From: Thraustochytrium sp. TN22
Taxonomy: Eukaryota > Sar > Bigyra > Thraustochytrida > Thraustochytriidae
Direction of reading: 5' to 3'
Assembly: GCA_013306675.1 (NCBI GenBank)
Contig: JABLUY010000095.1
Coordinates: forward strand, 29,015-93,014
DNA length: 64,000 bases
Shown one piece after another: positions 1 through 64,000 of the stretch. The notes below the pieces were generated by a model. That model was not told where the DNA came from. It saw only the letters and a list, made by a program, of their open reading frames with translations, and searched no databases. Both the position numbers and the translations under genes were made by a program. Numbering within the stretch: position 1 is the first letter of the stretch; each line of letters opens with the position of its first letter.

Positions 1-1125
1 AGATGCTCGCCGTATGCGAGCGCGAAGCGTCCTTTCCCCCGTTTCGGAGTCCTCCTCTCGCGAATAGTCGCGCACGGCCTGGTCGAGAAAGCTCTCCATC
101 GCGCTTCTCACATAAAGAGAGATCACATCCGCGAAGTTGGTGGACCGTGCGCGAGGGCGAGTCAGCTCGTAGCTCAGACGTCTTACCAGCATGACGTCTG
201 CAAAACGCCAGCTCTGCATCTTGAACATGGGGTACTCTGGCTCGATCGCCAAGAGACAGTCTGGCAGACTCAAGGCGAAGGCCTCCCCCTGGCCTGGCAC
301 GAAGGCGAGCTCAAGCTTGCGTCCTGCCTGCTGCGCGCAGAGGACTGCCCACAGGCTCCATGGCCGCTCCAGTGCGAGAATGCGGGCCCAATCGTCCACG
401 ATGAGGGCGACGCGGTGGGACTTTGCGATGAGAGACCGCAGCAACTCCGTCTGCGCCCAGTCCACGGCCGCCCAGTCCGCGTCCCCGGCCTTGCCACCCA
501 TGGCTTCTGTGCAAACACTGCCTTGAAAGAGGCGGCTGCTGGTGCAGGCCAGGTCGAGCCAAACGTAGTCCGCATCGTCGAGCGCCTCAAGTGCGGCAAC
601 GAGGTCCGCAAAGCCGCACTCCCAGGCATGAATGACAAAGATGCCACCGTTCTCGGGCCCGACGGGACTGTCAGTGTCCGCGTCCAGACTGCGCACGTAG
701 ATGCTCTCGCCCGCGGCACGGAGCGCCGGCTCGATGACGAGGCTCGCCACGTCGAAGGTGCTCCACCTCTCGCGCGGCTTGTGCAACGCATCGCGGCCCT
801 CGCGGACTTCGATCGTGTGGCTGCCGCCGCCGAGCGCGCGGACCTCCACCACGCCGCCTTCGCGCGCGTGGACCAGCTCCAAGCTCGCGCCGCGCGGCGC
901 GTGCAGGCCGAGGTCCCGCTTCGCCTCGAGAAGGTGCACGCCAGTCGCCAGCGCCCCGCTCCGCACGCCCTCGGCCAGTTCGCGCAGGAGGGCCAGGCGG
1001 ATCGGCCGCGCGTCCAGCAGCTGGGCTGCGCCACGCCGCGCCGCGCTTTGTCTCCGCGCCGTCAGCGACGTTCGCAGCGAAAGCGACGCCCGCGAGGCGG
1101 CAGTACTCGCCCTTCGTCGCGACAT
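1..1125 (-). CDS. TIR-like (HAW) domain/TPR protein, copy 1, C-terminus outside window
   Basis: This is the N-terminal 375 residues of the same protein as the neighbour at 1881-5159, running off the left edge. The start ATG at 1125 matches the starts of copies 2 and 3. Relative to copy 2 there is no insertion or deletion across the visible part, because the offset stays at 4034 bases, and I saw no interrupting stop. It contains the whole N-terminal module: the HAW motif, the WLD motif and the VDDW/PWSLW block described for copy 2. The role is unknown. Family experience with HAW domains followed by TPRs suggests a signalling or recognition protein, but that is inference. Confidence 0.85.
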   Translation of the reverse strand, partial: MSRRRASTAASRASLSLRTSLTARRQSAARRGAAQLLDARPIRLALLRELAEGVRSGALATGVHLLEAKRDLGLHAPRGASLELVHAREGGVVEVRALGGGSHTIEVREGRDALHKPRERWSTFDVASLVIEPALRAAGESIYVRSLDADTDSPVGPENGGIFVIHAWECGFADLVAALEALDDADYVWLDLACTSSRLFQGSVCTEAMGGKAGDADWAAVDWAQTELLRSLIAKSHRVALIVDDWARILALERPWSLWAVLCAQQAGRKLELAFVPGQGEAFALSLPDCLLAIEPEYPMFKMQSWRFADVMLVRRLSYELTRPRARSTNFADVISLYVRSAMESFLDQAVRDYSREEDSETGERTLRARIRRAS

Positions 1126-1880
1126 CGCGCAAGGCGAGGCGAGGCGACGCCGACGCCGATGCCGACGCCGACGCAGGGAGCGGGAAGCGAGGCGGTGGCA
1201 CGGTGACGCTGCGCCCGAGGTTGCTCCGCGCCCGCGCGCCGCCGCGCCTGCCGGCGCTCCCAATGATGTTCTGAGCTTGCTGCTGTGCTAGGCCTAGACC
1301 ACCAGAGAACGGAGCGCGTGCAGCCAGGCAGTCAGCGCCTGCCTGTCACGCAAGCGCAAAGTAGGTGACCATCAAGATGAAGAGCCCGAGAAAGAGACCC
1401 GGTCCTTGCGCTCAAGATCAAGGCGATAAAAACACGGCCGAGGAAAGGGAGTCGCGTCACGCCGGGCCTTCAAGTTGATCCCGCCTCGCTCGCTTGACTC
1501 ACATCAGTCGTTCCGCTTCGCTTGCAAACCTTGAGTGCGGTGAAGTGCACCAAGTTGTGCGTGCGACCTCTCTCTCCACTGCCAGCCTGAAGACGATCCA
1601 GGAGCGGTGCTTGCTTGCTAGAGGCTGTTGCAAGGGTTTCGTGATTGGTGGTGGGTAACCCTCCCAGCTGGTGGCCGCCCATGCGGTAGAGTCAGATGGT
1701 TGGAAAAAGGTTAGGAAGAGCTTGGCTCGGCTCGCTCGGGCGGGCGCTGCGCATCGCAGCGAGTTGCGTGATCTCTCACTTCAACCTTAGGACGTTTCAG
1801 ACTCAAAGTCAGCTACTACTTGTGCGTGGTGGAGAAAGCGCCAGGTGCGAAGTGCGAGGTGGGGGGCGCTCGCCTCGCGG
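1126..1880. other. Intergenic 5' flank of copy 1, no gene seen
   Basis: GC-rich stretch between copies 1 and 2. It is matched block by block by 5160-5931 and in part by 9211-9605, so it is part of the duplicated unit and must hold the copies' promoters. Short direct repeats of gac-rich sequence lie just upstream of the start codon and vary in number between copies. No open frame here looks coding. Confidence 0.6.
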
Positions 1881-4800
1881 TCAGAGCCGGAGCGGGCCGC
1901 TTCTGACGATGCGCCGATCCAACCAGTTCAGATCTGTAGTATTGGGAGGGTCGGGCTCGTCGTGTTGGCCGGACTCGGCTCTCTTGACCTGATCGGAAAG
2001 CTCCGCATAACGTAGCGCGTTGAGGTCGTCGCCGCGAGCCCGAAAGATGCGACCCGTTTCGTGGAAATCAAAGCTGAGCAAGGATGTCACCTTGCCGTTG
2101 CTGTCTGTGGCACGCAAGGAGATCGCGCGAAAGGCCCAGTGCAAGGCATTGTCGGTGTCGCCCGTGTCCAAGTATATTCTGCGGAGCAAGGAAGCTGCCG
2201 GAGCAGAGGTTGGGTTCATCTCGATCGCACGGAGCGCAATGTCGAGGGCATCTTGTGGCTGCCCACGTCTGGCAATCGCACTGGCTGTTTTGACGGCGAA
2301 AAAGGAGATGTCGTGCTTCCACGCACGTCGCAGCGAGAGCGCGAAGAACTCGTCGGTCGCCTCCACCCATGAATCGAGCGAGGTCCGGCTGAAATAGCGC
2401 CGTGAAAAGTGCAGGAGAGCCGCACGCTTCCTGATGAGAATCCCATCGCCGCCCGCCAAGAGCGCATGCGCACGGGTTTCAAAAGGGAGAGCCGCGCGGA
2501 GGTTCTGGCCGATGGGCTGTTCGCTTCTCCACAGCAGGGCTCCGCGAAGTACGATGATCGCTTGTACTCGTTGAGAGACATGCCCAATCCGGTCGATGAT
2601 GTCGGCCCGGCGCGTGTGGTAGACTATTTCCTCTGGTGAAGACCGCCCTAACGTCTCTGGCTTTGCCTCCTTCGCGAGCTGCTCGAGGACGAACGCGTGG
2701 CGCATGGCATCTTCCGGGGTGCAGTCGGTGAGCAGTCGGTCCGCGCGCTCCAAGAGCGTCTTGGAGGAGGCCCGATCTCCCACACGCGCGTGTTGAGCCG
2801 CCATATCCATGAGTGTGCCTATGAGTGCACGGTCCTTGCGTCCGTAGAGCGCTTCTAGCATGGTGAGCGCCTTCTTGAGCAGGCCAAGGTTGCGAGCCGC
2901 ATGCTTCTTTGCCACTACTGTCTCGCTTGTTCTGTTCGCGTGCCTGCGCGCACGATAGAGGCGCCCAAGGAGCCTGTTCGTGAAAGCCACATCCCGATGC
3001 TCGGGGCCGAGGAGCTCGCGCCGAAGACGCAGCGCCTCGTCCAGAAACGGCTTAGCTAGAGCAGGCCGCGAAGGCTTCTCCTTCTTGCCATTTGCAGCTT
3101 CGTCATCCACTTCGTCTTCCTCGGGCTCAGCGTCGCTCGGGCTCAGGCTCCAGGATCGCAGGAGGTGCTCCGCAGCGGCCTCGAGGGCCTCTGTGTGAGC
3201 ACGCGGGTCGTCATGGCGCTTCGCCTGCTCGAACGCAGCCGCTGCCATGCGCTCTGCCGTGGGCGCGTCCGTGGCGGCTTGGACTGCTTCCAACAGGGTC
3301 TCTACCATTGTCGAATGCGCCGGGCCGGCGATGGCCTCGCAGGCAGCGAGGTAGCGGCCGAGGCTCGCCTCGCCGCGGCCCTGCAAGCATACTTCGCCCC
3401 AGTAAAAGGCGGCAGTAGCAGCCGTGCGGGTTTTCGGGTGAAGGAGCCCGAGCGCTGCGGCGCGCTTCGCACAGAGCTCCTCGAGCAGGAGCGCCTTGTC
3501 CTTGGCCGGCAGCGCGCCCATAAAGCCCACTCTCGACAAGGCAAACGCCGCGCTCGGCGAGGGGTCGTCGTCGCACACGCTCATGGCGTGGCGGTAGTGC
3601 GCGATGGATTCTGCAAAGCGAGGTTCCTTTTGCAGGGTCAGACCATGGCCCAGGAATTTATGTGCGCCACAGACCCAGCGGCTGCTACTGCCGAGGGTCG
3701 CAAGGCCAATCTTGAGCGCCTCTCGCGCGGCCCCCACCACCTCGTCGTAGAGCCCCTCTTTCCCGAGAATACTCATCCTATTGGCGCGGACGGCGGCCGG
3801 CTCATTCGGGTCCGTGTCCGGGAGCTCCGCGTAGATCCCCAGGGCTTCCTCGAAGAGTTCGCACGCCTGCGACTTGCGCGAGCGCGCTTCTTGGAGCGCG
3901 CCGAGCGCGGCGGTGACGCGCGCGATCTCCACGCGCGGCGCGTCGCCGTGGACAGTAAGCAGCGCGTCTCGAACCTCGCGAAGCTCTTGCTCGCTCACTT
4001 GGAGCTTACAGTCGGCTTCGGGTTGAATTCTCCAGGATGCTCGCCGTATGCGAGCGCGAAGCGTCCTTTCCCCCGTTTCGGAGTCCTCCTCTCGCGAATA
4101 GTCGCGCACGGCCTGATCGAGAAAGCTCTCCATCGCGCTTCTCACATAAAGACGAATCACATCCGCGAAGTTGGTGGACCGTGCGCGAGGGCGAGTCCGC
4201 TCGTAGCTCAGACGTCTTACCAGCATGACGTCTGCAAAACGCCAGCTCTGCACCTCGAACATGGGGTACTCTGGCTCGATCGCCAAGAGACAGTCAGGCA
4301 GACTCAAGGCGAAGGCCTCCCCCTGGCCTGGCACGAAGGCGAGCTCAAGCCTGCGTCCTGCCTGCTGCGCGCAGAGGACTGCCCACAGGCTCCATGGCCG
4401 CTCCAGCGCGAGAATGCGGGCCCAATCGTCCACGATGAGGGCGACGCGGTGGGACTTTGCGATGAGAGACCGCAGCAACTCCGTCTGCGCCCAGTCCACG
4501 GCTGCCCAGTCCGCGTCCCCGGCCTTGCCACGCATGGCTTCTGTGCAAACACTGCCTTGAAAGAGGCGGCTGCTGGTGCAGGCCAGGTCGAGCCAAACGT
4601 AGTCCGCATCGTCGAGCGCCTCAAGTGCGGCAACGAGGTCCGCAAAGCCGCACTCCCAGGCATGAATGACAAAGATGCCACCGTTCTCGGGCCCGACGGG
4701 ACTGTCCGTGTCCGCGTCTAGACTGCGCACGTAGATGCTCTCGCCCGCGGCACGGAGCGCCGGCTCGATGACGAGGCTCGCCACGTCGAAGATGCTCCAC

Positions 4801-5159
4801 CTCTCGCGCGGCTTGTGCAACGCATCGCGGCCCTCGCGGACTTCGATCGTGTGGCTGCCGCCGCCGAGCGCGCGGACCTCCACCACGCCGTCTTCGCGCG
4901 CGTGGACCAGCTCCAAGCTCGCGCCGCGCGGCGCGTGCAGGCCGAGGTCCCGCTTCGCCTCGAGAAGGTGCACGCCAGTCGCCAGCGCCCCGGTCCGCAC
5001 GCCCTCGGCCAGTTCGCGCAGGAGGGCCAGGCGGATCGGCCGCGCGTCCAGCAGCTGTGCCGCGCCACGCCGCGCCGCGCTTTGTCTCCGCGCCGTCAGC
5101 GACGTTCGCAGCGAAAGCGACGCCCGCGAGGCGGCAGTACTCGCCCTTCGTCGCGACAT
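1881..5159 (-). CDS. TIR-like (HAW) domain/TPR protein, copy 2 (1092 aa)
   Basis: Large soluble protein with no signal peptide or membrane segment. An N-terminal module spans about residues 30-300. It holds a strand ending FVIHAW (HAW at 166-168), then YVWLD (187-191), VDDW (243-246) and PWSLW (255-259). This order resembles the TIR-like module that precedes TPRs in many algal and oomycete proteins annotated as kinesin light chain-like; the match is from memory, not a search. The rest is helical with kinesin-light-chain-type TPR signatures, such as the stretch with LRRELLGPEHRDVA. The start was chosen because all three copies share this ATG. Nothing shows a catalytic residue set with confidence, so enzymatic (NADase-like) activity is not claimed. 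Family members act as scaffolds or sensors; here the function is unknown. Confidence 0.85.
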   Translation of the reverse strand: MSRRRASTAASRASLSLRTSLTARRQSAARRGAAQLLDARPIRLALLRELAEGVRTGALATGVHLLEAKRDLGLHAPRGASLELVHAREDGVVEVRALGGGSHTIEVREGRDALHKPRERWSIFDVASLVIEPALRAAGESIYVRSLDADTDSPVGPENGGIFVIHAWECGFADLVAALEALDDADYVWLDLACTSSRLFQGSVCTEAMRGKAGDADWAAVDWAQTELLRSLIAKSHRVALIVDDWARILALERPWSLWAVLCAQQAGRRLELAFVPGQGEAFALSLPDCLLAIEPEYPMFEVQSWRFADVMLVRRLSYERTRPRARSTNFADVIRLYVRSAMESFLDQAVRDYSREEDSETGERTLRARIRRASWRIQPEADCKLQVSEQELREVRDALLTVHGDAPRVEIARVTAALGALQEARSRKSQACELFEEALGIYAELPDTDPNEPAAVRANRMSILGKEGLYDEVVGAAREALKIGLATLGSSSRWVCGAHKFLGHGLTLQKEPRFAESIAHYRHAMSVCDDDPSPSAAFALSRVGFMGALPAKDKALLLEELCAKRAAALGLLHPKTRTAATAAFYWGEVCLQGRGEASLGRYLAACEAIAGPAHSTMVETLLEAVQAATDAPTAERMAAAAFEQAKRHDDPRAHTEALEAAAEHLLRSWSLSPSDAEPEEDEVDDEAANGKKEKPSRPALAKPFLDEALRLRRELLGPEHRDVAFTNRLLGRLYRARRHANRTSETVVAKKHAARNLGLLKKALTMLEALYGRKDRALIGTLMDMAAQHARVGDRASSKTLLERADRLLTDCTPEDAMRHAFVLEQLAKEAKPETLGRSSPEEIVYHTRRADIIDRIGHVSQRVQAIIVLRGALLWRSEQPIGQNLRAALPFETRAHALLAGGDGILIRKRAALLHFSRRYFSRTSLDSWVEATDEFFALSLRRAWKHDISFFAVKTASAIARRGQPQDALDIALRAIEMNPTSAPAASLLRRIYLDTGDTDNALHWAFRAISLRATDSNGKVTSLLSFDFHETGRIFRARGDDLNALRYAELSDQVKRAESGQHDEPDPPNTTDLNWLDRRIVRSGPLRL

Positions 5160-5931
5160 CGCGCAAGGCGAGGCGACGCCGCTGCCGACGCCGCTGCCGC
5201 TGCCGACGCAGGGAGCGGGAAGCGAGGCGGTGGCACGGTGACGCTGCGCCCGAGGTTGCTCCGCGCCCGGGCGCCGCCGCGCCTGCCGGCGCCTGCCGGC
5301 GCTCCCAATGATGTTCTGAGCTTGCTGCTGTGCTAGGCCTAGACCACCAGAGAACGGAGCGCGTGCAGCCAGTCAGCGCCTGCCTGTCACGCGAGCCCAA
5401 AGTAGGTGACCATCAAGATGAAGAGCCCGAGAAGAGACCCGGTCCTTGCGCTCAAGATCAAGGCGATAAAAACACGGCCGAGGAAATGGAGTCGCGTCAC
5501 GCCGGGCCTTCAAGTTGACCCCGCATCGCTCGCTTGACTCAGTCGTTCCGCTTCGCTTGCAAACCCTGAGTGCGGTGAAGTGCACCAAGTTGTGCGTGCG
5601 ACGTCTCTCTCCACTGCCAGCCCGAAGACGATCCAGGAGCGGTGCGTGCTTGCTAGAGGCTGTTACAAGGGGTTTGTGATTAGTGGTGGGTAACTCTCCC
5701 AGCTGGTGGCCGCGCATGCGGTAGAGTCAGATGGTTGGAAAAAGGTTAGGAAGAGCTTGGCTCGGCTCGCTCGGGCGGGCGCTGCGCATCGCAGCGAGTT
5801 GCGTGATCTCTCACTTCAGCCTTGGGACGTTTCAGACTCGAAGCGGCCCTTGGCAAAAGTCAGCTACTACTTGTGCGTGGTGGAGAAAGCGCCAGGTGCG
5901 AAGTGCGAGGTGGGGGGCGCTCGCCTCGCGG
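5160..5931. other. Intergenic 5' flank of copy 2, no gene seen
   Basis: Homologous to 1126-1880 and part of the 4 kb repeat unit. It holds a tandem duplication of a short cgcctgccgg unit near 5279-5300 that copy 1 lacks. No separate gene is supported. Confidence 0.6.
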
Positions 5932-8900
5932 TCAGAGCCGGAGCGGGCCGCTTTTGACGATGTGCCGATCCACCCAATGCAGACCTGCAGCCCGGTGTGG
6001 GTCGGGCTCGTCGTGCTCGCGGAGCATGGCTTGCGTGACCTGCTCGGTAAGGTCCGCATAACGTAGCGCATTGAGATTGTCGCCACGAGCCCGAAAGATG
6101 CGACTCGTTTCGGAGAAATGACGGCTGAGCGTGAAAGGGAGCTTGCCATCGCTGCCTATGGCATGCAAGGAGATCGCGCGAAAGGCCCAGTGCAAGGCAT
6201 TGTCGGTGTCGCCCATGTCCAAGTAACAATCGCGGAGGAAGGAAGCTAGCGGAGCAGCTGCAGGGTCAATCTCGATCGCTCGGAGCGCAATCTCGAGGGC
6301 ATCTTGTGGCTGCCCAAGCATGGCAATCGCACCGGCTGCTCTGGCGGCGAAATTGGAGATCTTGACCTTCCACGCACGTCGCAGCGAGAGCGTGAAGAAC
6401 TCCCCGGCCGCCTCCACCCATGGATCGGGCGAGGTCTGTCTGTGACAGCGCGGTGGAACGCGCAGGAGAGCGCCGCGATGCTTGATGAGAAGGCCATCGC
6501 CGCCCGCCAAGAGCGCCTGCGCGCGAGTCTCGAAAGGGAGAGCTGCGCGGAGGTTCTCTTCGACAGGGTGGTCGTTTCTCTGCAGTAGGGCTTCGCGAAG
6601 TACGATGATCGCATTTGCTCGATGACAGACATTCCCAATCCGGTCAATGATGTCGACCCGGCGCGTGTAGTAGACTATTTGCTCTGACGAAGACTGCAAA
6701 AACGTCTCTGGCTTTGCCTCCTTCGCGAGCTGCTCGAGGACGAACGCGTGGCGCACGGCATCCTCCGGTGTGCAGTCGGTGAGCAGTCGGTCCGCGCGCT
6801 CCAAGAGCGCCTTGGAGGAGGCACGGTCTCCCACACGCGCGTGTTGAGCCGCCATATCCATGAGTGTGCCTATGAGTGCACGGTCCTTGCGTCCGTAGAG
6901 TGCTTCAAGCATGGTGAGCGCCTTCTTGAGCAGGCGAAGGTTGCGAGCCGCATGCTTCTTTGCCACTACTGTCGCGCTTATTTTGTTCGCGCGCCTGCGC
7001 GCACGATAGAGGCGCCCAAGGAGCCTGTTCGTCAAGGCCACATCCCGATGTTCGGGACCGAGGAGCTCGCGCCGAAGACGCAGCGCCTCGTCCAGAAACG
7101 GCTTAGCTAGAGCAGGCCGCGAAGGCTTCTCTTTCTTGTCATTTGCAGCCTCGTCGTCCACTTCGTCTTCCTCGGGCTCAGCGTCGCTCGGGCCCAGGCT
7201 CCTGGATAGCAGAATGGACTGCGCAGCGGCCTGAAGGGCCTCTGTGTGAGCACGCGGATCGTCATGGCGCTTTGCCTGCTCCAGCGCAGCGGCTGCCATG
7301 CGCTCTGCCGTGCGCGCGTCCGTGGCGGCTTCGACTGCCTCCAACAGGGTCTCCACCATTGTCGAATGCGCCGGGCCGGCGATGGCCTCGCAGGCAGCGA
7401 GGTAGCGGCCGAGGCTTGCCTCGCCGCGGCCCTGCAGGCATACTTCGCCCCAGTAAAAGGCGGCAGTAGCAGCCGTGCGGGTTTTCGGGTGAAGGAGCCC
7501 GAGCGCCGCGGCGCGCTTCGCACAGAGCTCCTCAAGGAGGAGCGCCTTGTCCTTGGCCGGCAGCGCGCCCGTAAAGCTCACTCTCGACAAGGCAAACGCC
7601 GCGCTCGGCGAGGGGTCGTCGTCGCATACGCTCATGGCGTGGCGGTAGTGCGCGATGGATTCTGCAAAGCGAGGTTCCTTTTGCAGGAACAGACCCTTGC
7701 CCAGGATGTTATGCGCGCTAGAGACCCAGCGGTTGCCATTGCCGAGGGTCGCAAGGTCAATCTCGAGCGCCTCTCGCGCGGCCCCCACCGCCTCGTTGTA
7801 GAGCCTCTCTTGCCCGAAGAGACTCATCCTCTTGAAGCGGACGGCGGCCGGCTCATTCGGGTCCGTGTCCGGGAGCTCTGCGTAGATCCCCAGGGCTTCC
7901 TCGAAGAGTTCGCACGCCTGCGACTTGCGCGAGCGCGATACTTGGAGCGCGCCGAGCGTGGCGGTGACGCGCGCTATCTCCACATGCGGCGCATCGCCGT
8001 GGACAGAGAGCAGCGCGTCTCGAACCTCGCGAAGCTCTTGCTCGCTCACTTGAAGCTTACAGTCGGCTTCGGGTTGAATCCTCCAGGATGCTCGCCGTAT
8101 GCGAGCGCGAAGCGTCCTTTCCCCCGTTTCGGAGTCCTCCTCTCGCGAATAGTCGCGCACGGCCTGGTCGAGAAAGCTCTCCATCGCGCTTCTCACATAA
8201 AGACGAATCACATTCGCGAAGTTGGTGGACCGTGCGCGAGGGCGAGTCAGCTCGTAGCTCAGACGTCTTACCAGCATGACGTCTGCAAAACGCCAGCCCT
8301 GCACCTTGAACATGGGGTAGTCTGGCTCGATCGCCAAGAGACAGTCAGGCAGACTCAAGGCGAAGGCCTCCCCCTGGCCTGGCACGAAGGCGAGCTCAAG
8401 CTTGCGTCCTGCCTGCTGCGCGCAGAGGACTGCCCACAGGCTCCATGGCCGCTCCAGCGCGAGAATGCGGGCCCAATCGTCCACGATGAGGGCGACGCGG
8501 TGGGACTTTGCGATGAGAGACCGCAGCAACTCCGTCTGCGCCCAGTCCACGGCTGCCCAGTCCGCGTCCCCGGCCTTGCCACGCATGGCTTCTGTGCAAA
8601 CACTGCCTTGAAAGAGGCGGCTGCTGGTGCAGACCAGGTCGAGCCAAACGTAGTCCGCATCGTCGAGCGCCTCAAGTGCGGCAACGAGGTCCGCGAAGCC
8701 GCACTCCCAGGCATGAATGACAAAGATGCCACCGTTCTCGGGCCCGACGGGACTGTCCGTGTCCGCGTCCAGACTGCGCACGTAGATGCTCTCGCCCGCG
8801 GCACGAAGCGCCGGCTCGATGACGAGGCTCGCCACGTCGAAGGTGCTCCACCTCTCGCGCGGCTTGCGCAACGCATCGCGGCCCTCGCGGACTTCGATCG

Positions 8901-9210
8901 TGTGGCTGCCGCCGCCGAGCGCGCGGACCTCCACCACGCCGTCTTCGCGCGCGTGGACCAGCTCCAAGCTCGCGCCGCGCGGCGCGTGCAGGCCGAGGTC
9001 CCGCTTCGCCTCGAGAAGGTGCACGCCAGTCGCCAGCGCCCCGCTCCGCACGCCCTCGGCCAGTTCGCGCAGGAGGGCCAGGCGGATCGGCCGCGCGTCC
9101 AGCAGCTGGGCCGCGCCACGCCGCGCCGCGCTTTGTCTCCGCGCCGTCAGCGACGTTCGCAGCGAAAGCGACGCCCGCGAGGCGGCAGTACTCGCCCTTC
9201 GTCGCGACAT
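5932..9210 (-). CDS. TIR-like (HAW) domain/TPR protein, copy 3 (1092 aa)
   Basis: Same length and architecture as copy 2: HAW, WLD and VDDW/PWSLW motifs in the first 260 residues, then TPR-like helices. The open frame extends upstream to a GTG at 9552, but the ATG at 9210 matches the starts of the other copies and the extra 114 codons look like translated flank. By eye the first 420 residues differ from copy 2 at only about 15-20 positions, whereas the last 215 differ at roughly a third. The end of the protein, SGPLRL, is again conserved. Both copies look intact and are probably expressed, which would need transcript data to show. Confidence 0.85.
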   Translation of the reverse strand: MSRRRASTAASRASLSLRTSLTARRQSAARRGAAQLLDARPIRLALLRELAEGVRSGALATGVHLLEAKRDLGLHAPRGASLELVHAREDGVVEVRALGGGSHTIEVREGRDALRKPRERWSTFDVASLVIEPALRAAGESIYVRSLDADTDSPVGPENGGIFVIHAWECGFADLVAALEALDDADYVWLDLVCTSSRLFQGSVCTEAMRGKAGDADWAAVDWAQTELLRSLIAKSHRVALIVDDWARILALERPWSLWAVLCAQQAGRKLELAFVPGQGEAFALSLPDCLLAIEPDYPMFKVQGWRFADVMLVRRLSYELTRPRARSTNFANVIRLYVRSAMESFLDQAVRDYSREEDSETGERTLRARIRRASWRIQPEADCKLQVSEQELREVRDALLSVHGDAPHVEIARVTATLGALQVSRSRKSQACELFEEALGIYAELPDTDPNEPAAVRFKRMSLFGQERLYNEAVGAAREALEIDLATLGNGNRWVSSAHNILGKGLFLQKEPRFAESIAHYRHAMSVCDDDPSPSAAFALSRVSFTGALPAKDKALLLEELCAKRAAALGLLHPKTRTAATAAFYWGEVCLQGRGEASLGRYLAACEAIAGPAHSTMVETLLEAVEAATDARTAERMAAAALEQAKRHDDPRAHTEALQAAAQSILLSRSLGPSDAEPEEDEVDDEAANDKKEKPSRPALAKPFLDEALRLRRELLGPEHRDVALTNRLLGRLYRARRRANKISATVVAKKHAARNLRLLKKALTMLEALYGRKDRALIGTLMDMAAQHARVGDRASSKALLERADRLLTDCTPEDAVRHAFVLEQLAKEAKPETFLQSSSEQIVYYTRRVDIIDRIGNVCHRANAIIVLREALLQRNDHPVEENLRAALPFETRAQALLAGGDGLLIKHRGALLRVPPRCHRQTSPDPWVEAAGEFFTLSLRRAWKVKISNFAARAAGAIAMLGQPQDALEIALRAIEIDPAAAPLASFLRDCYLDMGDTDNALHWAFRAISLHAIGSDGKLPFTLSRHFSETSRIFRARGDNLNALRYADLTEQVTQAMLREHDEPDPHRAAGLHWVDRHIVKSGPLRL

Positions 9211-9720
9211 CGCGCAAGGCGAGGCGACGCCGACGCCGACGCCGACGCAGGGAGCCAGAAGCGAGGCGGTGGCACGGTGACGCTGCGCCCGAGGTTGCTC
9301 CGCGCCCGCGCGCCGCCGCGCCTGCCGGCGCCTGCCGGCGCTCCCAATGATGTTCTGAGCTAGCTGCTGTGCTAGTACTACTAGACCACGGAGAACGCCG
9401 GCGGAGCGCGTGCAGCCAGTCAGCGCCTGGCGCCGCCTGCCTGTCACGCAAACCCAAAGTAGGTGACCACCATGATGAAGAGCCCGAGAAAGAGACCTTG
9501 CGCTCAAGATCAAGGCGATAAAAACACGGCCGAGGAAAGGGAGTCGCGTCACGCCGGGCCTTCAAGTTGACCCCGCCTCGCTCGCTTGACTCAGTCGTTC
9601 CGCTTCGCGTTCCGCTTCGCGCCGCTTCGCTTGCGGACCTTCGTTCGCATGATGAGCCTGGCTTGCTCATCACCATCACGTTCATCGCGTGCGTGAGATT
9701 CTTAACTATGGTCATTATGG
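9211..9720. other. Intergenic region between copy 3 and the diverged paralogue
   Basis: The first 400 bases are homologous to the 5' flanks of copies 1 and 2. After about 9605 the sequence is unique and includes a short gttccgcttcgc direct repeat at 9597-9620. No gene is seen. Confidence 0.55.
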
Positions 9721-12700
9721 TCAAAGGCTGAGCGGGTTGCCCTCGAACCAAGGCACGCGGCGCTGGCAAGCGTCGACGGGGCCATCCGGTGTGCGTAGGA
9801 GGGGCGAGCTGCTCTTGGCGAGCTTGCGAAAATGCAGCGCCTTGGGCCAGTCCTGCAAGGCCTCGTAGACGGCAGCGAGGTCAGAGAAGCAGGACTGCAG
9901 GGCGAGGGACCGGCCTTGCGGGTGGCGGCGCGCGCAAGCGGCCAAGGCACGGTGCGCCCAGCGTGCGCTTGCCTCGAGGTTGCTCTGGGCCTTGAAGGCG
10001 CGGGAGAGGGCGCGCATGGCCAGGTGCGAGGAGGCGTGCACGTCTAGGGTGGCGCGCATGAGGCGGACGGCCTCATCGTCGTTGTGCGTGTCGACGAGGC
10101 GCTCCGCCGCGTGGAAGGCGAGCGTGGACACGGGCTCGAGCCACGCACGGCTGAGCGTGAGGCGAAGGCATGCCTCGACCTCTTCCACGAAGAGGTCCGC
10201 AACCTCGGCTCGGCGCTGCTGTGGAACGAGGATTCGCGTCTCCATGGTGCGCAGCATGCCGTCCCGCTCATGCAGCCAGCTGCCATCGCAGTTCGCCGTG
10301 AGGTCTAGCGCGTAGCGAAGGAGGCGTTCCGCTTCGTCTGGCTGCTGTAGCGTGGACGCGGCCGTGGCGCAGGCGCGCACTGCTACGACATGAGCTGCCA
10401 GTGATCCGTGCACCGCGAGGAGATGCGCCTTTCGCTGGAGCAAGCTGGCCTGCTGGGCTGCGTCTCCCCTGTGCCGAAAGACGAGCTCCTGCTCCTCGAG
10501 CAGAACCACCATGCGAAGGACATCTGTCTGGGCTCCGTCCCTCAGGAGGACCTCCGCGCGGCGCAGGAGTTCCTCGGCGCTGTCAACGTCCGACCGAGTG
10601 GCGAGGTCGATCAGGGTGCCCACGAGGATGATATGCGAGGTCCCGTATACATCCTCGAGCAAGTTGAGGACCGTTTGCAGGTGGTTCTCCTTTTGTTTGG
10701 TGTGGCATACGTGCATCGCAAAGAGCGTGAGCGCGACCTCGCGATGGGCAGGGCCGTAGGTATCTTGAAAGATTGCCAGCGCACACCTGAGGTGATCACC
10801 CATCAACGGGCCGACTCGCAACAGCGTGCTGACTCTTGAAGGAGGCTGGTCGACCTTTTTGCCATTCCCGCGAAGGGTAAAGCAGGAATGGAGGGCGATG
10901 GCGACCTCGCGAAGAACGTAGGCTCTCGCCTCCTGCGCCCGCACGTCCCGAGTCCGTGCGACCGCCTCTTCGACCAGCCGGTCTAGGGTCGGCTCGCCAC
11001 GCGCACAGGGCTCCAAGAGCCAGAGCGCCATGGTGACATGAGCCGAATCTGTGGAGCAACAAGAGAGGCAGGAATCGATGATCTCATCGATGTCCTCCTG
11101 CGGCGCCATCTTATGCTGCAGCGAAGAGATCAGGGCCCCGGCAATACGGGCGGAGGCCGGATGCGCCGACCCGAGTTGACGGCGCGTGACAGACTCGAGG
11201 CCGCGCAGAACGTCGACGGGCATGGCGACGGACGGCTGCAGCGCGCGCGCCACGAAGCGCCTTACTTCCGGCGTGCTCGGGCACGAGCTGAGGATGGCAA
11301 GAGCGCTTGACCAGTGCATCTCCGAGGTCCGTGGCTGCTCGAGGCAGTACGCTCGTGCGGCGACGAGGTGCGCCTGCGCGAGGAGCAAGTCGTCCTCCGT
11401 GTCGTCTCGAGCCGAGGCGAGCGCGTCCTCGGCAGCGCGCATCGCCTCGTCTTGGAGGCCCACCTCGAGGAGGAGGCTGGCGAGTGTGAGGCGCAGCGCG
11501 ATAGAATCTCTTGAAGCAGTGTCGAGCGCCTCAAACATGCGCAGCGCCTCATCGTACAGATCAAAGGCCCGAGAGGCGCGCGCGCGCCTGCGTTCGAGGT
11601 CGGCGCGGACGACACTGGCGCGCGCAAACTGCACCAGGGCGCGCTCGCCTTGGTGTGCAGCAAAAATGCCAATGGCCTCGTCGACTTGAGTCAGTGCCGC
11701 GTCGATGGTCGCGTGCGGCTCGGCGGTTGCCTTGAAGGCCGCACTGTGCAGCAGGGCCTGGGCCAGCTCCCAGGAGCCAACAGGCTCGCCCTGGCCCCGG
11801 TCCGAGTCACTCTCGCTATCCTCGGCCAGACTGCGCGCCGTGGTTACGGCTACGTCAAGGAGGGCTTCGAGACCGGCCCTGACGTAGCGCTCCGCCACGC
11901 GAGAACCCACCTTTTGCATGTGCCCAGTCGCAGCGCCAGGCCACAGCAGGGCGGCACTGAGCTGCGTGACGTGTTCTGCGTCGCCAAGCGTGTTGGCACA
12001 GGGGCGGATGTACGCTGCGGGCCACTTTGGAAGGTCGCCGCCGACGGACCAGGCCGCGTGGCCGTGGCCTCGGAGTGCGTCGGCTGCGCCCGGGCTCAAG
12101 GCCACGTCGAGGCGGCGGCCGGCTCGGTACGCCGCGAGAAGTCCCCACACAGTCCAGGAGCGACCCAGCACGCTGGGGGACGCGAGGTCGTCCACGAGCG
12201 CGACACTGCGCGGGAAGCCTTCGACGAGCTCGTCCATGCCTTCCGTGAGCGCGTCGTCCCTGTCAGCCCACGACACGTCAAGCGCGAGGGCGCAGGCATC
12301 GAGCTCCGGCATGGCGGCCTCGGCCGCGCAGAATAAGTCAATCCATACGAAGCGGCATGCGTGGCCGCCGTTGTCTGCGCCCTGATCCTCGAGAGCCACG
12401 AGCGCGTCGACGAGGTCGGCAAAGCGGTCCTGCCAGGCGTGCAGAACGAGCGCCCCTTCGTATGGCTCGCCGACCTCAGTCTCGGGATCCAGCGTGCGCA
12501 CGTAGACGCAAGTGCCGTTGCCCGAGTCGCGCAGTCTCGGCAGCACCACCTGCGCGGCAACGTCGAAGGTGGACCACGCTTCGCGCGGCTTGGGCGTCGC
12601 GTCGCGTCCGCTGCGGAACTCCACCAGTCTCCCGCCTCCGCGGCTCGCCGCAGCGGCGTCCTGCAGGCGGCCGACCATCACGCCATTGTCTCTTGCCGCC

Positions 12701-12966
12701 ACCAGCTCGAGCGTGGCGCCGCGCGGGACGCCCCCTGCGAGGTCTCGCGCGACCTCGAAGAGCTGCACGCCAGTCGCCAGCTCTTCGCTCTGCAGCTGTC
12801 GCAGGACCTCCCGCAGGTGCTCCACGCTCACGCCGCGCCGCTCGAGCACCTGGTGCCGCCTGCGCTGCGCCTCCGCCTCCGCCTCGGCTGCCGCCGCTTC
12901 TGCCGCCGCCGCGCTGCGCCGCCGCGACGACCGCGGCCGCAGCAGCGACCCTCTCCGGAGCGCCAT
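9721..12966 (-). CDS. Diverged TIR-like (HAW) domain/TPR paralogue (1081 aa)
   Basis: Fourth member of the array, on the same strand. It has a conventional ATG at 12966 followed by an Ala/Arg/Glu-rich leader. The N-terminal module aligns with copies 1-3: VRTLDPETE, then VLHAW and FADLV, FVWIDLFC, VALVDDL and RSWTVWGL. The C-terminal two thirds are helical with TPR-like text such as LYDEALRMFEAL. Overall identity to copies 1-3 is low outside the motifs, so this is an older duplicate. Its presence next to the young array suggests the locus has been generating such genes for a long time. Function is unknown; signalling or recognition is an inference from the domain pair. Confidence 0.8.
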   Translation of the reverse strand: MALRRGSLLRPRSSRRRSAAAAEAAAAEAEAEAQRRRHQVLERRGVSVEHLREVLRQLQSEELATGVQLFEVARDLAGGVPRGATLELVAARDNGVMVGRLQDAAAASRGGGRLVEFRSGRDATPKPREAWSTFDVAAQVVLPRLRDSGNGTCVYVRTLDPETEVGEPYEGALVLHAWQDRFADLVDALVALEDQGADNGGHACRFVWIDLFCAAEAAMPELDACALALDVSWADRDDALTEGMDELVEGFPRSVALVDDLASPSVLGRSWTVWGLLAAYRAGRRLDVALSPGAADALRGHGHAAWSVGGDLPKWPAAYIRPCANTLGDAEHVTQLSAALLWPGAATGHMQKVGSRVAERYVRAGLEALLDVAVTTARSLAEDSESDSDRGQGEPVGSWELAQALLHSAAFKATAEPHATIDAALTQVDEAIGIFAAHQGERALVQFARASVVRADLERRRARASRAFDLYDEALRMFEALDTASRDSIALRLTLASLLLEVGLQDEAMRAAEDALASARDDTEDDLLLAQAHLVAARAYCLEQPRTSEMHWSSALAILSSCPSTPEVRRFVARALQPSVAMPVDVLRGLESVTRRQLGSAHPASARIAGALISSLQHKMAPQEDIDEIIDSCLSCCSTDSAHVTMALWLLEPCARGEPTLDRLVEEAVARTRDVRAQEARAYVLREVAIALHSCFTLRGNGKKVDQPPSRVSTLLRVGPLMGDHLRCALAIFQDTYGPAHREVALTLFAMHVCHTKQKENHLQTVLNLLEDVYGTSHIILVGTLIDLATRSDVDSAEELLRRAEVLLRDGAQTDVLRMVVLLEEQELVFRHRGDAAQQASLLQRKAHLLAVHGSLAAHVVAVRACATAASTLQQPDEAERLLRYALDLTANCDGSWLHERDGMLRTMETRILVPQQRRAEVADLFVEEVEACLRLTLSRAWLEPVSTLAFHAAERLVDTHNDDEAVRLMRATLDVHASSHLAMRALSRAFKAQSNLEASARWAHRALAACARRHPQGRSLALQSCFSDLAAVYEALQDWPKALHFRKLAKSSSPLLRTPDGPVDACQRRVPWFEGNPLSL

Positions 12967-14278
12967 GCCGCCGCGGCCGCCGCGCGGGCCGCGGCCGCCG
13001 CGCGGGCCGCGCCGCGAGGGGCCGCGCGCCGCCGCCGCCGCGCGCGCGCCGGCCCGCGCGCCGCGCGCGAATCGGCTTTGCCGGCCTGCCTCGGCTCAGG
13101 CTGGGCGTGACGGCGCGAGCGCGAGACCAGGCGCCCGTTTCCCTGCACGCGCCGCGCGGGGACTCGTACCAGTGCCGCTGCGGCTCGTACGAGCCCGCGG
13201 CGGTCTCCAACTTGAAGCTCGCCTGCGGGGCGGCGGCGTCCGTGCGCGAGCTCGAGCTCGAGCTCGAGCCCGAGGCGCGTGGCTGGCTCGCTTCTCTTCT
13301 CCGCGAGGCCGCTGGCACGATCTTGAGCGATGAATGCCGCGACGGTAGACGAGAGGCCTTCGAGGAGGAGCGCTTGCTGGAGGCCGAGAGCGAAGCTTCG
13401 AGCCCGTCGCAGTCGTGGGGCCGGGCGGTTTTTCTTGCGGAGCACAGACACGGTCTGGACGAGGGTTTGCGGCATGACACTGCTCGAGCGGGATGTAGTG
13501 GATGAGGGCGCGCCCCATCGCTCGAAGGCTGCCCCACAAGGCCACATGCAGTTCACTCGCAGTAAGTTACCATTATTCGTAAGAGGTTGTTGCGACCGTG
13601 CCTCAGAGTCCTGCCTTTGCTTTGCACGTTTGTGCTCCGTCGCGCCCAACTTCTCTGCGGAGCTCGCCTGCCTGGGCTTGCCCTCCTGCTCGCCGCGCTT
13701 AACTTACTTATCCGCACGTGTGCGCGCCTTCTTTGAAGCAAGAGAGTAGTCGCCTTAGCCTGCGACGCCTTCGCCCCGCCAGCAACACTGCGCTCGCGCG
13801 CCTTCCCCTTGCTCTTCATCGCGCGCGCCTGTTGATCTCGATCTGCCGATCGAGCCCGCCGCCGGTGAGGCACTGCCGTGAGGCATAAGTAAAACCGAAG
13901 CCGATTCGATAGCTCTGCCCCAAGTGGCGTAACTATCGCAAACATTTTCACTTTCCCAAACTGATAAAGTGAACGCGTCGGATTGAACGCCTTGACGCCT
14001 TACTGGTACACATGCAGTTCACTCGCAAGGCACCGGGCCGGCCCACTGCAGTGGCCGCAGCCTGAGGACTTACAGGGTTAGCTCGCGGCGCTCGCCGCGG
14101 AGCCAGACCCACAATCAATGCCACCAAGGCGGCGCGGGAAGGCTCGAGGCGCGCGCCGCTCGGTCGAGGGCGCCGCACCGTCGCGCAGCGGCGACGAAGC
14201 TGCGCAGCTGGATTGTCCGCCGGTGCTCTGGTGCGTGAGAGTGAGCGAGGCGTCAACGACGTCGTCGCTCTCATGAGG
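12967..14278. other. 1.3 kb gene-poor interval between TPR array and esterases
   Basis: Extremely GC-rich in its first half, with runs of cgc/gcc that give long but low-complexity frames on both strands, none convincing. The second half is less GC-rich. An 18-base sequence (acatgcagttcactcgca) occurs at about 13543 and again at about 14009; the first copy is followed by gtaagt, which resembles a 5' splice site. From about 14085 the sequence matches the flank of the next esterase copy. Confidence 0.5.
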
Positions 14279-16630
14279 ATGGCAACCTACTCGTCGCTGC
14301 TGTTGTTGCTCGCGGCACTGCTCGTGCTGCTGCTGATGATGGTGAAGTTGATGGCGGAGACGGAGCTCGCGACTCGTTCGTGGGCGGGCTCGATGCAGGT
14401 TGGCGGGTCGAAACTGCGGTTGAAGCAAGGCATGAGTTTCGCGATGGTCTTCTCGGACGAGATGGTGCTGCAGAGAGCGCCCGCGCGGGCCACCGTGTAC
14501 GGACCACTGGAGACCGCAGAGGACGGCGACGGCGCACGCGTGCTGCTCGTGGCGCATGGCGATGGCAACGAGCCCATGGAGACGGAGGTGGACGTCGAGG
14601 TGTTGCAGGGCGGCGCGGCTTGGCGCGCCGTGCTTCCGGCGCAGCGGCCAGAGGGGGGCGGCACGTATCGCGTCGACCTCGTCACAGCGGCCGGCACGCG
14701 GGCAAGCCTGCACAACGTCACCTTTGGAGATGTGTACATTTGCGGTGGGCAGTCGAACATGGAGTTGCAGCTGGAACACACGTACGAGCTGGATGAGTTG
14801 CGAAGCGATCTGAGGAACGCTAGCGTGGCCGGTGCGGGCGGCGGCTTGGTGCGTATGCTCTCCGTGAGCGCCTGGGACGGCAACGACAGCCAGTACTTGA
14901 CGGACCTCCCCCACTGGATTCTTGCAAAGCGCCCGAATGCGCCGTGGCAAAGTCTGGACAGGGACGGCGACCTGGGCCGCCGCAGCGCGACGTGTGCGTA
15001 CTTTGGCGCCCAGCTGCGCAAGCGCTTGGCGAGCTCTGCGGATCCGGCGGATCGTGAGCTGCCCATTGGGCTCGTGCACAACGCCTTTGGCGGGTCGATG
15101 GTGCAGGCATGGGTGCCCAAGGGCACCCTGGACCACTGCAAGCACTTTCCCTCGACCGGGAAAAACGACGCGGCCAAGTTCAACGGGCTGGTGGCGCCGC
15201 TCGTCAACATGAGCATCGCCGGCCACCTCTGGTACCAGGGCGAAGCCAACGTCAAGCAGGCGCCAGGGTACGCCTGCGGGCTGAGCACCTTGGTAAAAGT
15301 GTGGCGCGAGCTCTGGGCGCGCACGCAGGATACGACGCCGCTCTTTGCCATCTACACGCTCGCCGGTGGCGCGGACGCGGGCACTCCGCTGCGCATGGCC
15401 GCTTTGCGAGCGGCCCAGATGCAGGTGGCTCGAGCGCTTCCCCACACGGCCATTGCGCACGCCCACGACCTCGGCGATCCATGGCCGAACGAGAACGGCA
15501 GCGAGAAGGAGGGCTGCTGTTCCGCAACAGATGGTCCGGGCTTTCGTCCCGCACCGCAGTGTGCCACGGCGCGCGCTCGTCTTCCCTTTTACTGGCACGA
15601 TGCGCTCGACGGCGCCTGGCTCCGTGGAGGGGTGCGAGGTATGGGGCGGATTCACCCACGCAACAAGCGCCGCCTTGCCGAGCGTATGGCTCTCGCCGTC
15701 GTGGATGCCATGTATCCAGGTGCATGGGCTGCTGGTGTGACTCGGTCTCCCGTGGCCGTGCGCTGCCGGCAGCGCGCGGATCTCTCGCTCACCGTTGACC
15801 TCGACCTCGATCCCACCATCCGAGGCGACGCGCTGCTCGTTGAGACCGCGGCGGAGCGGCTGCTTCCGGACGCCAATGTCGAGTACTGTACCGCAGACGC
15901 TGCGAGCTGCAGTTGCCGCTCGTGGCGTCGCGATCCTAGCGGCTGGGTGTGCGAGGACGGCAATCCCAGCGCCGAGCTCGGACTGCTGGACGTCCTCGCG
16001 CCCGAGCGCAGGGACCTCGGCCTGCTGCGACAGGGCGGCGATCGTCCGTCGTGGGAGGTCGCTCCTGCAATTCAAGCCGAGTCCGGAGGCTTTCTCGTGA
16101 AGGGCATCACCGAGCGCGTGCACGCGCTTCGCGTTGCGTGGAGCACGGATTCCTGCTGCCACGGCACGCCCGATCTGAAGAAGGGACTGGTGCCTTGCTT
16201 TCTCAACTGCGGCCTCTACACGGCTGTGCACCGCCTTCCGGTCGCCCCCAGTTTCCTGCTTTGCGAGAAGGTGTAACCAAGCAAAGTCGATCGACTTTTG
16301 CACTGCAGCACTGTCCGCCCGCAGCATCGTGCGGTACATTCACAGCACTGCCGCGATGACCAAGCTGACGAAAGTGGCAATTCGCGATGCCACACATACC
16401 GTGCCGATTTGCCATGAGCAACTTGTGCACTGCGCCGCCGAGCAAAAGAGCGCACACCTCAAGTCAAGTCAACCGACCATCACCACTGCTTTCGCAGATT
16501 GAATTCATAATTCCTGAAGGGCACTTGCGTCAAGTCATGTCTGTTTGTAGCTCACACAGAGGTCTTCATGTCTCTGTCTTTGGCCGCCAGCAAAGCGTCC
16601 GCGTCCGAGTCCGAGTCCTCGCGTATCTTA
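14085..16630 (+). repeat. Esterase duplication, unit 1
   Basis: Direct repeat of the unit at about 16710-19268. Homology starts about 190 bases before the start codon and runs about 350 bases past the stop, so the promoter and 3' region were duplicated with the gene. Boundaries are approximate, set where the alignment by eye fades. Confidence 0.9.
14279..16276 (+). CDS. SIAE: Sialate O-acetylesterase-like SGNH hydrolase, copy 1 (665 aa)
   Basis: SASA/SGNH-family carbohydrate esterase, expected to remove O-acetyl groups from sialic acids or other sugars. A hydrophobic segment at residues 6-25 reads as a signal peptide or anchor, so the enzyme should enter the secretory path. The family motifs are present: FSDEMVLQR (58-66), GDVYICGGQSNME with nucleophile candidate Ser159, the HLWYQGE motif, and RIHPRNKRRLAERMA near residue 460 carrying the likely catalytic His. 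The chain is longer than animal SIAE (about 520 residues), with extra sequence at the C-terminus. The ATG at 14279 was chosen because it matches the start of copy 2. The natural substrate cannot be told from sequence, since many protists with such enzymes are not known to make sialic acid. Confidence 0.88.
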   Translation: MATYSSLLLLLAALLVLLLMMVKLMAETELATRSWAGSMQVGGSKLRLKQGMSFAMVFSDEMVLQRAPARATVYGPLETAEDGDGARVLLVAHGDGNEPMETEVDVEVLQGGAAWRAVLPAQRPEGGGTYRVDLVTAAGTRASLHNVTFGDVYICGGQSNMELQLEHTYELDELRSDLRNASVAGAGGGLVRMLSVSAWDGNDSQYLTDLPHWILAKRPNAPWQSLDRDGDLGRRSATCAYFGAQLRKRLASSADPADRELPIGLVHNAFGGSMVQAWVPKGTLDHCKHFPSTGKNDAAKFNGLVAPLVNMSIAGHLWYQGEANVKQAPGYACGLSTLVKVWRELWARTQDTTPLFAIYTLAGGADAGTPLRMAALRAAQMQVARALPHTAIAHAHDLGDPWPNENGSEKEGCCSATDGPGFRPAPQCATARARLPFYWHDALDGAWLRGGVRGMGRIHPRNKRRLAERMALAVVDAMYPGAWAAGVTRSPVAVRCRQRADLSLTVDLDLDPTIRGDALLVETAAERLLPDANVEYCTADAASCSCRSWRRDPSGWVCEDGNPSAELGLLDVLAPERRDLGLLRQGGDRPSWEVAPAIQAESGGFLVKGITERVHALRVAWSTDSCCHGTPDLKKGLVPCFLNCGLYTAVHRLPVAPSFLLCEKV

Positions 16631-16917
16631 TGGTTGGCCTGATTGTGAGTTCGCACCTGGGAAATGCCTGCCCACCGGCAGAACCCACTATGACTCACTG
16701 AGCTTCGCTCGGGCTCGCTCGCCGCCAGAGCGGATCCAGACCCAGCCCGCTACCAACGCGGCGCTACTAACGCGGCGCGGGAGGGCTCGAGGCGCGCGCC
16801 GCTCGGTCCAGGGCGCCGCACCGTCGCGCAGCGGCGACGAAGCAGCGCAGCTGGATTGCCCGCCGGTGCTCTGGTGCGTGAGTAAGCGAGGCCAACGACC
16901 TCGTCCCTCTCATCAGG
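16277..16917. other. Intergenic region between esterase copies
   Basis: The first 350 bases repeat downstream of copy 2 at 18928-19268, and the last 200 repeat upstream of copy 1. Only about 80 bases in between are unique. A short ccgagt direct repeat lies near 16600-16620. No gene is seen. Confidence 0.6.
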
Positions 16918-19268
16918 ATGGCAACCGACTCGTCGCAACTGTCGTTGCTCGCGGTGCTGCTCGTGCTGCTGCTGCTGCTGATGGCGGCGCAGGAGCTCGC
17001 GACACGCTCGTGGGCGAGCTCGATGCATTTTGGCGGGTCTGAACTGCGATTGAATCAAGGCACGGGCTTCGCGATGGTCTTCTCGGACGAGATGGTGCTG
17101 CAGAGAGCGCCCGCGCGGGCCACCGTGTACGGACCACTGGAGACCGCAGAGGACGGCGACGGCGCACGCGTGCTGCTCGTGGCGCATGGCGATGGCAACG
17201 AGCCCGTGGAGACGGAGGTGGACGTCGAGGTGGTGCAGGGCGGCGCGGCTTGGCGCGCCGTGCTTCCGGCGCAGCGGCCAGAGGGGGGCGGCACGTATCG
17301 CGTCGACCTCGTCACAGCGGCCGGCACGCGGGCAAGCCTGCACAACGTCACCTTCGGAGATGTGTACATTTGCGGTGGGCAGTCGAACATGGAGTTGCAG
17401 CTGGAACACACGTACGAGCTGGATGAGTTGCGACGCGATCTGAGGAACGCTAGCGTGGCCGGTGCGGCGGGCGGCTTGGTGCGTATGCTCTCCGTGAGCG
17501 TCTGGGGCGGCAACGACGGCCAGTACTTGACGGACACCCCCCACTGGATTCTTGCAAAGCCCCCGAATGCGCCGTGGCGTAGTCTGGACAGGGACGGCGA
17601 CCTGGGCCGCCGCAGCGCGACGTGTGCGTACTTTGGCGCCCAGCTGCGCAAGCGCTTGGCGAGCTCTGCGGATTCGGCGGATCGTGAGCTGCCCGTTGGG
17701 CTCGTGCACAACGCCTTCGGCGGATCGATGGTGCAGGCATGGGTGCCCAAGGGCACCCTGGACCACTGCAAGCACTTTCCCTCGACAGGGAAAGATGATG
17801 CGGCCAAGTTCAACGGGCTGGTGGCGCCGCTCGTCAACATGAGCATCGCCGGCCACCTCTGGTACCAGGGCGAAAACAACGTGAAGCAGGCGCCAGGGTA
17901 CGCCTGCGGGCTGAGCACCTTGGTAAAAGTGTGGCGCGAGCTCTGGGCGCGCACGCAGGATACGACGCCGCTCTTTGCCATCTACACGCTCGCCGGTGGC
18001 GCGGACGAGGGCAATCCGCTGCGCATGGCCGCTTTACGAGCGGCCCAGATGCAGGTGGCTCGAGCGCTTCCCCACACGGCCATTGCGCACGCCCACGACC
18101 TCGGCGATCCATGGCCGAACGAGAACGGCAGCGAGAAGGAGGGCTGCTGTTCCGCAACGGATGGTCCGGGCTTTCGTCCCGCGCCGCAGTGTGCCACGGC
18201 GCGCGCTCGTCTTCCCTCGTACTGGCACGATGCGCTCGACGGCGCCTGGCTCCGTGGAGGGGTGCGAGGTATGGGGCGGATTCACCCACGCAACAAGCGC
18301 CGCCTAGCCGAGCGTATGGCTCTCGCCGTCGTGGATACCATGTATCCAGGTGCATGGGCTGCCGGTGTGACTCGGTCTCCCGTGGCCGTGCGCTGCCGGC
18401 AGCGCGCGGATCTCTCGCTCACCGTTGACCTTGACCTCGATCCCACCATCCGAGGCGACGCGCTGCTCGTTGAGGCCGCGGCGGAGCGGCTGCTTCCGGA
18501 CGCCAATGTCGAGTACTGTACCGCAGACGCTGCGAGCTGCAGTTGCCGGTCGTGGCGTCGCGATCCTAGCGGCTGGGTGTGCGAGGACGGCAATCCCAGC
18601 GCCGAGCTCGGATTGCTGGACGTCCTCGCGCCCGAGCGTAGAAACCTCGCGCCCGAGCGTAGAAACCTCGGCCTGCTGCGGCAGGGCGGCGATCGTCCGT
18701 CGTGGGAGGTCGCTCCTGCAATTCAAGCCGAGTCCGGAGGCTTTCTCGTGAAGGGCATCACCGAGCGCGTGCACGCGCTACGCGTTGCGTGGAGCACGGA
18801 TCCCTGCTGCCACGGCACGCCCGATCTGAAGAAGGGACTGGTGCCTTGCTTTCTCAACTGCGGCCTCTACACGGCTGTGCACCGCCTTCCGGTCGCCCCC
18901 AGTTTCCTGCTTTGCGAGAAGGTCTAGCCAAGCAGAGTCGATCGACTTTTGCACGGCAGCGCTGTCCGCCCGCAGCATCGTGCGGTACATTCACAGCACT
19001 GCCGCGATGACGAAGCTGACGAAAGTGGCAATTCGTGATGCTACACGCACCGTGCCGATTTGCCGTGAGCAACTTGTTGCCCTCAACTCGCACTGTGCCG
19101 CCGAGCAAAAGAGCGCACACCTCAAGTCAAGTCAGACTAGGCATACCACTGCTTTCGCAGATTGAATTCATAAGGCCTGAAGGGCACTTGCGTCAAGTCA
19201 TGTCTGTTTGTAGCTCACACGGAGGTCGCTGCCTTTGGATGCCAGCAAAGCGTCCTCGTGTATCTTAG
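16710..19268 (+). repeat. Esterase duplication, unit 2
   Basis: Second unit of the tandem duplication that starts at about 14085. It is nearly identical to unit 1 through the coding region and more diverged in the leader and in the flanks. Confidence 0.9.
16918..18927 (+). CDS. SIAE: Sialate O-acetylesterase-like SGNH hydrolase, copy 2 (669 aa)
   Basis: Tandem paralogue of the gene at 14279, with the same motifs: GGQSNME, HLWYQGE and RIHPRNKRRLAERMA. The N-terminal hydrophobic stretch (residues 9-22) keeps its character though its sequence has changed. Two structural differences stand out. The leader is three residues shorter, and a 21-base tandem duplication near 18628-18670 doubles the heptapeptide LAPERRN. 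Otherwise the proteins differ at few positions. Both keep all recognisable active-site residues, so both are probably working enzymes, with dosage or secretion as the likely gain. Confidence 0.88.
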   Translation: MATDSSQLSLLAVLLVLLLLLMAAQELATRSWASSMHFGGSELRLNQGTGFAMVFSDEMVLQRAPARATVYGPLETAEDGDGARVLLVAHGDGNEPVETEVDVEVVQGGAAWRAVLPAQRPEGGGTYRVDLVTAAGTRASLHNVTFGDVYICGGQSNMELQLEHTYELDELRRDLRNASVAGAAGGLVRMLSVSVWGGNDGQYLTDTPHWILAKPPNAPWRSLDRDGDLGRRSATCAYFGAQLRKRLASSADSADRELPVGLVHNAFGGSMVQAWVPKGTLDHCKHFPSTGKDDAAKFNGLVAPLVNMSIAGHLWYQGENNVKQAPGYACGLSTLVKVWRELWARTQDTTPLFAIYTLAGGADEGNPLRMAALRAAQMQVARALPHTAIAHAHDLGDPWPNENGSEKEGCCSATDGPGFRPAPQCATARARLPSYWHDALDGAWLRGGVRGMGRIHPRNKRRLAERMALAVVDTMYPGAWAAGVTRSPVAVRCRQRADLSLTVDLDLDPTIRGDALLVEAAAERLLPDANVEYCTADAASCSCRSWRRDPSGWVCEDGNPSAELGLLDVLAPERRNLAPERRNLGLLRQGGDRPSWEVAPAIQAESGGFLVKGITERVHALRVAWSTDPCCHGTPDLKKGLVPCFLNCGLYTAVHRLPVAPSFLLCEKV

Positions 19269-20223
19269 CACCTGTGAAGCATGTCGCGCGCGAGAGGCGA
19301 TGGCAGAGGAAATGCGCCGTTATCCAAGGCGCTGGCTGTGCGATGCGACCAACAACATGCGAGCCATGCGGCGAGCCTGACACTGTCAGACAGTGAGATC
19401 CGAGATGGGTAATTTCCTTTTGCCCAGGGGAATTTAGGGAACGTATGTGTGGACACGCCAGTCAGGAGGTTCATCTCGGACAGGCTAAGCTAGTCTGCCG
19501 CGCTGATCTGGTGCACACCAGGTTCTTCCATATCCCCGCCAGCTCGACGGCTCCGTGTACCCGGCGTACGTGCTCCTTGTATCTGCAATGTAAGCGCTGC
19601 CACACGTCCAAGCGAAACACTGGCAGTCCCATTCGAGAATGAAGCAAAAACGCATCAAGGACCCCGTCGCACCCAGCCACCTCCGGCCAAGCACTCGCGT
19701 GTCTCCATCTCGACGGTCGCCCGCCACCAGCCGTGGCAACCTCGCCGGTCCCAGCCTCCTCGTGCCAGTGCCTGTGCCTGTGCCTGTGCCTGTGCATTGC
19801 GCGCGCCGGCACGCTGCAGTCGCCCCGCACCAGTTCTCGCCAACTCGACTGCGAGTTCGACTCGGAGGCGTGGACTCCTGCGGCGGGGCGGCGCGGGACG
19901 ACGACGCCGCGACGCCAGCCGCGAGCGGCAGCGGCGGGCCGCGTCGGGCGCTCGGCAGCGCGGCGCGCCTCGCGCCGAGCCTCGCCTCGCCTCGCTGCGC
20001 AAAGTCATGCGTCATGCGCGCGCGATCCCAGCTCGGGGCCCCCGAGGGGCCCGCCGCGGCGACGTCGTCGCGCGCGGCGGCGGCGCGCGCGGCAGAACCC
20101 GGAGCGCGCGGCGGGCGGGCGGCGCGGCGGCGGGCGCGGCGGCAGGGCGGCGCGGCGGCGCGGCGGCCTGGCGGGCGCGGCGCGGCGCGGCGCGGCGGCG
20201 CGGCGGCGCGGCGGCGGGAGAGG
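18928..20223. other. 1.3 kb interval before the hydroxylase gene
   Basis: The first 340 bases belong to the esterase duplication. A cactgtcagacagtgag palindrome lies at 19381-19397. The ctgtgcctgtgc repeat at 19767-19790 and the extreme gcg-rich tract at 20050-20220 are low-complexity. An open frame joins the downstream gene from 19639, but that extension is compositionally biased and probably 5' UTR. Confidence 0.5.
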
Positions 20224-21216
20224 ATGATGACTGGGCGGTCTGAGGGCGACGCCGGCGGCGCGGCGGGCGGCGGCGCGCGCGCGCGCGCGGGCGGCGCGGC
20301 GCGCGTGCTGCGGCGGCTGGCGGCGTTCGCGCGCGTGAACGCGGTGGTGGCGGCCGTGGCGGCGACGACGCACGGCGCGGCGCAGCCGGCCCTGGCGGGC
20401 GCCGCGGCGCGCGGCCTGGGCGGCCTGCGCGCGGCGGACTGGGCGCGGCTATGGGCGGGGGCGACCGGCAGGTCGGTGGCCTTCGTGCTGCTCATCTCGC
20501 ACAGCGCGCGCAGCAAGCCGCTCATTCTGGGCGCCAAGAGGAACAAGCAGCCGCGCAGCGAGGACACGCCCAAGCTGGTGGCGCAGATGCTCGGGCTCAA
20601 CATGCTCGAGGCGGTGGAGCTGGCGCTGGCGGCGCGGCTGCTGCTCAGCGCAGGCGCAAGCCCGCGCGTGCGCTCGTGGCGCGAGGCGCTGGCCTGGTGG
20701 GCGTCCTTCGTGCTGCGGTCCTTTGCGTTCGAGGTGCTTTTTGACTTCTTTCACTACTGGGGCCATCGCATCGCGCACGAGGTGCCGCGGCTGTACCAGG
20801 TGCACAAGGTGCATCACAAGTACCTGCACCCGACGCCGCTGGCGACCTACCATCAGAACCCGCTCGAGTACGTGGCCACGAACGCGCTGCCCAACCTGGG
20901 CGCGCTCGCCCTGTTGCGCGGGCTGGCTGGCATTCGCTTCACCATGGCGGAATACTCGCTGCTCATGTGCTACCGCGTTTTTGTGGAGGTTGCAGGCCAC
21001 GCCGGGATTGAGACGACGGCCACCTCCTTTCCGCAATGCGCGCCTCTGCCTGAGGCGCTTGGCATTCAGCTGCAAACCAACGACCACGACCTGCACCACT
21101 CCTTCCCGGGCACTCGGTGCAACTACGCCAAGCGCTTTACGCTCTGGGACCGCGCCTTTGGTACCTACCGCCAGCGCGAGCTCTTGACCAAGGCCAAGCC
21201 TCGAGAAGCTGCGTAA
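20224..21216 (+). CDS. Fatty-acid hydroxylase/sterol desaturase superfamily protein (330 aa)
   Basis: Membrane di-iron oxygenase of the family that includes sterol C4-methyl oxidase, sterol C5-desaturase and alkylglycerol monooxygenase. Three histidine boxes are present in order: HYWGHRIAH at 177-185, HKVHH at 194-198 and HDLHH at 288-292, followed by the usual KRFTLWDRAFGTY ending. Hydrophobic stretches before box 1 and between boxes 2 and 3 fit ER-membrane insertion. The frame is open further upstream to 19639, but that part is Arg/Ala-rich low-complexity; the paired ATGs at 20224/20227 are the better start. Which lipid it oxidises cannot be decided by motif alone, though a sterol or sphingoid substrate is plausible. 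Confidence 0.85.
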   Translation: MMTGRSEGDAGGAAGGGARARAGGAARVLRRLAAFARVNAVVAAVAATTHGAAQPALAGAAARGLGGLRAADWARLWAGATGRSVAFVLLISHSARSKPLILGAKRNKQPRSEDTPKLVAQMLGLNMLEAVELALAARLLLSAGASPRVRSWREALAWWASFVLRSFAFEVLFDFFHYWGHRIAHEVPRLYQVHKVHHKYLHPTPLATYHQNPLEYVATNALPNLGALALLRGLAGIRFTMAEYSLLMCYRVFVEVAGHAGIETTATSFPQCAPLPEALGIQLQTNDHDLHHSFPGTRCNYAKRFTLWDRAFGTYRQRELLTKAKPREAA

Positions 21217-21873
21217 AGCAAAAAGCGACAAAGCGATGTGACCACATGCGCGAAGGCGACGTGGCGACTGATCGAGTTCGAGTTGCAGTTAGTTTTAGAA
21301 GAAAAAAGGAGGAGACGAAATGGTACAAGAAAAAGATTTTATTTAGGTCCACACGCGGCGCAGACCTGCGGACATTGAATGACATCAAATTCTCGACGCG
21401 GCAAGCGCACCGTCAAATGGCGCTGCTCCTTCCACGCAAGCGATTGTGTTTGCGTTGCGTTCGCGCTGTTGCGTTCGCCGCCAAGCAATTACGGTTACGT
21501 CGCAGCTGTTGCGTTCGCGCTGTTGCGTTTGTGTATCGCGGTCGGCGCCAACTCCAAGTCGTCCTTACTTCAGCCCCCCATGCATGGCCGCAGTATGCAT
21601 GGCCGCAGCATGCATGGCCGCAGTAACTTATGCATGGCCGCAGTATGCATGGCCGCAAGATGCATGGCCGCAGTGCTGTGAGTCGAGAAAGAGGCAAGAG
21701 TGGCAGAATGGATTGAGCACGGCAGCGGCAGCCGCAGCAACTACTAGTAGCTAGCTAGAGAACTTGCACAAAACTGACTGTGCGAGGGCAAGCCGGAGCG
21801 GCGCGCGAAAGGCCGACTGCGTGTGCCTAGCGTCTCTCCTGTGTGGTGGTCTGAGTGTTCTGTCGTGGCTCGT
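21217..21873. other. Convergent intergenic region with tandem repeats
   Basis: Sits between two genes whose 3' ends face each other. It holds the gcgttgcgttcgcgctgttg-type imperfect repeats at 21450-21530 and the 15-base array described separately. No gene is seen. Confidence 0.6.
21580..21674. repeat. Tandem array of a 15-base atgcatggccgcagt unit
   Basis: Six copies, with a 5-base spacer (aactt) after the third and small changes in the last bases of units 2, 5 and 6. The unit contains the palindrome atgcat and the recurring core tggccgca. It lies between convergent 3' ends, about 200 bases beyond the stop of DLST. Confidence 0.9.
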
Positions 21874-22457
21874 CTAGAGGCCGAGGAGGAGACGCTCGGG
21901 GTCCTCGATCTTCTCCTTGACGGACTTGAGGAAGGTGACGCTCTCGCGGCCATCAATGAGGCGGTGGTCGTAGGTGAGGGCGATGTACATCATGGGGCGC
22001 GAGACGATCTCGCCGTTGACGGTGACCGGGCGCTCCTTGATGCCGTGCATGCCGAGGATGGCGGCCTGCGGCATGTTGAGCATGGGGGTGGAGAAGAGGG
22101 AGCCGAAGACGCCGCCGTTGGTGATGGTGAAGGTGCCGCCGGCCATCTCCTCCATGGTGAGCGTGTCGTTGCGGGCCTTCTTGCCGAACTCGGCGATGGT
22201 GCGCTCGATGTCGTGGAAGCGCATGGCCTGGCAGTTGCGGAGGACGGGCACGACGAGGCCGCGCGGCGCCGAGACGGCGATGGAGATGTCGGCGTAGTCG
22301 CGGTAGACGATCTCCTTGTCGTCGATGACGGCGTTGACGGCCGGGATCTCCTGGAGCGCAGCGGCCGAGGCGGCGACGAAGGCGGACATGAAGCCGAGCT
22401 TGACGCCGTGCACCTTCTCAAAGTAGTCCTTGTGCTTGTTGCGCATGGCCATGAGGC

Positions 22458-22488
<31 letters not shown>

Positions 22489-23208
22489 GAGGGCGGCGGT
22501 GCTCTGGGCGTCGACCAGGCGCTCGGCGATCTTGCGGCGCATGGGCGACATCTTGACGCGGCGCTCGGTGCGCTCGATCTGGCTCGAGGTGCCCGGCACG
22601 GCGTTGCTCGAGGCGGCCGAGGCCTTGTCCTTCTTGGGCTCCTCCTTCTTGGGCGCCGGCGCGGGCTTGTCCTCCTTCTTGGGCGCCGCGGGCTCGGCGG
22701 GCTTGTCCTGCTTGGCCGGCTCGGCCGGCGCCTCGGCGGCGGCCTGCGGCTTGGCGGGCGCGCCGCCGGCGGGCGGGTCGGCCTTCTTGAACTTGACGAG
22801 CGGCTCGCCGACCTTGACCTCCGAGTCCACCTCCACGAAGATCTCCACGATCTCGCCGGCCTTCTCCACGCGCACGGGGAAGGTCACCTTGTCCGTCTCC
22901 ATGGTCGCGATCTCGTCGTCCTCAAAGCAGTAGTCGCCCACGGCCTTGGTCCACTCCACGACCTCGCCCTTGGAGATGGAGTCGCCCAGCGGTGGCACGT
23001 TCATCACCCACTCGTCGTCGCCGCCCGACATCCACCTGCGCTGCACCTGCTGCAGCTGCAGCTGCACCGCGGGCGCCGCCGCGCGCGCCACGCCGCCGCC
23101 GCGCCCGCCGGCCGCCGGCGCCGCCGCATGCCGCGCCGCCGCCACCGCGCCCGCGCGCCCGCCCAGCGCGCCCGCCGCGCCCAGCACGCGCCGCCCCAGG
23201 CCCAGCAT
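21874..23208 (-). CDS. DLST: Dihydrolipoyllysine succinyltransferase, E2 of 2-oxoglutarate dehydrogenase
   Basis: E2 core of the mitochondrial 2-oxoglutarate dehydrogenase complex (TCA cycle); it transfers succinyl groups from lipoyl-lysine to CoA. The N-terminus (1-60) is Arg/Ala/Gly-rich with no acidic residues, a typical mitochondrial presequence. A single lipoyl domain follows at about 65-140, with the lipoylated lysine at K107 in METDKV. An Ala/Pro/Lys linker runs to about 205, and there is no peripheral-subunit-binding domain, as in animal DLST. The acyltransferase core ends with [10 protein letters not shown], giving catalytic H415 and D419. The stretch [12 protein letters not shown] is characteristic of this family. 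Length (444) is normal and the gene is uninterrupted. Confidence 0.97.
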
Positions 23209-24619
23209 CCTCTCCGCCGCGCTCGCGCCGCGCCGCTGCTCCGCGCCGCCGCCGCTCGCTCGGGCTCTGCCGCCGCCCGCGAAGCGCGCCGCCAGCTACG
23301 GCCTAGAGCCTACTAGTCAGTCACAGTCGCCTGCCTGCGAGGCAGCCGAGCCTGCGCCAGCCTGAGCCGCCAGGGCGCGAGGCCGCTCGCTCGCTCGCTC
23401 GCTCGCTCGCTCGGGCCGCGTCGCGCCGGGCCGGGGCCGCGCGGGCGCTTGCCAGGCGCCGCTCGCGCCGCTCGCGCCGCCGCCTCTGCCGCCGCGCGCG
23501 AGCTCGCTGCGCTTTCAAAAAAATATCCTCCTGGCCGCCGGGCGCGCCGCGCCGCCGCGACCACGAGGCGCGCGAGGCGAGGCGGGGCGAGGCGAGGCGC
23601 AGGATCGTCCACCCGAATGTGGACAGAGCGCAGCGCCGCAGCGAGCCTCGGGCTCGCTCGCTGGCCGCCAGTGCCCGCGACTCGGCTCGCGCCGCCTGCC
23701 AGTGCCAGCGCTGGCAGCGCTGCCGCCCGCGCTGCGCAGTTCGAGGAAACAAACAAATGCGAGTCGGAGGCTTCTTTCTTTCTCAGCTGCCGCGCCGCGC
23801 CTGGCGGGCGGGCGGCCGACGCGCGCCGGCGCCGCGCTCGCAGCGCAGCGCAGCGCAGGGCGCGCGCGGTGCAGGGCGCGAAGCAGGCCTCGCGCCGCCG
23901 CCGTCGCAGGTCGCAGCTCGCGGGCCGCGCCGACGTATGCAAGCAAGCAGGCTGAGCAGGCAAAGCCGCGAGCGCGGAACTGAAAGCTGCGCGCAGGGGT
24001 AAGTAGAGAGAGAGGCGCGAGGGAGCCGCGGCACGCTGGCACAGCCTCGCTCGCTGAGCTGACTGTGACTGACCATCATGATGAGTGGTTCGCGGGTCTC
24101 ACACACTGTGACTGATCATGAGAGCGAGGTGGGGCGCCCGGCGCCGGCGGCGCGCTCAGCTGCGACGTCGCCGGCTCGATTCTGGAAGTCCGTGGCCGGA
24201 GCGTACGCCACGCCCGCTGGCCGGCAGTGCCGGCGCGCCGCGTCGCCGCCTGCTGACGCACGTCACTGTCAGGCCTGCTGCGCTCGCTGCTTGCACAAGC
24301 CTTGCAGTGTAGTGCAGTCACAGTGGTGCTTGCTATCACTTGCACTTGCTCGCGGCGCTCGCTGCAGCCAGCAGCCAACTTTTGAGGAAACCTACCAAGC
24401 CTGATCAGTGTCTGACTCATGATCTCACTGACCGACGGGGTCAAGTGGCTCGCTCCTTCGGAATCAGCAGTGCAGTGCACTGACTGTGAGGTGATGAGTG
24501 CAGTGGTGCTTGCTGTCACAATCAAAGATCAATTCATCTTGCAGACTTGCACCTGCTCGCGGCGCTCGCTGTTGCCAGAGAAACCAAGGGCTGACCAGCG
24601 GGGTCATTTGCGTGCCGCC
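23209..24619. other. 1.4 kb upstream of DLST, no gene supported
   Basis: Contains a gctc microsatellite at 23385-23412, long gcc/cgc-rich tracts with frames open on both strands, and from 24050 onward many short gtgactgac/cagtgcagtg motifs including cgtcactgtcagg at 24261. It must contain the promoter of DLST. Confidence 0.5.
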
Positions 24620-26442
24620 TCACGCCGTCAACGCGAGCGAGTCGGGACCGCTGGCTGCGGCAGAGGACGAACTCGACGAACTCGAGGAAGACGAGGAGGA
24701 GCTGGAGGAGGCGCTTGCGGCACTGCGAACGAGCGCGGCCGAGACGATGGGCTGCTGCGCGCGCAGAATGGTAATCACGAGGTCGCGGAAGCCATGGCGA
24801 TTGCGCGTGGCACGGTTGGGCGGCCCGCACACAAAGGTCATGAACTGGGAGAGGCTCTGGCGCGCGTAGCCAGGGTCGGCGCGCGCGAGCAGCTCGAAGT
24901 TGTGCTGGAAGCAGGGCAGAATCTCCGTCAGCACGGCGTGCTCCGCGTCCTCGGTCTCCAGCTCCTCCTCGTTCACCTCCTCCACCACAGACAGCATCTC
25001 CGCCACCTGCTCGCCCAGGTATCGCTCGAGGCCGAGGATGGCGTCGCGCTGGCACCGCACGCTCTTAAAGTGCGCCGAAGCGTTGAAGGCCTCCACGACA
25101 CTTGCGCGCTTGCGGCCCTTGGCCAGCGCCTTGGCGTGCACGTCCAGCCGCGTCAGGTCTTCCAGCGCCACGGGCAGCCGCGTCAGCGGGTCGCTAAAGT
25201 CTCCCGACGAGACCATGTAGTCCGCCAGCGCCGCCGCGTCGAAAACGCCCTTGGTCCCGTTCGGCCGAGTCAGCACAAAGGCGCGCGCAGCCGGGATCGC
25301 CTCCAGGGTAATGGGGTCCACATCCACGTCCTGCTCGTCCTCGGTGCCACGCCGCTTGCGCTTCTTGGCCGCCGCCTTGTCCTTGCCGCCCTTGGCCTTT
25401 TCGCCTTCTTCTTGGCCTTCTTTTTGGTATCTTGGTCGCGCGCGGTCTTCTGGCCGGCCTCGGTCTTCTTCTTGCTCTTCTGCTTCTTCATCTTCTTGCT
25501 GTTCCTCTCTTGCTCTGCCCCGGGCTCAGCGAGCGCTCCATCGGGCCCGTGGGTCGCGCCGCGCCTCCTCCGCTTCGCGGCCCTGGCGTTCGCCTCGTCC
25601 TCGTCCTCGTCCTCGTCGTCCTGCGACGCTGTGTCCTTGTTCTTGTTCTTCTTCGCCTTCTTCCGAGCATCCTCGGCCCGCGCCCGGGCCTTCTTCGCGC
25701 GGCGGGCCTCCGACTCGTCTTCGGTCTGACGTGCCGCCTCGGTCTTCTTCTTGTCCTTCTTTCTGGTCCTGTTCTCCTTGGCCAAGTCTGCGCGCTCCTT
25801 GGTCTTCTTCTTCTTCTTCGTCCTGGACTTCTTGTTGGTCGTCGTTGCAGAGGGATGCTGCTTCTCCTCGGCGAGGGCCCTCGCCAAGCGACGGTTGCGC
25901 GTCTGCTGCGACGATCGCGCCCCGCTCTCATCCTCCTCATCCGAGTCCTCTTCGTCCGAGTCCTCTTCTTCGTCCGAGTCCTCTTCTTCGTCCGAGTCTT
26001 CCTCGTCCCCGCTAGAGTCCGACTCTTCGTCGCTGCCCTCGCTGTCCTCCTCCTCCTCCTCCTCTTCCTCGCTCTCGCTCTCGCTGCTCTCGCTCTCCTG
26101 CTCCTTGCCCGCCTTGCGCGCGGCCCGCCGCTTCCGGGCCGGCGCCCCGATCAAGGCACCCGCCAGCGTGCCGCCGCTCGAGCCCACCCTGGATCGCTTG
26201 CGCCGCGCTGGCGCCGCGATTGCCGCCGCTGCAGCAGCCTGCGCGGCGCTCGCGGCGCCGTCCTCCAGCTCCGCCGGCCGCCGGTGGCCGCGCGTGCGCG
26301 ACGCCACGGGCGAGCCGCCGTGCCGCAGCTCGCCCGTCCCCACGGCGGCCTCATCCTCAGCCGCACGCGCTGCCCCACCGCTGCCGCTCCTGGCGATGGC
26401 CCGCCGCCGGGCCATGATCAGCCCGTGTCGCATCCTCGGCAT
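24620..26442 (-). CDS. Highly charged nuclear-type protein with C-terminal U-box/RING-like domain, frame break inside
   Basis: Two abutting frames look like one gene. The first runs from an ATG at 26442 to about 25405: Ala/Arg-rich, then a Glu/Asp/Ser tract (26110-25930), then long Lys/Arg runs that look like nuclear and nucleolar signals. The second frame covers about 25405-24620 and starts with the continuing Lys-rich text. It then has a compact domain, DVDPITLEAI...FDAAALADYM...DPLTRLP, which has the spacing of a U-box/RING-like fold but lacks the usual zinc cysteines. The C-terminus is a serine run. The frames differ by one base and both read Lys-rich text through the a-run near 25405. 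Either an unrecognised short intron or a one-base indel (sequence error or real mutation) joins them. A helical region between the domain and the serine run is unassigned. Ubiquitin ligase function is only an inference. Confidence 0.55.
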
Positions 26443-26843
26443 GCCGCGAGCCTCGCCTCGCGTCGCCTCGCCTCGCCTCGCCTTGCGTCGCGTCGCGTCG
26501 CCGCGGCGGCCTAGGTTTGCTCGCGCGCTCCTCGCTTGGTCCTTCGTCACCTCCTTCGACCTCGCCGCGTTCCCGCGCCCTCGAATAATGCCTCACGATC
26601 GGCTCAGCCGCCGCGCGGGCGCTCGGGCGCGCGGAGGGCGGTCGCCGCGCCCTCCAGCCGCGCCGCGCCGCGCCGCGCCGCGCTGTGCCGTGCCGCGCCG
26701 TGCCGGGGCGGCAGCCGAGGTTGCCGCGCTGGCCGAGGTCTCCTTGACAGCGGGCGAGGATTCGCGCGTTGCGAGCGCGCAGAAGAACGCTGCGCACGCG
26801 CCGGCCGCCGCAGCCCGCGCGGCCGGCCAGCCAGTCCTGCGCC

Positions 26844-26892
<49 letters not shown>

Positions 26893-27661
26893 GCGCCGCC
26901 GCTCGCCTCTCTCCCCGCGCGCTTTCAATTCAAAAAACGATTTTGCTGCGAAAACTGGGCCAAAGGAAATTGGCGTACGGGTTCCCGCTGCTCTGGCCGC
27001 TGTGGGACGCCGACCTCCTCTTCGCCAGCCTTTGATTCGCGCTGCCGTGCCCCTCCGCCACCTCCGATTCCCTCTGCACTCCGCGTGGGGGGGGCGCGTC
27101 GGCCGGTGGTCAACGTCGTAGCAGCCTCGCTCCGCGCGCATTTCCCGCAGCGGCCCCCCCGCCCTGCTCGGCGAAAGGGTTTACCCGTGTGGGACCGGAA
27201 GTTGCAGTGGCGCTGGGGGGGCGAGGATTTTTCCCTAGGCGCCGCGCCGGCAGAGGCGGAGGAACTACAATCGCCGAAGATTTCATTGACCTACCACGGC
27301 TCTCGCAGAGCCACGACCGCGCGCGCGACCGACCGCTGCTGCGCGGCGCGGCGGCGGCCAAGGCCGAGGCCGAGGCGGCCAAGGCGGCCGAGGCGGCACA
27401 GCGCGCCAGGGCGGTGCGGCCGGCCCGGCCCGGCGATCGCGCCAGCCGAAAGCGCGCGCGCGGGAGACGCGGCGGCTCTGGACGGCGACAGCGCCGCCGG
27501 GGAGAGCGCCACGCGCCACGGGCCCACGGCCCCACGCCCGCGCGGCGCGCAGAACCAAGTGACGCGGCGGCCGTTGGTGCTGACCACGGCGCTGGGAGCT
27601 GCGAGCAGCCAACTCGGAGGGAATTTCCCTTCGCCTTCGCGCAGTGCGCAAGGGTGTGACG
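26443..27661. other. 1.2 kb divergent intergenic region
   Basis: Lies between two divergently transcribed genes. It holds cgcctcgcctcg repeats at 26450-26505, a pure gcc trinucleotide run at about 26847-26890 and a ggccaaggc repeat at 27355-27390. Frames on the plus strand are open from a GTG at 27189 but are Arg/Ala-rich and unconvincing. Confidence 0.5.
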
Positions 27662-27715
27662 ATGAGCGCTGAGGCCTCGGCGTCAGCTGCTGCAGCTACG
27701 ACGGATCCGCCTGCT

Positions 27716-27770
<55 letters not shown>

Positions 27771-28045
27771 CTGTGTCAAAAAAAGAGAGCGAGTTGTTGT
27801 GCCGGCGATGCAAGAAGCACTTCAAGCCTTCGGAGAACTCCCCCGTCGCATGCAGCTACCATACAGAGGCACATTGTGGCGAAACGAGGCAGCGTTGGCT
27901 GGATCCCGGCGAGTGCGAGGACGGCGGCGTCCAAGAATGGTTCTGGACGTGCTGCGGTCAAGCCGATGTTGACGCTCCAGGCTGCGCCAAGAACCGCCAC
28001 GCCACCTACGACGAGGAGGCTGGCGTCCTCTACGCCGATTCTTGA
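27662..28045 (+). CDS. Small polyglutamine protein with CHORD-like zinc-binding domain (127 aa)
   Basis: The N-terminus is Ala/Ser-rich, followed by 17 glutamines (27719-27769) encoded by CAG and then mixed CAA/CAG codons. The C-terminal 80 residues hold one compact domain with CRRC, then CSYH, then WTCC, then GC and H. This spacing of Cys and His resembles CHORD domains, which bind two zinc ions and act with HSP90/SGT1 partners in other eukaryotes. The match is partial: the usual N-terminal CxNxGC is replaced by CRRC, so the domain may be a distinct relative. The start at 27662 was preferred over an in-frame alternative start 18 bases upstream that is not ATG. The protein is intact, and its partner is unknown. 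Confidence 0.72.
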
Positions 28046-29253
28046 CCACCATTAGCTAACCACGAATGTACCCTCCTTCACCTACGCTCTCCACCTTGGT
28101 CCGCGGCGCCCCTGCGCCGCGCGACGCTTCGCCAGCCACGATGCACCCCCAAGACCTGGCCACTGGGCCACTGACCATACGACGCCTGACCTCACGCTGG
28201 CTAGCCCCAGTCACGGCCACGCGACGCCTGGCGTGTCCCGAGTCCTCCCGCCGCTCATCTGGGCCGTCGTCCACTGGGCGCATCCTGACCGTCGCGGTCC
28301 TCCGGAGCTCGCCCTCCCCGTGGCTCTCAAGCTCGCGGCTTCTAATGGCTTCAGAACCTCAGGCCCTCTAGCCTGCACGAGCTCGCGGGCTCGGCCCCCG
28401 ACGGCGGGCAGCCCAGGCTTCGTCGCAGCTCGCGCAGCTCGTGACCTCGTCCCCGTCCTCGTCCTCGTCCTCGCCGCCGCGCCGCTCCGCGCCGGCGCCC
28501 AACGTTTGGCGCCGCAGAGCGCAGCCAGCGGGCAGAGCGGCGTTGCGCGCGGGCGGCGGGCGGGCGGGCGGGCGGGCGGGAAGGAGGCAGGCAGGCAGGC
28601 AGGCAGGCGCCGCCGCCCCGGACCTCCGCCGCCGCCCCCGGAATTCCGGGCGCGCCCTCCGGCCCGCGGCCCGGAGATTTCAGGTCGTGGACTCTGGACG
28701 GTCTTGCGGCCACGATCGTGCGGGCGACCACGACTCGCTGGTCAGGATGAGCTTGCTTCAATGGCACTGTCAGTGCAACGAGCAGCTGCTTGCCATGGCT
28801 GCAATTTGGTTGCTCGCGTTAAAATGCCAATTGCTGCCCATTGCTGCCCATTGCTGCCTATTGCTCCTATTGCTGCCTATTGCTTCGGGGGTGCGCGTTC
28901 CTGCGTTCGCGCGCACACACCGAGTCGCCCTGAGATGGCCGCACTGACAGTGAGAGTGATGAGATGAGAGAGTACGCAGACGCGCGCCGCGCCTCGGCGG
29001 CCTCGCGGGCGCGCGGACGCGAGGGCGCGCGGCGGCGGCGGGGGCGGCAGACCGCGAGCGCGCGCTTGGCGGCGGGCGCGGGGCTCCCCGGCGGGCCGGC
29101 TCGCGCGCGCGGAGCGGGCCGCGCGCGGCGCGCGGCGGGGGCGCGCAGAGTGGCGGGTGCAAGCAGCGACGAGCCCGGCCGGCCGACGGGCCAGGACGAG
29201 GAGCACGGCGCGAGGCGGAAGGCCGGCGCGGGGCGCGGGCGCGGCGCGGGGGG
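28046..29253. other. 1.2 kb intergenic region with simple repeats
   Basis: Holds a cggg run at 28558-28580, an aggc run at 28585-28608, an imperfect decamer repeat attgctgccc/attgctgcct at 28835-28890, and two cactgacagtg-type palindromes at 28764 and 28942. The rest is GC-rich with no supported gene. Confidence 0.5.
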
Positions 29254-30375
29254 ATGGTGTTCCATGTGAACCTGGAGCCGAGCCTGAGCCGCGCGGCGCT
29301 AGAGAGGATTGAGAGGAATGAAGCGAGGGCGGCGACGGTGAGGGCCGCGTCCAATGCGCGCCGCCGCGTGGTGCTGCGGAGGCGCATCAAGCTCATGTGC
29401 CTCGTGATGCTGCTCACGTACTGCACGCGGTTCGTGCTGACAGTGACGGTCTGGGACGTGTCGGACTCGTCCTTCACCATCCCGTTCTCACTCGGCGTGG
29501 CGTACTGCGGCCTGGTGGGCGCCTCGCGCGAGAACCGGGACACGCTCTCGTGCTTTTATGTGTGCTGTTTTGCGTCCATCTGCCTGTACGTGGCCAACGT
29601 GCTGGTGCAGGTCAAGACCATCATCGACGTGCGGCGCGGCGAGGAAGTCAACCACGACGGCGTCCAGATTACGTCTGCGGAGGTCATGCCGGTCATGCTG
29701 ACGGCCATCGGCCTCGAGACGTTCTTGGCAGCCGTGCAGCTCGCCGGTGCGCTCTCGGGCCGCGAGCTCGTGCGCAAGCACCTGATCTTGCGGTTTAACG
29801 ATCCTCGTATCAACTTGTTCGCAAGCTCCACCTTTGGGCTCGACTTTGTGCAGCCTGCCACGGACGCACGCGAACAAGCCGCCAACCTCACGGAGAGCCT
29901 CAACATCAAGATGACCATCGCCAGCATCCCGGTCTGTGTCTACCACCGGAACATGCCTGCGGACCAATTTCCGATCGCTGATGACGCCGACGTGGAGGCG
30001 GCGCTCGGCGCGGAGGCTGGCGTCACCGCGGCCGTCGCCGCGGCCGTCGAGGACGACGATTCATCGGACCTTTGCGTCATTTGCCAAGATGAGATGGTCG
30101 AGGGCTCGCTTGTCAAGGTTCTCGCCTGCAAGCACTATTTCCATGTCGCCTGTATTGATGCCTGGCTCGCCCGCTCGCTAGCCTGCCCCATGTGTATGCA
30201 GCAAGTCGCCGTTGTTCAGTTCTACGAAAACGCGCCTGCTCAGCCCGATCCTGTTGCTGCCAGTGCTGCTGGCAGTACAGGAGCTAGCGCGGGGCCACGC
30301 GCTGGGCTCGCACGTTCAGGCAGCAGCACTGCCAGCTCGGACGACGTTGTGATTTCTGCTGTTGCACGAGTTTGA
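29254..30375 (+). CDS. Multi-pass membrane RING-H2 E3 ubiquitin ligase-like protein (373 aa)
   Basis: An N-terminal basic cytosolic segment (1-45) is followed by about four hydrophobic segments between residues 47 and 175: LMCLVMLLTYC, FSLGVAYCGLVGA, FYVCCFASICLYVANVL and VMLTAIGLETFLAAV. The C-terminal half has a RING-H2 finger at about 274-314, with CVIC, then CKHYFH, then CIDAWL and CPMC. This pattern recruits an E2 and makes the protein a probable ubiquitin ligase on an endomembrane. The tail is Ser/Ala-rich. ATG context and length are good, and there is no sign of truncation. Membrane topology and target are unknown. Confidence 0.86.
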   Translation: MVFHVNLEPSLSRAALERIERNEARAATVRAASNARRRVVLRRRIKLMCLVMLLTYCTRFVLTVTVWDVSDSSFTIPFSLGVAYCGLVGASRENRDTLSCFYVCCFASICLYVANVLVQVKTIIDVRRGEEVNHDGVQITSAEVMPVMLTAIGLETFLAAVQLAGALSGRELVRKHLILRFNDPRINLFASSTFGLDFVQPATDAREQAANLTESLNIKMTIASIPVCVYHRNMPADQFPIADDADVEAALGAEAGVTAAVAAAVEDDDSSDLCVICQDEMVEGSLVKVLACKHYFHVACIDAWLARSLACPMCMQQVAVVQFYENAPAQPDPVAASAAGSTGASAGPRAGLARSGSSTASSDDVVISAVARV

Positions 30376-31190
30376 AAAGGTGCAAGACGTGGTCGATCCG
30401 AGCCGATCCGAGGCACGTGGCGCGGCTATGGAACGTACTGCTGCTTTAGAGCCCATGTCTGTCACAGCAAGTGGCTTTGAGTTGCTCATCCTGAGTCTGC
30501 GGCCCAAGTTTGCGCTAGCTAGGCATGCTCGTCATTCAAGGTGCTGGAGACTCGCTGTCTTTCAAGGTGGACGGAGGCAACAAGGTGTGAGGCGTGTGTC
30601 ATAAGAGGTATCTTTTTTTTCTCCCAGAAAGGGTTCGCTTCTCGTCGTAAGTTCTCGACTGGTGTGTGCGTTGCCTTGCTCCCAGAACACGATGGCTTTG
30701 TGTACGACTGAGGTATGTGTCGTAGCCTTTCTCTCACTGTCAGGATATGTCAGCTTTGCTGGGCCAGATGTGCCTCGGACTGGATCACGTCCGAGGCGTT
30801 CATAAAGTCCAGGCAGCAGTGCGTGGGCGTCTTGCCGGTTTCCTCGTCCGCCACGCCAGTGCAAGTAAGCGAGGTGCAGCCCTTGCTCTATGTCTTCTCT
30901 ATGCTCTGTGTCTCACCTTGCTCCCCAAAACTCTGGCTTCGCTCATCACCTTTTTGCAAACGGTGCGTGGGCCGATTCGCTCTGAGCCTAGGCACCTTAG
31001 GCCATTTCATTTGACCTGACAGTGAGCGGTCTACCTCTGCTGTCACCTTTCCAACTGGTAGTCAAATGAGTACGAATTCATGGAGTTTCAAAGAAACACT
31101 GTACAGGTCGTGGCGCGCACATGTGCGTGCGTGGGTGCGCGCGTGAATAAACGCGAGGGGAGAGATGGCGGGTCTCATTCGCGCTATCCG
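30376..31190. other. 815-base convergent interval with a possible minus-strand exon
   Basis: Mostly unremarkable, with the ctcactgtcagg motif at 30733 and its complement at 31015. A stretch near 30748-30890 reads well as protein on the minus strand and is listed separately as a candidate exon. Otherwise no gene is seen. Confidence 0.5.
30748..30890 (-). CDS. Possible terminal exon of an unrecognised gene
   Basis: On the minus strand an open stretch with strong GC3 bias includes TGVADEETGKTPTHCCLD followed by FMNASDVIQSEAHLAQQS and a TGA. An in-frame TAG lies about 11 codons before TGV, so if this is coding an intron must precede it. No matching upstream exon was found with confidence. The complementary plus-strand frame is also open, so strand is not certain. 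I do not recognise the protein. Confidence 0.25.
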
Positions 31191-33896
31191 TCAGTCGAGG
31201 TTGTGGACGACGCTGAGGCAGCTGGAGATCCTGAGGGTGTCGGGGTGGTCGGGGCCGATGGTGCCAGCACTGATGCGGTAGGCCCAGCGCAGGTACTGAT
31301 CGGCGAGATGGAAATCGCTGATGTCGTTGAGGTAGAGGGTGGCGAGCTCCTGGAGCGGCGCGATGAGATAATAGCTGGTGTCACCGTGCTCTTCGCGGAG
31401 GATGGCGAGGGCTTCGATGAAAACGAGGCGGCTATCGTCAAAGCGCTCGAGCGCCGCGAGGACCTTGCCCACGTCCACGAGAAGGTTGGCTACAGGAGTG
31501 CTGGTGGGGCCATAGTGCAGCCTGCCGTAGGCGACCGCATCGCGAAAGGCCTCGAGCGCGGGCACAAGAGAGCCATTCTTCTGGTAGACCTCGGCAAGCG
31601 TGGTAAGGGAGAGGACGAAGTCCTCCGGGTCGGGGATGATGCCATCCTCGTTGAGGATGAGACTGACAGCGTCCTCGCACATCTGGATGGCCTTGGGCAC
31701 GCCGTTGGGCAGCTCTGCGCAGGACGGGGCCACCTCGAACATGGTGCGGGCGATGAGGGAGTCGCGCCGGTGGCACTCGCAGTTGGCGGCCCAATGGGCG
31801 CGCACGGTGGCCTCGCTAATGCGGACGGCCTCCTCGTAGTTGCCGAGGCAGGCGCAGACGCGGGAGTAAAAATCGCGGTGGCGCAGCGCGAGCGGGTCGT
31901 CTTCGCCGAGCACCTCGCCCATGATGGCGGCGCTCACGCGCAGGGCCTTCATGGCAACTTCGCCCTTTTCGGGCTGGTACCGCGAGAGGATCTGGCCGTA
32001 CGTGCAGAGCTCCTCGGCCGTCGTACGGTGGCGCGGTCCGTAAATATGCTTGGCGTGCAGGTAGGAACGGCGCGCCATGGCCACGCAGTCGTTGACGCGA
32101 TTCAAGTTGCTGTACGTCACGCAGAGCAGGCCGTACAGCTCGAGCGTAGGCGGCGCGTAAATGGGCAGAAGCTCATGAATGCGGCGCGCCTCTTCAAGCT
32201 TGTGCACGGCCTCCCGGAAGCGCTGCGCGCCCATCAGCGTCTGCGCCTCCGAGACCAGGGCGACGGCCTTGGGCATTTGAGCGTTGGCCTCGTTGAGCCT
32301 GCGCTCGTACTCGGCTTCGTTGTCGACCAGGTCGTCCTCCTCCTCCTTCTCGCCGTCAGAGAATTCCTCGGGCGCGGAGGCGGACTGCTTGGCGCTGGTG
32401 TACGCCGTCGCCTGCTGGATTGCCTCCTTGGCGGCCTCCTTGGCGGCCTTCTTGGCCGCTGCCGACAGACCCGGCGCGGCCTCGGCGTCCGCGCCCTTCT
32501 TCTTCTTGTTTTTCTTCTTGCCCTTTTTGTTGTTGTTCTTCTTCTTGCCACCATTGGCGCCGCCGTTCGCACCGTTCGCGCCGCTGGCGGTGCCGGTAGT
32601 GCCGTTGTTGCTGGCCCCATCAGAAGCGCGTGGGCTCGAGCTAGGGCGCGCCGTGTAGCTGCGACGGCGGCCACCGGCCTTCACCTGGGCCCGCCGGGCG
32701 CGCTTTTGCAAAGATTTGGCGCGCTCGTGGTCCGAGTTCGCCTCCGCGAGGTGCGCCGCGCGCGAAAAGGCGCCGGCCGCATCCGCGTAGCTGCCCATGG
32801 CCTCCCAGGCGCTTCCCAGCACGGACGACGTGTGGATGAGCCGCGCGTCGTTCGGCTTCAGCCTCATCGTCTGGATCATTGCGGCCTCCTCCGCGTACCG
32901 CGCCGCCGACTGGTGGTCCTCCAGCGCGCGGCTCGCCAGTGCCGCGTTGCACAGCATGGTGGCGAAGTCCAGCTTGGCTTCCTCGCCTTCCAGATGCGCC
33001 GCGATTTTCATGGCGCTTTGCAGCGACGCGAGCGCCTGCGTGCTCTGGCCATTTTGCAGGTGCATGCCCGCCAGGTTGTTGAGGGTCGTCGCCACGTTCG
33101 CGTGGTTTTCGCCGAAGTTCTGCTTGGCGTATGTGAGCGCCTCGCGCGCCTTCTCTATGGCGCCCGCCACGTCGCCGTTTGACATGAGCCTGGTGGCTGT
33201 GGCGCGCAGGTCCTTCCACCGCACCTCCGGGTCCGCGTCGTTCACCGCCGCATCCCCCCACTGCTCGCGCAGGTGCTTCTCCAGATGCGCCTGCACCCGC
33301 TGGTTAAAGAGCTCCTGCTGCTCGTCGTACGCTTCGAACATGTCTTCGTCGTCCTCGTCATCGTCGCTCTCGGCCTCCAGAGCTTCCAGGGCCTCGTCCA
33401 AGAGCGCATCTGAAGAAAGATCGTGCTGCTTGAAAACCCCCTGACGGGTCCGGTTGAACGCCTCGGTGTCCTTCTCGGTCCACGTGGACGTCTTGTTCGC
33501 CGACGTCGACGTCTCGCGCCTCATCTGCGCGATCTTGGCCTGCAGCTCGCCAGGCATGTGGCCCGTCAGCATTGCAGCTGCCACCTCTTGCACAATCGAT
33601 CCATACTTTTCGTCCGGGGTCCCGGCCAGATCCTTTTGCACCTCGGCCGCCACCATCCGCACCATGCGCTGGTGCATCCAGTCCAGCTCCTGCGCGATCG
33701 CATTCGACGATTTCTGCGCCGAGTTCTGCGCCGAGTTCTGCGCCGAGTTCTGCGCCGAGGTTTGCGTCGAGGTTTGCGCCGAGGTTTGCGCCGAGCCTCG
33801 CACCGACGTCGGCCCATCCTTGGCCGCCGCCTTTTTCGCGCCCTTCATCGCGCTCGAGGTGCTCGGGGTGCCGTCGGCGCCGCGCCGCGCCGCCAT
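31191..33896 (-). CDS. Kinesin-light-chain-like TPR protein (901 aa)
   Basis: Cytosolic TPR scaffold, likely an adaptor for protein complexes. It starts at the ATG at 33896, since the longer frame upstream is low-complexity. The N-terminus has a repeated AQTS/AQNS tetrapeptide tract (33720-33790), then an acidic DDDEDDED patch. TPR units follow, with text such as AREALTYAKQNFGENHANVATTLNNLAG that matches the kinesin light chain repeat. A lysine/asparagine/glycine-rich linker lies at about residues 445-465, then a second TPR block up to the C-terminus. The N-terminal HAW module of the 1-13 kb genes is absent. No motor-binding or cargo motif can be assigned. Confidence 0.85.
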   Translation of the reverse strand: MAARRGADGTPSTSSAMKGAKKAAAKDGPTSVRGSAQTSAQTSTQTSAQNSAQNSAQNSAQKSSNAIAQELDWMHQRMVRMVAAEVQKDLAGTPDEKYGSIVQEVAAAMLTGHMPGELQAKIAQMRRETSTSANKTSTWTEKDTEAFNRTRQGVFKQHDLSSDALLDEALEALEAESDDDEDDEDMFEAYDEQQELFNQRVQAHLEKHLREQWGDAAVNDADPEVRWKDLRATATRLMSNGDVAGAIEKAREALTYAKQNFGENHANVATTLNNLAGMHLQNGQSTQALASLQSAMKIAAHLEGEEAKLDFATMLCNAALASRALEDHQSAARYAEEAAMIQTMRLKPNDARLIHTSSVLGSAWEAMGSYADAAGAFSRAAHLAEANSDHERAKSLQKRARRAQVKAGGRRRSYTARPSSSPRASDGASNNGTTGTASGANGANGGANGGKKKNNNKKGKKKNKKKKGADAEAAPGLSAAAKKAAKEAAKEAIQQATAYTSAKQSASAPEEFSDGEKEEEDDLVDNEAEYERRLNEANAQMPKAVALVSEAQTLMGAQRFREAVHKLEEARRIHELLPIYAPPTLELYGLLCVTYSNLNRVNDCVAMARRSYLHAKHIYGPRHRTTAEELCTYGQILSRYQPEKGEVAMKALRVSAAIMGEVLGEDDPLALRHRDFYSRVCACLGNYEEAVRISEATVRAHWAANCECHRRDSLIARTMFEVAPSCAELPNGVPKAIQMCEDAVSLILNEDGIIPDPEDFVLSLTTLAEVYQKNGSLVPALEAFRDAVAYGRLHYGPTSTPVANLLVDVGKVLAALERFDDSRLVFIEALAILREEHGDTSYYLIAPLQELATLYLNDISDFHLADQYLRWAYRISAGTIGPDHPDTLRISSCLSVVHNLD

Positions 33897-34362
33897 GCGC
33901 GAGCCACCGCGCGCGTGCGACCCACCCACCGACCGATCGACCGGCCAGCCGCCGTCCGCGCCCCCGCGCCCCGCCGCCCCCCCGCGCGCGCGAGCGAGCG
34001 AGCGAGAGAGGGAGTGAGCCGAGATCCGCGTGTGTTGGGGCTTTGATTTGGTTTCCCGCCGCCACAAGCCACAGGCGGCCGGCCGCAGCTCATCCGGAGC
34101 CAAGCAGGCGCGTGGTGGTTAGGCCGTGAGGCCGCCATGGAACGGGCTTGGCGCCGTCGCCGAGCGTCGCCGACGGCCAAGACCCACGCAACACGAGCTG
34201 CGGGCTCTGGCACTGCAACCCAAGGCTCCTGAGGTGATCTCGTCGATCGAGCAGACAGCCAAGACAGGGAAGTCAAGCAGTACAGTCCTCCCCGGATGGT
34301 TGAGATCTATGGCAGGGGCTGTTCAAGCTAGCCAGAGTAAAGCTTGGCGTGCAGTGCACTCG
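33897..34362. other. Intergenic region upstream of the TPR gene
   Basis: Contains the gagc/gcgag microsatellite near 33990-34010, probably in the promoter or 5' UTR of the TPR gene, and then about 300 bases without a recognisable gene before the stop of the MEKHLA gene. Confidence 0.5.
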
Positions 34363-35010
34363 TCATGACTGCTTCGGCTGCGGCTGCGGCTCCTGCGGGA
34401 GACTCTGCTCGAGCTGCTGCTGCTGCAGCTGAGCTGGCGCGTCGCCGTCAGGCATGGGCTCTACCTGGTCGACACGAAAGAACGCGGCCTGGCCGAGGTT
34501 TGGGCCATCGGCAAGCATAGGGTCGGCAGTCCCGTCTATGAGCTCGTCGGAGAGGATATTCCACACGTGGGCGTCGCGGATGCGGAAGCGGCGGCCCTTG
34601 GCGCTGACCCGGATGCCGGAGTAGTCATCGACGAAGCCATGGCGGCGCACGCGGTCCAGAAAGGCCTGACGCTCGGCACGCTCCATGGGACCGGCCGTGA
34701 GGCGCGCAGGCATCTGCGTGAGGTCCTCATAGGAGATCTCAAAGAGCTTCTGGGAGCCGAGGTTGCCGTAGATCATGATGGGGTCGTCCTGTGGGCCGGC
34801 CGTGAGCAAGGTGAAGTCCATCGCCTCGTGGAAGGCGCGCCAGTCGTCGTTGCGCAGGGCAGGCACCAGCGGTCGGCCGGCCAGGCGCTCGAAGGATCTC
34901 AGGGCGCGCTTCACGTGCGCCTGCATTTCCGCGGACTCCGCCACGGCCGGCGACGGCCCGCGGAAGTCGCGCGTGTAGATCGCCATCTTCGCCAACCGCC
35001 GCGCGGCCAT
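34363..35010 (-). CDS. Stand-alone MEKHLA-domain protein (215 aa)
   Basis: The MEKHLA domain is a PAS-like sensor fold known from the C-terminus of plant HD-ZIP III factors and as single-domain proteins in cyanobacteria and algae. Signatures here run in order: [21 protein letters not shown] with [39 protein letters not shown], then [25 protein letters not shown]. The domain fills residues 25-175; the tail is a Gln/Pro-rich stretch. The protein has no DNA-binding or output domain, so it may act through a partner. The ATG at 35010 gives a short basic leader; an ATG eight codons later is an alternative. It is divergent from ARL2, 306 bases away. Confidence 0.85.
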
Positions 35011-35316
35011 TCACCGACTCGGACGCGGACCTCCCGCTTCGCAGCGCAGCGCGGCGCAGCGCGGCGCGAGGGCAGACCCACTCGCTCGCTCGCGGCACGG
35101 CACGGCGGAGCGCAGCGTGGCGAGAGCGCGGTGCGAGCCGCCGGACGCAAGGCCGAGCGTTTGAGGCCGGCGGTTCGGGCCGCGCGGCGTGATCAGGCAG
35201 GCCAGCAGCCAGGCCGGCAGGCGGCCAGGCAGCCAGGCAGGCAAGGAAGCAACGCCAGCCAAGCTCGGAGACGCGGACGCCGGCACAGACACAGACACAG
35301 ACACAACACAGACACC
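35011..35316. promoter_or_regulatory. Shared divergent promoter interval of MEKHLA gene and ARL2
   Basis: 306 bases between two divergent starts. It holds short gcagcgcggc repeats near 35040-35065, caggcaggc runs near 35190-35250 and an acagac repeat just before the ARL2 ATG. No defined promoter element such as a TATA box is seen. Confidence 0.5.
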
Positions 35317-35877
35317 ATGGGGCTCCTCACCATCCTGAAAAAGCAAAAGCTCAAGGAGAAGAACATGCGCATTCTGATGCTGGGCCTGGACAACGCCGGG
35401 AAAACGACCATCCTGAAGAAGTTCAACGGCGAAGACATTGACAGCATCAGCCCCACGCTAGGATTCAACATCAAGACGCTGGAACACCGCGGCTACCAGC
35501 TCAATGTCTGGGACGTTGGCGGACAGAGCACCATCCGCTCCTACTGGCGTAACTACTTCGAGGAGACCGACGGCCTCGTCTGGGTCGTCGACTGCGCCGA
35601 CCGCGAGCGCCTTGCCACCTGCCGCGACGAGCTGCACAAGCTGCTCCAGCAGGAGAAGCTCGCAGGTGCGTCGGTCTTGGTGCTCGCCAACAAGCAGGAC
35701 CTCGCAGGCGCCCTTCCCAGCGCGCAGATCGCCGAGATCCTCGAGCTCGACGCCGCTCACTTCAAGAATCGCCACTGGCAGATCCACCCCTGCAGCGCCG
35801 TATCTGGAGACGGCCTGCTCGACGCTGTCGACTGGATCGTTCAGGACATCGCCGCGCGCATCTACCTCATGGACTAA
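35317..35877 (+). CDS. ARL2: ADP-ribosylation factor-like GTPase 2
   Basis: Small GTPase that works with tubulin cofactors and with BART/PDE6D-type effectors in microtubule and ciliary biology. The 186-residue chain is the normal length. It starts MGLLTILKK with Gly2, although ARL2 itself is usually not myristoylated. The P-loop GLDNAGKT is at 23-30. Switch regions include [11 protein letters not shown] and WDVGGQ, followed by [17 protein letters not shown] and the late CSAVSG motif supply guanine binding. The segment [22 protein letters not shown] is diagnostic of ARL2 rather than ARL3 or ARF. A long upstream in-frame extension exists but is compositional; the ATG at 35317 is the real start. 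Confidence 0.96.
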
Positions 35878-36096
35878 GAGTGGGATGCAGCAGAGTAAAC
35901 AGAGCGGCAGCGAGCGAACATAGACCGTGTGTGTAAAAGGATAGCCTGGGCGGTAGACTGGTCTTTGCGTTGTTACCCCTTGCGATCACGAAACCATTGC
36001 CCCATCAGGCGGCACCGTTCATGGCCGTGTTGAATATAAACTCTAGATGTCACATACCGATCAACAGGTGAATAGCTCATCTGTTTCCGATAACAT

Positions 36097-36169
36097 GCGG
36101 TCTTAGCTCAGGTGGGAGAGCGTGAGACTGAAGATCTCAAGGTCCTGCGTTCGATCCGCGGAGACCGCA
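36097..36169 (+). tRNA. tRNA-Phe (GAA), copy 1
   Basis: 73 nt, CCA not encoded. The acceptor stem GCGGTCT/AGACCGC pairs fully with an A discriminator. The D-stem is GCTC/GAGC, the anticodon stem TGAGA/TCTCA with loop CTGAAGA (anticodon GAA), and the T-arm CTGCG-TTCGATC-CGCGG. Internal A and B boxes fit Pol III. A run of T residues follows at once, which would act as the Pol III terminator. There is no intron. Confidence 0.97.
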
Positions 36170-37327
36170 TATTTTTTTTCTTCGCATGTGGGGATAGACC
36201 TCTTTTTGGACCTCTGAGGTCACTCACCTGTTCACAGTCAGTAGGATCAGATGACAGAGACTCGCCGAGTCCTAGGCCTAGCCGGTCAAGGGGTGCCAAG
36301 GATCGCTTGCCGTGCCAAGGACCGCTGGCCGTGCCAAGGACCGCTGGCCGTGCCGCTTGCGTGCGAAGGACCCAAAGAAATCCGATGTCGACGACGAAGA
36401 CAGTCGACGAAGACAGACTCACTGTCAGGTCAGAGATCGAGCGCATGATAGTGTCATCCGTGAGGTCGACGGCTGAGCCGGAGGTGCGCGAGGACCAGGC
36501 CAAGTCCGGTGAGGTCGCGGGCCGGCGGGCGTTGCGCCTCGAGTTGGCAGAGCCGCGTCTCGAGCTTGCGGACGTGCAAGACGTTGTCTGGACCGGGGGA
36601 GAACCCCGAGCTGCACAAACACGGGCGCGAGCGAGTGCTCGAACATCCTGACCTCGTGATTGTCGTTGAGCGGCGTGCGCAGCAGGACCTCGCGTCGCAA
36701 GATTCTCTCTTCTGCTTCTTTTTGCAGAGCGTCCAGGAGAACGCGTCGAAGGAGGCGGCATAGCCATTCGACATCCCGCCATCCGTCCAGTGATGGGACA
36801 TGGGCTGGAACGCCTTTGGAGGTGGTACGCGCAAGGGAGAGTCTTCCTTGTTCTCAACATAGTTGATCCTGTCTCGTGTCATTCTTGGCTTCGGTGAAGG
36901 TTTTGGCGCAGCACGAGCCGTGTTCCGTCGAGCCGGCTGCCGAGATTTCGGTCGCGGCCACGGAAAATAGCATGCTTAGCTCCTACTGCACGTTCTCCGG
37001 AAGACAGACCTCGTCAATGATGACAGCTGTGCTGGTGCGTGGCGGGCGGCCAGAGCGGAGACTCGAGATCAATCTAGAGCATGTGACGGAGGCACTCGTA
37101 CTCGACATTGATTCGTCAGAGAAGGTGGCTGTGCCATAGTGCGGCCAGCGGCGCCTGTGCGAGCTCAGGTGGGCGAGCACGTGGCTTTCCGCGCCCCCCT
37201 GCTGCAGTCAGTTGTACGAAGGGTCGTCATGGCTCTGCGCAGTCAGTAGTACGAAGGGTGGTCATGGCTCTGATGCCACCGGTGTCCCTGGCTTCAAATG
37301 CGACGTCAGCGGCCAAGACAAACATGT
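36170..37327. other. 1.16 kb between tRNA copies 1 and 2
   Basis: Holds a gtgccaaggaccgctggcc repeat (three imperfect 20-base copies, 36294-36357), the ctcactgtcagg motif at 36418 and a possible minus-strand gene fragment at 36454-36812. Near 36960-37140 another minus stretch has coding-like codon use but no recognised domain. The gaagggtcgtcatggctctg repeat occurs at about 37214 and 37252. Confidence 0.5.
36454..36812 (-). pseudogene. Possible gene fragment with a frame break, unrecognised
   Basis: On the minus strand one frame reads as an amphipathic helix-rich stretch (VPSLDGWRDVEW, then RREVLLRTPLNDNHEVRMFE and HSLAPVFVQLG) to about 36605. A second frame then reads VLHVRKLETRLCQLEAQRP and LTGLGLVLAHLRLS up to a stop at 36454. 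Both have strong GC3 bias, which unselected frames here lack in such clean form. The frames would need an intron or a single-base change to join. No homologue comes to mind. It may be a decayed gene or an exon pair of a live one. Confidence 0.35.
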
Positions 37328-37400
37328 GCGGTCTTAGCTCAGGTGGGAGAGCGTGAGACTGAAGATCTCAAGGTCCTGCGTTCGATCCGCGGAGACCGCA
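37328..37400 (+). tRNA. tRNA-Phe (GAA), copy 2
   Basis: Identical in all 73 positions to the copy at 36097. It is preceded by acatgt and followed by acttctttttt, whose T-run is the likely terminator. About 55 bases of its 5' flank, from gccaccgg on, resemble those of copy 3. Confidence 0.97.
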
Positions 37401-37643
37401 ACTTCTTTTTTTACCACGTTTACTTTTTGCTGCCAGGCGCGGCAGCAGTGGGTGGCGGCCAGGCGCGGCCAGGGACGGCCTGGCGCGGCGCGCGGCGGCT
37501 GGTCTGCGACTCTGCGGATGGTCTGCGGCTTCGAAGCTCACTTGCTTCACACAGGGCGCGGAAAGGAGGGAGGGGTGGTCGAGCAAGCGGTGCCACCGGA
37601 GCCCCTGGCCTTATAGGTGGCGCTGGCCGAGAGACAGACATGT

Positions 37644-37716
37644 GCGGTCTTAGCTCAGGTGGGAGAGCGTGAGACTGAAGATCTCAAGGTCCTGCGTTCG
37701 ATCCGCGGAGACCGCA
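37644..37716 (+). tRNA. tRNA-Phe (GAA), copy 3
   Basis: Identical to the other copies. It is preceded by acatgt like copy 2 and followed by a run of eight T residues. It lies 316 bases after copy 2, with a related 5' flank, which points to duplication of a segment larger than the tRNA. Confidence 0.97.
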
Positions 37717-37949
37717 GCTTTTTTTTCTCCGCGAAGCCACGATAAGCCCATTTTTAGGCCGCATCGCCGTGGACTGGTTCGCTTTTGCGTGGTGCGCAGC
37801 GTGTGGTCATGGCTGCTGCGGGCACGAGCGCTGAGTGAGCGCGTGGCACGGTGGTGGCGCACTGTTTGGAGGCACGCTAGCATGATATGTACCCATGGCT
37901 TTCGGAAGTTTCAACAGCGCCGTCTAGAAGATTGTGGGCGCCGTCCAAT

Positions 37950-38022
37950 GCGGTCTTAGCTCAGGTGGGAGAGCGTGAGACTGAAGATCTCAAGGTCCTG
38001 CGTTCGATCCGCGGAGACCGCA
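37950..38022 (+). tRNA. tRNA-Phe (GAA), copy 4
   Basis: Identical to the other copies; preceded by ccaat and followed, after tcat, by a long T-run. It lies 306 bases after copy 3. Flanks here are less similar than between copies 2 and 3. Confidence 0.97.
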
Positions 38023-38390
38023 TCATTTTTTTTTTTTTCTTTTGGAAGCTTAGGTTGAAAGGCCAGAGCCAGGCACGCTCCTGTTCTCTTTTGGCTTAGC
38101 TCCCATACCACGTTGTTTGGCGTCGGTTTGCTCTTTGCTCACCATGCAGTCCTTTGCCGCCTCTTCAGCATGCGCCAGACAGGCCAAGAAGTCTTTTGCC
38201 ACCCCTCCTCGGCATGGGCCATGCATCGCTCTTGCTTACTAGCTAACCTCACGTCATACAGTTCGTTCTTTCCTGCATCTGTCGTCTCGTCTCGTCTCTC
38301 ACTCATTGTCGCATCACTGCATCTGTTGTCTCTCATCGTCGCATCACAACACACGTGGAGGCTGCTTCTGTTATACTATGATGGGATGGC
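38023..38390. other. Region between tRNA cluster and ORC4
   Basis: Less GC-rich than its surroundings. Contains short imperfect repeats of ctgcatctgt and cactcattgtcgcatc near 38270-38350. No gene seen; this is probably the ORC4 3' region. Confidence 0.5.
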
Positions 38391-41300
38391 TCACGTGGTG
38401 CACTTGGCGAGGGCCCACTGCTGGAGCTGCGATTGGCACTTAATCTTGTTCTGGCGAAGGCAATCGAGGAAGTGGTCCGGGTCGACCATAAGACGATGGA
38501 GGCGGTGGGGCGCGGCGGCCGTGCGGCCTTGGCCCTGGCCAACGTGATGCGCCGGCTGAAGCAGGCCGAGGCTGATGAGATGCTCAAAGGCCTTGTGCGC
38601 CACACCTCGCGCAAGCGGGCGCTCGCGGTTCGTCTCCTGACGGTAGTACTTGAGCGCCTGCGCGAAGACGAGCTCAAAGTTGACCGTGGGGCGCTCCTGA
38701 ACGCGCTCCATATGAATGATGGCAGCGACGAGGAGGATCTCGACCGTGGAGAGACTAAAGACAACGCGCTCGCGCACGTCGGTCTGCAGCGCGAGCGCAG
38801 CGTCGCGCACGTCGGAGAGCACAAGCTCGTCCGCGACCTTGGCCAGGCGGCGGTGGCGCATGCGCAGGCGGCTGAGGGCCACGTCGAAGAGACGCAAGAA
38901 CCAGCCGGTCGAGAACCCAAGCTGCTGCAGACGGTCCAGCTCCTGGCCGCCGCGCGCCGTCGGGTCCAGTAGCGCCTGCACCTTGCCATTCCACGCAGCG
39001 TGCGAGGGGCCCGGCAGGAGGAGGCGCTCCAGCAGCACCTTGCGCACGGCGTCGGCGCTCGGACTTCCCAGGAAGATCTGCCGATTGTCAAAGCGCGACT
39101 TGACGCGCTTCTCCATCTGCTCCACCACATCGAGGCGGTCCGTGCAACCGACCACCACGATGCGCGCATCGCGAGACTGCGTCAGGTCCAGGAGGTTGTA
39201 CAGCAGCGTCTGCTTGCGCCGCTGCGCAAAGGCCTCAAAGTGCTCCAGCACGAAGACCACTGGCACGCCGCGCTCGCCGCTGTGTGCGCCCTCGAAGAGC
39301 ACCGACAGGAGAAACCGCAGGTGCTGAGAGAAGGTCCCGCGGGTCCATTGCGAGGCGGCGCGCGCGCCCGCGTGCGTGCCCCGACACAGCTGTCGCGAGA
39401 TCTCCTTGAGCGCGCTCACGTCATCCGTCTGCAGCTCGCCGTCCAGCGAAACGCGCAGGAACGCGCCCGCGTGTGTTGCCAGCACCTTGTCCACCAGGAA
39501 GCTCTTGCCGGCGCCGGCGCCGCCCGTGACCACCACGCTGCTGCTCTCGCCGTTCTCCACGGCGGCGCGCACCAGAGCGCCCAGCTCTTCCTGCTGCTCC
39601 TCCAGCCCGTGGCCCTGCAGGTCTGCCGCGAAGTCGACCTGCAGTCGCTCCTTGAGCAGCGCCATTCGCGCCCAGAATGCCGCCGTGGCCGCCGCCTCCT
39701 CCCTTTGAACCTGCTCCTTGCTCTTGCCCACCGCTGTGCTCTGCCCCTGCTCAGTGCTGTTCTCCTTGTCCTCCACGCCCGGCGGCCGCGGCCGCCGCTG
39801 AGGGACTGGCGTCGGTTCCGCCGGCCGCGGGCACATGGGCGTCGGCTCCGCCAGCACGCTGCGCTTCCGCTTCTTCACCTGCGGCGTCGGCGCCACCTCC
39901 CCATCGTGCTGCGGCGGCTGCTCATTCGCTCGATCCTTTTCCTGCGGCGTCGGCGCCACCTCTGTCTGTTCGCTCGCGGTGAATTTGCTGCTGCTATACT
40001 CGCGCTCCTCGCGCACGGGCGGGGAGGGCAGGTGGTTTTCCAGGCCCAGCTGCCGCAGCCGGACTCGCTGGTCGGTTTCCGAGCGCGCTGGTGCAGCTCC
40101 TGCGGCTGACGCGGCATCCGCTTGCTGCTGCTCATGTTGCTGCTCGCTCTCTTGTTGCTGTTCTCGCTCTTGCTGCACAGGGAGCTCATCGGCAAGGCAT
40201 TCTTGCTCCTCCTTGTCATGGCGCTCTTGTTCCTCCTCGGCAAGGCGCTCTTGCTCCTCCTTGGCAAGACGTTCTTGCTCCTCCTCGGCAAGGCGCTCTT
40301 GCTCCTTCTTGGCAAGGCACTCTTGCTCCTCTTTGGCAGCACGTTCTTGCTCCTCCTTCTCGACGCGCTCCTGCTCTTCCTTGGCCGCACACTCCTGGGC
40401 AGTACGATCCTGAAAAGTACGCTCTGCCTCGTCTTCCTTGGCCGCGAGCTCTTCCTGGTCCTCTTGGACAGTGGATTCTCGCTCGAGCCTCGGTGTTGTT
40501 GCCACTTCAGGTTGCCCGCGGTGACTTCTAGGACTCTGCGCTTCGGCGAGCATGGCGCGCTGGGCCTGGAGGAGGTGGCGCCGAGAGGAAGACACGGACC
40601 GCATAGAAGGCCTGGACGCGCTCGACTTTTTGGAGGCCCTATCGGACGACCGGGAAGCCCCTTCATCGTGCTCGTCGTCGTGATCCGCGCTCAAGAGCCT
40701 CACAAGTTTGCGGCAATCGTCCGAAGGATCGACAGCAGCACCACCCTCGCGGGCTCGCTTGGCACCCTTGCTGCTGCGCTTGGTCTTGGAGCTGCTACGG
40801 CTGTTGGCATCGCCAAAGAGGTCGGGCTCGACCACGGCGATGGGTTCGGGTCCGGTGGAGAGCACGGCATCGCGCGAAGCCTGGGGGCGGGAGCGGCCCG
40901 CGTCGACATCGTTGGTATCCTTCTGGCTGACTTGGAACAGGAACTCGCGGTCGATGGTGTCGAAGTCGTCCTCGTCTTGTTCGTTGAGTGGCGTGTGCTT
41001 GGGGCGCATCGGGTTGCTATCCTTGGCACGTGCGAGCCTGCGCTGCAGGTCGCGCATGCTCTCGTGCTCGGAGGACGCGATGCTGCCAGGACTTTGGCGG
41101 GCGCGGCGCGTCTTGGGCGTCGCTGTGCGGCGGCTCTTTGCCGACCGCGTGCTACGCGGCGTGCCATCGTCCGTCTTGCTCGACTGCGTCTGCGAAGGCC
41201 CCGGCGTCCGTGGCTTGGGCTTGGACTGTGCTTGCTGCTGCTGCTGCGGCTGCGGCTGCGGCTGCAAGCGCGGTGCGCGAAGGGATGCGAGGCTGGGCGA

Positions 41301-41615
41301 CGCCGCGCGCGAGTCGGCTTTGGCGACCTGCAAGAGGCGCGAGCTACTGGCGGCCGAGGTCGGCCGCGACGCGGTCCTGCGCGTCGAGGGCGTCGTGGCC
41401 GCCGGCGCGGGTGGCACGTGGGCCTCGTTCTGCGCGCGGCGCGCCGAGGTGGGTCTCGATGTCGACCTGCGCGCCGACGAGGGCGTCGCTGCCGCTGGCG
41501 CCGGCGACCTCCGCGACGAGGGCGTCGATGCTGCCGCCCTTCGGCGTGCCGACTCGCGCGACGCCGACGCGTCCTGCGCGCCCGCGCCCTGCGCCTCCGC
41601 CTCCGCCGCGGCCAT
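38391..41615 (-). CDS. ORC4: Origin recognition complex subunit 4 with very long N-terminal extension (1074 aa)
   Basis: ORC4 is an AAA+ subunit of the complex that marks replication origins and loads MCM. The C-terminal 400 residues match: Walker A GGAGAGKSF at about 695-703, then TLLYNLLDLTQSRDARIVVVGCT and the arginine-finger region EKRVKSRFDNRQI. The winged-helix part includes STVEILLVAAIIHME and VAHKAFEHLISLGLL. The Walker B segment reads VFVLEHFE where animal ORC4 has a D-E pair, so the catalytic acids appear replaced. The first 650 residues are unusual: Ser/Arg/Pro-rich with many SP and TP sites, then EEQERLAKEEQER-type charged heptads (about 40190-40480) predicting a coiled coil. The ATG at 41615 was chosen; the frame is open upstream only with GTG starts. 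Normal ORC4 has about 430 residues. Confidence 0.93.
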   Translation of the reverse strand: MAAAEAEAQGAGAQDASASRESARRRAAASTPSSRRSPAPAAATPSSARRSTSRPTSARRAQNEAHVPPAPAATTPSTRRTASRPTSAASSSRLLQVAKADSRAASPSLASLRAPRLQPQPQPQQQQQAQSKPKPRTPGPSQTQSSKTDDGTPRSTRSAKSRRTATPKTRRARQSPGSIASSEHESMRDLQRRLARAKDSNPMRPKHTPLNEQDEDDFDTIDREFLFQVSQKDTNDVDAGRSRPQASRDAVLSTGPEPIAVVEPDLFGDANSRSSSKTKRSSKGAKRAREGGAAVDPSDDCRKLVRLLSADHDDEHDEGASRSSDRASKKSSASRPSMRSVSSSRRHLLQAQRAMLAEAQSPRSHRGQPEVATTPRLERESTVQEDQEELAAKEDEAERTFQDRTAQECAAKEEQERVEKEEQERAAKEEQECLAKKEQERLAEEEQERLAKEEQERLAEEEQERHDKEEQECLADELPVQQEREQQQESEQQHEQQQADAASAAGAAPARSETDQRVRLRQLGLENHLPSPPVREEREYSSSKFTASEQTEVAPTPQEKDRANEQPPQHDGEVAPTPQVKKRKRSVLAEPTPMCPRPAEPTPVPQRRPRPPGVEDKENSTEQGQSTAVGKSKEQVQREEAAATAAFWARMALLKERLQVDFAADLQGHGLEEQQEELGALVRAAVENGESSSVVVTGGAGAGKSFLVDKVLATHAGAFLRVSLDGELQTDDVSALKEISRQLCRGTHAGARAASQWTRGTFSQHLRFLLSVLFEGAHSGERGVPVVFVLEHFEAFAQRRKQTLLYNLLDLTQSRDARIVVVGCTDRLDVVEQMEKRVKSRFDNRQIFLGSPSADAVRKVLLERLLLPGPSHAAWNGKVQALLDPTARGGQELDRLQQLGFSTGWFLRLFDVALSRLRMRHRRLAKVADELVLSDVRDAALALQTDVRERVVFSLSTVEILLVAAIIHMERVQERPTVNFELVFAQALKYYRQETNRERPLARGVAHKAFEHLISLGLLQPAHHVGQGQGRTAAAPHRLHRLMVDPDHFLDCLRQNKIKCQSQLQQWALAKCTT
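40190..40480 (-). repeat. Tandem codon repeat for EEQERLAK-type heptads inside ORC4
   Basis: About ten imperfect units of 24 bases, each coding for a variant of EEQERLAK, form the charged helix in the N-terminal extension. Unit sequence varies mostly at the last two residues. Slippage at such repeats would vary linker length between strains. Confidence 0.8.
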
Positions 41616-42202
41616 CGCGCCTCCGCCGCCGCGCCCGCCGGCTGCGGCTCTGCTCTGCTCGGCGGCCGCGCGCGGTGGTTGGGTTGCCTGACTTGGCTCG
41701 AGTCTTGTCTTGTTGCTGCCTCGAGTCGAGCCGCGGCAAAGGCGCTTCGCCCTAACCGTCACTGCCAGACGCTCGCGCCGCGCAGATCGTCTTCGCCCCC
41801 GCCTTCCGCTCCGCGCTCGGGCTCGCGGCGAGCATGCACACGCGCTCCGCAGCGGTCCAGCGCTGCGTGCAAAGCCTGCAGCACTGGCAGAGGCGGTGGC
41901 GTGAGGCGGCGACGTGAGGGCCGTGCTCGAGGCGCGGGCTGCTGGGCTCGTGCTCGAGCTCATGCTCGAGCTCGTGCTCGAGCTCGAGCTCGACGGCGTG
42001 GCCAAACCGAGCAAGGCCGCGCGCGCCGTCTGCACTGCAGTCTGCTGCGCAAGTTGAAGGCCTCCCCGGCCCGCTCGCCGGTCGGCGTCGCTCCGGACTC
42101 GGACAGTCTAGCCGGCTAGCTGAGCTAGCTGAGCTAGTAGGCCGCGGCGGGCGCCAACGCCCGCGCAGAAGAGAAAGAGAAAGGCCGCGCGAGGGCGAGA
42201 GG
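41616..42202. other. Divergent interval between ORC4 and the reductase gene
   Basis: Contains ctcgagct-rich palindromic runs at about 41950-41995 and ctagctgagctagctgagctag at 42113-42140. Two genes start divergently from here, so promoters for both are expected. No other gene is seen. Confidence 0.5.
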
Positions 42203-42982
42203 ATGGTGACTGCGGTGGTGAGCGGCGGCGGCAGCGGCGTGGGGCGCGCGGTGGCGCGGCTGCTGGCCCGCGGCGGCACGACGCCGGTGGACGGCGTGGC
42301 GCTGCTGGGGCGGCGGCGCGATCGGCTGGAGGCGGCCGCCGAGGAGCTGGCGCGCGAGGCGGCCGGCGTGCGCGTGGCCACCGTGGCGTGCGACGTGGGC
42401 GACGCGGACCAGGTGGTGGCGGCCGTCAAGGAACTCAAGGCCGTGATGGGCGGCGGTGCGGACCAGCGCGTGGGCGTGCTGGTGAACGCGGCCGGCGTGC
42501 TGCAGGAGGGCCTCCTGCTGCGCACGAGCCCGCAGCAGATCCAGGAGACGCTGCAGACCAACCTGGTGGGGCCCATGCTGCTCAGCAAGGCGCTGCTAAA
42601 GGACTTGATGCGCTGCGACGCCGCCTCGGCGGATTGGCCGGGGCCGTCCATCATTAACATCGGCAGCGTGGTCGGGACGGTGGGGAACGCCGGCCAGGCC
42701 GTGTACAGCGCGTCCAAGGCGGGGCTCCAGGGCTTCACCAAGTCGCTCGCGCTGGAGCTCGCGCCGCGCCGTATCCGCGTCAACCTCGTCGAGCCGGGTT
42801 TCCTCCAGACGGACATGACGGCGCACCTGGACGCCAAGGCCACCGCGAACCGAGTGCCGCTCGCGCGCCTGGGCCACCCGGATGAGGCCGCCGCCATGGT
42901 GCACTACCTGGCCACGCACCCCGCCGCCGCCTATGTGACGGGCCAAACCTTTCGTGTCGACGGTGGCCTTGCCATGCACTGA
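42203..42982 (+). CDS. Short-chain dehydrogenase, 3-oxoacyl-ACP reductase type (259 aa)
   Basis: NAD(P)H-dependent reductase of the classical SDR family, close to FabG and to CBR4 of mitochondrial fatty-acid synthesis. The nucleotide-binding motif SGGGSGVG is at residues 7-14, NAAG follows at about 94, and the catalytic set is S155, Y168 and K172 in YSASK. The C-terminal TGQTFRVDGGLAM is typical of FabG-like enzymes. An Arg pair after the first strand (GRRRDR) favours NADPH. There is no obvious targeting sequence, so location (cytosol or mitochondrion) is open. It is divergent from ORC4. Confidence 0.9.
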   Translation: MVTAVVSGGGSGVGRAVARLLARGGTTPVDGVALLGRRRDRLEAAAEELAREAAGVRVATVACDVGDADQVVAAVKELKAVMGGGADQRVGVLVNAAGVLQEGLLLRTSPQQIQETLQTNLVGPMLLSKALLKDLMRCDAASADWPGPSIINIGSVVGTVGNAGQAVYSASKAGLQGFTKSLALELAPRRIRVNLVEPGFLQTDMTAHLDAKATANRVPLARLGHPDEAAAMVHYLATHPAAAYVTGQTFRVDGGLAMH

Positions 42983-43158
42983 CTGCGGGATCTCCTCGTG
43001 CGACCCTTTTTTTGCCTGCCGCCCGCAAAGTGCTTGGGGCGCGCCGCGCGGAGGAGGACCGAGGTGGCGAAGATTGAAAAATGAACAAGGGTCGAAGCTT
43101 TTACATCAGTAAACGATCTACCCACCGTCACGTGAATTCGAGGTTGATTGGCGCGAGG

Positions 43159-45010
43159 TTAGCAGGGGAAGGAGCGCTCCAGAAAGGGCCCGACCCAAGG
43201 AATCATGGTGGCGTGACGGTGCATCTCGGCTGCGAGGTCGGCGAGGCGCTTCTCGAGCTCGCGGATGTACAGCTCCTTGGCGGAAATGCGGTCGTCGTCC
43301 GTCTCCGTGCGCGCTACGATCTGGCACCAGGCCCGCGGCCGCTTGCGCACCACGTTCAGCCCGAGGCGCTCTGTGGACAACCGAATCGCATAGTGCAGCT
43401 CCACGAGCGCGCGCTCTGCCTCGGCGATGTCACGCTTGAGCCGCGCCAGCTTGCGGTTGCTCTCCAGCTGCTTCACGTAGTACCGCTCCAAGAAGCTTCC
43501 GAGGCTGTTCAAGCGGCGCCCAAGAGCGGGTCAGCGGCCGTGGCGCAAAGTAGGCATCGAGGGCCATCACAACGTACTAGAGGTCTGTGAGGGACTGGTT
43601 CTTGCCGAGCGCCGACTCGAGCGCCTTGATGCCGCTCAGGCCCACCTTGCAGTTGTACAACTTGAGGTCCGTGAGCGCGCGGTTGGACTCGAGCGCCAGC
43701 GCCAGCGCCATGGCGCCCTCGTCGCCGATCTGGTTGCTGCCGATGCTGGTTGCGTGCGGCCATCACACAGTCAGGCGGATGAGCTCTCCTTTGCGGGCAA
43801 AAAGGGCACGGATTACGTACTGCAGCTCCTGAAGCGTCTGGTTTTTGGTGAGCGCGGTGGCCATGTAGCGCGCGCCCTCGTCGCCGATTGTATTGGCGCC
43901 AATGCTGCAAGAAACGTCAGCCTTTTCGCGTCCAGAGCGCGCGATTGTGGGCACGTACTACAAGTTCACGAGGGTGGTGTTGCGCGCAAGCGCCTTGGCG
44001 AGCGCCTTGGCGCCCTCGACGCCGATCTCATCGCTCTCAAGGCTGTGGCAGGCACAATCGTGCGGTCAGCGTGCGTTTCCCTCGCGCCGCGGTCTCGAAA
44101 GGAGCGCGCTTTCGCTTGGGCTCGGCACGTACGCGAGCGTCTCCAGCGTCTCGTTCTCGGACAGCGCGTGGGCCAGCGCCCGGGCGCCCTCGGGCCCGAT
44201 GCGGTTGCGCGAGAAGCTGCGAGCCCGCCTGTCAGTTTTCGCGGCGTCGTGAAGAATTTTCCCGCGCCCCCACTGCACCCGCTCCGCGTCACGTACTAGA
44301 GCTCCTTGAGCGTGGCATTGTGGCAGAGCGCGTCCGCAAGCGCGTCCGCGCCTTGCGCGCCGATGCGGAAGCTGTGCAGCCTACGCATAGCTCGCTCGTC
44401 AGCTCAGGCTCCTCCACTGGGCCGCGTTCGCGGGTGAAGGCAACGTGCATGACGCGAGCCGTGCCGGCCGGACGTGCCGTGCCGGCAAGCGCGTGACGTC
44501 CCCACCTACCTGAGCGTGCGCAGCGTCGTGTTCCTCTTGACGGCGAGCGCCAGCGCCCCGGCCTCTTCGTCGCCCACGCGGTTGTCCGCCAGCCTGCGCC
44601 GCGTCGCGCGTGTCCGAGCGAGCGTGCGTGCGCGCAAGCGTGAGTCCGGTTCGCCGTTGCCTGCCTGTACATCCGCGACCCCGCCTGCCTGCAACCTACT
44701 CGAGGGCGTCGACGCCCGCCTCCAAGCTCGCGAGCGCACGGGCCAGCGCCGGCGACGCGCCGCCCGCGCCCGCGGCCATCGTCGCGGTCCGCGCGGCCGG
44801 CAGCGGCGCCCGCGTCGTCGCCGGGCTTGCGGTTCTGTCACGGCGCTTGGACCTCCAGGTCCTGAGACTCCTGCCTGGAACTCCAACTTGGAGGCCGCCG
44901 CGGCCGCCGCCGCCTTTGAGGGCGTTGGCTCGCGCGGCTTCCAGCGCGCGCCGCCAGGCACGGCACACCGCGCGAGCCCGCTCGCGCGCGAGGTCGCGAT
45001 GCCGCTGCAT
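43159..45010 (-). CDS. RNI-type leucine-rich repeat protein, eight exons with one LRR per exon (414 aa)
   Basis: Spliced gene; exons in transcript order are 45010-44700, 44593-44510, 44380-44297, 44216-44133, 44042-43959, 43904-43821, 43745-43578 and 43504-43159. Exons 2-6 are each exactly 84 nt and exon 7 is 168 nt, that is one and two 28-residue ribonuclease-inhibitor LRRs such as IGANTIGDEGARYMATAL. All seven introns are phase 2 at the same LRR position, 74-109 nt long, and begin GTACGT or GTAGGT. The N-terminus is Arg/Ala-rich, and the last exon carries a coiled-coil C-terminus that ends at a TGA. The ATG at 45010 is the only ATG in frame. These LRRs resemble those of NLRC3 and FHIT-like signalling proteins, but no NACHT domain is present. 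It may be a scaffold. The exon series was assembled by eye and each junction keeps the frame. Confidence 0.82.
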
Positions 45011-46457
45011 CGGCGTTGACCGCGGTGAGATTGGTCCTCGCGAGCCTGAGGTGTCCCGCGGCCATTCGCTCAACGGCAGGAGAGGCGGAGACCCTGCAGT
45101 GAGGAGGCTCGTGGATGGGACAGCAGTATACGCAACGCGGATCGCCGACCGAAAGGCGCACCGTTAGTGGCATTGCCTTGCATTGCAAGGGCCACGCACA
45201 ATGCAACGGTGTTGAACAAGCTCGTTTGCTGTGACTAACTTTCTTCCACTGGCGCTCTTGGAATTGGTCAGAGGCGCAGAGCCTGGTGGGATCTCGCCGT
45301 TGAGCACGTAGTCCAACCCGATGAAGACGAAGTCCGCAGGGCGCGCACGCAATAAGTCAGCAAAGCGCATATGCAATCGCGTGCAACATCAGTAGGACGC
45401 GCACCCAAGCGCATGCAAAGGGAGCAGGGCGCTCACTGTCATTAAGTGCGTACGAAGCCAGCGCGCGCCCGCGGAGATCAACCTTCGGACAAAGATGCCA
45501 CGAAATCGCATGCGTGATCGGCAGCATCAGCCGCTCGAGCGCCACAGGGACAATGATACAAAGACAATGACGCGTCGGCCGGCTCGCCGGTCATGCACAG
45601 TCGTCCGTGGTCTTTTGTTGATGTGATGCGCAGAGTGCAAGCGAATGGGTGCAAAGGCCACGTGTCAGGAACAAATGATTGAGCAAGAAATAACGTCGCT
45701 GGCCAGCATCAAGCCAGATGCAATTTGGAGGTTCTGGTTGAGCGCCCGGTTTTGGCCTGTACCTCCATCTGGTGCAAGTTACTTCTCTCTTACGACCACC
45801 GATTCATCGGAACAAACGTCATTGGATGCTACGATGAGCAGTCTTGCTGTCAGCTCAGCCTGATCTGATCGCCTACATCGACGGATCGACTCGGTGTCAG
45901 CCGCCGCAGACATGTCGCTGCTGCGGCTGCTCAACTCAGCCCAACCAGTTGTCACAAACATTGGCATCCATGCCGGCATCAGAGCCCCATGGGCACCACA
46001 AGCGCTGCAAACGTCGCCGTGGTCGCTTTTCACGCCAAATGGCGCACACTAGCGATCGCTCGCTCGCTCGCTAGCTAGCTTGCCAGTGCCGCAGAGTTCA
46101 TCCCCGCACCGTACCTGGTAGCGATCAAAGAAAGAATGGCACTGCACCGATCCACTCGCGGGAGAGGAGATGGTCCGAGTCGGTCGGTCCCACCGCGTCT
46201 CAGCCCAGGCGCCGCTGCACCGTGACTGCGGCTGCAGCGCCGCTGCTGCGCTGCAGGCAAGAACGACGGCGCCCACGTCGCCCCGCGAGGACGTGCCGGG
46301 GAGGGAAAAACCTGCGCGGCACTAGCTAGCAGGGCAAAGCAGAGCCTGGGCATAACCGTCGGGGCGCGATCAAAGCGCGGCCGGCGCGGCAGCAGCGCAG
46401 CGAGGCTGAGCAGAGCGAGCGGCGCGGCAGACGCGGATAGAGCGCTCGCGGCGCGGC
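45011..46457. other. 1.45 kb divergent interval, no gene supported
   Basis: Lower GC than the surroundings. Holds the gctcactgtcatt motif at 45431 and a tcgctcgctcgctagctagc run near 46053-46078. Short frames exist but none looks coding. Promoters for the LRR gene and the TBC1D31-like gene should lie at its two ends. Confidence 0.5.
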
Positions 46458-49400
46458 ATGGCGGGCGCGGAGGAGCTGCGCGAGGCGCGCGGGCGCGTGG
46501 GCATCGCGCGCGGCGGCGCGGGCGGCGAGCTGGCGCGCGTGCGCGGCGGCGCGCTGGGGCGGTTCGCGGCCGTGGCGGCGGCGCGGCGCGGCGCGGCGGC
46601 CGTGGCGGTGACGGAGCGCGGCGCGGTGGTCTGGCTGGAGCCCGGCAGCGGCGGGTACCGCGTGGTGCGGCGGCTGGGCGCGCGGCCGGCGTGCGTGGCG
46701 CTGGCGGCGCGCGAGGCGCTCGTGGGCCTGGAGGGCGCGCGAGGCGCGGTGTGCGTGGCGCTGGACGGGACGGCGGGCGAGGACGGCGAGGAGCCGAAGC
46801 GGCTGGGCGGGCACGCCGGCACGGTGACGAGCGTGGCGTGGCACCCGACGCGCGCGCTGGCGGCCACGGCGTCGGCGGAGCGCGTGGTGCTGTGGGAGAC
46901 GGCGCCGACGTGGCGGCGCGTCAAGAGCCTGCCGGGCGGCGGGCGCGGCATCGTGCAGGTGGTCTTCTCGCCGCGCGGCGACCTGGTTGTGGTGGGCTTC
47001 CGCGACGGCGCCGTGCTGGGCTGGGGCGCGCACAAGTTTGACCTGCTGGTGCGCCTGCAGGCGCCCGGGGACGTGGCGCTGCAGGCGCTCGCCTTCTCGC
47101 CGGACTCGCGCTTCCTTGTGGGCGCTGGCGGCGGCCGCCTCTTCGTCTGGGAGGTGCGCGCGCAGGCGCTCGTGCGCACGGTGGAGCTGCCCAAGTCGAT
47201 GGGCGCCGTGCAGCAGCTCTCGTTCGGCGAAGACGACTTCCGCGCCTTTGCGCTCGGCGACGACGGCGTCGTGCGCGCGCTCCAGGTGCTGGGGCCCGGC
47301 GAGACGCGCGCCGTCCTTCACGTGTCCACCGCCGTAGCGGTGCGCTTCGCGCTGAGTGGCTCCCTGTTGGCCACCTGCACGAGCGAGGGCGACCTCGTGC
47401 TGCATGACGTGGATGCGGCGCAGCGCGAGGCGGCCTCGCGCGAGCGGCGGCGCCCGTTCGCGCTGGACTCGCGGCCCGTGCTGGCGGCGTCGCCGCCAGG
47501 CCCAGGCTCAGGCCCAGGCCCAGGCACGCGCCCGCGCCCGCCCCCGCGCCAGCCGCAGCCGCAGGATGAGGACGGCCCTCCGCCCGGCACGCCGCCCCTG
47601 GTGCGCCTGGCGCGCAACCTAAACAAGCAGGACAAGCAGCTGAACGCAGACCAGCTGCGTCGCACCTTGCAGCACTTCGGGTCCTTCCCGGACGCGTATC
47701 GCACGCTGGTGTGGCGATTCTTGCTGCGGCTCCCGGAGAACGCACAGGCGTACGCGACGCTGACGCGCAAGGGTTCGCACCCGGCGTGGGCGGACGCGCT
47801 GTACGCGCGCTTCCCCATCAAGAGCCGCAAGGTCTTCGCGCGCATGGAGCGCGTGCTCTTCGCGCTGGCGCACTGGTGCCCGGTGCTGGAGGAGGCCTCG
47901 TATCTGCCAGCCATCGTGTACCCGTTCGTGCGGCTCTATGGGCCGGACGAGCTGGCGGCCTTCGAGACCGTCATGTTGGTGCTCTTCCGCTGCTGCGGGC
48001 GTTGGTTCGAGACATTTCCGCACCTGCCGGTCTTTGTGCTGGCGCGCGTGGAGAAGCTGCTAGAGACGGTGGACCCGGGCCTCTTGGAGCACCTCGTGGA
48101 GCGCGAGGTGACGAGCGAGGCGTACGCGTGGCCAATGCTGCGCAGCCTCTTCACGGAGGTGCTCGACAAGCAGGACTGGCTGCGGTTCTGGGACCAGGTG
48201 GTGATGCTCATGCACGAGGCCATGATGCGGCCGCACGAGGCGCCGGACCCGTCGCGCCTGCTGGAGGCCGGCGTCGTGGCGTACCTGCGGTACTTTCGCA
48301 ACACGCTGCTCTCGCTGCGGCGCAAGGGCGACCTGGAGGCCTTCTTCCGGCGGCCCGGCCCGCTGGACGTGAAGCGCTGGCTCAAGTCGGCGCTGGCGCT
48401 GGCGCGCGGTGCCAAGCACCGGGCGTTCTGGGAGGGCTTCGACAAGGACGAGCGCGAGCGGCAGGATGAGGCGGCGGCCGCCGCGGCGGCCGTGCGGTAT
48501 CTGCCCCCTGGCGATGCGTACCCGGCATTTCGCAGGTACCCCAAGTTCGTGGTGGACTATGAGAGTCAGGAGCGGCGGCGCATCGCGGCGGAGGAGGCGG
48601 CGCTGGCGGAGCGCAAGGACTTCGTGGAGGACCTGCGGCGAAAGACGCAGGCGCTGGAGCAGCAGGAGCGCGACTACGTGCGGCTGCAGGAGGACCTGCT
48701 GAAGCAGGAGCAGACGCGCCTGGCGCGCGCATCCGCGGCGCACGAAGACCGGCTCAAGGAGCGCGAGGACCTGGACCGCGCAGCACGCTTGCGGCGGCTG
48801 GAGCGCGTGGAGAAGATGGAGGACATCGCCAAGGACAACCTGTCGCTGCAGCAGCAGCTGCGGCAGGCCGAGGCGCAGCGCGCGCAGCAGGAGCTGGAGC
48901 ACCAGGAGCGCCTGCGCGATCTGGAGCTTGCCGCGCACCGCGAGGACGAACGCATCCAAGCTCTGGAGGCCGAGGCGGGGCTCAAGCTGCAGAAGATTCA
49001 CGCGGACCGCGTCTTGGAGCAGGAGATGCAGGACGTGCGCATGGCCAGCGCGCGCATGGCCAAGCAGGGCGAGCTGGACTGGCGACTCAAGGAGCAGTCC
49101 TGGAAGGTGGAGGACGACAAACAGCGCGTGGAGCGCGACCTGCGGCTCGAGCGAGCGGCGCGCGACGTGCGCTTGCGCGAGATTGCGCTGGCGCGGCGCC
49201 AACTAGACGACAAGTTCGCCACTCAGCAGATGGACACGCAGATGAAAATGGCCGCGCTGGAGCGCGAGCGGGATTTGCGCGCCTTCAAGGAGGACGTGGC
49301 GCAGTCGATGCAGGACGATCTGGACAAGAAGCTCGAGGCGGAGCGCATACTCGCTGAGGAGGAGCAGCGCGCCAAGGCCAAGATCAATGAGCACTACCAG

Positions 49401-49793
49401 GCCTGGACCGACCAGACCGCGGCGGACCGCGCGGACCTGCTCGCGCACGAGCGGCGCCAAGCGCTGCGCGACGCGCACCAGCGCGACGCGCGCCTGGCGC
49501 AGTTGCAGCAGCAGCAGGCGCTGCGCGACTTTCAGCTGCAGGCACAGCGCCGGATGCGCGAGACCAGTGCGCAGCTGCACCAGGAGGAGCAGGACCTCCA
49601 CGATCAACTCCTGGCTCTTGATCAGCAGCGTCACGCCGACCAGGCGCTCGAGGACGACCTCCTGCGCAAGCAGGCCGACCTCGACCGCCGCCAGAACATC
49701 GTGCAGGATGCCACGGACGCTGAGTCGCGCCGCATTGACCAGCGTCGTGCTGACATGGCCGCCCTGCGCGCCGAACTCGCCCAAGAGCAGTGA
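46458..49793 (+). CDS. TBC1D31: TBC1D31/WDR67-like protein: WD40, TBC and coiled coil (1111 aa)
   Basis: In animals TBC1D31 is a centriolar-satellite protein that helps organise ciliogenesis. The same three-part layout is present. The N-terminal 330 residues form WD40-type repeats, with text such as LGGHAGTVTSVAWHPTRALAATAS. A TBC domain follows at about 395-640, with FPDAYRTLVWRFLLRLPENA and SYLPAIVYPFVRLYG. A long coiled coil fills residues 690-1111, rich in Glu, Arg and Gln. The TBC part lacks the IxxDxxR and YxQ fingers of active Rab GAPs, as in animal TBC1D31, so it probably does not stimulate GTP hydrolysis. No intron is needed. Its presence argues for a cell with centrioles or flagella at some stage. 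Confidence 0.88.
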   Translation: MAGAEELREARGRVGIARGGAGGELARVRGGALGRFAAVAAARRGAAAVAVTERGAVVWLEPGSGGYRVVRRLGARPACVALAAREALVGLEGARGAVCVALDGTAGEDGEEPKRLGGHAGTVTSVAWHPTRALAATASAERVVLWETAPTWRRVKSLPGGGRGIVQVVFSPRGDLVVVGFRDGAVLGWGAHKFDLLVRLQAPGDVALQALAFSPDSRFLVGAGGGRLFVWEVRAQALVRTVELPKSMGAVQQLSFGEDDFRAFALGDDGVVRALQVLGPGETRAVLHVSTAVAVRFALSGSLLATCTSEGDLVLHDVDAAQREAASRERRRPFALDSRPVLAASPPGPGSGPGPGTRPRPPPRQPQPQDEDGPPPGTPPLVRLARNLNKQDKQLNADQLRRTLQHFGSFPDAYRTLVWRFLLRLPENAQAYATLTRKGSHPAWADALYARFPIKSRKVFARMERVLFALAHWCPVLEEASYLPAIVYPFVRLYGPDELAAFETVMLVLFRCCGRWFETFPHLPVFVLARVEKLLETVDPGLLEHLVEREVTSEAYAWPMLRSLFTEVLDKQDWLRFWDQVVMLMHEAMMRPHEAPDPSRLLEAGVVAYLRYFRNTLLSLRRKGDLEAFFRRPGPLDVKRWLKSALALARGAKHRAFWEGFDKDERERQDEAAAAAAAVRYLPPGDAYPAFRRYPKFVVDYESQERRRIAAEEAALAERKDFVEDLRRKTQALEQQERDYVRLQEDLLKQEQTRLARASAAHEDRLKEREDLDRAARLRRLERVEKMEDIAKDNLSLQQQLRQAEAQRAQQELEHQERLRDLELAAHREDERIQALEAEAGLKLQKIHADRVLEQEMQDVRMASARMAKQGELDWRLKEQSWKVEDDKQRVERDLRLERAARDVRLREIALARRQLDDKFATQQMDTQMKMAALERERDLRAFKEDVAQSMQDDLDKKLEAERILAEEEQRAKAKINEHYQAWTDQTAADRADLLAHERRQALRDAHQRDARLAQLQQQQALRDFQLQAQRRMRETSAQLHQEEQDLHDQLLALDQQRHADQALEDDLLRKQADLDRRQNIVQDATDAESRRIDQRRADMAALRAELAQEQ

Positions 49794-50392
49794 GAGTCGA
49801 GCCTCTCTGCTTTGGAAGAGCTGCATCATAGAACTTTTTGCCCTCGAGCAACGTCCTTGTACAAGGTCCACAAAGAACGACTCCTGGGTGCACCAACTTG
49901 CGCAGGCTCAATCTCAAACGTTCACACGCAACAATGACTCCTGGGTGAACCAACTTGCGCAGGCTCAATCTCAAACGTCGACTGTCTGATTCGGTTTGCC
50001 TGGCTGGCTGGCTGGGTGGATGGATGGATCTTTCTTGCTTGCTTGCATGCATGCATGCATACCAGGGGTACATGCATAAAATGGCGAATGTTCTATTATT
50101 CTTTGAAAACTTGGGCTGTTTGTCTGTGGCTGGCCCAGGAGCTGCATCAGAGAACCTTACCCTTGTACAACATGCGCAACCCCTGCGCGCGCCGCCATGC
50201 GCAGGCTCTATCTCACACGTCAACTGTCTGTATGTATGTCTGTATGTCTGTCTCGACGTTTGTCTGCACTCGTCTCTCTCGCTCGCTCTTTCTCTTCCTC
50301 TCTCTCTCTCTCTCTCTCTGTGTATGTGTGTGGCAGATCGATGCTGATCGGACGCTGGCGCGCTCGCATCGCTCGCATTGTGCTGCCGCCTC
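49794..50392. other. Convergent interval with 57-base and simple repeats
   Basis: Begins just after the TBC1D31-like stop. A direct repeat block holds gactcctgggtg at 49879 and 49936 (57 bases apart), with a third partial copy at about 50199. Simple runs tggatggatgga, catgcatgcatg (50047-50060), tgtctgtatgt and a (tc)n stretch at 50296-50318 follow. No gene. Confidence 0.7.
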
Positions 50393-50944
50393 TCATTGCA
50401 GCCCTTGCGAGAGCTGCGGTGCGGGCTGCGCCGTAGGTGGCGGCATGCCCGCCAGCGTCGCAATGCTCTCGACCGGCATAGAGACAATCTCCGGGTCCGG
50501 GTCGCCGACGCGGCGAAAGTAGCGGCGCGTGCGCACCGTGGCGGCCGGCTGGCGCACCGTGAGGTTCATGGTGGTGCACATGATCGTCTCGCCCGTGTTG
50601 CGATCCTTCTCCAGCACGCGCGTGTCAATGAGGCGGCCGTTGCGGAACTTGGTGTCCACGGTGATCTCCCTCGGTCCCACCGTGACCCAGACCTTGCGCT
50701 CGCCCTGCGAGGACTCCTCCTGCGTATCCTTGCCGATGAAGAGCGAGCGGTGCACGACGCCCAGCTGCGACTGCTGCCAGACCGACAGCATCTCCTCCGT
50801 CTGCACCACGTGCACCTTGAGGTTGAGCTTCTCCGACGCCAGCGCCGCGATCTCGTCGCACCCCAGCGCCTTCATGTGCGGGTACATGCTCTCGCTGCGC
50901 TCCTTGTCCAGCTCCCACATGCCCGTCAGGTCCAGGCCCGCCAT
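50393..50944 (-). CDS. Small calycin/lipocalin-like protein of unknown function (183 aa)
   Basis: The ATG at 50944 begins MAGLDLTGMWELDKERSESM, an opening typical of calycin (lipocalin or fatty-acid-binding) folds where a GxW motif starts the first strand. Alternating hydrophobic strands follow, including LKVHVVQTEEML, KVWVTVGPREITVDTKF and ETIMCTTMNLTVRQP. These would form a ten-stranded barrel of about 140 residues. There is no signal peptide, so it is cytosolic, and a lipid-type ligand is only inferred. The C-terminus is Pro/Gln-rich. Longer frames upstream start with non-ATG codons and look like translated promoter. I know similar text from uncharacterised algal proteins but no named family. 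Confidence 0.65.
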   Translation of the reverse strand: MAGLDLTGMWELDKERSESMYPHMKALGCDEIAALASEKLNLKVHVVQTEEMLSVWQQSQLGVVHRSLFIGKDTQEESSQGERKVWVTVGPREITVDTKFRNGRLIDTRVLEKDRNTGETIMCTTMNLTVRQPAATVRTRRYFRRVGDPDPEIVSMPVESIATLAGMPPPTAQPAPQLSQGLQ

Positions 50945-53900
50945 CCTGCCTGCCTGCCTGCCTGCTGCCTGCTGCCTGCTGCCTGCTGCCTGCCGCGCGC
51001 CGCCACCGCCGCCGCCGCCCGCCGCCCGCGCGCCGCGCCGCCGCTCCGGGTCTGCCGCGCCGCGCGCGCGCGCGCGCCGCGCCGCGCCGCCCGCGCCGCC
51101 GCGAGCCAGGCGCCAGTGCCGCGCCGCCAACGCCACTGCCGGCGCCCGCCAATCCGCACTTGCGCGGCCGCTTTGGCGCACTTGCGCCGCCTGGACACCG
51201 CGCCGCCCTATCCGCGCTTTGGGCCGCTTCGAGTTCGAGCGGGAGAGGGACCCGGAGCAGTGCCAGCTGAGCGTCTCAGGAGTCACCGACAGTCGGGCTG
51301 CGTTGCGAGGAGACGCAGGAGGATATGGAGGTGGACAGGCTTGCGAGCAGCGTGGCGGAGGCTGGGATCGGGCGAGCCAAGGCGGGCAGAGAGGGAGGCG
51401 AAAGGGAAAAACTTGCTGTGAAGGCATGCGATGAGCACGGTCAGGTGCATGCATGAAAGGGCTGGCTGTAAGTACAAAGGGCGGGAAGTATACTGCCTGG
51501 CTGCATGGCAAAAGCGTGGGCCGTGCGGTGATTTAAGCGAGAAGGCTGTAGGAACACGAGTTCACGGAGTTGGAGATGGACTTCGGCGAAACGCGGACAG
51601 TTTGCGAAGCAGCCAATCCAGACTTGTGTGACTCGCGTGTCTGGCCCAAGCGCGGGCCGCCGTCTGGCCGTCGCGCCTGTTCGCGCTTCATCGCGTTCCG
51701 TCGCGCAGAGATTGGTGGCCGAAGCTCAAGTGTCTCGAAACCAACGTCGCCCCTCCTCCAGCCATGGGCTCGCAAGCTCTCTTACTGCGAGAAAGGTCAA
51801 CGGCGTCTGACGAGCACGAACACTCCCAGCTTGCAAGCGAGTCTCTGCCTGGACTGTTGTTCGCGTCCAGGCCTTGCTACGAGCCAGCCAACGAGGGCCG
51901 GGGCAAAAGTTGCGCGCGACTCTTTCTATGTACGCGTACGCGGCTCAGAATTCCGTCTTGCGTTGGTCGTATGCAGCGCTCTGACCAGGAACTGCGCAGA
52001 CGCATGCGGTTGCTCGCGTTCCGAGCGGACCAAGCGAACCAGGCTTGCGAAAGATCGCGCCTGACGGTCAGCCTCCTGTCTTGCGCTTGTAGAGCTGGCC
52101 CATCAAGTCTCTCCGTTCCACTCGTGGCGGAGTTGCCTGAGCCTGGGTTGTCGGTTGACGATCCGAAAACAACCAGGGGCAGCTCATCGATCGCCTGCTA
52201 CCAGCTGAGTTAGTGACAGAAAGGTGGCCCTGAGGTCGCTGCGAAGGCGAGGCCTGGCCAAGTCCCTCCACCGCTTCGCGTCACTCACCACCACTGTGAC
52301 TGTGGCACTGGCACGATTTCCCTCGTCACCACATCTGCCATGCCAGCCTGAGTGCGAGCCAGGAGGCCGATCGGCAATGACGATGTCGTGAGTCACACCC
52401 TGGGACACGGCAGCTTGGAGCCGCTGCGAGATTTCCTTCGTCCCGTAACTCTACGCATGGGGCGCCATGTCGCGAGCGTCGCATGGAGCGGGCAGGCACC
52501 TGCGAGGCGGCAGTCCGGACGGTGCCACCAGCTGAAGCTGGGGCTCAATGCTCCGCAGCTCGTTCGGCGGCGCGCTTTGCCGGCGCGCGCGATGTTTTGG
52601 CCCAGCTCCGCTTCTGGCCCGGGCCGATCGATCGAACCGTGCCAGTCCCAGGTCCAGCGCGCCGTCTCGCTCGTGCTTCCGAGTCGCTGCGCCACCGTGT
52701 AACGCGAGCGTAGCAGCGGCGGCCGATGCGGTCGTGATGGGTCGATGGACCAGGCTTGCCGCATCACGCACGATTGAAATGGCCACGAGGGCTCGAGCGA
52801 AGCGGCAAGGACGCCCTTCATGAGCTGCTTCTCGGGCGAACGGACGCGTACACGTCAGAGTCTGTCAGACCATGCAACGAATCACGCATGTCTTGCGCTT
52901 GGTAGCTCTTACTGTTAGTCCTGGTTCGGGTCCGCTGTATCGACGCGCCTCGCGGGGCACTCAGCTCGGCGGCTGAGTTTGCGGGTCCGCGCGCGCAAAC
53001 CGAGTGAGCCTCTCCGGGCTCTGCCAGAGGCACTGCACTGCACTGCAGCACTGGCAGTGATACGGAAAGTCGGATCATCATCTTGCGCCGTGCCGTGCCA
53101 CCACTACAACTCCGCCTTGACTTGCGAGGCCCCGCGCGAGCCTCGCGCGCCGATTCTCATGGCGCAACGAGCCCCGCGCGAGCCTCACCCGCGCACGCCC
53201 GCGCACGCCCATCCTTGGCCATGGATGCTCAAGATGCTCAACGCGCAGCGGTACGCGTGCGAGGCGCGCGCGCCGCAGTGCGATGGCGAGCAGCAGCGCG
53301 AACGAGGGAGGGAGGACTCGGAGGAGGGAGCGACCAGACTGACCGTGTCATCTCAGGCTGCGCCGCACTGGCAGTGGAGCACTGCTCACTCTCCCGCCAC
53401 TGCCAGCAGCGCTGGCGCCTCGACTCATCCACCATCCGCTCGGCACGTGCTGCCAGCCAGCTGTGACTGGCACGGGCCCAGCACGATCCGCCACGCTCCG
53501 GCGCCACCGACTCGTAGTACGTGCGTCGGCGCGGGGACGGTCTGCGCGCCGCGGCTCGCGGCCGAGCCGCACCAGGAGGCAGCGCGCGCAGCGCTGGAGT
53601 CGGAGTCGGAGTCGGAGTCGGAGTCGGGCCCTTGATCAGATCGCGTCGGCGTCGCTGCGCAGAGAGTACCCGTACCCCCTGGGCCCTGTCAGTGGCGGCC
53701 GATCAGGACGCCCAGCTTCTTGCAATGCTAGCTGGCTAGCTAGCTCGCTCGCTCGCCGACGCAGAGCCTGAGAGCTCAGGCTGGCCGGCGCACCGGGCGG
53801 GCGGGCCGCCTAGCTATGATATGATACCTCCGGGCGGCGTGGGCGGGAGAGCTCGTTGCCGAGTCGAGCCGAGCCGCCTTCCATTCATTTGTCGCGACGG

Positions 53901-54780
53901 AGGTGTGGCGCGATCTGAGTCGCGCGCGCTCGAGCCTCGCGCGCTCGCGCTCATGTAATTTCCCGGCACCAAGGCTGCCAAGGCTGCCGAGGCTGCCTAG
54001 AGCACTGCCAGCACGGCTGAGCACGCGCATCGCGGCCCGCGCAGTGCATGCCTCGATCGGGAGAAGCAGGGTTTCTGTGGGCCGCTTGGCGAGGACAGTG
54101 CGCGGGGCGGGAAAAATCGGGGTACGCGACGGGCAAGAACCAGCGCGGCAAGTGGGCCGCGCCCGCGCTGTGTTGTGCCGTGTCCGATCAACACGAGGCG
54201 GCCGCGCACGGAGCCAGAGGCCAGGAGCGGGCGCGCAAAACCTTCACGAGACCGCCGGCTGGCTGCGGCCCTGGACGGCCGGGCGAGAAGGCAGTTGGCC
54301 GACGTGAGGCAGAGCCAGACGCGGAGGGGCGAGGTCTGTAGAGCTTGTGGAGGCCGACCTGCGGCCGGCGGTGACAAGCGACTGGGGCGAGTGAATCCAC
54401 CACTACTGCACTGGCACCGATACTGCAGTTCACGGCACGGCACGGCACGGCACGGCCTGTGCAGGCTCCTTGGCAGCACGACTCGGACGGCTTCAGGCGT
54501 GCGTGCGAGCCACGGCTGGAGACGGTCAGCACTTTGACGCTTCGCCCTTCCTGCTCCTCAACTCAACCCACTTGCCTCCCTGGCTCGAGCTCTCCACCCT
54601 GGCTCGAGCCATCCTGTCTCGCTCGTCGGACCCGCGGCCGACGCCTCGGCAAATCGCGATTGCCGCGCCCGCACAAAACCAAAGCGAGAGAAGCCTCCTG
54701 AGAGGAGAGGGGTTGGCTCGAAAGAGCGCACTCCACTCTTCGGGGCCCGCGCACGGAAGACGCGCCCGTGTCCATTCGAG
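50945..54780. other. 3.8 kb without a supported gene
   Basis: The longest gene-free stretch of the window. The first 500 bases are upstream of the calycin-like gene and contain cctg/ctgcctg runs (50947-50990). From 51500 to 53000 the sequence is moderately GC-rich with short frames only. From 53000 there are several simple repeats: gagtcg hexamers at 53601-53624, gctagctagct near 53740, ggctgcc repeats near 53965-54000 and a cggca array at 54432-54456. I looked for tRNA-like and rRNA-like sequences and saw none. It may hold unannotated exons with introns, a ncRNA, or only spacer. Confidence 0.6.
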
Positions 54781-56466
54781 ATGGCGTGCAAGCTAGTTCA
54801 CGTTTTGCTGGCCCAGGTGCTCGTGCTGCAGTTTCTTGCGCTCGGAGCACGGGGCGCGACATGCCCCTTCATGGCCACACTCAAGTCGATGACGACGATG
54901 CCGACCCAGGCGGACCGCACAGAGCGGCCGCCGACGTGCTATCAAGCCAAGCTGTCGGCCACTTACGACAAGGACTTCCCTCAGGAGACGAGCAACCTGA
55001 ATGGCACGGTCTTTCCGAACAAAGAGTGCGCGCTACGCCTGGGCCAGGAGTACGACTATGCGAGCGAGGCGGAGCACGACATCATCACGCGAACGGCCGA
55101 GATCATGGGCGGACGTATGCTGGTGGCCGGCGCCTACGACGGCGACGCGGTCTGCCTAGGCGCCGGCGCCACGAACTGCTGCACGTACAAGGATGGCAAG
55201 GAGGAAGGCACCTTTGAGTTTGACAAGAGCAAGTGCCCAAAGGGGAGGCGCGCGTCCGCCCAGTACGTGTATCAGTCACCGGCGGCCAGCGAGGTGGTTG
55301 CCATGGAGGACCGGCCGAGCTTGGAGAACCGTGAGATGAACCAGCGCGTGCGCAAGCAGATGCACGGCGAGAGCTACGCGTGCGTGGAGGCGACGCTCAA
55401 GATCAACGACGACCTAGACACGGCGCCGCACGGCGAGGGCGGCCTGGACGAGCGCTATCGCGTGGGTCTGCTGGCCCAGGCCGGCAAGGAGTTCAAGGTG
55501 GAGGCGCGCTTCAGCGGCAACCGCAACCTGACGCTGCATGACGCGCACGACATCCGCATTCGCGGGCTCAGTCTCAAGATCAAGGACGCCGTCTCGGCGG
55601 GCAAGCGCATCAAGCTGTCCAGCGTCGCCACCACGGCGCAGCCGGAGGTCGCGCAGGTCATGTTTCGCAACCAGTCGCTGGATGCCTTCCAGGAGGACGG
55701 TGCTGTGGACCTGCTCTTTATCGCTGTGCACAGCGCCGACCAGCCCGGTGGCGTGCCCTGGAACATCTTCGTCGATGGCACGCTCGAGCAGAACTTTGAC
55801 AACTTCATCAACGGCGCGCCGCCCTCTGTGCCAGTCAACCAGATCACCGAGTTTCACATGAACCCGCTCGCCAATACCTACGGCTCGGGCGCCGCCTGGG
55901 CGCTCGGCAAGGGCCAGGCCGCCAAGTGGCACATGGAGCCGTGCGAGGGTGAGGTGGACCGCCTGCCCATGAGCGTGTGGCGCGGCAGCTACTCCGACTC
56001 AGATTTCTCCTTCCGAACGCTGCGCAAGGCGCTGCGCAACCGCTGGATCAAGGCCAAGCCGTTCCGCATGTGCGTCTTTCTGCAGATTCAGGAGGACCCG
56101 TGCGAGCAGCCCATCGAGGACCCGTCGGTGCGCTGGACTTCCAAGCCCATCAAGGTGGCCGAGCTGCAGATCAAGCGACAGGCGAACAAGGACCTCGACC
56201 ACGACTCCCTCATCTGCGACTCCACCATGCTGCATCCGTACCGCACCATCGAGGAGCACTTCCCGCTCGGCGCTATGAACCGTGTGCGCCACTCCGTGTA
56301 CGCCTTCGCCAACAACTTCCGCACGGCCGCCAACCAGCTCATGCATCCGGCCGAGAAGTACGCCGCTATGGAGGGCATCAACAAGTGGAAGACCAAGGAG
56401 TTCGTCAAGTTCAACGAGGAGCACTGCTTCTACGGCGACAACTGCCCGCTCAACGAAGCCTCCTGA
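54781..56466 (+). CDS. Secreted catalase-like haem protein (561 aa)
   Basis: Belongs to the catalase-like family, one of the minor groups related to bacterial y4iL and plant or coral allene oxide synthase-like domains. A signal peptide (about 1-25, LVHVLLAQVLVLQFLALGARG) precedes a Cys-rich, Thr-rich leader. From about 195 the core reads in catalase order: HGESYACVEATLKI, FSGNRNLTLHDAHDIRIRGLSLKIKD, then AWALGKGQAAKWHMEPC and FLQIQEDPCEQPIEDPS. These stretches are the most conserved of the fold. The exact distal His and proximal Tyr cannot be assigned from sequence alone; the HG at the start of the core may be the distal His. Function could be peroxidase-like or oxylipin-related. A possible link to extracellular defence is inference. 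Confidence 0.72.
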   Translation: MACKLVHVLLAQVLVLQFLALGARGATCPFMATLKSMTTMPTQADRTERPPTCYQAKLSATYDKDFPQETSNLNGTVFPNKECALRLGQEYDYASEAEHDIITRTAEIMGGRMLVAGAYDGDAVCLGAGATNCCTYKDGKEEGTFEFDKSKCPKGRRASAQYVYQSPAASEVVAMEDRPSLENREMNQRVRKQMHGESYACVEATLKINDDLDTAPHGEGGLDERYRVGLLAQAGKEFKVEARFSGNRNLTLHDAHDIRIRGLSLKIKDAVSAGKRIKLSSVATTAQPEVAQVMFRNQSLDAFQEDGAVDLLFIAVHSADQPGGVPWNIFVDGTLEQNFDNFINGAPPSVPVNQITEFHMNPLANTYGSGAAWALGKGQAAKWHMEPCEGEVDRLPMSVWRGSYSDSDFSFRTLRKALRNRWIKAKPFRMCVFLQIQEDPCEQPIEDPSVRWTSKPIKVAELQIKRQANKDLDHDSLICDSTMLHPYRTIEEHFPLGAMNRVRHSVYAFANNFRTAANQLMHPAEKYAAMEGINKWKTKEFVKFNEEHCFYGDNCPLNEAS

Positions 56467-56866
56467 GGCAGCATCCTCTTCGGGAAAAAAAAAATGACAT
56501 CATACCAACTGCGTGCACGCAGCCGTGAACACAATTGAGCATGGCCAGCCGGCTGGCGGGCTCATTGACTGACAGACGAGTTATCGACTGACGCACCTGA
56601 TCCACCTGACTCACGGACTGACCCGGTCGGTCCGTCACGGCCCACCGGCCGGCCGGCCGGTCGGTCGGTCTCTGACTTAAACATGCTCACGTCTGTCAGA
56701 CTGACAGCAACACCGAACTTTTCATGGGACCTCCGCCGCCGCCACCACCAGTCTGCCGGAGGGGAAAGCACACACAAACGAAATCCTCGTGGCGCTCGGC
56801 GTCCCCCGAACAAGATCCCCCAAAAAAGAAATCTGACACGTGTCTTGCATTCGCTGCTACAATAAA
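56467..56866. other. Convergent interval
   Basis: 400 bases between 3' ends. Has gccggccggccggtcggtcggtc repeats at 56645-56671 and a tgtcagactgacag palindrome at 56693. No gene. Confidence 0.6.
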
Positions 56867-58696
56867 TCAAAAACTGACGTATGGCGCGAGGCGAGCCAGG
56901 CCCGCTTCCAGACGTCCCTCGTCGCTATGGCTCCGTAGACGAGCCATGAGCTGATCCGATACCTCTCGCTCGTCCTCGTCACACAGCGCGTAGCGATGCC
57001 GGGCCATCAACGCCAGCACCCGGTCCTGATGAAAGCGCACGCGCGGCGCGCAGACCGTCAGCAGCGTCTGCAGAAACCCACAGCACACACGCCGCGCACC
57101 AGGGTGACCCGTCCCAATGCCTCGCTCCACGGCGCCCAGGGCCGCGGGAAGGTGTCTCACGCTGTAGAGCCCGAGGCGGTTCACGAGTGGGTCTGCGGCC
57201 AGCTCCAGCACCAGAACCAGCACGTCCATGTCCGTGGCAAGCTCTGCGCTTGACAAGAGCGCTTCAAGCGCGGCCTCGTGCTGGGGCAGGGGCAGTCGCT
57301 GCGGCCGCGTAGGCAGAGGGAGTCCACCTGAGGTCTCGAGGTGGGACAAACCCGCCACGAGCGCGGGCAGCGCCTCTCGGAGAACCGCACAGTCCCGCGA
57401 TGTGACACACTGTGCCTGGACGCGGGCCACCACCAGTGCGCCATGCCAGCGGAACTCGGTTGTCGTCAGCGCGCGCTCCGCCAGGTGTCTCAGCGCACGC
57501 AGCCCGGCGACGCAGACAGCCGGAGACGGGTGGTCCGCGACGCTCAGGACCATGGGCACCAGGTGACCCACGGCGGTCTCGCCGCGGAGGTCCACGCGAG
57601 TGGCGCGCTGTGCGAGCCTGAGCATTGCCCCGCACGCAACCCACTCGGACGAGGACCAGCGCTGCGCGCCCAAGACCTCACGCAGATACGCCCACATCGC
57701 CTCGGACACCGCGGTGCGCTCCTCCTCGGCGGCGTCCGCCAGCCGCTCATCCACAGCCTCGGCCAGCGCCAGTGCCGCCGCCTCGCAGGCGCGCGACGCG
57801 GACGCCGGCACGATCTCCAGGCCGGGCACGTCGCGGCTCCAAGCTGCGGCGCAGACCGTTGCACTGATCGCTACCGTCTCGGACCACTGTCGCCGCACGA
57901 GAACCTGCAGCGCCTCCAGCGCGTACCGCGCTCGCGCCAGTGCCGCTTCGCTGTCCGCCTCACCGTCCGCCGCCGCCGCCACCGCACCCTGCACCTGCCA
58001 CTGCCGCCACGATGCTGGGAACCACGACCCGGCGCAGCACGCCGCCTCGCGCAGCCGGGCCACGCCGGCGACGCCGAGCCGTCCTGGGAATCCTCGCAGC
58101 ACGCCGGCCAGCACCCAGGCCGCGCGGCCGTCCTTCTGCGCCAACACGTCGCCCACGAGGTCTTCCCCGGGTCCCAGCGCGTGCCGGCCGAGGCCTTCGA
58201 CTGCGACGGTCCGTCCGCTCGCGACGCCGGCCTCCGCTACGCGCTCCAGGTGGTCTGCCAGGGCACGCCCGTGCTGCGCCAGCGTGCCGTCTTGTGGGTC
58301 ATGAAGGGAGATCGCCTCCGCGATTTGGAGCACCAGGTCATCCGGCAGGTCTGCGACTGCCTCGACCGTGGCATCCGGGTCCGTGTCCTCGCGCAAGAGC
58401 TCCAGCGCCTTGTTGCGCACCTCGTCCACCTGCCGTTGCCCGCTCCGCGCGAGCGCAAGCGCCAAGAAGCGCGCGCGGTCGTCTGCCGGCGCAGAGGGCA
58501 CGACCTCGAGTGCTGCGAGCACGACCTCCCAGGGCTCCTGCGCCTTGCTCAGCACGCCACGGACCGCCTCCGCTAGCGCAGCGTGAGCGTCCGCGCTGCC
58601 CGCGAGCTCTCGCAGCGCCTTGACGCGCGCCTCGCGACGCTGGACCGGGTCCGTCGCGATCCGGGCGAGCTTGCGCGCCTCCTCATTGCCCTGCAT
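56867..58696 (-). CDS. HEAT-repeat protein, TTI2-like (609 aa)
   Basis: All-helical protein of the ARM/HEAT type without membrane segments. The middle has the pattern of TELO2-interacting protein 2: VAVGHLVPMVLSVADH-like, then PSPAVCVAGLRALRHLAERAL, then LREALPALVAGLSHLE. The C-terminal FLQTLLTVCAPRVRFHQDRVLALMARH matches the usual helix with a motif like NCWPRI followed by an HRG/ILxAL stretch. TTI2 is part of the TTT complex that helps fold PIKK kinases such as ATM and mTOR. Similarity is weak outside these parts, so the assignment is tentative; an unspecific HEAT protein is the alternative. The ATG at 58696 gives a reasonable length. Confidence 0.6.
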   Translation of the reverse strand: MQGNEEARKLARIATDPVQRREARVKALRELAGSADAHAALAEAVRGVLSKAQEPWEVVLAALEVVPSAPADDRARFLALALARSGQRQVDEVRNKALELLREDTDPDATVEAVADLPDDLVLQIAEAISLHDPQDGTLAQHGRALADHLERVAEAGVASGRTVAVEGLGRHALGPGEDLVGDVLAQKDGRAAWVLAGVLRGFPGRLGVAGVARLREAACCAGSWFPASWRQWQVQGAVAAAADGEADSEAALARARYALEALQVLVRRQWSETVAISATVCAAAWSRDVPGLEIVPASASRACEAAALALAEAVDERLADAAEEERTAVSEAMWAYLREVLGAQRWSSSEWVACGAMLRLAQRATRVDLRGETAVGHLVPMVLSVADHPSPAVCVAGLRALRHLAERALTTTEFRWHGALVVARVQAQCVTSRDCAVLREALPALVAGLSHLETSGGLPLPTRPQRLPLPQHEAALEALLSSAELATDMDVLVLVLELAADPLVNRLGLYSVRHLPAALGAVERGIGTGHPGARRVCCGFLQTLLTVCAPRVRFHQDRVLALMARHRYALCDEDEREVSDQLMARLRSHSDEGRLEAGLARLAPYVSF

Positions 58697-59049
58697 GTTT
58701 GGCGACGCCGCGGCGACCCGCTGCGCCGCGCTGCGCCACGCCGCGCCGCGCCGTGCCGCGCGGGCGTGGCACTGCGCGCCGGCCGCGCTCGCTTGCCTGT
58801 GTCCTCGCTGTCAGACAGTGGCAGACAGGCTTTGGACCGCGGCACGCACGGAGCGAGGTTGATTGACTGTGCTTCGCTTCTTTCTGACATGTGAGTGACA
58901 CACGCGTCACTGATCAAGAAGCAAGCCACGGCCCACGGGCCTCGCAGTGGTCCCAGTGAACATGGTCTCCTCATCTCCGCCGCTCTCCGCCTCTCAGTCA
59001 GCTTGAAGGTTTGGCTACTGTCTACCTACCCGTACTACTACAGACAGAC
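58697..59049. other. Intergenic region
   Basis: About 350 bases between two genes of the minus strand. Short gccgcgc runs at 58735-58765 and a ctgtcagacagtggcagacag run at about 58808-58830. Must contain the promoter of the TTI2-like gene. No gene seen. Confidence 0.5.
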
Positions 59050-60768
59050 TCAGGGCAGGTCAACGAGCATCTCACGCAAGGTGCCGAGGGACTTGAAGAC
59101 CTTGCCAAGGTGGACGCCCTTGGCCGTAAGGTAGGTCCGCATCAACTTGGCGGTGATGCGACCCGAGTTCGGGTCGAAGGACGGGTCGAAGGCGAAGTTC
59201 TTCATGGCGGGCTCCTCGCGAATCAGGATCGCGCGGACACTGGCCTCGCTGTACCGCGCCTCCTGCGCCGCCCCAGCTTGCCTCTCGCGATCCAGGACGA
59301 CCTTGGCCTTGTTGGGATCCCGCGGCGAGCTCGGCACTGGCTGCGCGCCCGCCATGCGCTTCGCCTCCGTGCCTTTGGCCGGTGGCAGGATCGTGACGCC
59401 ATAGAGCGCTTTCTGCCGTGCCTTACTCGTTATCCTCGCAGCGTGGCGCCGCGAGAAGGCCTTGTACCAGGCCCGGTCCGGAGTGAAGGACGTGATACCC
59501 GCCTCCTTGGCCAGATCCGGCAGCCACCGCGGAAGAGCCCCCGCGGTATAGTTGATGAAGCCCGACGATGCATAGTATGTGAGAAAGTCAACCATGTAAT
59601 TCTCCACGGCGACGGAGAGCTTCGGCGCCGCCGTCGATGAGGACGACGAGCTCTTCTTGGCAGCCTTGGTCTTGGCCTCGGCAGCTTCCATCGACCTGCG
59701 GAGCTCATAGAGCTCTTTGCCGCGCAGAATTCTTACGCCTGGCGTGCTGTCATCGTCCGATGATGCGCCTTCTTCGCGATGTGCAGATGACGGGCGAGTC
59801 AGAAGCTCCGGAGCGTTGCAAGGCGCCGAAGGACTGCGAGGCGCCTCGGCAGTGGCAGTTCGCGCGGCGGCAAGGGCCGCCTTGCTTCGCCTGCGCCCAG
59901 GGATGCGGTCCGCGTAACGCATGGTAAAGTCCTTGAACCAACGCCTGTCGGCGCGGAACCAGGCGTAGCCGACTTGCTTGGCGTGCTCCTCCGCCGTGGT
60001 TTGGAGTTGATTCCTGGACACCGGGAACCCGCACTCGTCCATCTCGTTCAAGTAGGCGACCAGGGCCTCCTCCACCTCCTTCGGTAGTGACCTGGGGTCC
60101 AACGCCGAGTCCAGCACGAGTCGCCCGTTGTGCTTCTTCGCCTTGGCAATGTACGAGGCCAGGGTGCTCTTGACCACCTGGAATGTGATGCTCGCCTCGC
60201 GCTGGGTCATGCGAGGTTGGTCCTGGAACTCGCCGATTCCGAGTACCGCATCCAGGGCGTTCTGCATCTGCTCACGGTACTCGTGGTCCCTTTTGATGGA
60301 GTAGTTCATCGGCAGACCGGCAGTGCTGTACTGCTGGCCAAAGCCCGACTCCATCATCTTGCGGTATGCACGCAGCTCGGCGCCCCACATCACACAGCCA
60401 AACATGCCGTCGTCGCTGTCCGACGACGCCTCATCCGCCGACGCCTCATCGTCTCGGTACGCAGCTTCGAGAGACGGAATGTCGGGCGTCGGAGTGCTTC
60501 GCTGCGCTGGGGCACTGTGAAGCCCTGATGTGCTGTCAGGCACTTGCGTGTTGAAAGACGTTTCCGTGCTGCGAGGTGCTTGAGAACTCCTCCCGTGCGG
60601 AGTCGGAGACCTGGTCGTTCGGCGACGCTTGGCATCGCCCTCGGAGCTTGAACCTAGCTGGGGAGGCTGCGTCGGCTCGGCCTGGCGAGACGCTTTGGTC
60701 TGCCTGTCAGGTGCTGGCTGCGGCAGCGGGTTCTTGGTCGCGAAGTAGCGGCGCAAGGTGGATTGCAT
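59050..60768 (-). CDS. CENP-B/Tc5-type double DNA-binding protein with N-terminal PIP box (572 aa)
   Basis: Transposase-derived style protein without a DDE catalytic domain. The ATG at 60768 is followed at once by QSTLRRYF, which is a textbook PCNA-interacting (PIP) box (Q, L, then an aromatic pair). A Ser/Thr/Pro-rich region follows. At about 186-300 there is a Tc5/CENP-B-like HTH: REASITFQVVKSTLASYI, then LPKEVEEALVAYLNEMDECG, then YAWFRADRRWFKDFTMRY. A second, shorter copy of the same type appears at about 384-455, including WLPDLAKEAGITSFTPDRAWYKAF. The C-terminus is charged. In animals such proteins bind DNA and are domesticated pogo or Tc5 transposases. The combination suggests a DNA-bound factor coupled to replication. 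The frame upstream of 60768 has only a GTG and is ignored. Confidence 0.7.
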   Translation of the reverse strand: MQSTLRRYFATKNPLPQPAPDRQTKASRQAEPTQPPQLGSSSEGDAKRRRTTRSPTPHGRSSQAPRSTETSFNTQVPDSTSGLHSAPAQRSTPTPDIPSLEAAYRDDEASADEASSDSDDGMFGCVMWGAELRAYRKMMESGFGQQYSTAGLPMNYSIKRDHEYREQMQNALDAVLGIGEFQDQPRMTQREASITFQVVKSTLASYIAKAKKHNGRLVLDSALDPRSLPKEVEEALVAYLNEMDECGFPVSRNQLQTTAEEHAKQVGYAWFRADRRWFKDFTMRYADRIPGRRRSKAALAAARTATAEAPRSPSAPCNAPELLTRPSSAHREEGASSDDDSTPGVRILRGKELYELRRSMEAAEAKTKAAKKSSSSSSTAAPKLSVAVENYMVDFLTYYASSGFINYTAGALPRWLPDLAKEAGITSFTPDRAWYKAFSRRHAARITSKARQKALYGVTILPPAKGTEAKRMAGAQPVPSSPRDPNKAKVVLDRERQAGAAQEARYSEASVRAILIREEPAMKNFAFDPSFDPNSGRITAKLMRTYLTAKGVHLGKVFKSLGTLREMLVDLP

Positions 60769-61582
60769 CGTAGCTGCGAAGCGTGCGCCGTCCTTGACGT
60801 CCACCTCGCTCCGCCCTCGCCCTTCCCAGGCGTCGCCGGCGCCCCCGGCGTCGCCGTCAGCGGTACGGCCGTCTGCGCGCGAGCAGAGAGTCGAGTCTCT
60901 GGCTGTTTTGCGCAGAGCGGCGGCGACCAGCCTGGCCGAGTTCACGTTGATCCGAGTCCCGGCGGCGGCCGCCGGTCGTTAAGTTGATGGACCTGCGTGT
61001 TGCTATCTGTTGCTGGCTGGGGAGCACCAGGACCTAACGACCACGCGTTACGCAGCCTACGCAGCCTGCCCCGGGGTAGGGTCGCCTGTGTAACGACGAC
61101 CCGCCGTGTCACGGTCCGGGTCACGGTCACCGTGTCACGGGACGTGCGTGGAGCAGCGTGTCAGCCCTGTGTGGGTCGCCTACCCGAATGATGCCATGAT
61201 GACTCGCAGATCCAGTGTTCGGGATATCTTGTTGTTGCGCTCGCAAGGCTTGCGCACGTGAAATGACACTCGTTCACAATCATTCGTTCATCATTTTGTT
61301 GCGCTCGCAAGGCTTGCGCACGTGAAATGACACTCGTTCACAATCATTCGTTCATCATTTTATCACTTCTTGTGTGCAGGCTGACTCGGCTGGAAATGGC
61401 GACCTTGTGCAAGTCTCGGCGAAGTGGTGGCGGCTCTCGAGTTGTGATCCTCGTCCCCTTCGTTCCTTCCTTGCCTCCAGCCGAGCCAAGGCAGCGCGGC
61501 ACCCGGAGCCGCGCTGCAGAACATGCCAAAACAAAAGAGGGTGAGGGGCGCCCGTCCGAGAGCGAGCTAGGCGCCGCACAGC
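60769..61582. other. 814-base intergenic region with a 64-base perfect tandem duplication
   Basis: Upstream of the PIP-box gene and downstream of the coiled-coil gene. Besides the duplication listed separately it has gtcacggtc repeats at 61108-61140. No gene seen. Confidence 0.6.
61232..61359. repeat. Perfect tandem duplication of a 64-base unit with palindrome and E-box
   Basis: The two units are 64 bases apart and identical by eye from ttgttgcgctcgc to cgttcatcatt. Each contains cgcaag-g-cttgcg, a 13-base near palindrome, followed by cacgtg, an E-box. It lies about 465-590 bases upstream of the PIP-box gene start. Confidence 0.9.
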
Positions 61583-63034
61583 TCACTTGGTCTCGGCGCG
61601 CGGGGCGTCAGCAGCGGCAGCGGCAGCACCAGCCGCGGCAGCCGCGGCTCGCGCCGCGACGAGCTCCCCCTCGAGCTCCTTGATGCGCGCAACGGACTGG
61701 CGGAGGCCGGCCTCCATGGCCTTGTGCACGTCGGAAACCTTCTTTTGAAAGTCCTCGCGCTCCACAACAAGCTGGCGGTCCTTGAGCGTGAGCGTGGCCT
61801 CGAGCAGATTGACCTTGCCCTCGAGCTGCGCCGTCTTCTGCTCGAGCAGCGAGTTGCTGAAGCGCAGCGCGTCCAGCACCTCCTGCGGAGGCGCCATCCA
61901 GCCCTGGTTGTCCGTCTGGCTCGCGCGATGCTGGTGCGCGCGCCAAGGCCCGGCGCGCGGCGAGGTTTGCGTCGTGACGTCTTCCGTGTACTCGGACCCG
62001 GCCGAGGTGCTCGTGGCCACAGACCTGCACTCGGGGCCCTTGTCTTCCTCGACGCTGCACATGACCTCGTCCGCGCCAGGCGAGGTAGGCGCCTCGGCCT
62101 GTGCCAGCCCGAGCCTCATGGCCAGCCCCGGCACCATTTCGATTTGGGTGCCCTGCGAGTGCCCATCGTCACAGGCCTGGTTGCTGACCTGATTGTGGTG
62201 GTGGTGGTAGTAACTGGCAATGTTGCCGCTCGGTGTGGACTGGTTCTCCAGCTCCGGGCTCGCGTCGATGGCCGTCAGGTCCATGGCCGGCAGCATCGCC
62301 TCGTCCGCTTCGTCCGCCTTGGTCTCTGCGCTGTCCAGACCCATGGAAGCGACTCCCTTGCCCAACGAGCAGGCATACACATGCTCGCCATCGTCTGCCG
62401 ACGAGGGCGACGAGGACGAGGACGCCGAGGAGGACGCCGAGGACGCCGACGGCGAAGAGGCGCGAGGCGACGACGCGCGGGGCGATGAACGGTGGCTGCC
62501 GCTGCTGCCGCTGCTGCAGCTGCTGCCGACGCTACTGTTACTGCTGCTGCTGCTGCCGCCGTCGCCGCCGCCACCACCGCCGCCACCACCACCACCACCA
62601 CCACCTGCGGAGACGGCATTCTTGGCCTCACCGGCGGAGCGCACCATGGGACGGCGCGCAAAGCTGGCATGCGGCTGCGTGTGGCGCGCAGACTTGGCGT
62701 TGTAGCTGCTCATCTCGCACTTGCGCTTCGTGGCGACGCTGGCGCCGGCCGGCGCCGCGCAGCGGCGGTCCGTCGAGTGCTCGCCAGCAGGGCCCCCCTT
62801 GCCGAGCACCGCGGCCGTCTCGTTCTCCTTGCCGAGGCCGGCATCGCGAGGCCGCACCTTGTTGTTCCTGTCCGCGGGCGGGAAGGCCGTCGGCGCCCTG
62901 CCGACCACCGTGGCGCGCGCCTTGCCGCGCGCGCGCGCGGCGACGTCCTGCTGCCTCTTCCTCCTCCACTCCGCGAGCTTCTCCTCCATGCTCAGCGGGC
63001 CCTCGCCGGGCTGGCCTGCGGGCGAGTCCAGCAT
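61583..63034 (-). CDS. Ser/Gly/His-rich protein with N-terminal helix motif and C-terminal coiled coil (483 aa)
   Basis: I do not recognise this protein. The N-terminus has EEKLAEWRRKRQQDVAARAR, a basic amphipathic helix, then a Lys/Ala-rich region. The middle is low-complexity, with a run of 14 glycines followed by long serine runs, then acidic stretches and a YYHHHH patch. The C-terminal 120 residues form a strong coiled coil, with LEQKTAQLEGKVNLLEATLTL and VARIKELEGELVAARAA. The arrangement of a basic helix, disordered middle and coiled coil fits cytoskeletal or spindle-associated proteins, but this is only an inference. The ATG gives a clean frame with no breaks. Repeats of gcc and tgc codons make the middle prone to length variation. 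Confidence 0.7.
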   Translation of the reverse strand: MLDSPAGQPGEGPLSMEEKLAEWRRKRQQDVAARARGKARATVVGRAPTAFPPADRNNKVRPRDAGLGKENETAAVLGKGGPAGEHSTDRRCAAPAGASVATKRKCEMSSYNAKSARHTQPHASFARRPMVRSAGEAKNAVSAGGGGGGGGGGGGGGDGGSSSSSNSSVGSSCSSGSSGSHRSSPRASSPRASSPSASSASSSASSSSSPSSADDGEHVYACSLGKGVASMGLDSAETKADEADEAMLPAMDLTAIDASPELENQSTPSGNIASYYHHHHNQVSNQACDDGHSQGTQIEMVPGLAMRLGLAQAEAPTSPGADEVMCSVEEDKGPECRSVATSTSAGSEYTEDVTTQTSPRAGPWRAHQHRASQTDNQGWMAPPQEVLDALRFSNSLLEQKTAQLEGKVNLLEATLTLKDRQLVVEREDFQKKVSDVHKAMEAGLRQSVARIKELEGELVAARAAAAAAGAAAAAADAPRAETK

Positions 63035-64000
63035 CTCCGCGCCGCGCTGCCTCGCGCGGGCCGCTCGCGCCGCGCCGCCGCGCGCCGCGCCGCGCCGCGC
63101 CGCGCCGCGCCGCCGCGCCCGCCGCGCGCGGTCCTCGCTCTCCCCGCGCTCCTCTTCCCTCGCTGCCTCCTCGCCGCCTCGCTCGCCGCCTGGCCGCTCG
63201 CCGCGCGAGCCTCGCTGCGCCGCTCGCCGCCCGCCGCGCCGCGCGGGCCGGCGCCGGCCGCCGCGCTGCTCGCCGCCGCCGCCGCCGCCGCCGCCGCTCC
63301 GGGTCTGCCGCGCCGGCCGCGCCGCGCCGGGTCAGCCGGGGTCGCGGCTCGGCCGCCCCGGCCACGGTCGGGCGCTCGGCTCGCGCAGTTGGCCGGCGCG
63401 CCGCAAGGGCGCCGCGGCCCTTGCGCGCGCCGCTGGCCCACTTGCGCGCCGCGAAGCCCACTTGCGCGCGCGCCCGGCATCGGTTTTGCCCCGCTCCGCA
63501 GGTGCCGGCGGGCCAGAGGTGCCGGCGGGCCAGAGGTGCCGGCCGGCCAAAGGGGCCAAGTGCTCGTGCCTTGCTCGACGACTGTCGCATCGACAAACGA
63601 CTCGGAGGGGGAGGGAGGAACGGGGGCAAAGGCGAGGCCGCGCGAGGCCAACGTGACGTCCAAGGACGATGGCTTCATCCGTCGGGTGGGCCTTCGTAGG
63701 CGAGGGTTCCTCGTCGCAGGCAGACGCAGGCTGGCGGTCACGTTCACGTGCTCTTGATTGCCCTTGACAGTGAGTGAGGAATCACTGAGGGATCGTTGAT
63801 CAGAGTCAGACGATGCCAGACGACTCGGATCGCGCGACAACCCTCGTCAGCAAGCACGCAAGCAATGATTAGCAATCTCGTGGGTGTGCTCTTCAAAGCA
63901 AAGCGTCCCTGGCCGCCAGCCGGCTGCACGTCACCGCTCGCTCGTACCTTTCGCTTCTCACAGCGCTTGTACTAGTCGACCTCCTCGCAAAGGCCCGGTC
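63035..64000. other. 5' flank of the coiled-coil gene, no gene seen
   Basis: GC-rich for about 550 bases, with cgccgcgccg runs at 63075-63110 and a ggtgccggcgggccaga repeat at 63500-63540. The last 300 bases are less GC-rich and hold ttgacagtgagtgag at 63764. No supported gene; the window ends in non-coding sequence. Confidence 0.5.

Follow-up and report, generated by a model that had tools for sequence, protein, structure and literature searches.

Little is known about how microalgae sense infection through immune receptors. In brown algae, genes of the NB-ARC-TPR and LRR-ROCO types are candidate immune receptors, and variation is concentrated in their repeats, as summarised in part of PMC11378527 (citing Zambounis 2012 and Teng 2023). 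In the NLRs of Podospora anserina that carry TPRs, positively selected TPR sites are placed on the concave side of the repeats in the section of PMC4986451 that deals with them. Here we compare with these systems a locus of Thraustochytrium sp. TN22, lying at one end of a stretch of 64,000 nucleotides that was analysed as a whole (the window). With a probability of roughly 0.45 we read this locus as a short row of tandem genes for receptor-type proteins of the cell interior, in which the TPR surface diversifies once a gene has been duplicated.

Positions 1-12966 of the window contain four open reading frames, all on the minus strand. Two young copies are complete, B (1881-5159) and C (5932-9210), each with an unbroken frame of 1092 amino acids. 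They are equal in length, differ by no insertion or deletion and are 87% identical in amino-acid sequence. Copy A (1-1125) is a young copy represented by its first 375 codons, which comprise the N-terminal module and a linker; the remainder, including the TPR part, lies beyond the start of the window and is not seen. Gene D (9721-12966; 1081 amino acids) has the same architecture as the young copies but is an old paralogue, 29% identical to C along nearly the full length (E 2e-68). When the window was compared with itself, positions 2-5556 matched 4036-9608 at 93.6% over 5,604 columns and positions 2-1521 matched 8087-9608 at 95.0% over 1,546 columns. Calculated from the frame coordinates, the spacing from start to start is 4,034 bp between A and B and 4,051 bp between B and C. 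The spacer between C and B (5160-5931) resembles that between A and B (1126-1880), and near the stop codons the spacers have diverged much less than the coding blocks at the C-terminal end. A preliminary description of this DNA had proposed a tandem array of four same-strand genes, three young and one old, and the self-comparison, the unit lengths and the match of D bear this out; chance is not tenable as the source of the array. The unit length together with the similar spacers suggests that new copies may have arisen by unequal crossing-over.

The surroundings of the array are of eukaryotic type, with an ORC4-type gene and a WD40-TBC gene among the neighbours in the window. A neighbouring SASA pair is, by self-comparison, likewise a fresh tandem duplicate. 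In the neighbouring esterase pair the overall dN/dS is 0.43, and the most divergent part is the first 100 codons.

The C-terminal half of the array proteins belongs to the TPR superfamily. In B and C the score of TPR_12 exceeds the curated cut-off, in D it falls short of it, and a Foldseek search with the full model of C had TPR superhelices (consensus TPR, LGN and BKLC) among the 50 best matches listed, the best E-value being 2.2e-6. Sequence matches in the PDB were confined to the TPR part. The proposed architecture of an N-terminal module followed by TPRs holds good. The likeness to NLRs that had also been suggested was not upheld. Between the module and the TPRs, Pfam searches up to E=1 found neither NB-ARC nor NACHT nor any other NTPase domain, the matches being of TPR type or weak and due to chance. 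Lacking NB-ARC and NACHT, the array genes are not NLRs.

The relatives of the repeats (TPR_12, kinesin light chain, BKLC and, weakly, NPHP3-type TPR) lead to the main rival of the receptor reading. An ordinary cytoplasmic TPR adaptor of the kinesin-light-chain/nephrocystin-3 type may by chance have been duplicated in tandem, after which constraint on the C-terminal repeats of the spare copies was lost while gene conversion homogenised the rest. We consider this quite possible, though not probable. The named repeat relatives fit it, and a second tandem duplicate pair (SASA) adjoining the array also fits.

The conserved module comprises residues 1-300. Its core in C (residues 160-300; positions 8311-8733, minus strand) carries the blocks HAW, WLD, VDDW and PWSLW and is nearly the same in B. 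These four blocks had been described for the whole array; they are present as such in A, B and C, whereas D carries HAW, WID, VDDL and SWTVW instead. Residues invariant in A to D include H166, W168, D174, W189, D191, C194, D244, D245, R254, W256 and W259 (C numbering). Identity between C and D is 41-53% in residues 35-300; block by block in residues 401-1092 it is 18-35%. AlphaFold gave low-confidence models both for full-length C (mean pLDDT 48.2, pTM 0.31) and for residues 30-370 (mean pLDDT 53.8, pTM 0.42). In both, strands alternate with helices in the module and one strand leads into HAW, an order which, at this confidence, would fit a flavodoxin-like or a TIR-like alpha/beta fold without being diagnostic of either. 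The models are too poor to settle the fold; the module is probably an alpha/beta domain, and it has no assigned family. No credible match to it was found in Pfam, NCBIfam or the PDB. By sequence, its matches in the PDB were at best at chance level (E 0.98 and above), and for NCBIfam and PADLOC, both queried with C and D, as well as for PHROGs and the PDB, the rows returned were weak or of TPR type at most. Among the titles listed in a literature search none concerned this module, although such a paper may exist.

It might be thought from the motif blocks that the module is a TIR domain, as the preliminary description had suggested. The array proteins would then be TIR-TPR receptors, whose TIR domain, a divergent one, would work as an NADase or through homotypic contacts. 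The order of the blocks (H.W, W.D, VDD, W..W) is TIR-like by eye. TIR domains have a parallel sheet of five strands with five helices, and strands and helices follow one another in the models in an order that a TIR-like alpha/beta fold would allow. A Foldseek search with the poor, low-confidence model of the module gave no match at E <= 0.001, and there was no TIR among the best 50 of 558 matches. In Pfam searches with six fragments up to E=10, a range in which the HMMER filters discard most matches above about 0.1, neither TIR nor HET (PF06985) was found, the sole row being DUF2064 in D (E 0.065).

A profile comparison was made with positive and negative controls. The reference set consisted of 15 TIR_2 domains from 59 bacterial genomes searched, 23 of which had a match. 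Against these 15 domains, hhalign gave the window-module alignments A2 and A3 probabilities of 0.5% and 0.1%, and ten column-shuffled versions of A2 scored 0.1-0.4%. By contrast, all eight random two-row TIR pairs, aligned with the other 13 domains, reached 98.8-99.8% (the pairs come from a single Pfam family and some have a member in common), and three plant TIRs reached 98.7%. An alignment of two rows is thus sufficient to recognise ordinary TIRs, and the module goes unrecognised; the controls being ordinary TIRs, a very remote relative could escape.

A further difference concerns the catalytic glutamate. This residue follows a conserved tryptophan between strands C and D, is needed for NADase activity and, as the part of PMC7075850 devoted to it states, is shared by more than 70% of TIRs. 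At the corresponding position, as placed by eye in agreement with the non-significant hhalign alignment, A, B and C have alanine (W-S-L-W-A) and D has glycine (W-T-V-W-G). A tryptophan followed after 2-3 residues by glutamate occurs somewhere in the domain in 13 of the 15 bacterial TIRs. TIR identity is therefore unsupported, at this sensitivity, by Pfam, NCBIfam, PADLOC, PHROGs, the PDB (searched by sequence and by profile) and the controlled hhalign comparison, and we regard a TIR-TPR receptor as very improbable. The lead is corrected accordingly: a few motif blocks are insufficient to file the module as TIR.

We take the H.W and W.D blocks of the module to resemble motifs of the HET domain. 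Homologues of HET are reported from stramenopiles, haptophytes and green algae, and HET is related to TIR, in the relevant part of PMC4986451. This published relation is in favour of a TIR-TPR receptor and provides a lead toward a possible remote link of the module. Searches of bacterial genomes for HET (0/199, 0/8, 0/369 and 0/292) say nothing about absence, since 14 control genomes were also without a match.

The divergence of the young copies is unevenly distributed along the gene. B and C, the one complete young pair on which the pattern rests, were compared codon by codon, counting amino-acid-changing (N) and silent (S) differences. The neutral expectation is about 74% N; the spectra of the spacers and of fourfold sites and equal rates led to similar outcomes, and the P values given are from the spacer spectrum. 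In residues 1-400 there are N 10 and S 7, which is not significantly below neutral (P 0.13), and in the TPRs of residues 521-840 amino-acid changes are fewer than neutral (N 26, S 26; P 0.0002). Two blocks of the TPR part are divergent. The first, residues 461-520 (positions 7651-7830 in C, minus strand), has N 19 and S 2 (above neutral, P 0.074). The second, residues 841-1092 (5935-6690 in C with its counterpart at 1884-2639 in B, minus strand), runs to the stop codon and has N 104.7 and S 27.3 (above neutral, P 0.089). When pooled, the two blocks differ from neutrality with P 0.030 and from the rest of the gene with a Fisher P of 1.7e-5, both for boundaries picked post hoc. In a scan of stretches, 20 of 500 shuffles equalled the observed N-rich stretch; under neutrality, 117 of 500 simulations reached the best one. 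For the whole TPR part the odds relative to neutral are 0.91. Over the 375 codons available for all young copies, dN/dS is 0.34 for A-B, 0.38 for A-C and 0.69 for B-C; taken alone, constraint on the module among the young copies is not significant. Positive selection as a proven claim fails once the choice of stretch is corrected for (117/500). The uneven divergence of the TPRs looks like that of a diversifying recognition surface, its excess over neutrality being unproven.

With correction, divergence does not rise above the neutral expectation, which is in keeping with a duplicated adaptor, and so is the composition of the last block. In codons 841-1092, positions 1 and 2 differ at 89 of 504 sites and position 3 at 43 of 252, i.e. 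equally, as lost constraint would have it. The adaptor explanation is less easily reconciled with the frames of B and C, which are open through 1092 codons with no indel, or with the intervening TPRs of residues 521-840, which are still constrained.

The borders of the second block raise a different possibility. It differs at 132 of 756 sites (17.5%), compared with 12 of 364 (3.3%) in the 3' flank (P 5e-13), and its limits are sharp, one near codon 834 and the other the stop codon, past which the first 100 alignment columns contain no substitution between B and C. Silent sites are also raised (dS 0.16 in the C-terminal block, 0.01-0.04 in residues 1-400), so recombination, either by homogenisation of the flanks or by a block that was swapped in, explains part of the peak. 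Taken to its conclusion, this would make the array a mosaic without a role in recognition: ectopic gene conversion would have replaced the C-terminal block of one copy from an older paralogue, the donor perhaps lying where the array continues beyond the window. We think it somewhat unlikely that this is the whole explanation. The sharp borders and the raised silent sites speak for it, but alone it leaves unexplained the separate block of residues 461-520, where S is only 2, as well as the preference for one helix described below. Ectopic gene conversion can equally serve as a mechanism within the receptor reading.

In known TPR proteins it is helix A that lines the concave groove for the ligand. 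In five TPRs with helices assigned from the model, 30 of 76 residues are changed between B and C in helix A and 16 of 82 in helix B (P 0.008), and in the first four helix pairs the figures are 24/59 and 8/63 (P 0.0008). The five pairs were hand-picked for clear register in the divergent blocks, two of them sit at pLDDT below 50, and five predicted helices between residues 842 and 942, where the register is unclear, are left out. A consensus-based register gave 25/70 for helix A and 20/100 for helix B (P 0.033). Changes in helix A have a 100-degree periodicity that 50 of 5000 random placements reached. In helix A of the five repeats N is 43.8 and S 4.2 (P 0.002, for a set chosen post hoc), and the N:S ratio does not differ significantly between the helices (Fisher 0.25). 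At positions 2, 5, 9, 12, 13, 33 and 34, which we take to be the canonical groove positions of the TPR, 14 of 35 residues are changed as against 31 of 135 elsewhere, a weak enrichment (P 0.053). The remaining positions of helix A changed as often (11/25), and the changes thus do not single out the groove as such. The old pair C-D, which is near saturation, shows no helix bias (54/69 and 69/91). Relaxed constraint on an adaptor should hit both helices equally, and the preference for helix A is, with its modest statistics, an argument against it. With these statistics, and for a single gene pair, the preference points in the same direction as the concave sites of Podospora.

The reading of a diversifying receptor array brings these observations together. 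The module and the spacers would be alike because the duplication is recent or because gene conversion acts on them, while the TPRs at the C-terminal end would diverge, chiefly on helix A. The constant module might then be a shared output, that is the signalling or effector half, and the TPR superhelix a changing input to which a partner, protein or peptide, would bind. Duplication, TPR identity and the uneven divergence are observed; that the array proteins bind a partner, signal through the module and recognise microbes or non-self is what we infer. The role as a sensor, put forward in the preliminary description, is still hypothetical; it gains circumstantial support from the finding that the part that has diverged is the TPR part. 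A bolder version, which we consider rather unlikely, is that these genes represent a class of intracellular receptor that is neither NLR nor TIR. An unclassified module would be followed immediately by TPRs, with no NTPase in between, forming an independently evolved recognition repertoire in a single-celled eukaryote, and the TPR groove would diversify between tandem copies as module and spacers stay similar. Should more copies and strains show the pattern, it would define a candidate receptor family invisible to TIR, NB-ARC and LRR searches and would indicate residues worth testing.

Relatives of the module were sought in viral, phage, plasmid and prokaryote collections, which say little about the spread of the family. 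Viral contigs searched with C, A2 and A1 gave no confirmed relative, and the phage and plasmid collections gave no match. In genome contigs, A2 pointed to 23 pattern stretches, 0 of which were confirmed. The motif RAWCLWE, used as a search pattern, occurred in 11 viral and 71 genomic stretches, none of which matched the profiles from the window at E <= 1. A search of two genomes with A3 gave 0/2, from which nothing follows.

With kinesin light chain, BKLC and nephrocystin-3 type proteins the array genes have the type of repeat in common; by sequence in the PDB, the likeness is confined to the TPR part, the module having only chance-level matches. With TIR domains the module would share a compatible order of strands and helices in its models, but it differs in having no profile similarity to them and no glutamate at the catalytic position. 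The NLRs of Podospora anserina with TPRs have their variable sites on concave helices, as described in a section of PMC4986451, and the changes in the array favour helix A. Unlike these NLRs, the array genes have neither NACHT nor NB-ARC, and their repeats are degenerate rather than nearly identical. The brown-algal NB-ARC-TPR and LRR-ROCO genes differ from the array genes in that the latter have no NB-ARC match. Variation in the array lies between tandem copies and is not due to exon shuffling, because the frames are unbroken. The brown-algal genes and the array are nevertheless alike, as far as the former are treated in the cited part of PMC11378527, in that both encode repeat proteins proposed as receptors in which variation is concentrated in the repeats.

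The window contained a second recent tandem duplication, in addition to that of the young array copies A, B and C. It was detected by self-comparison at 14120-19227 and comprised a pair of plus-strand sialate-O-acetylesterase-like genes, the assignment to SASA (PF03629) being based on a test of the second gene. Both copies shared 94% DNA identity, with a dN/dS of 0.43.

A further gene with TPR_12-type repeats (31194-34118, minus strand) lacked the HAW module, the conserved N-terminal part of the array genes, and was separate from the array.

Self-comparison also revealed two sets of short repeats. Several dispersed copies of a unit of about 85-103 bp, 95-99% identical to each other, were found at 36095-38035. 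Overlapping direct repeats at 40185-40390, approximately 82% identical and offset by 48, 72 and 96 bp, were situated within the long frame bearing the ORC4 match; this ORC4-type gene was at 38394-42107 on the minus strand.

Finally, a plus-strand gene at 46410-49790, which like the ORC4-type gene indicates a eukaryotic source, encoded a protein combining WD40 and Rab-GAP-TBC domains and reminiscent of TBC1D31.
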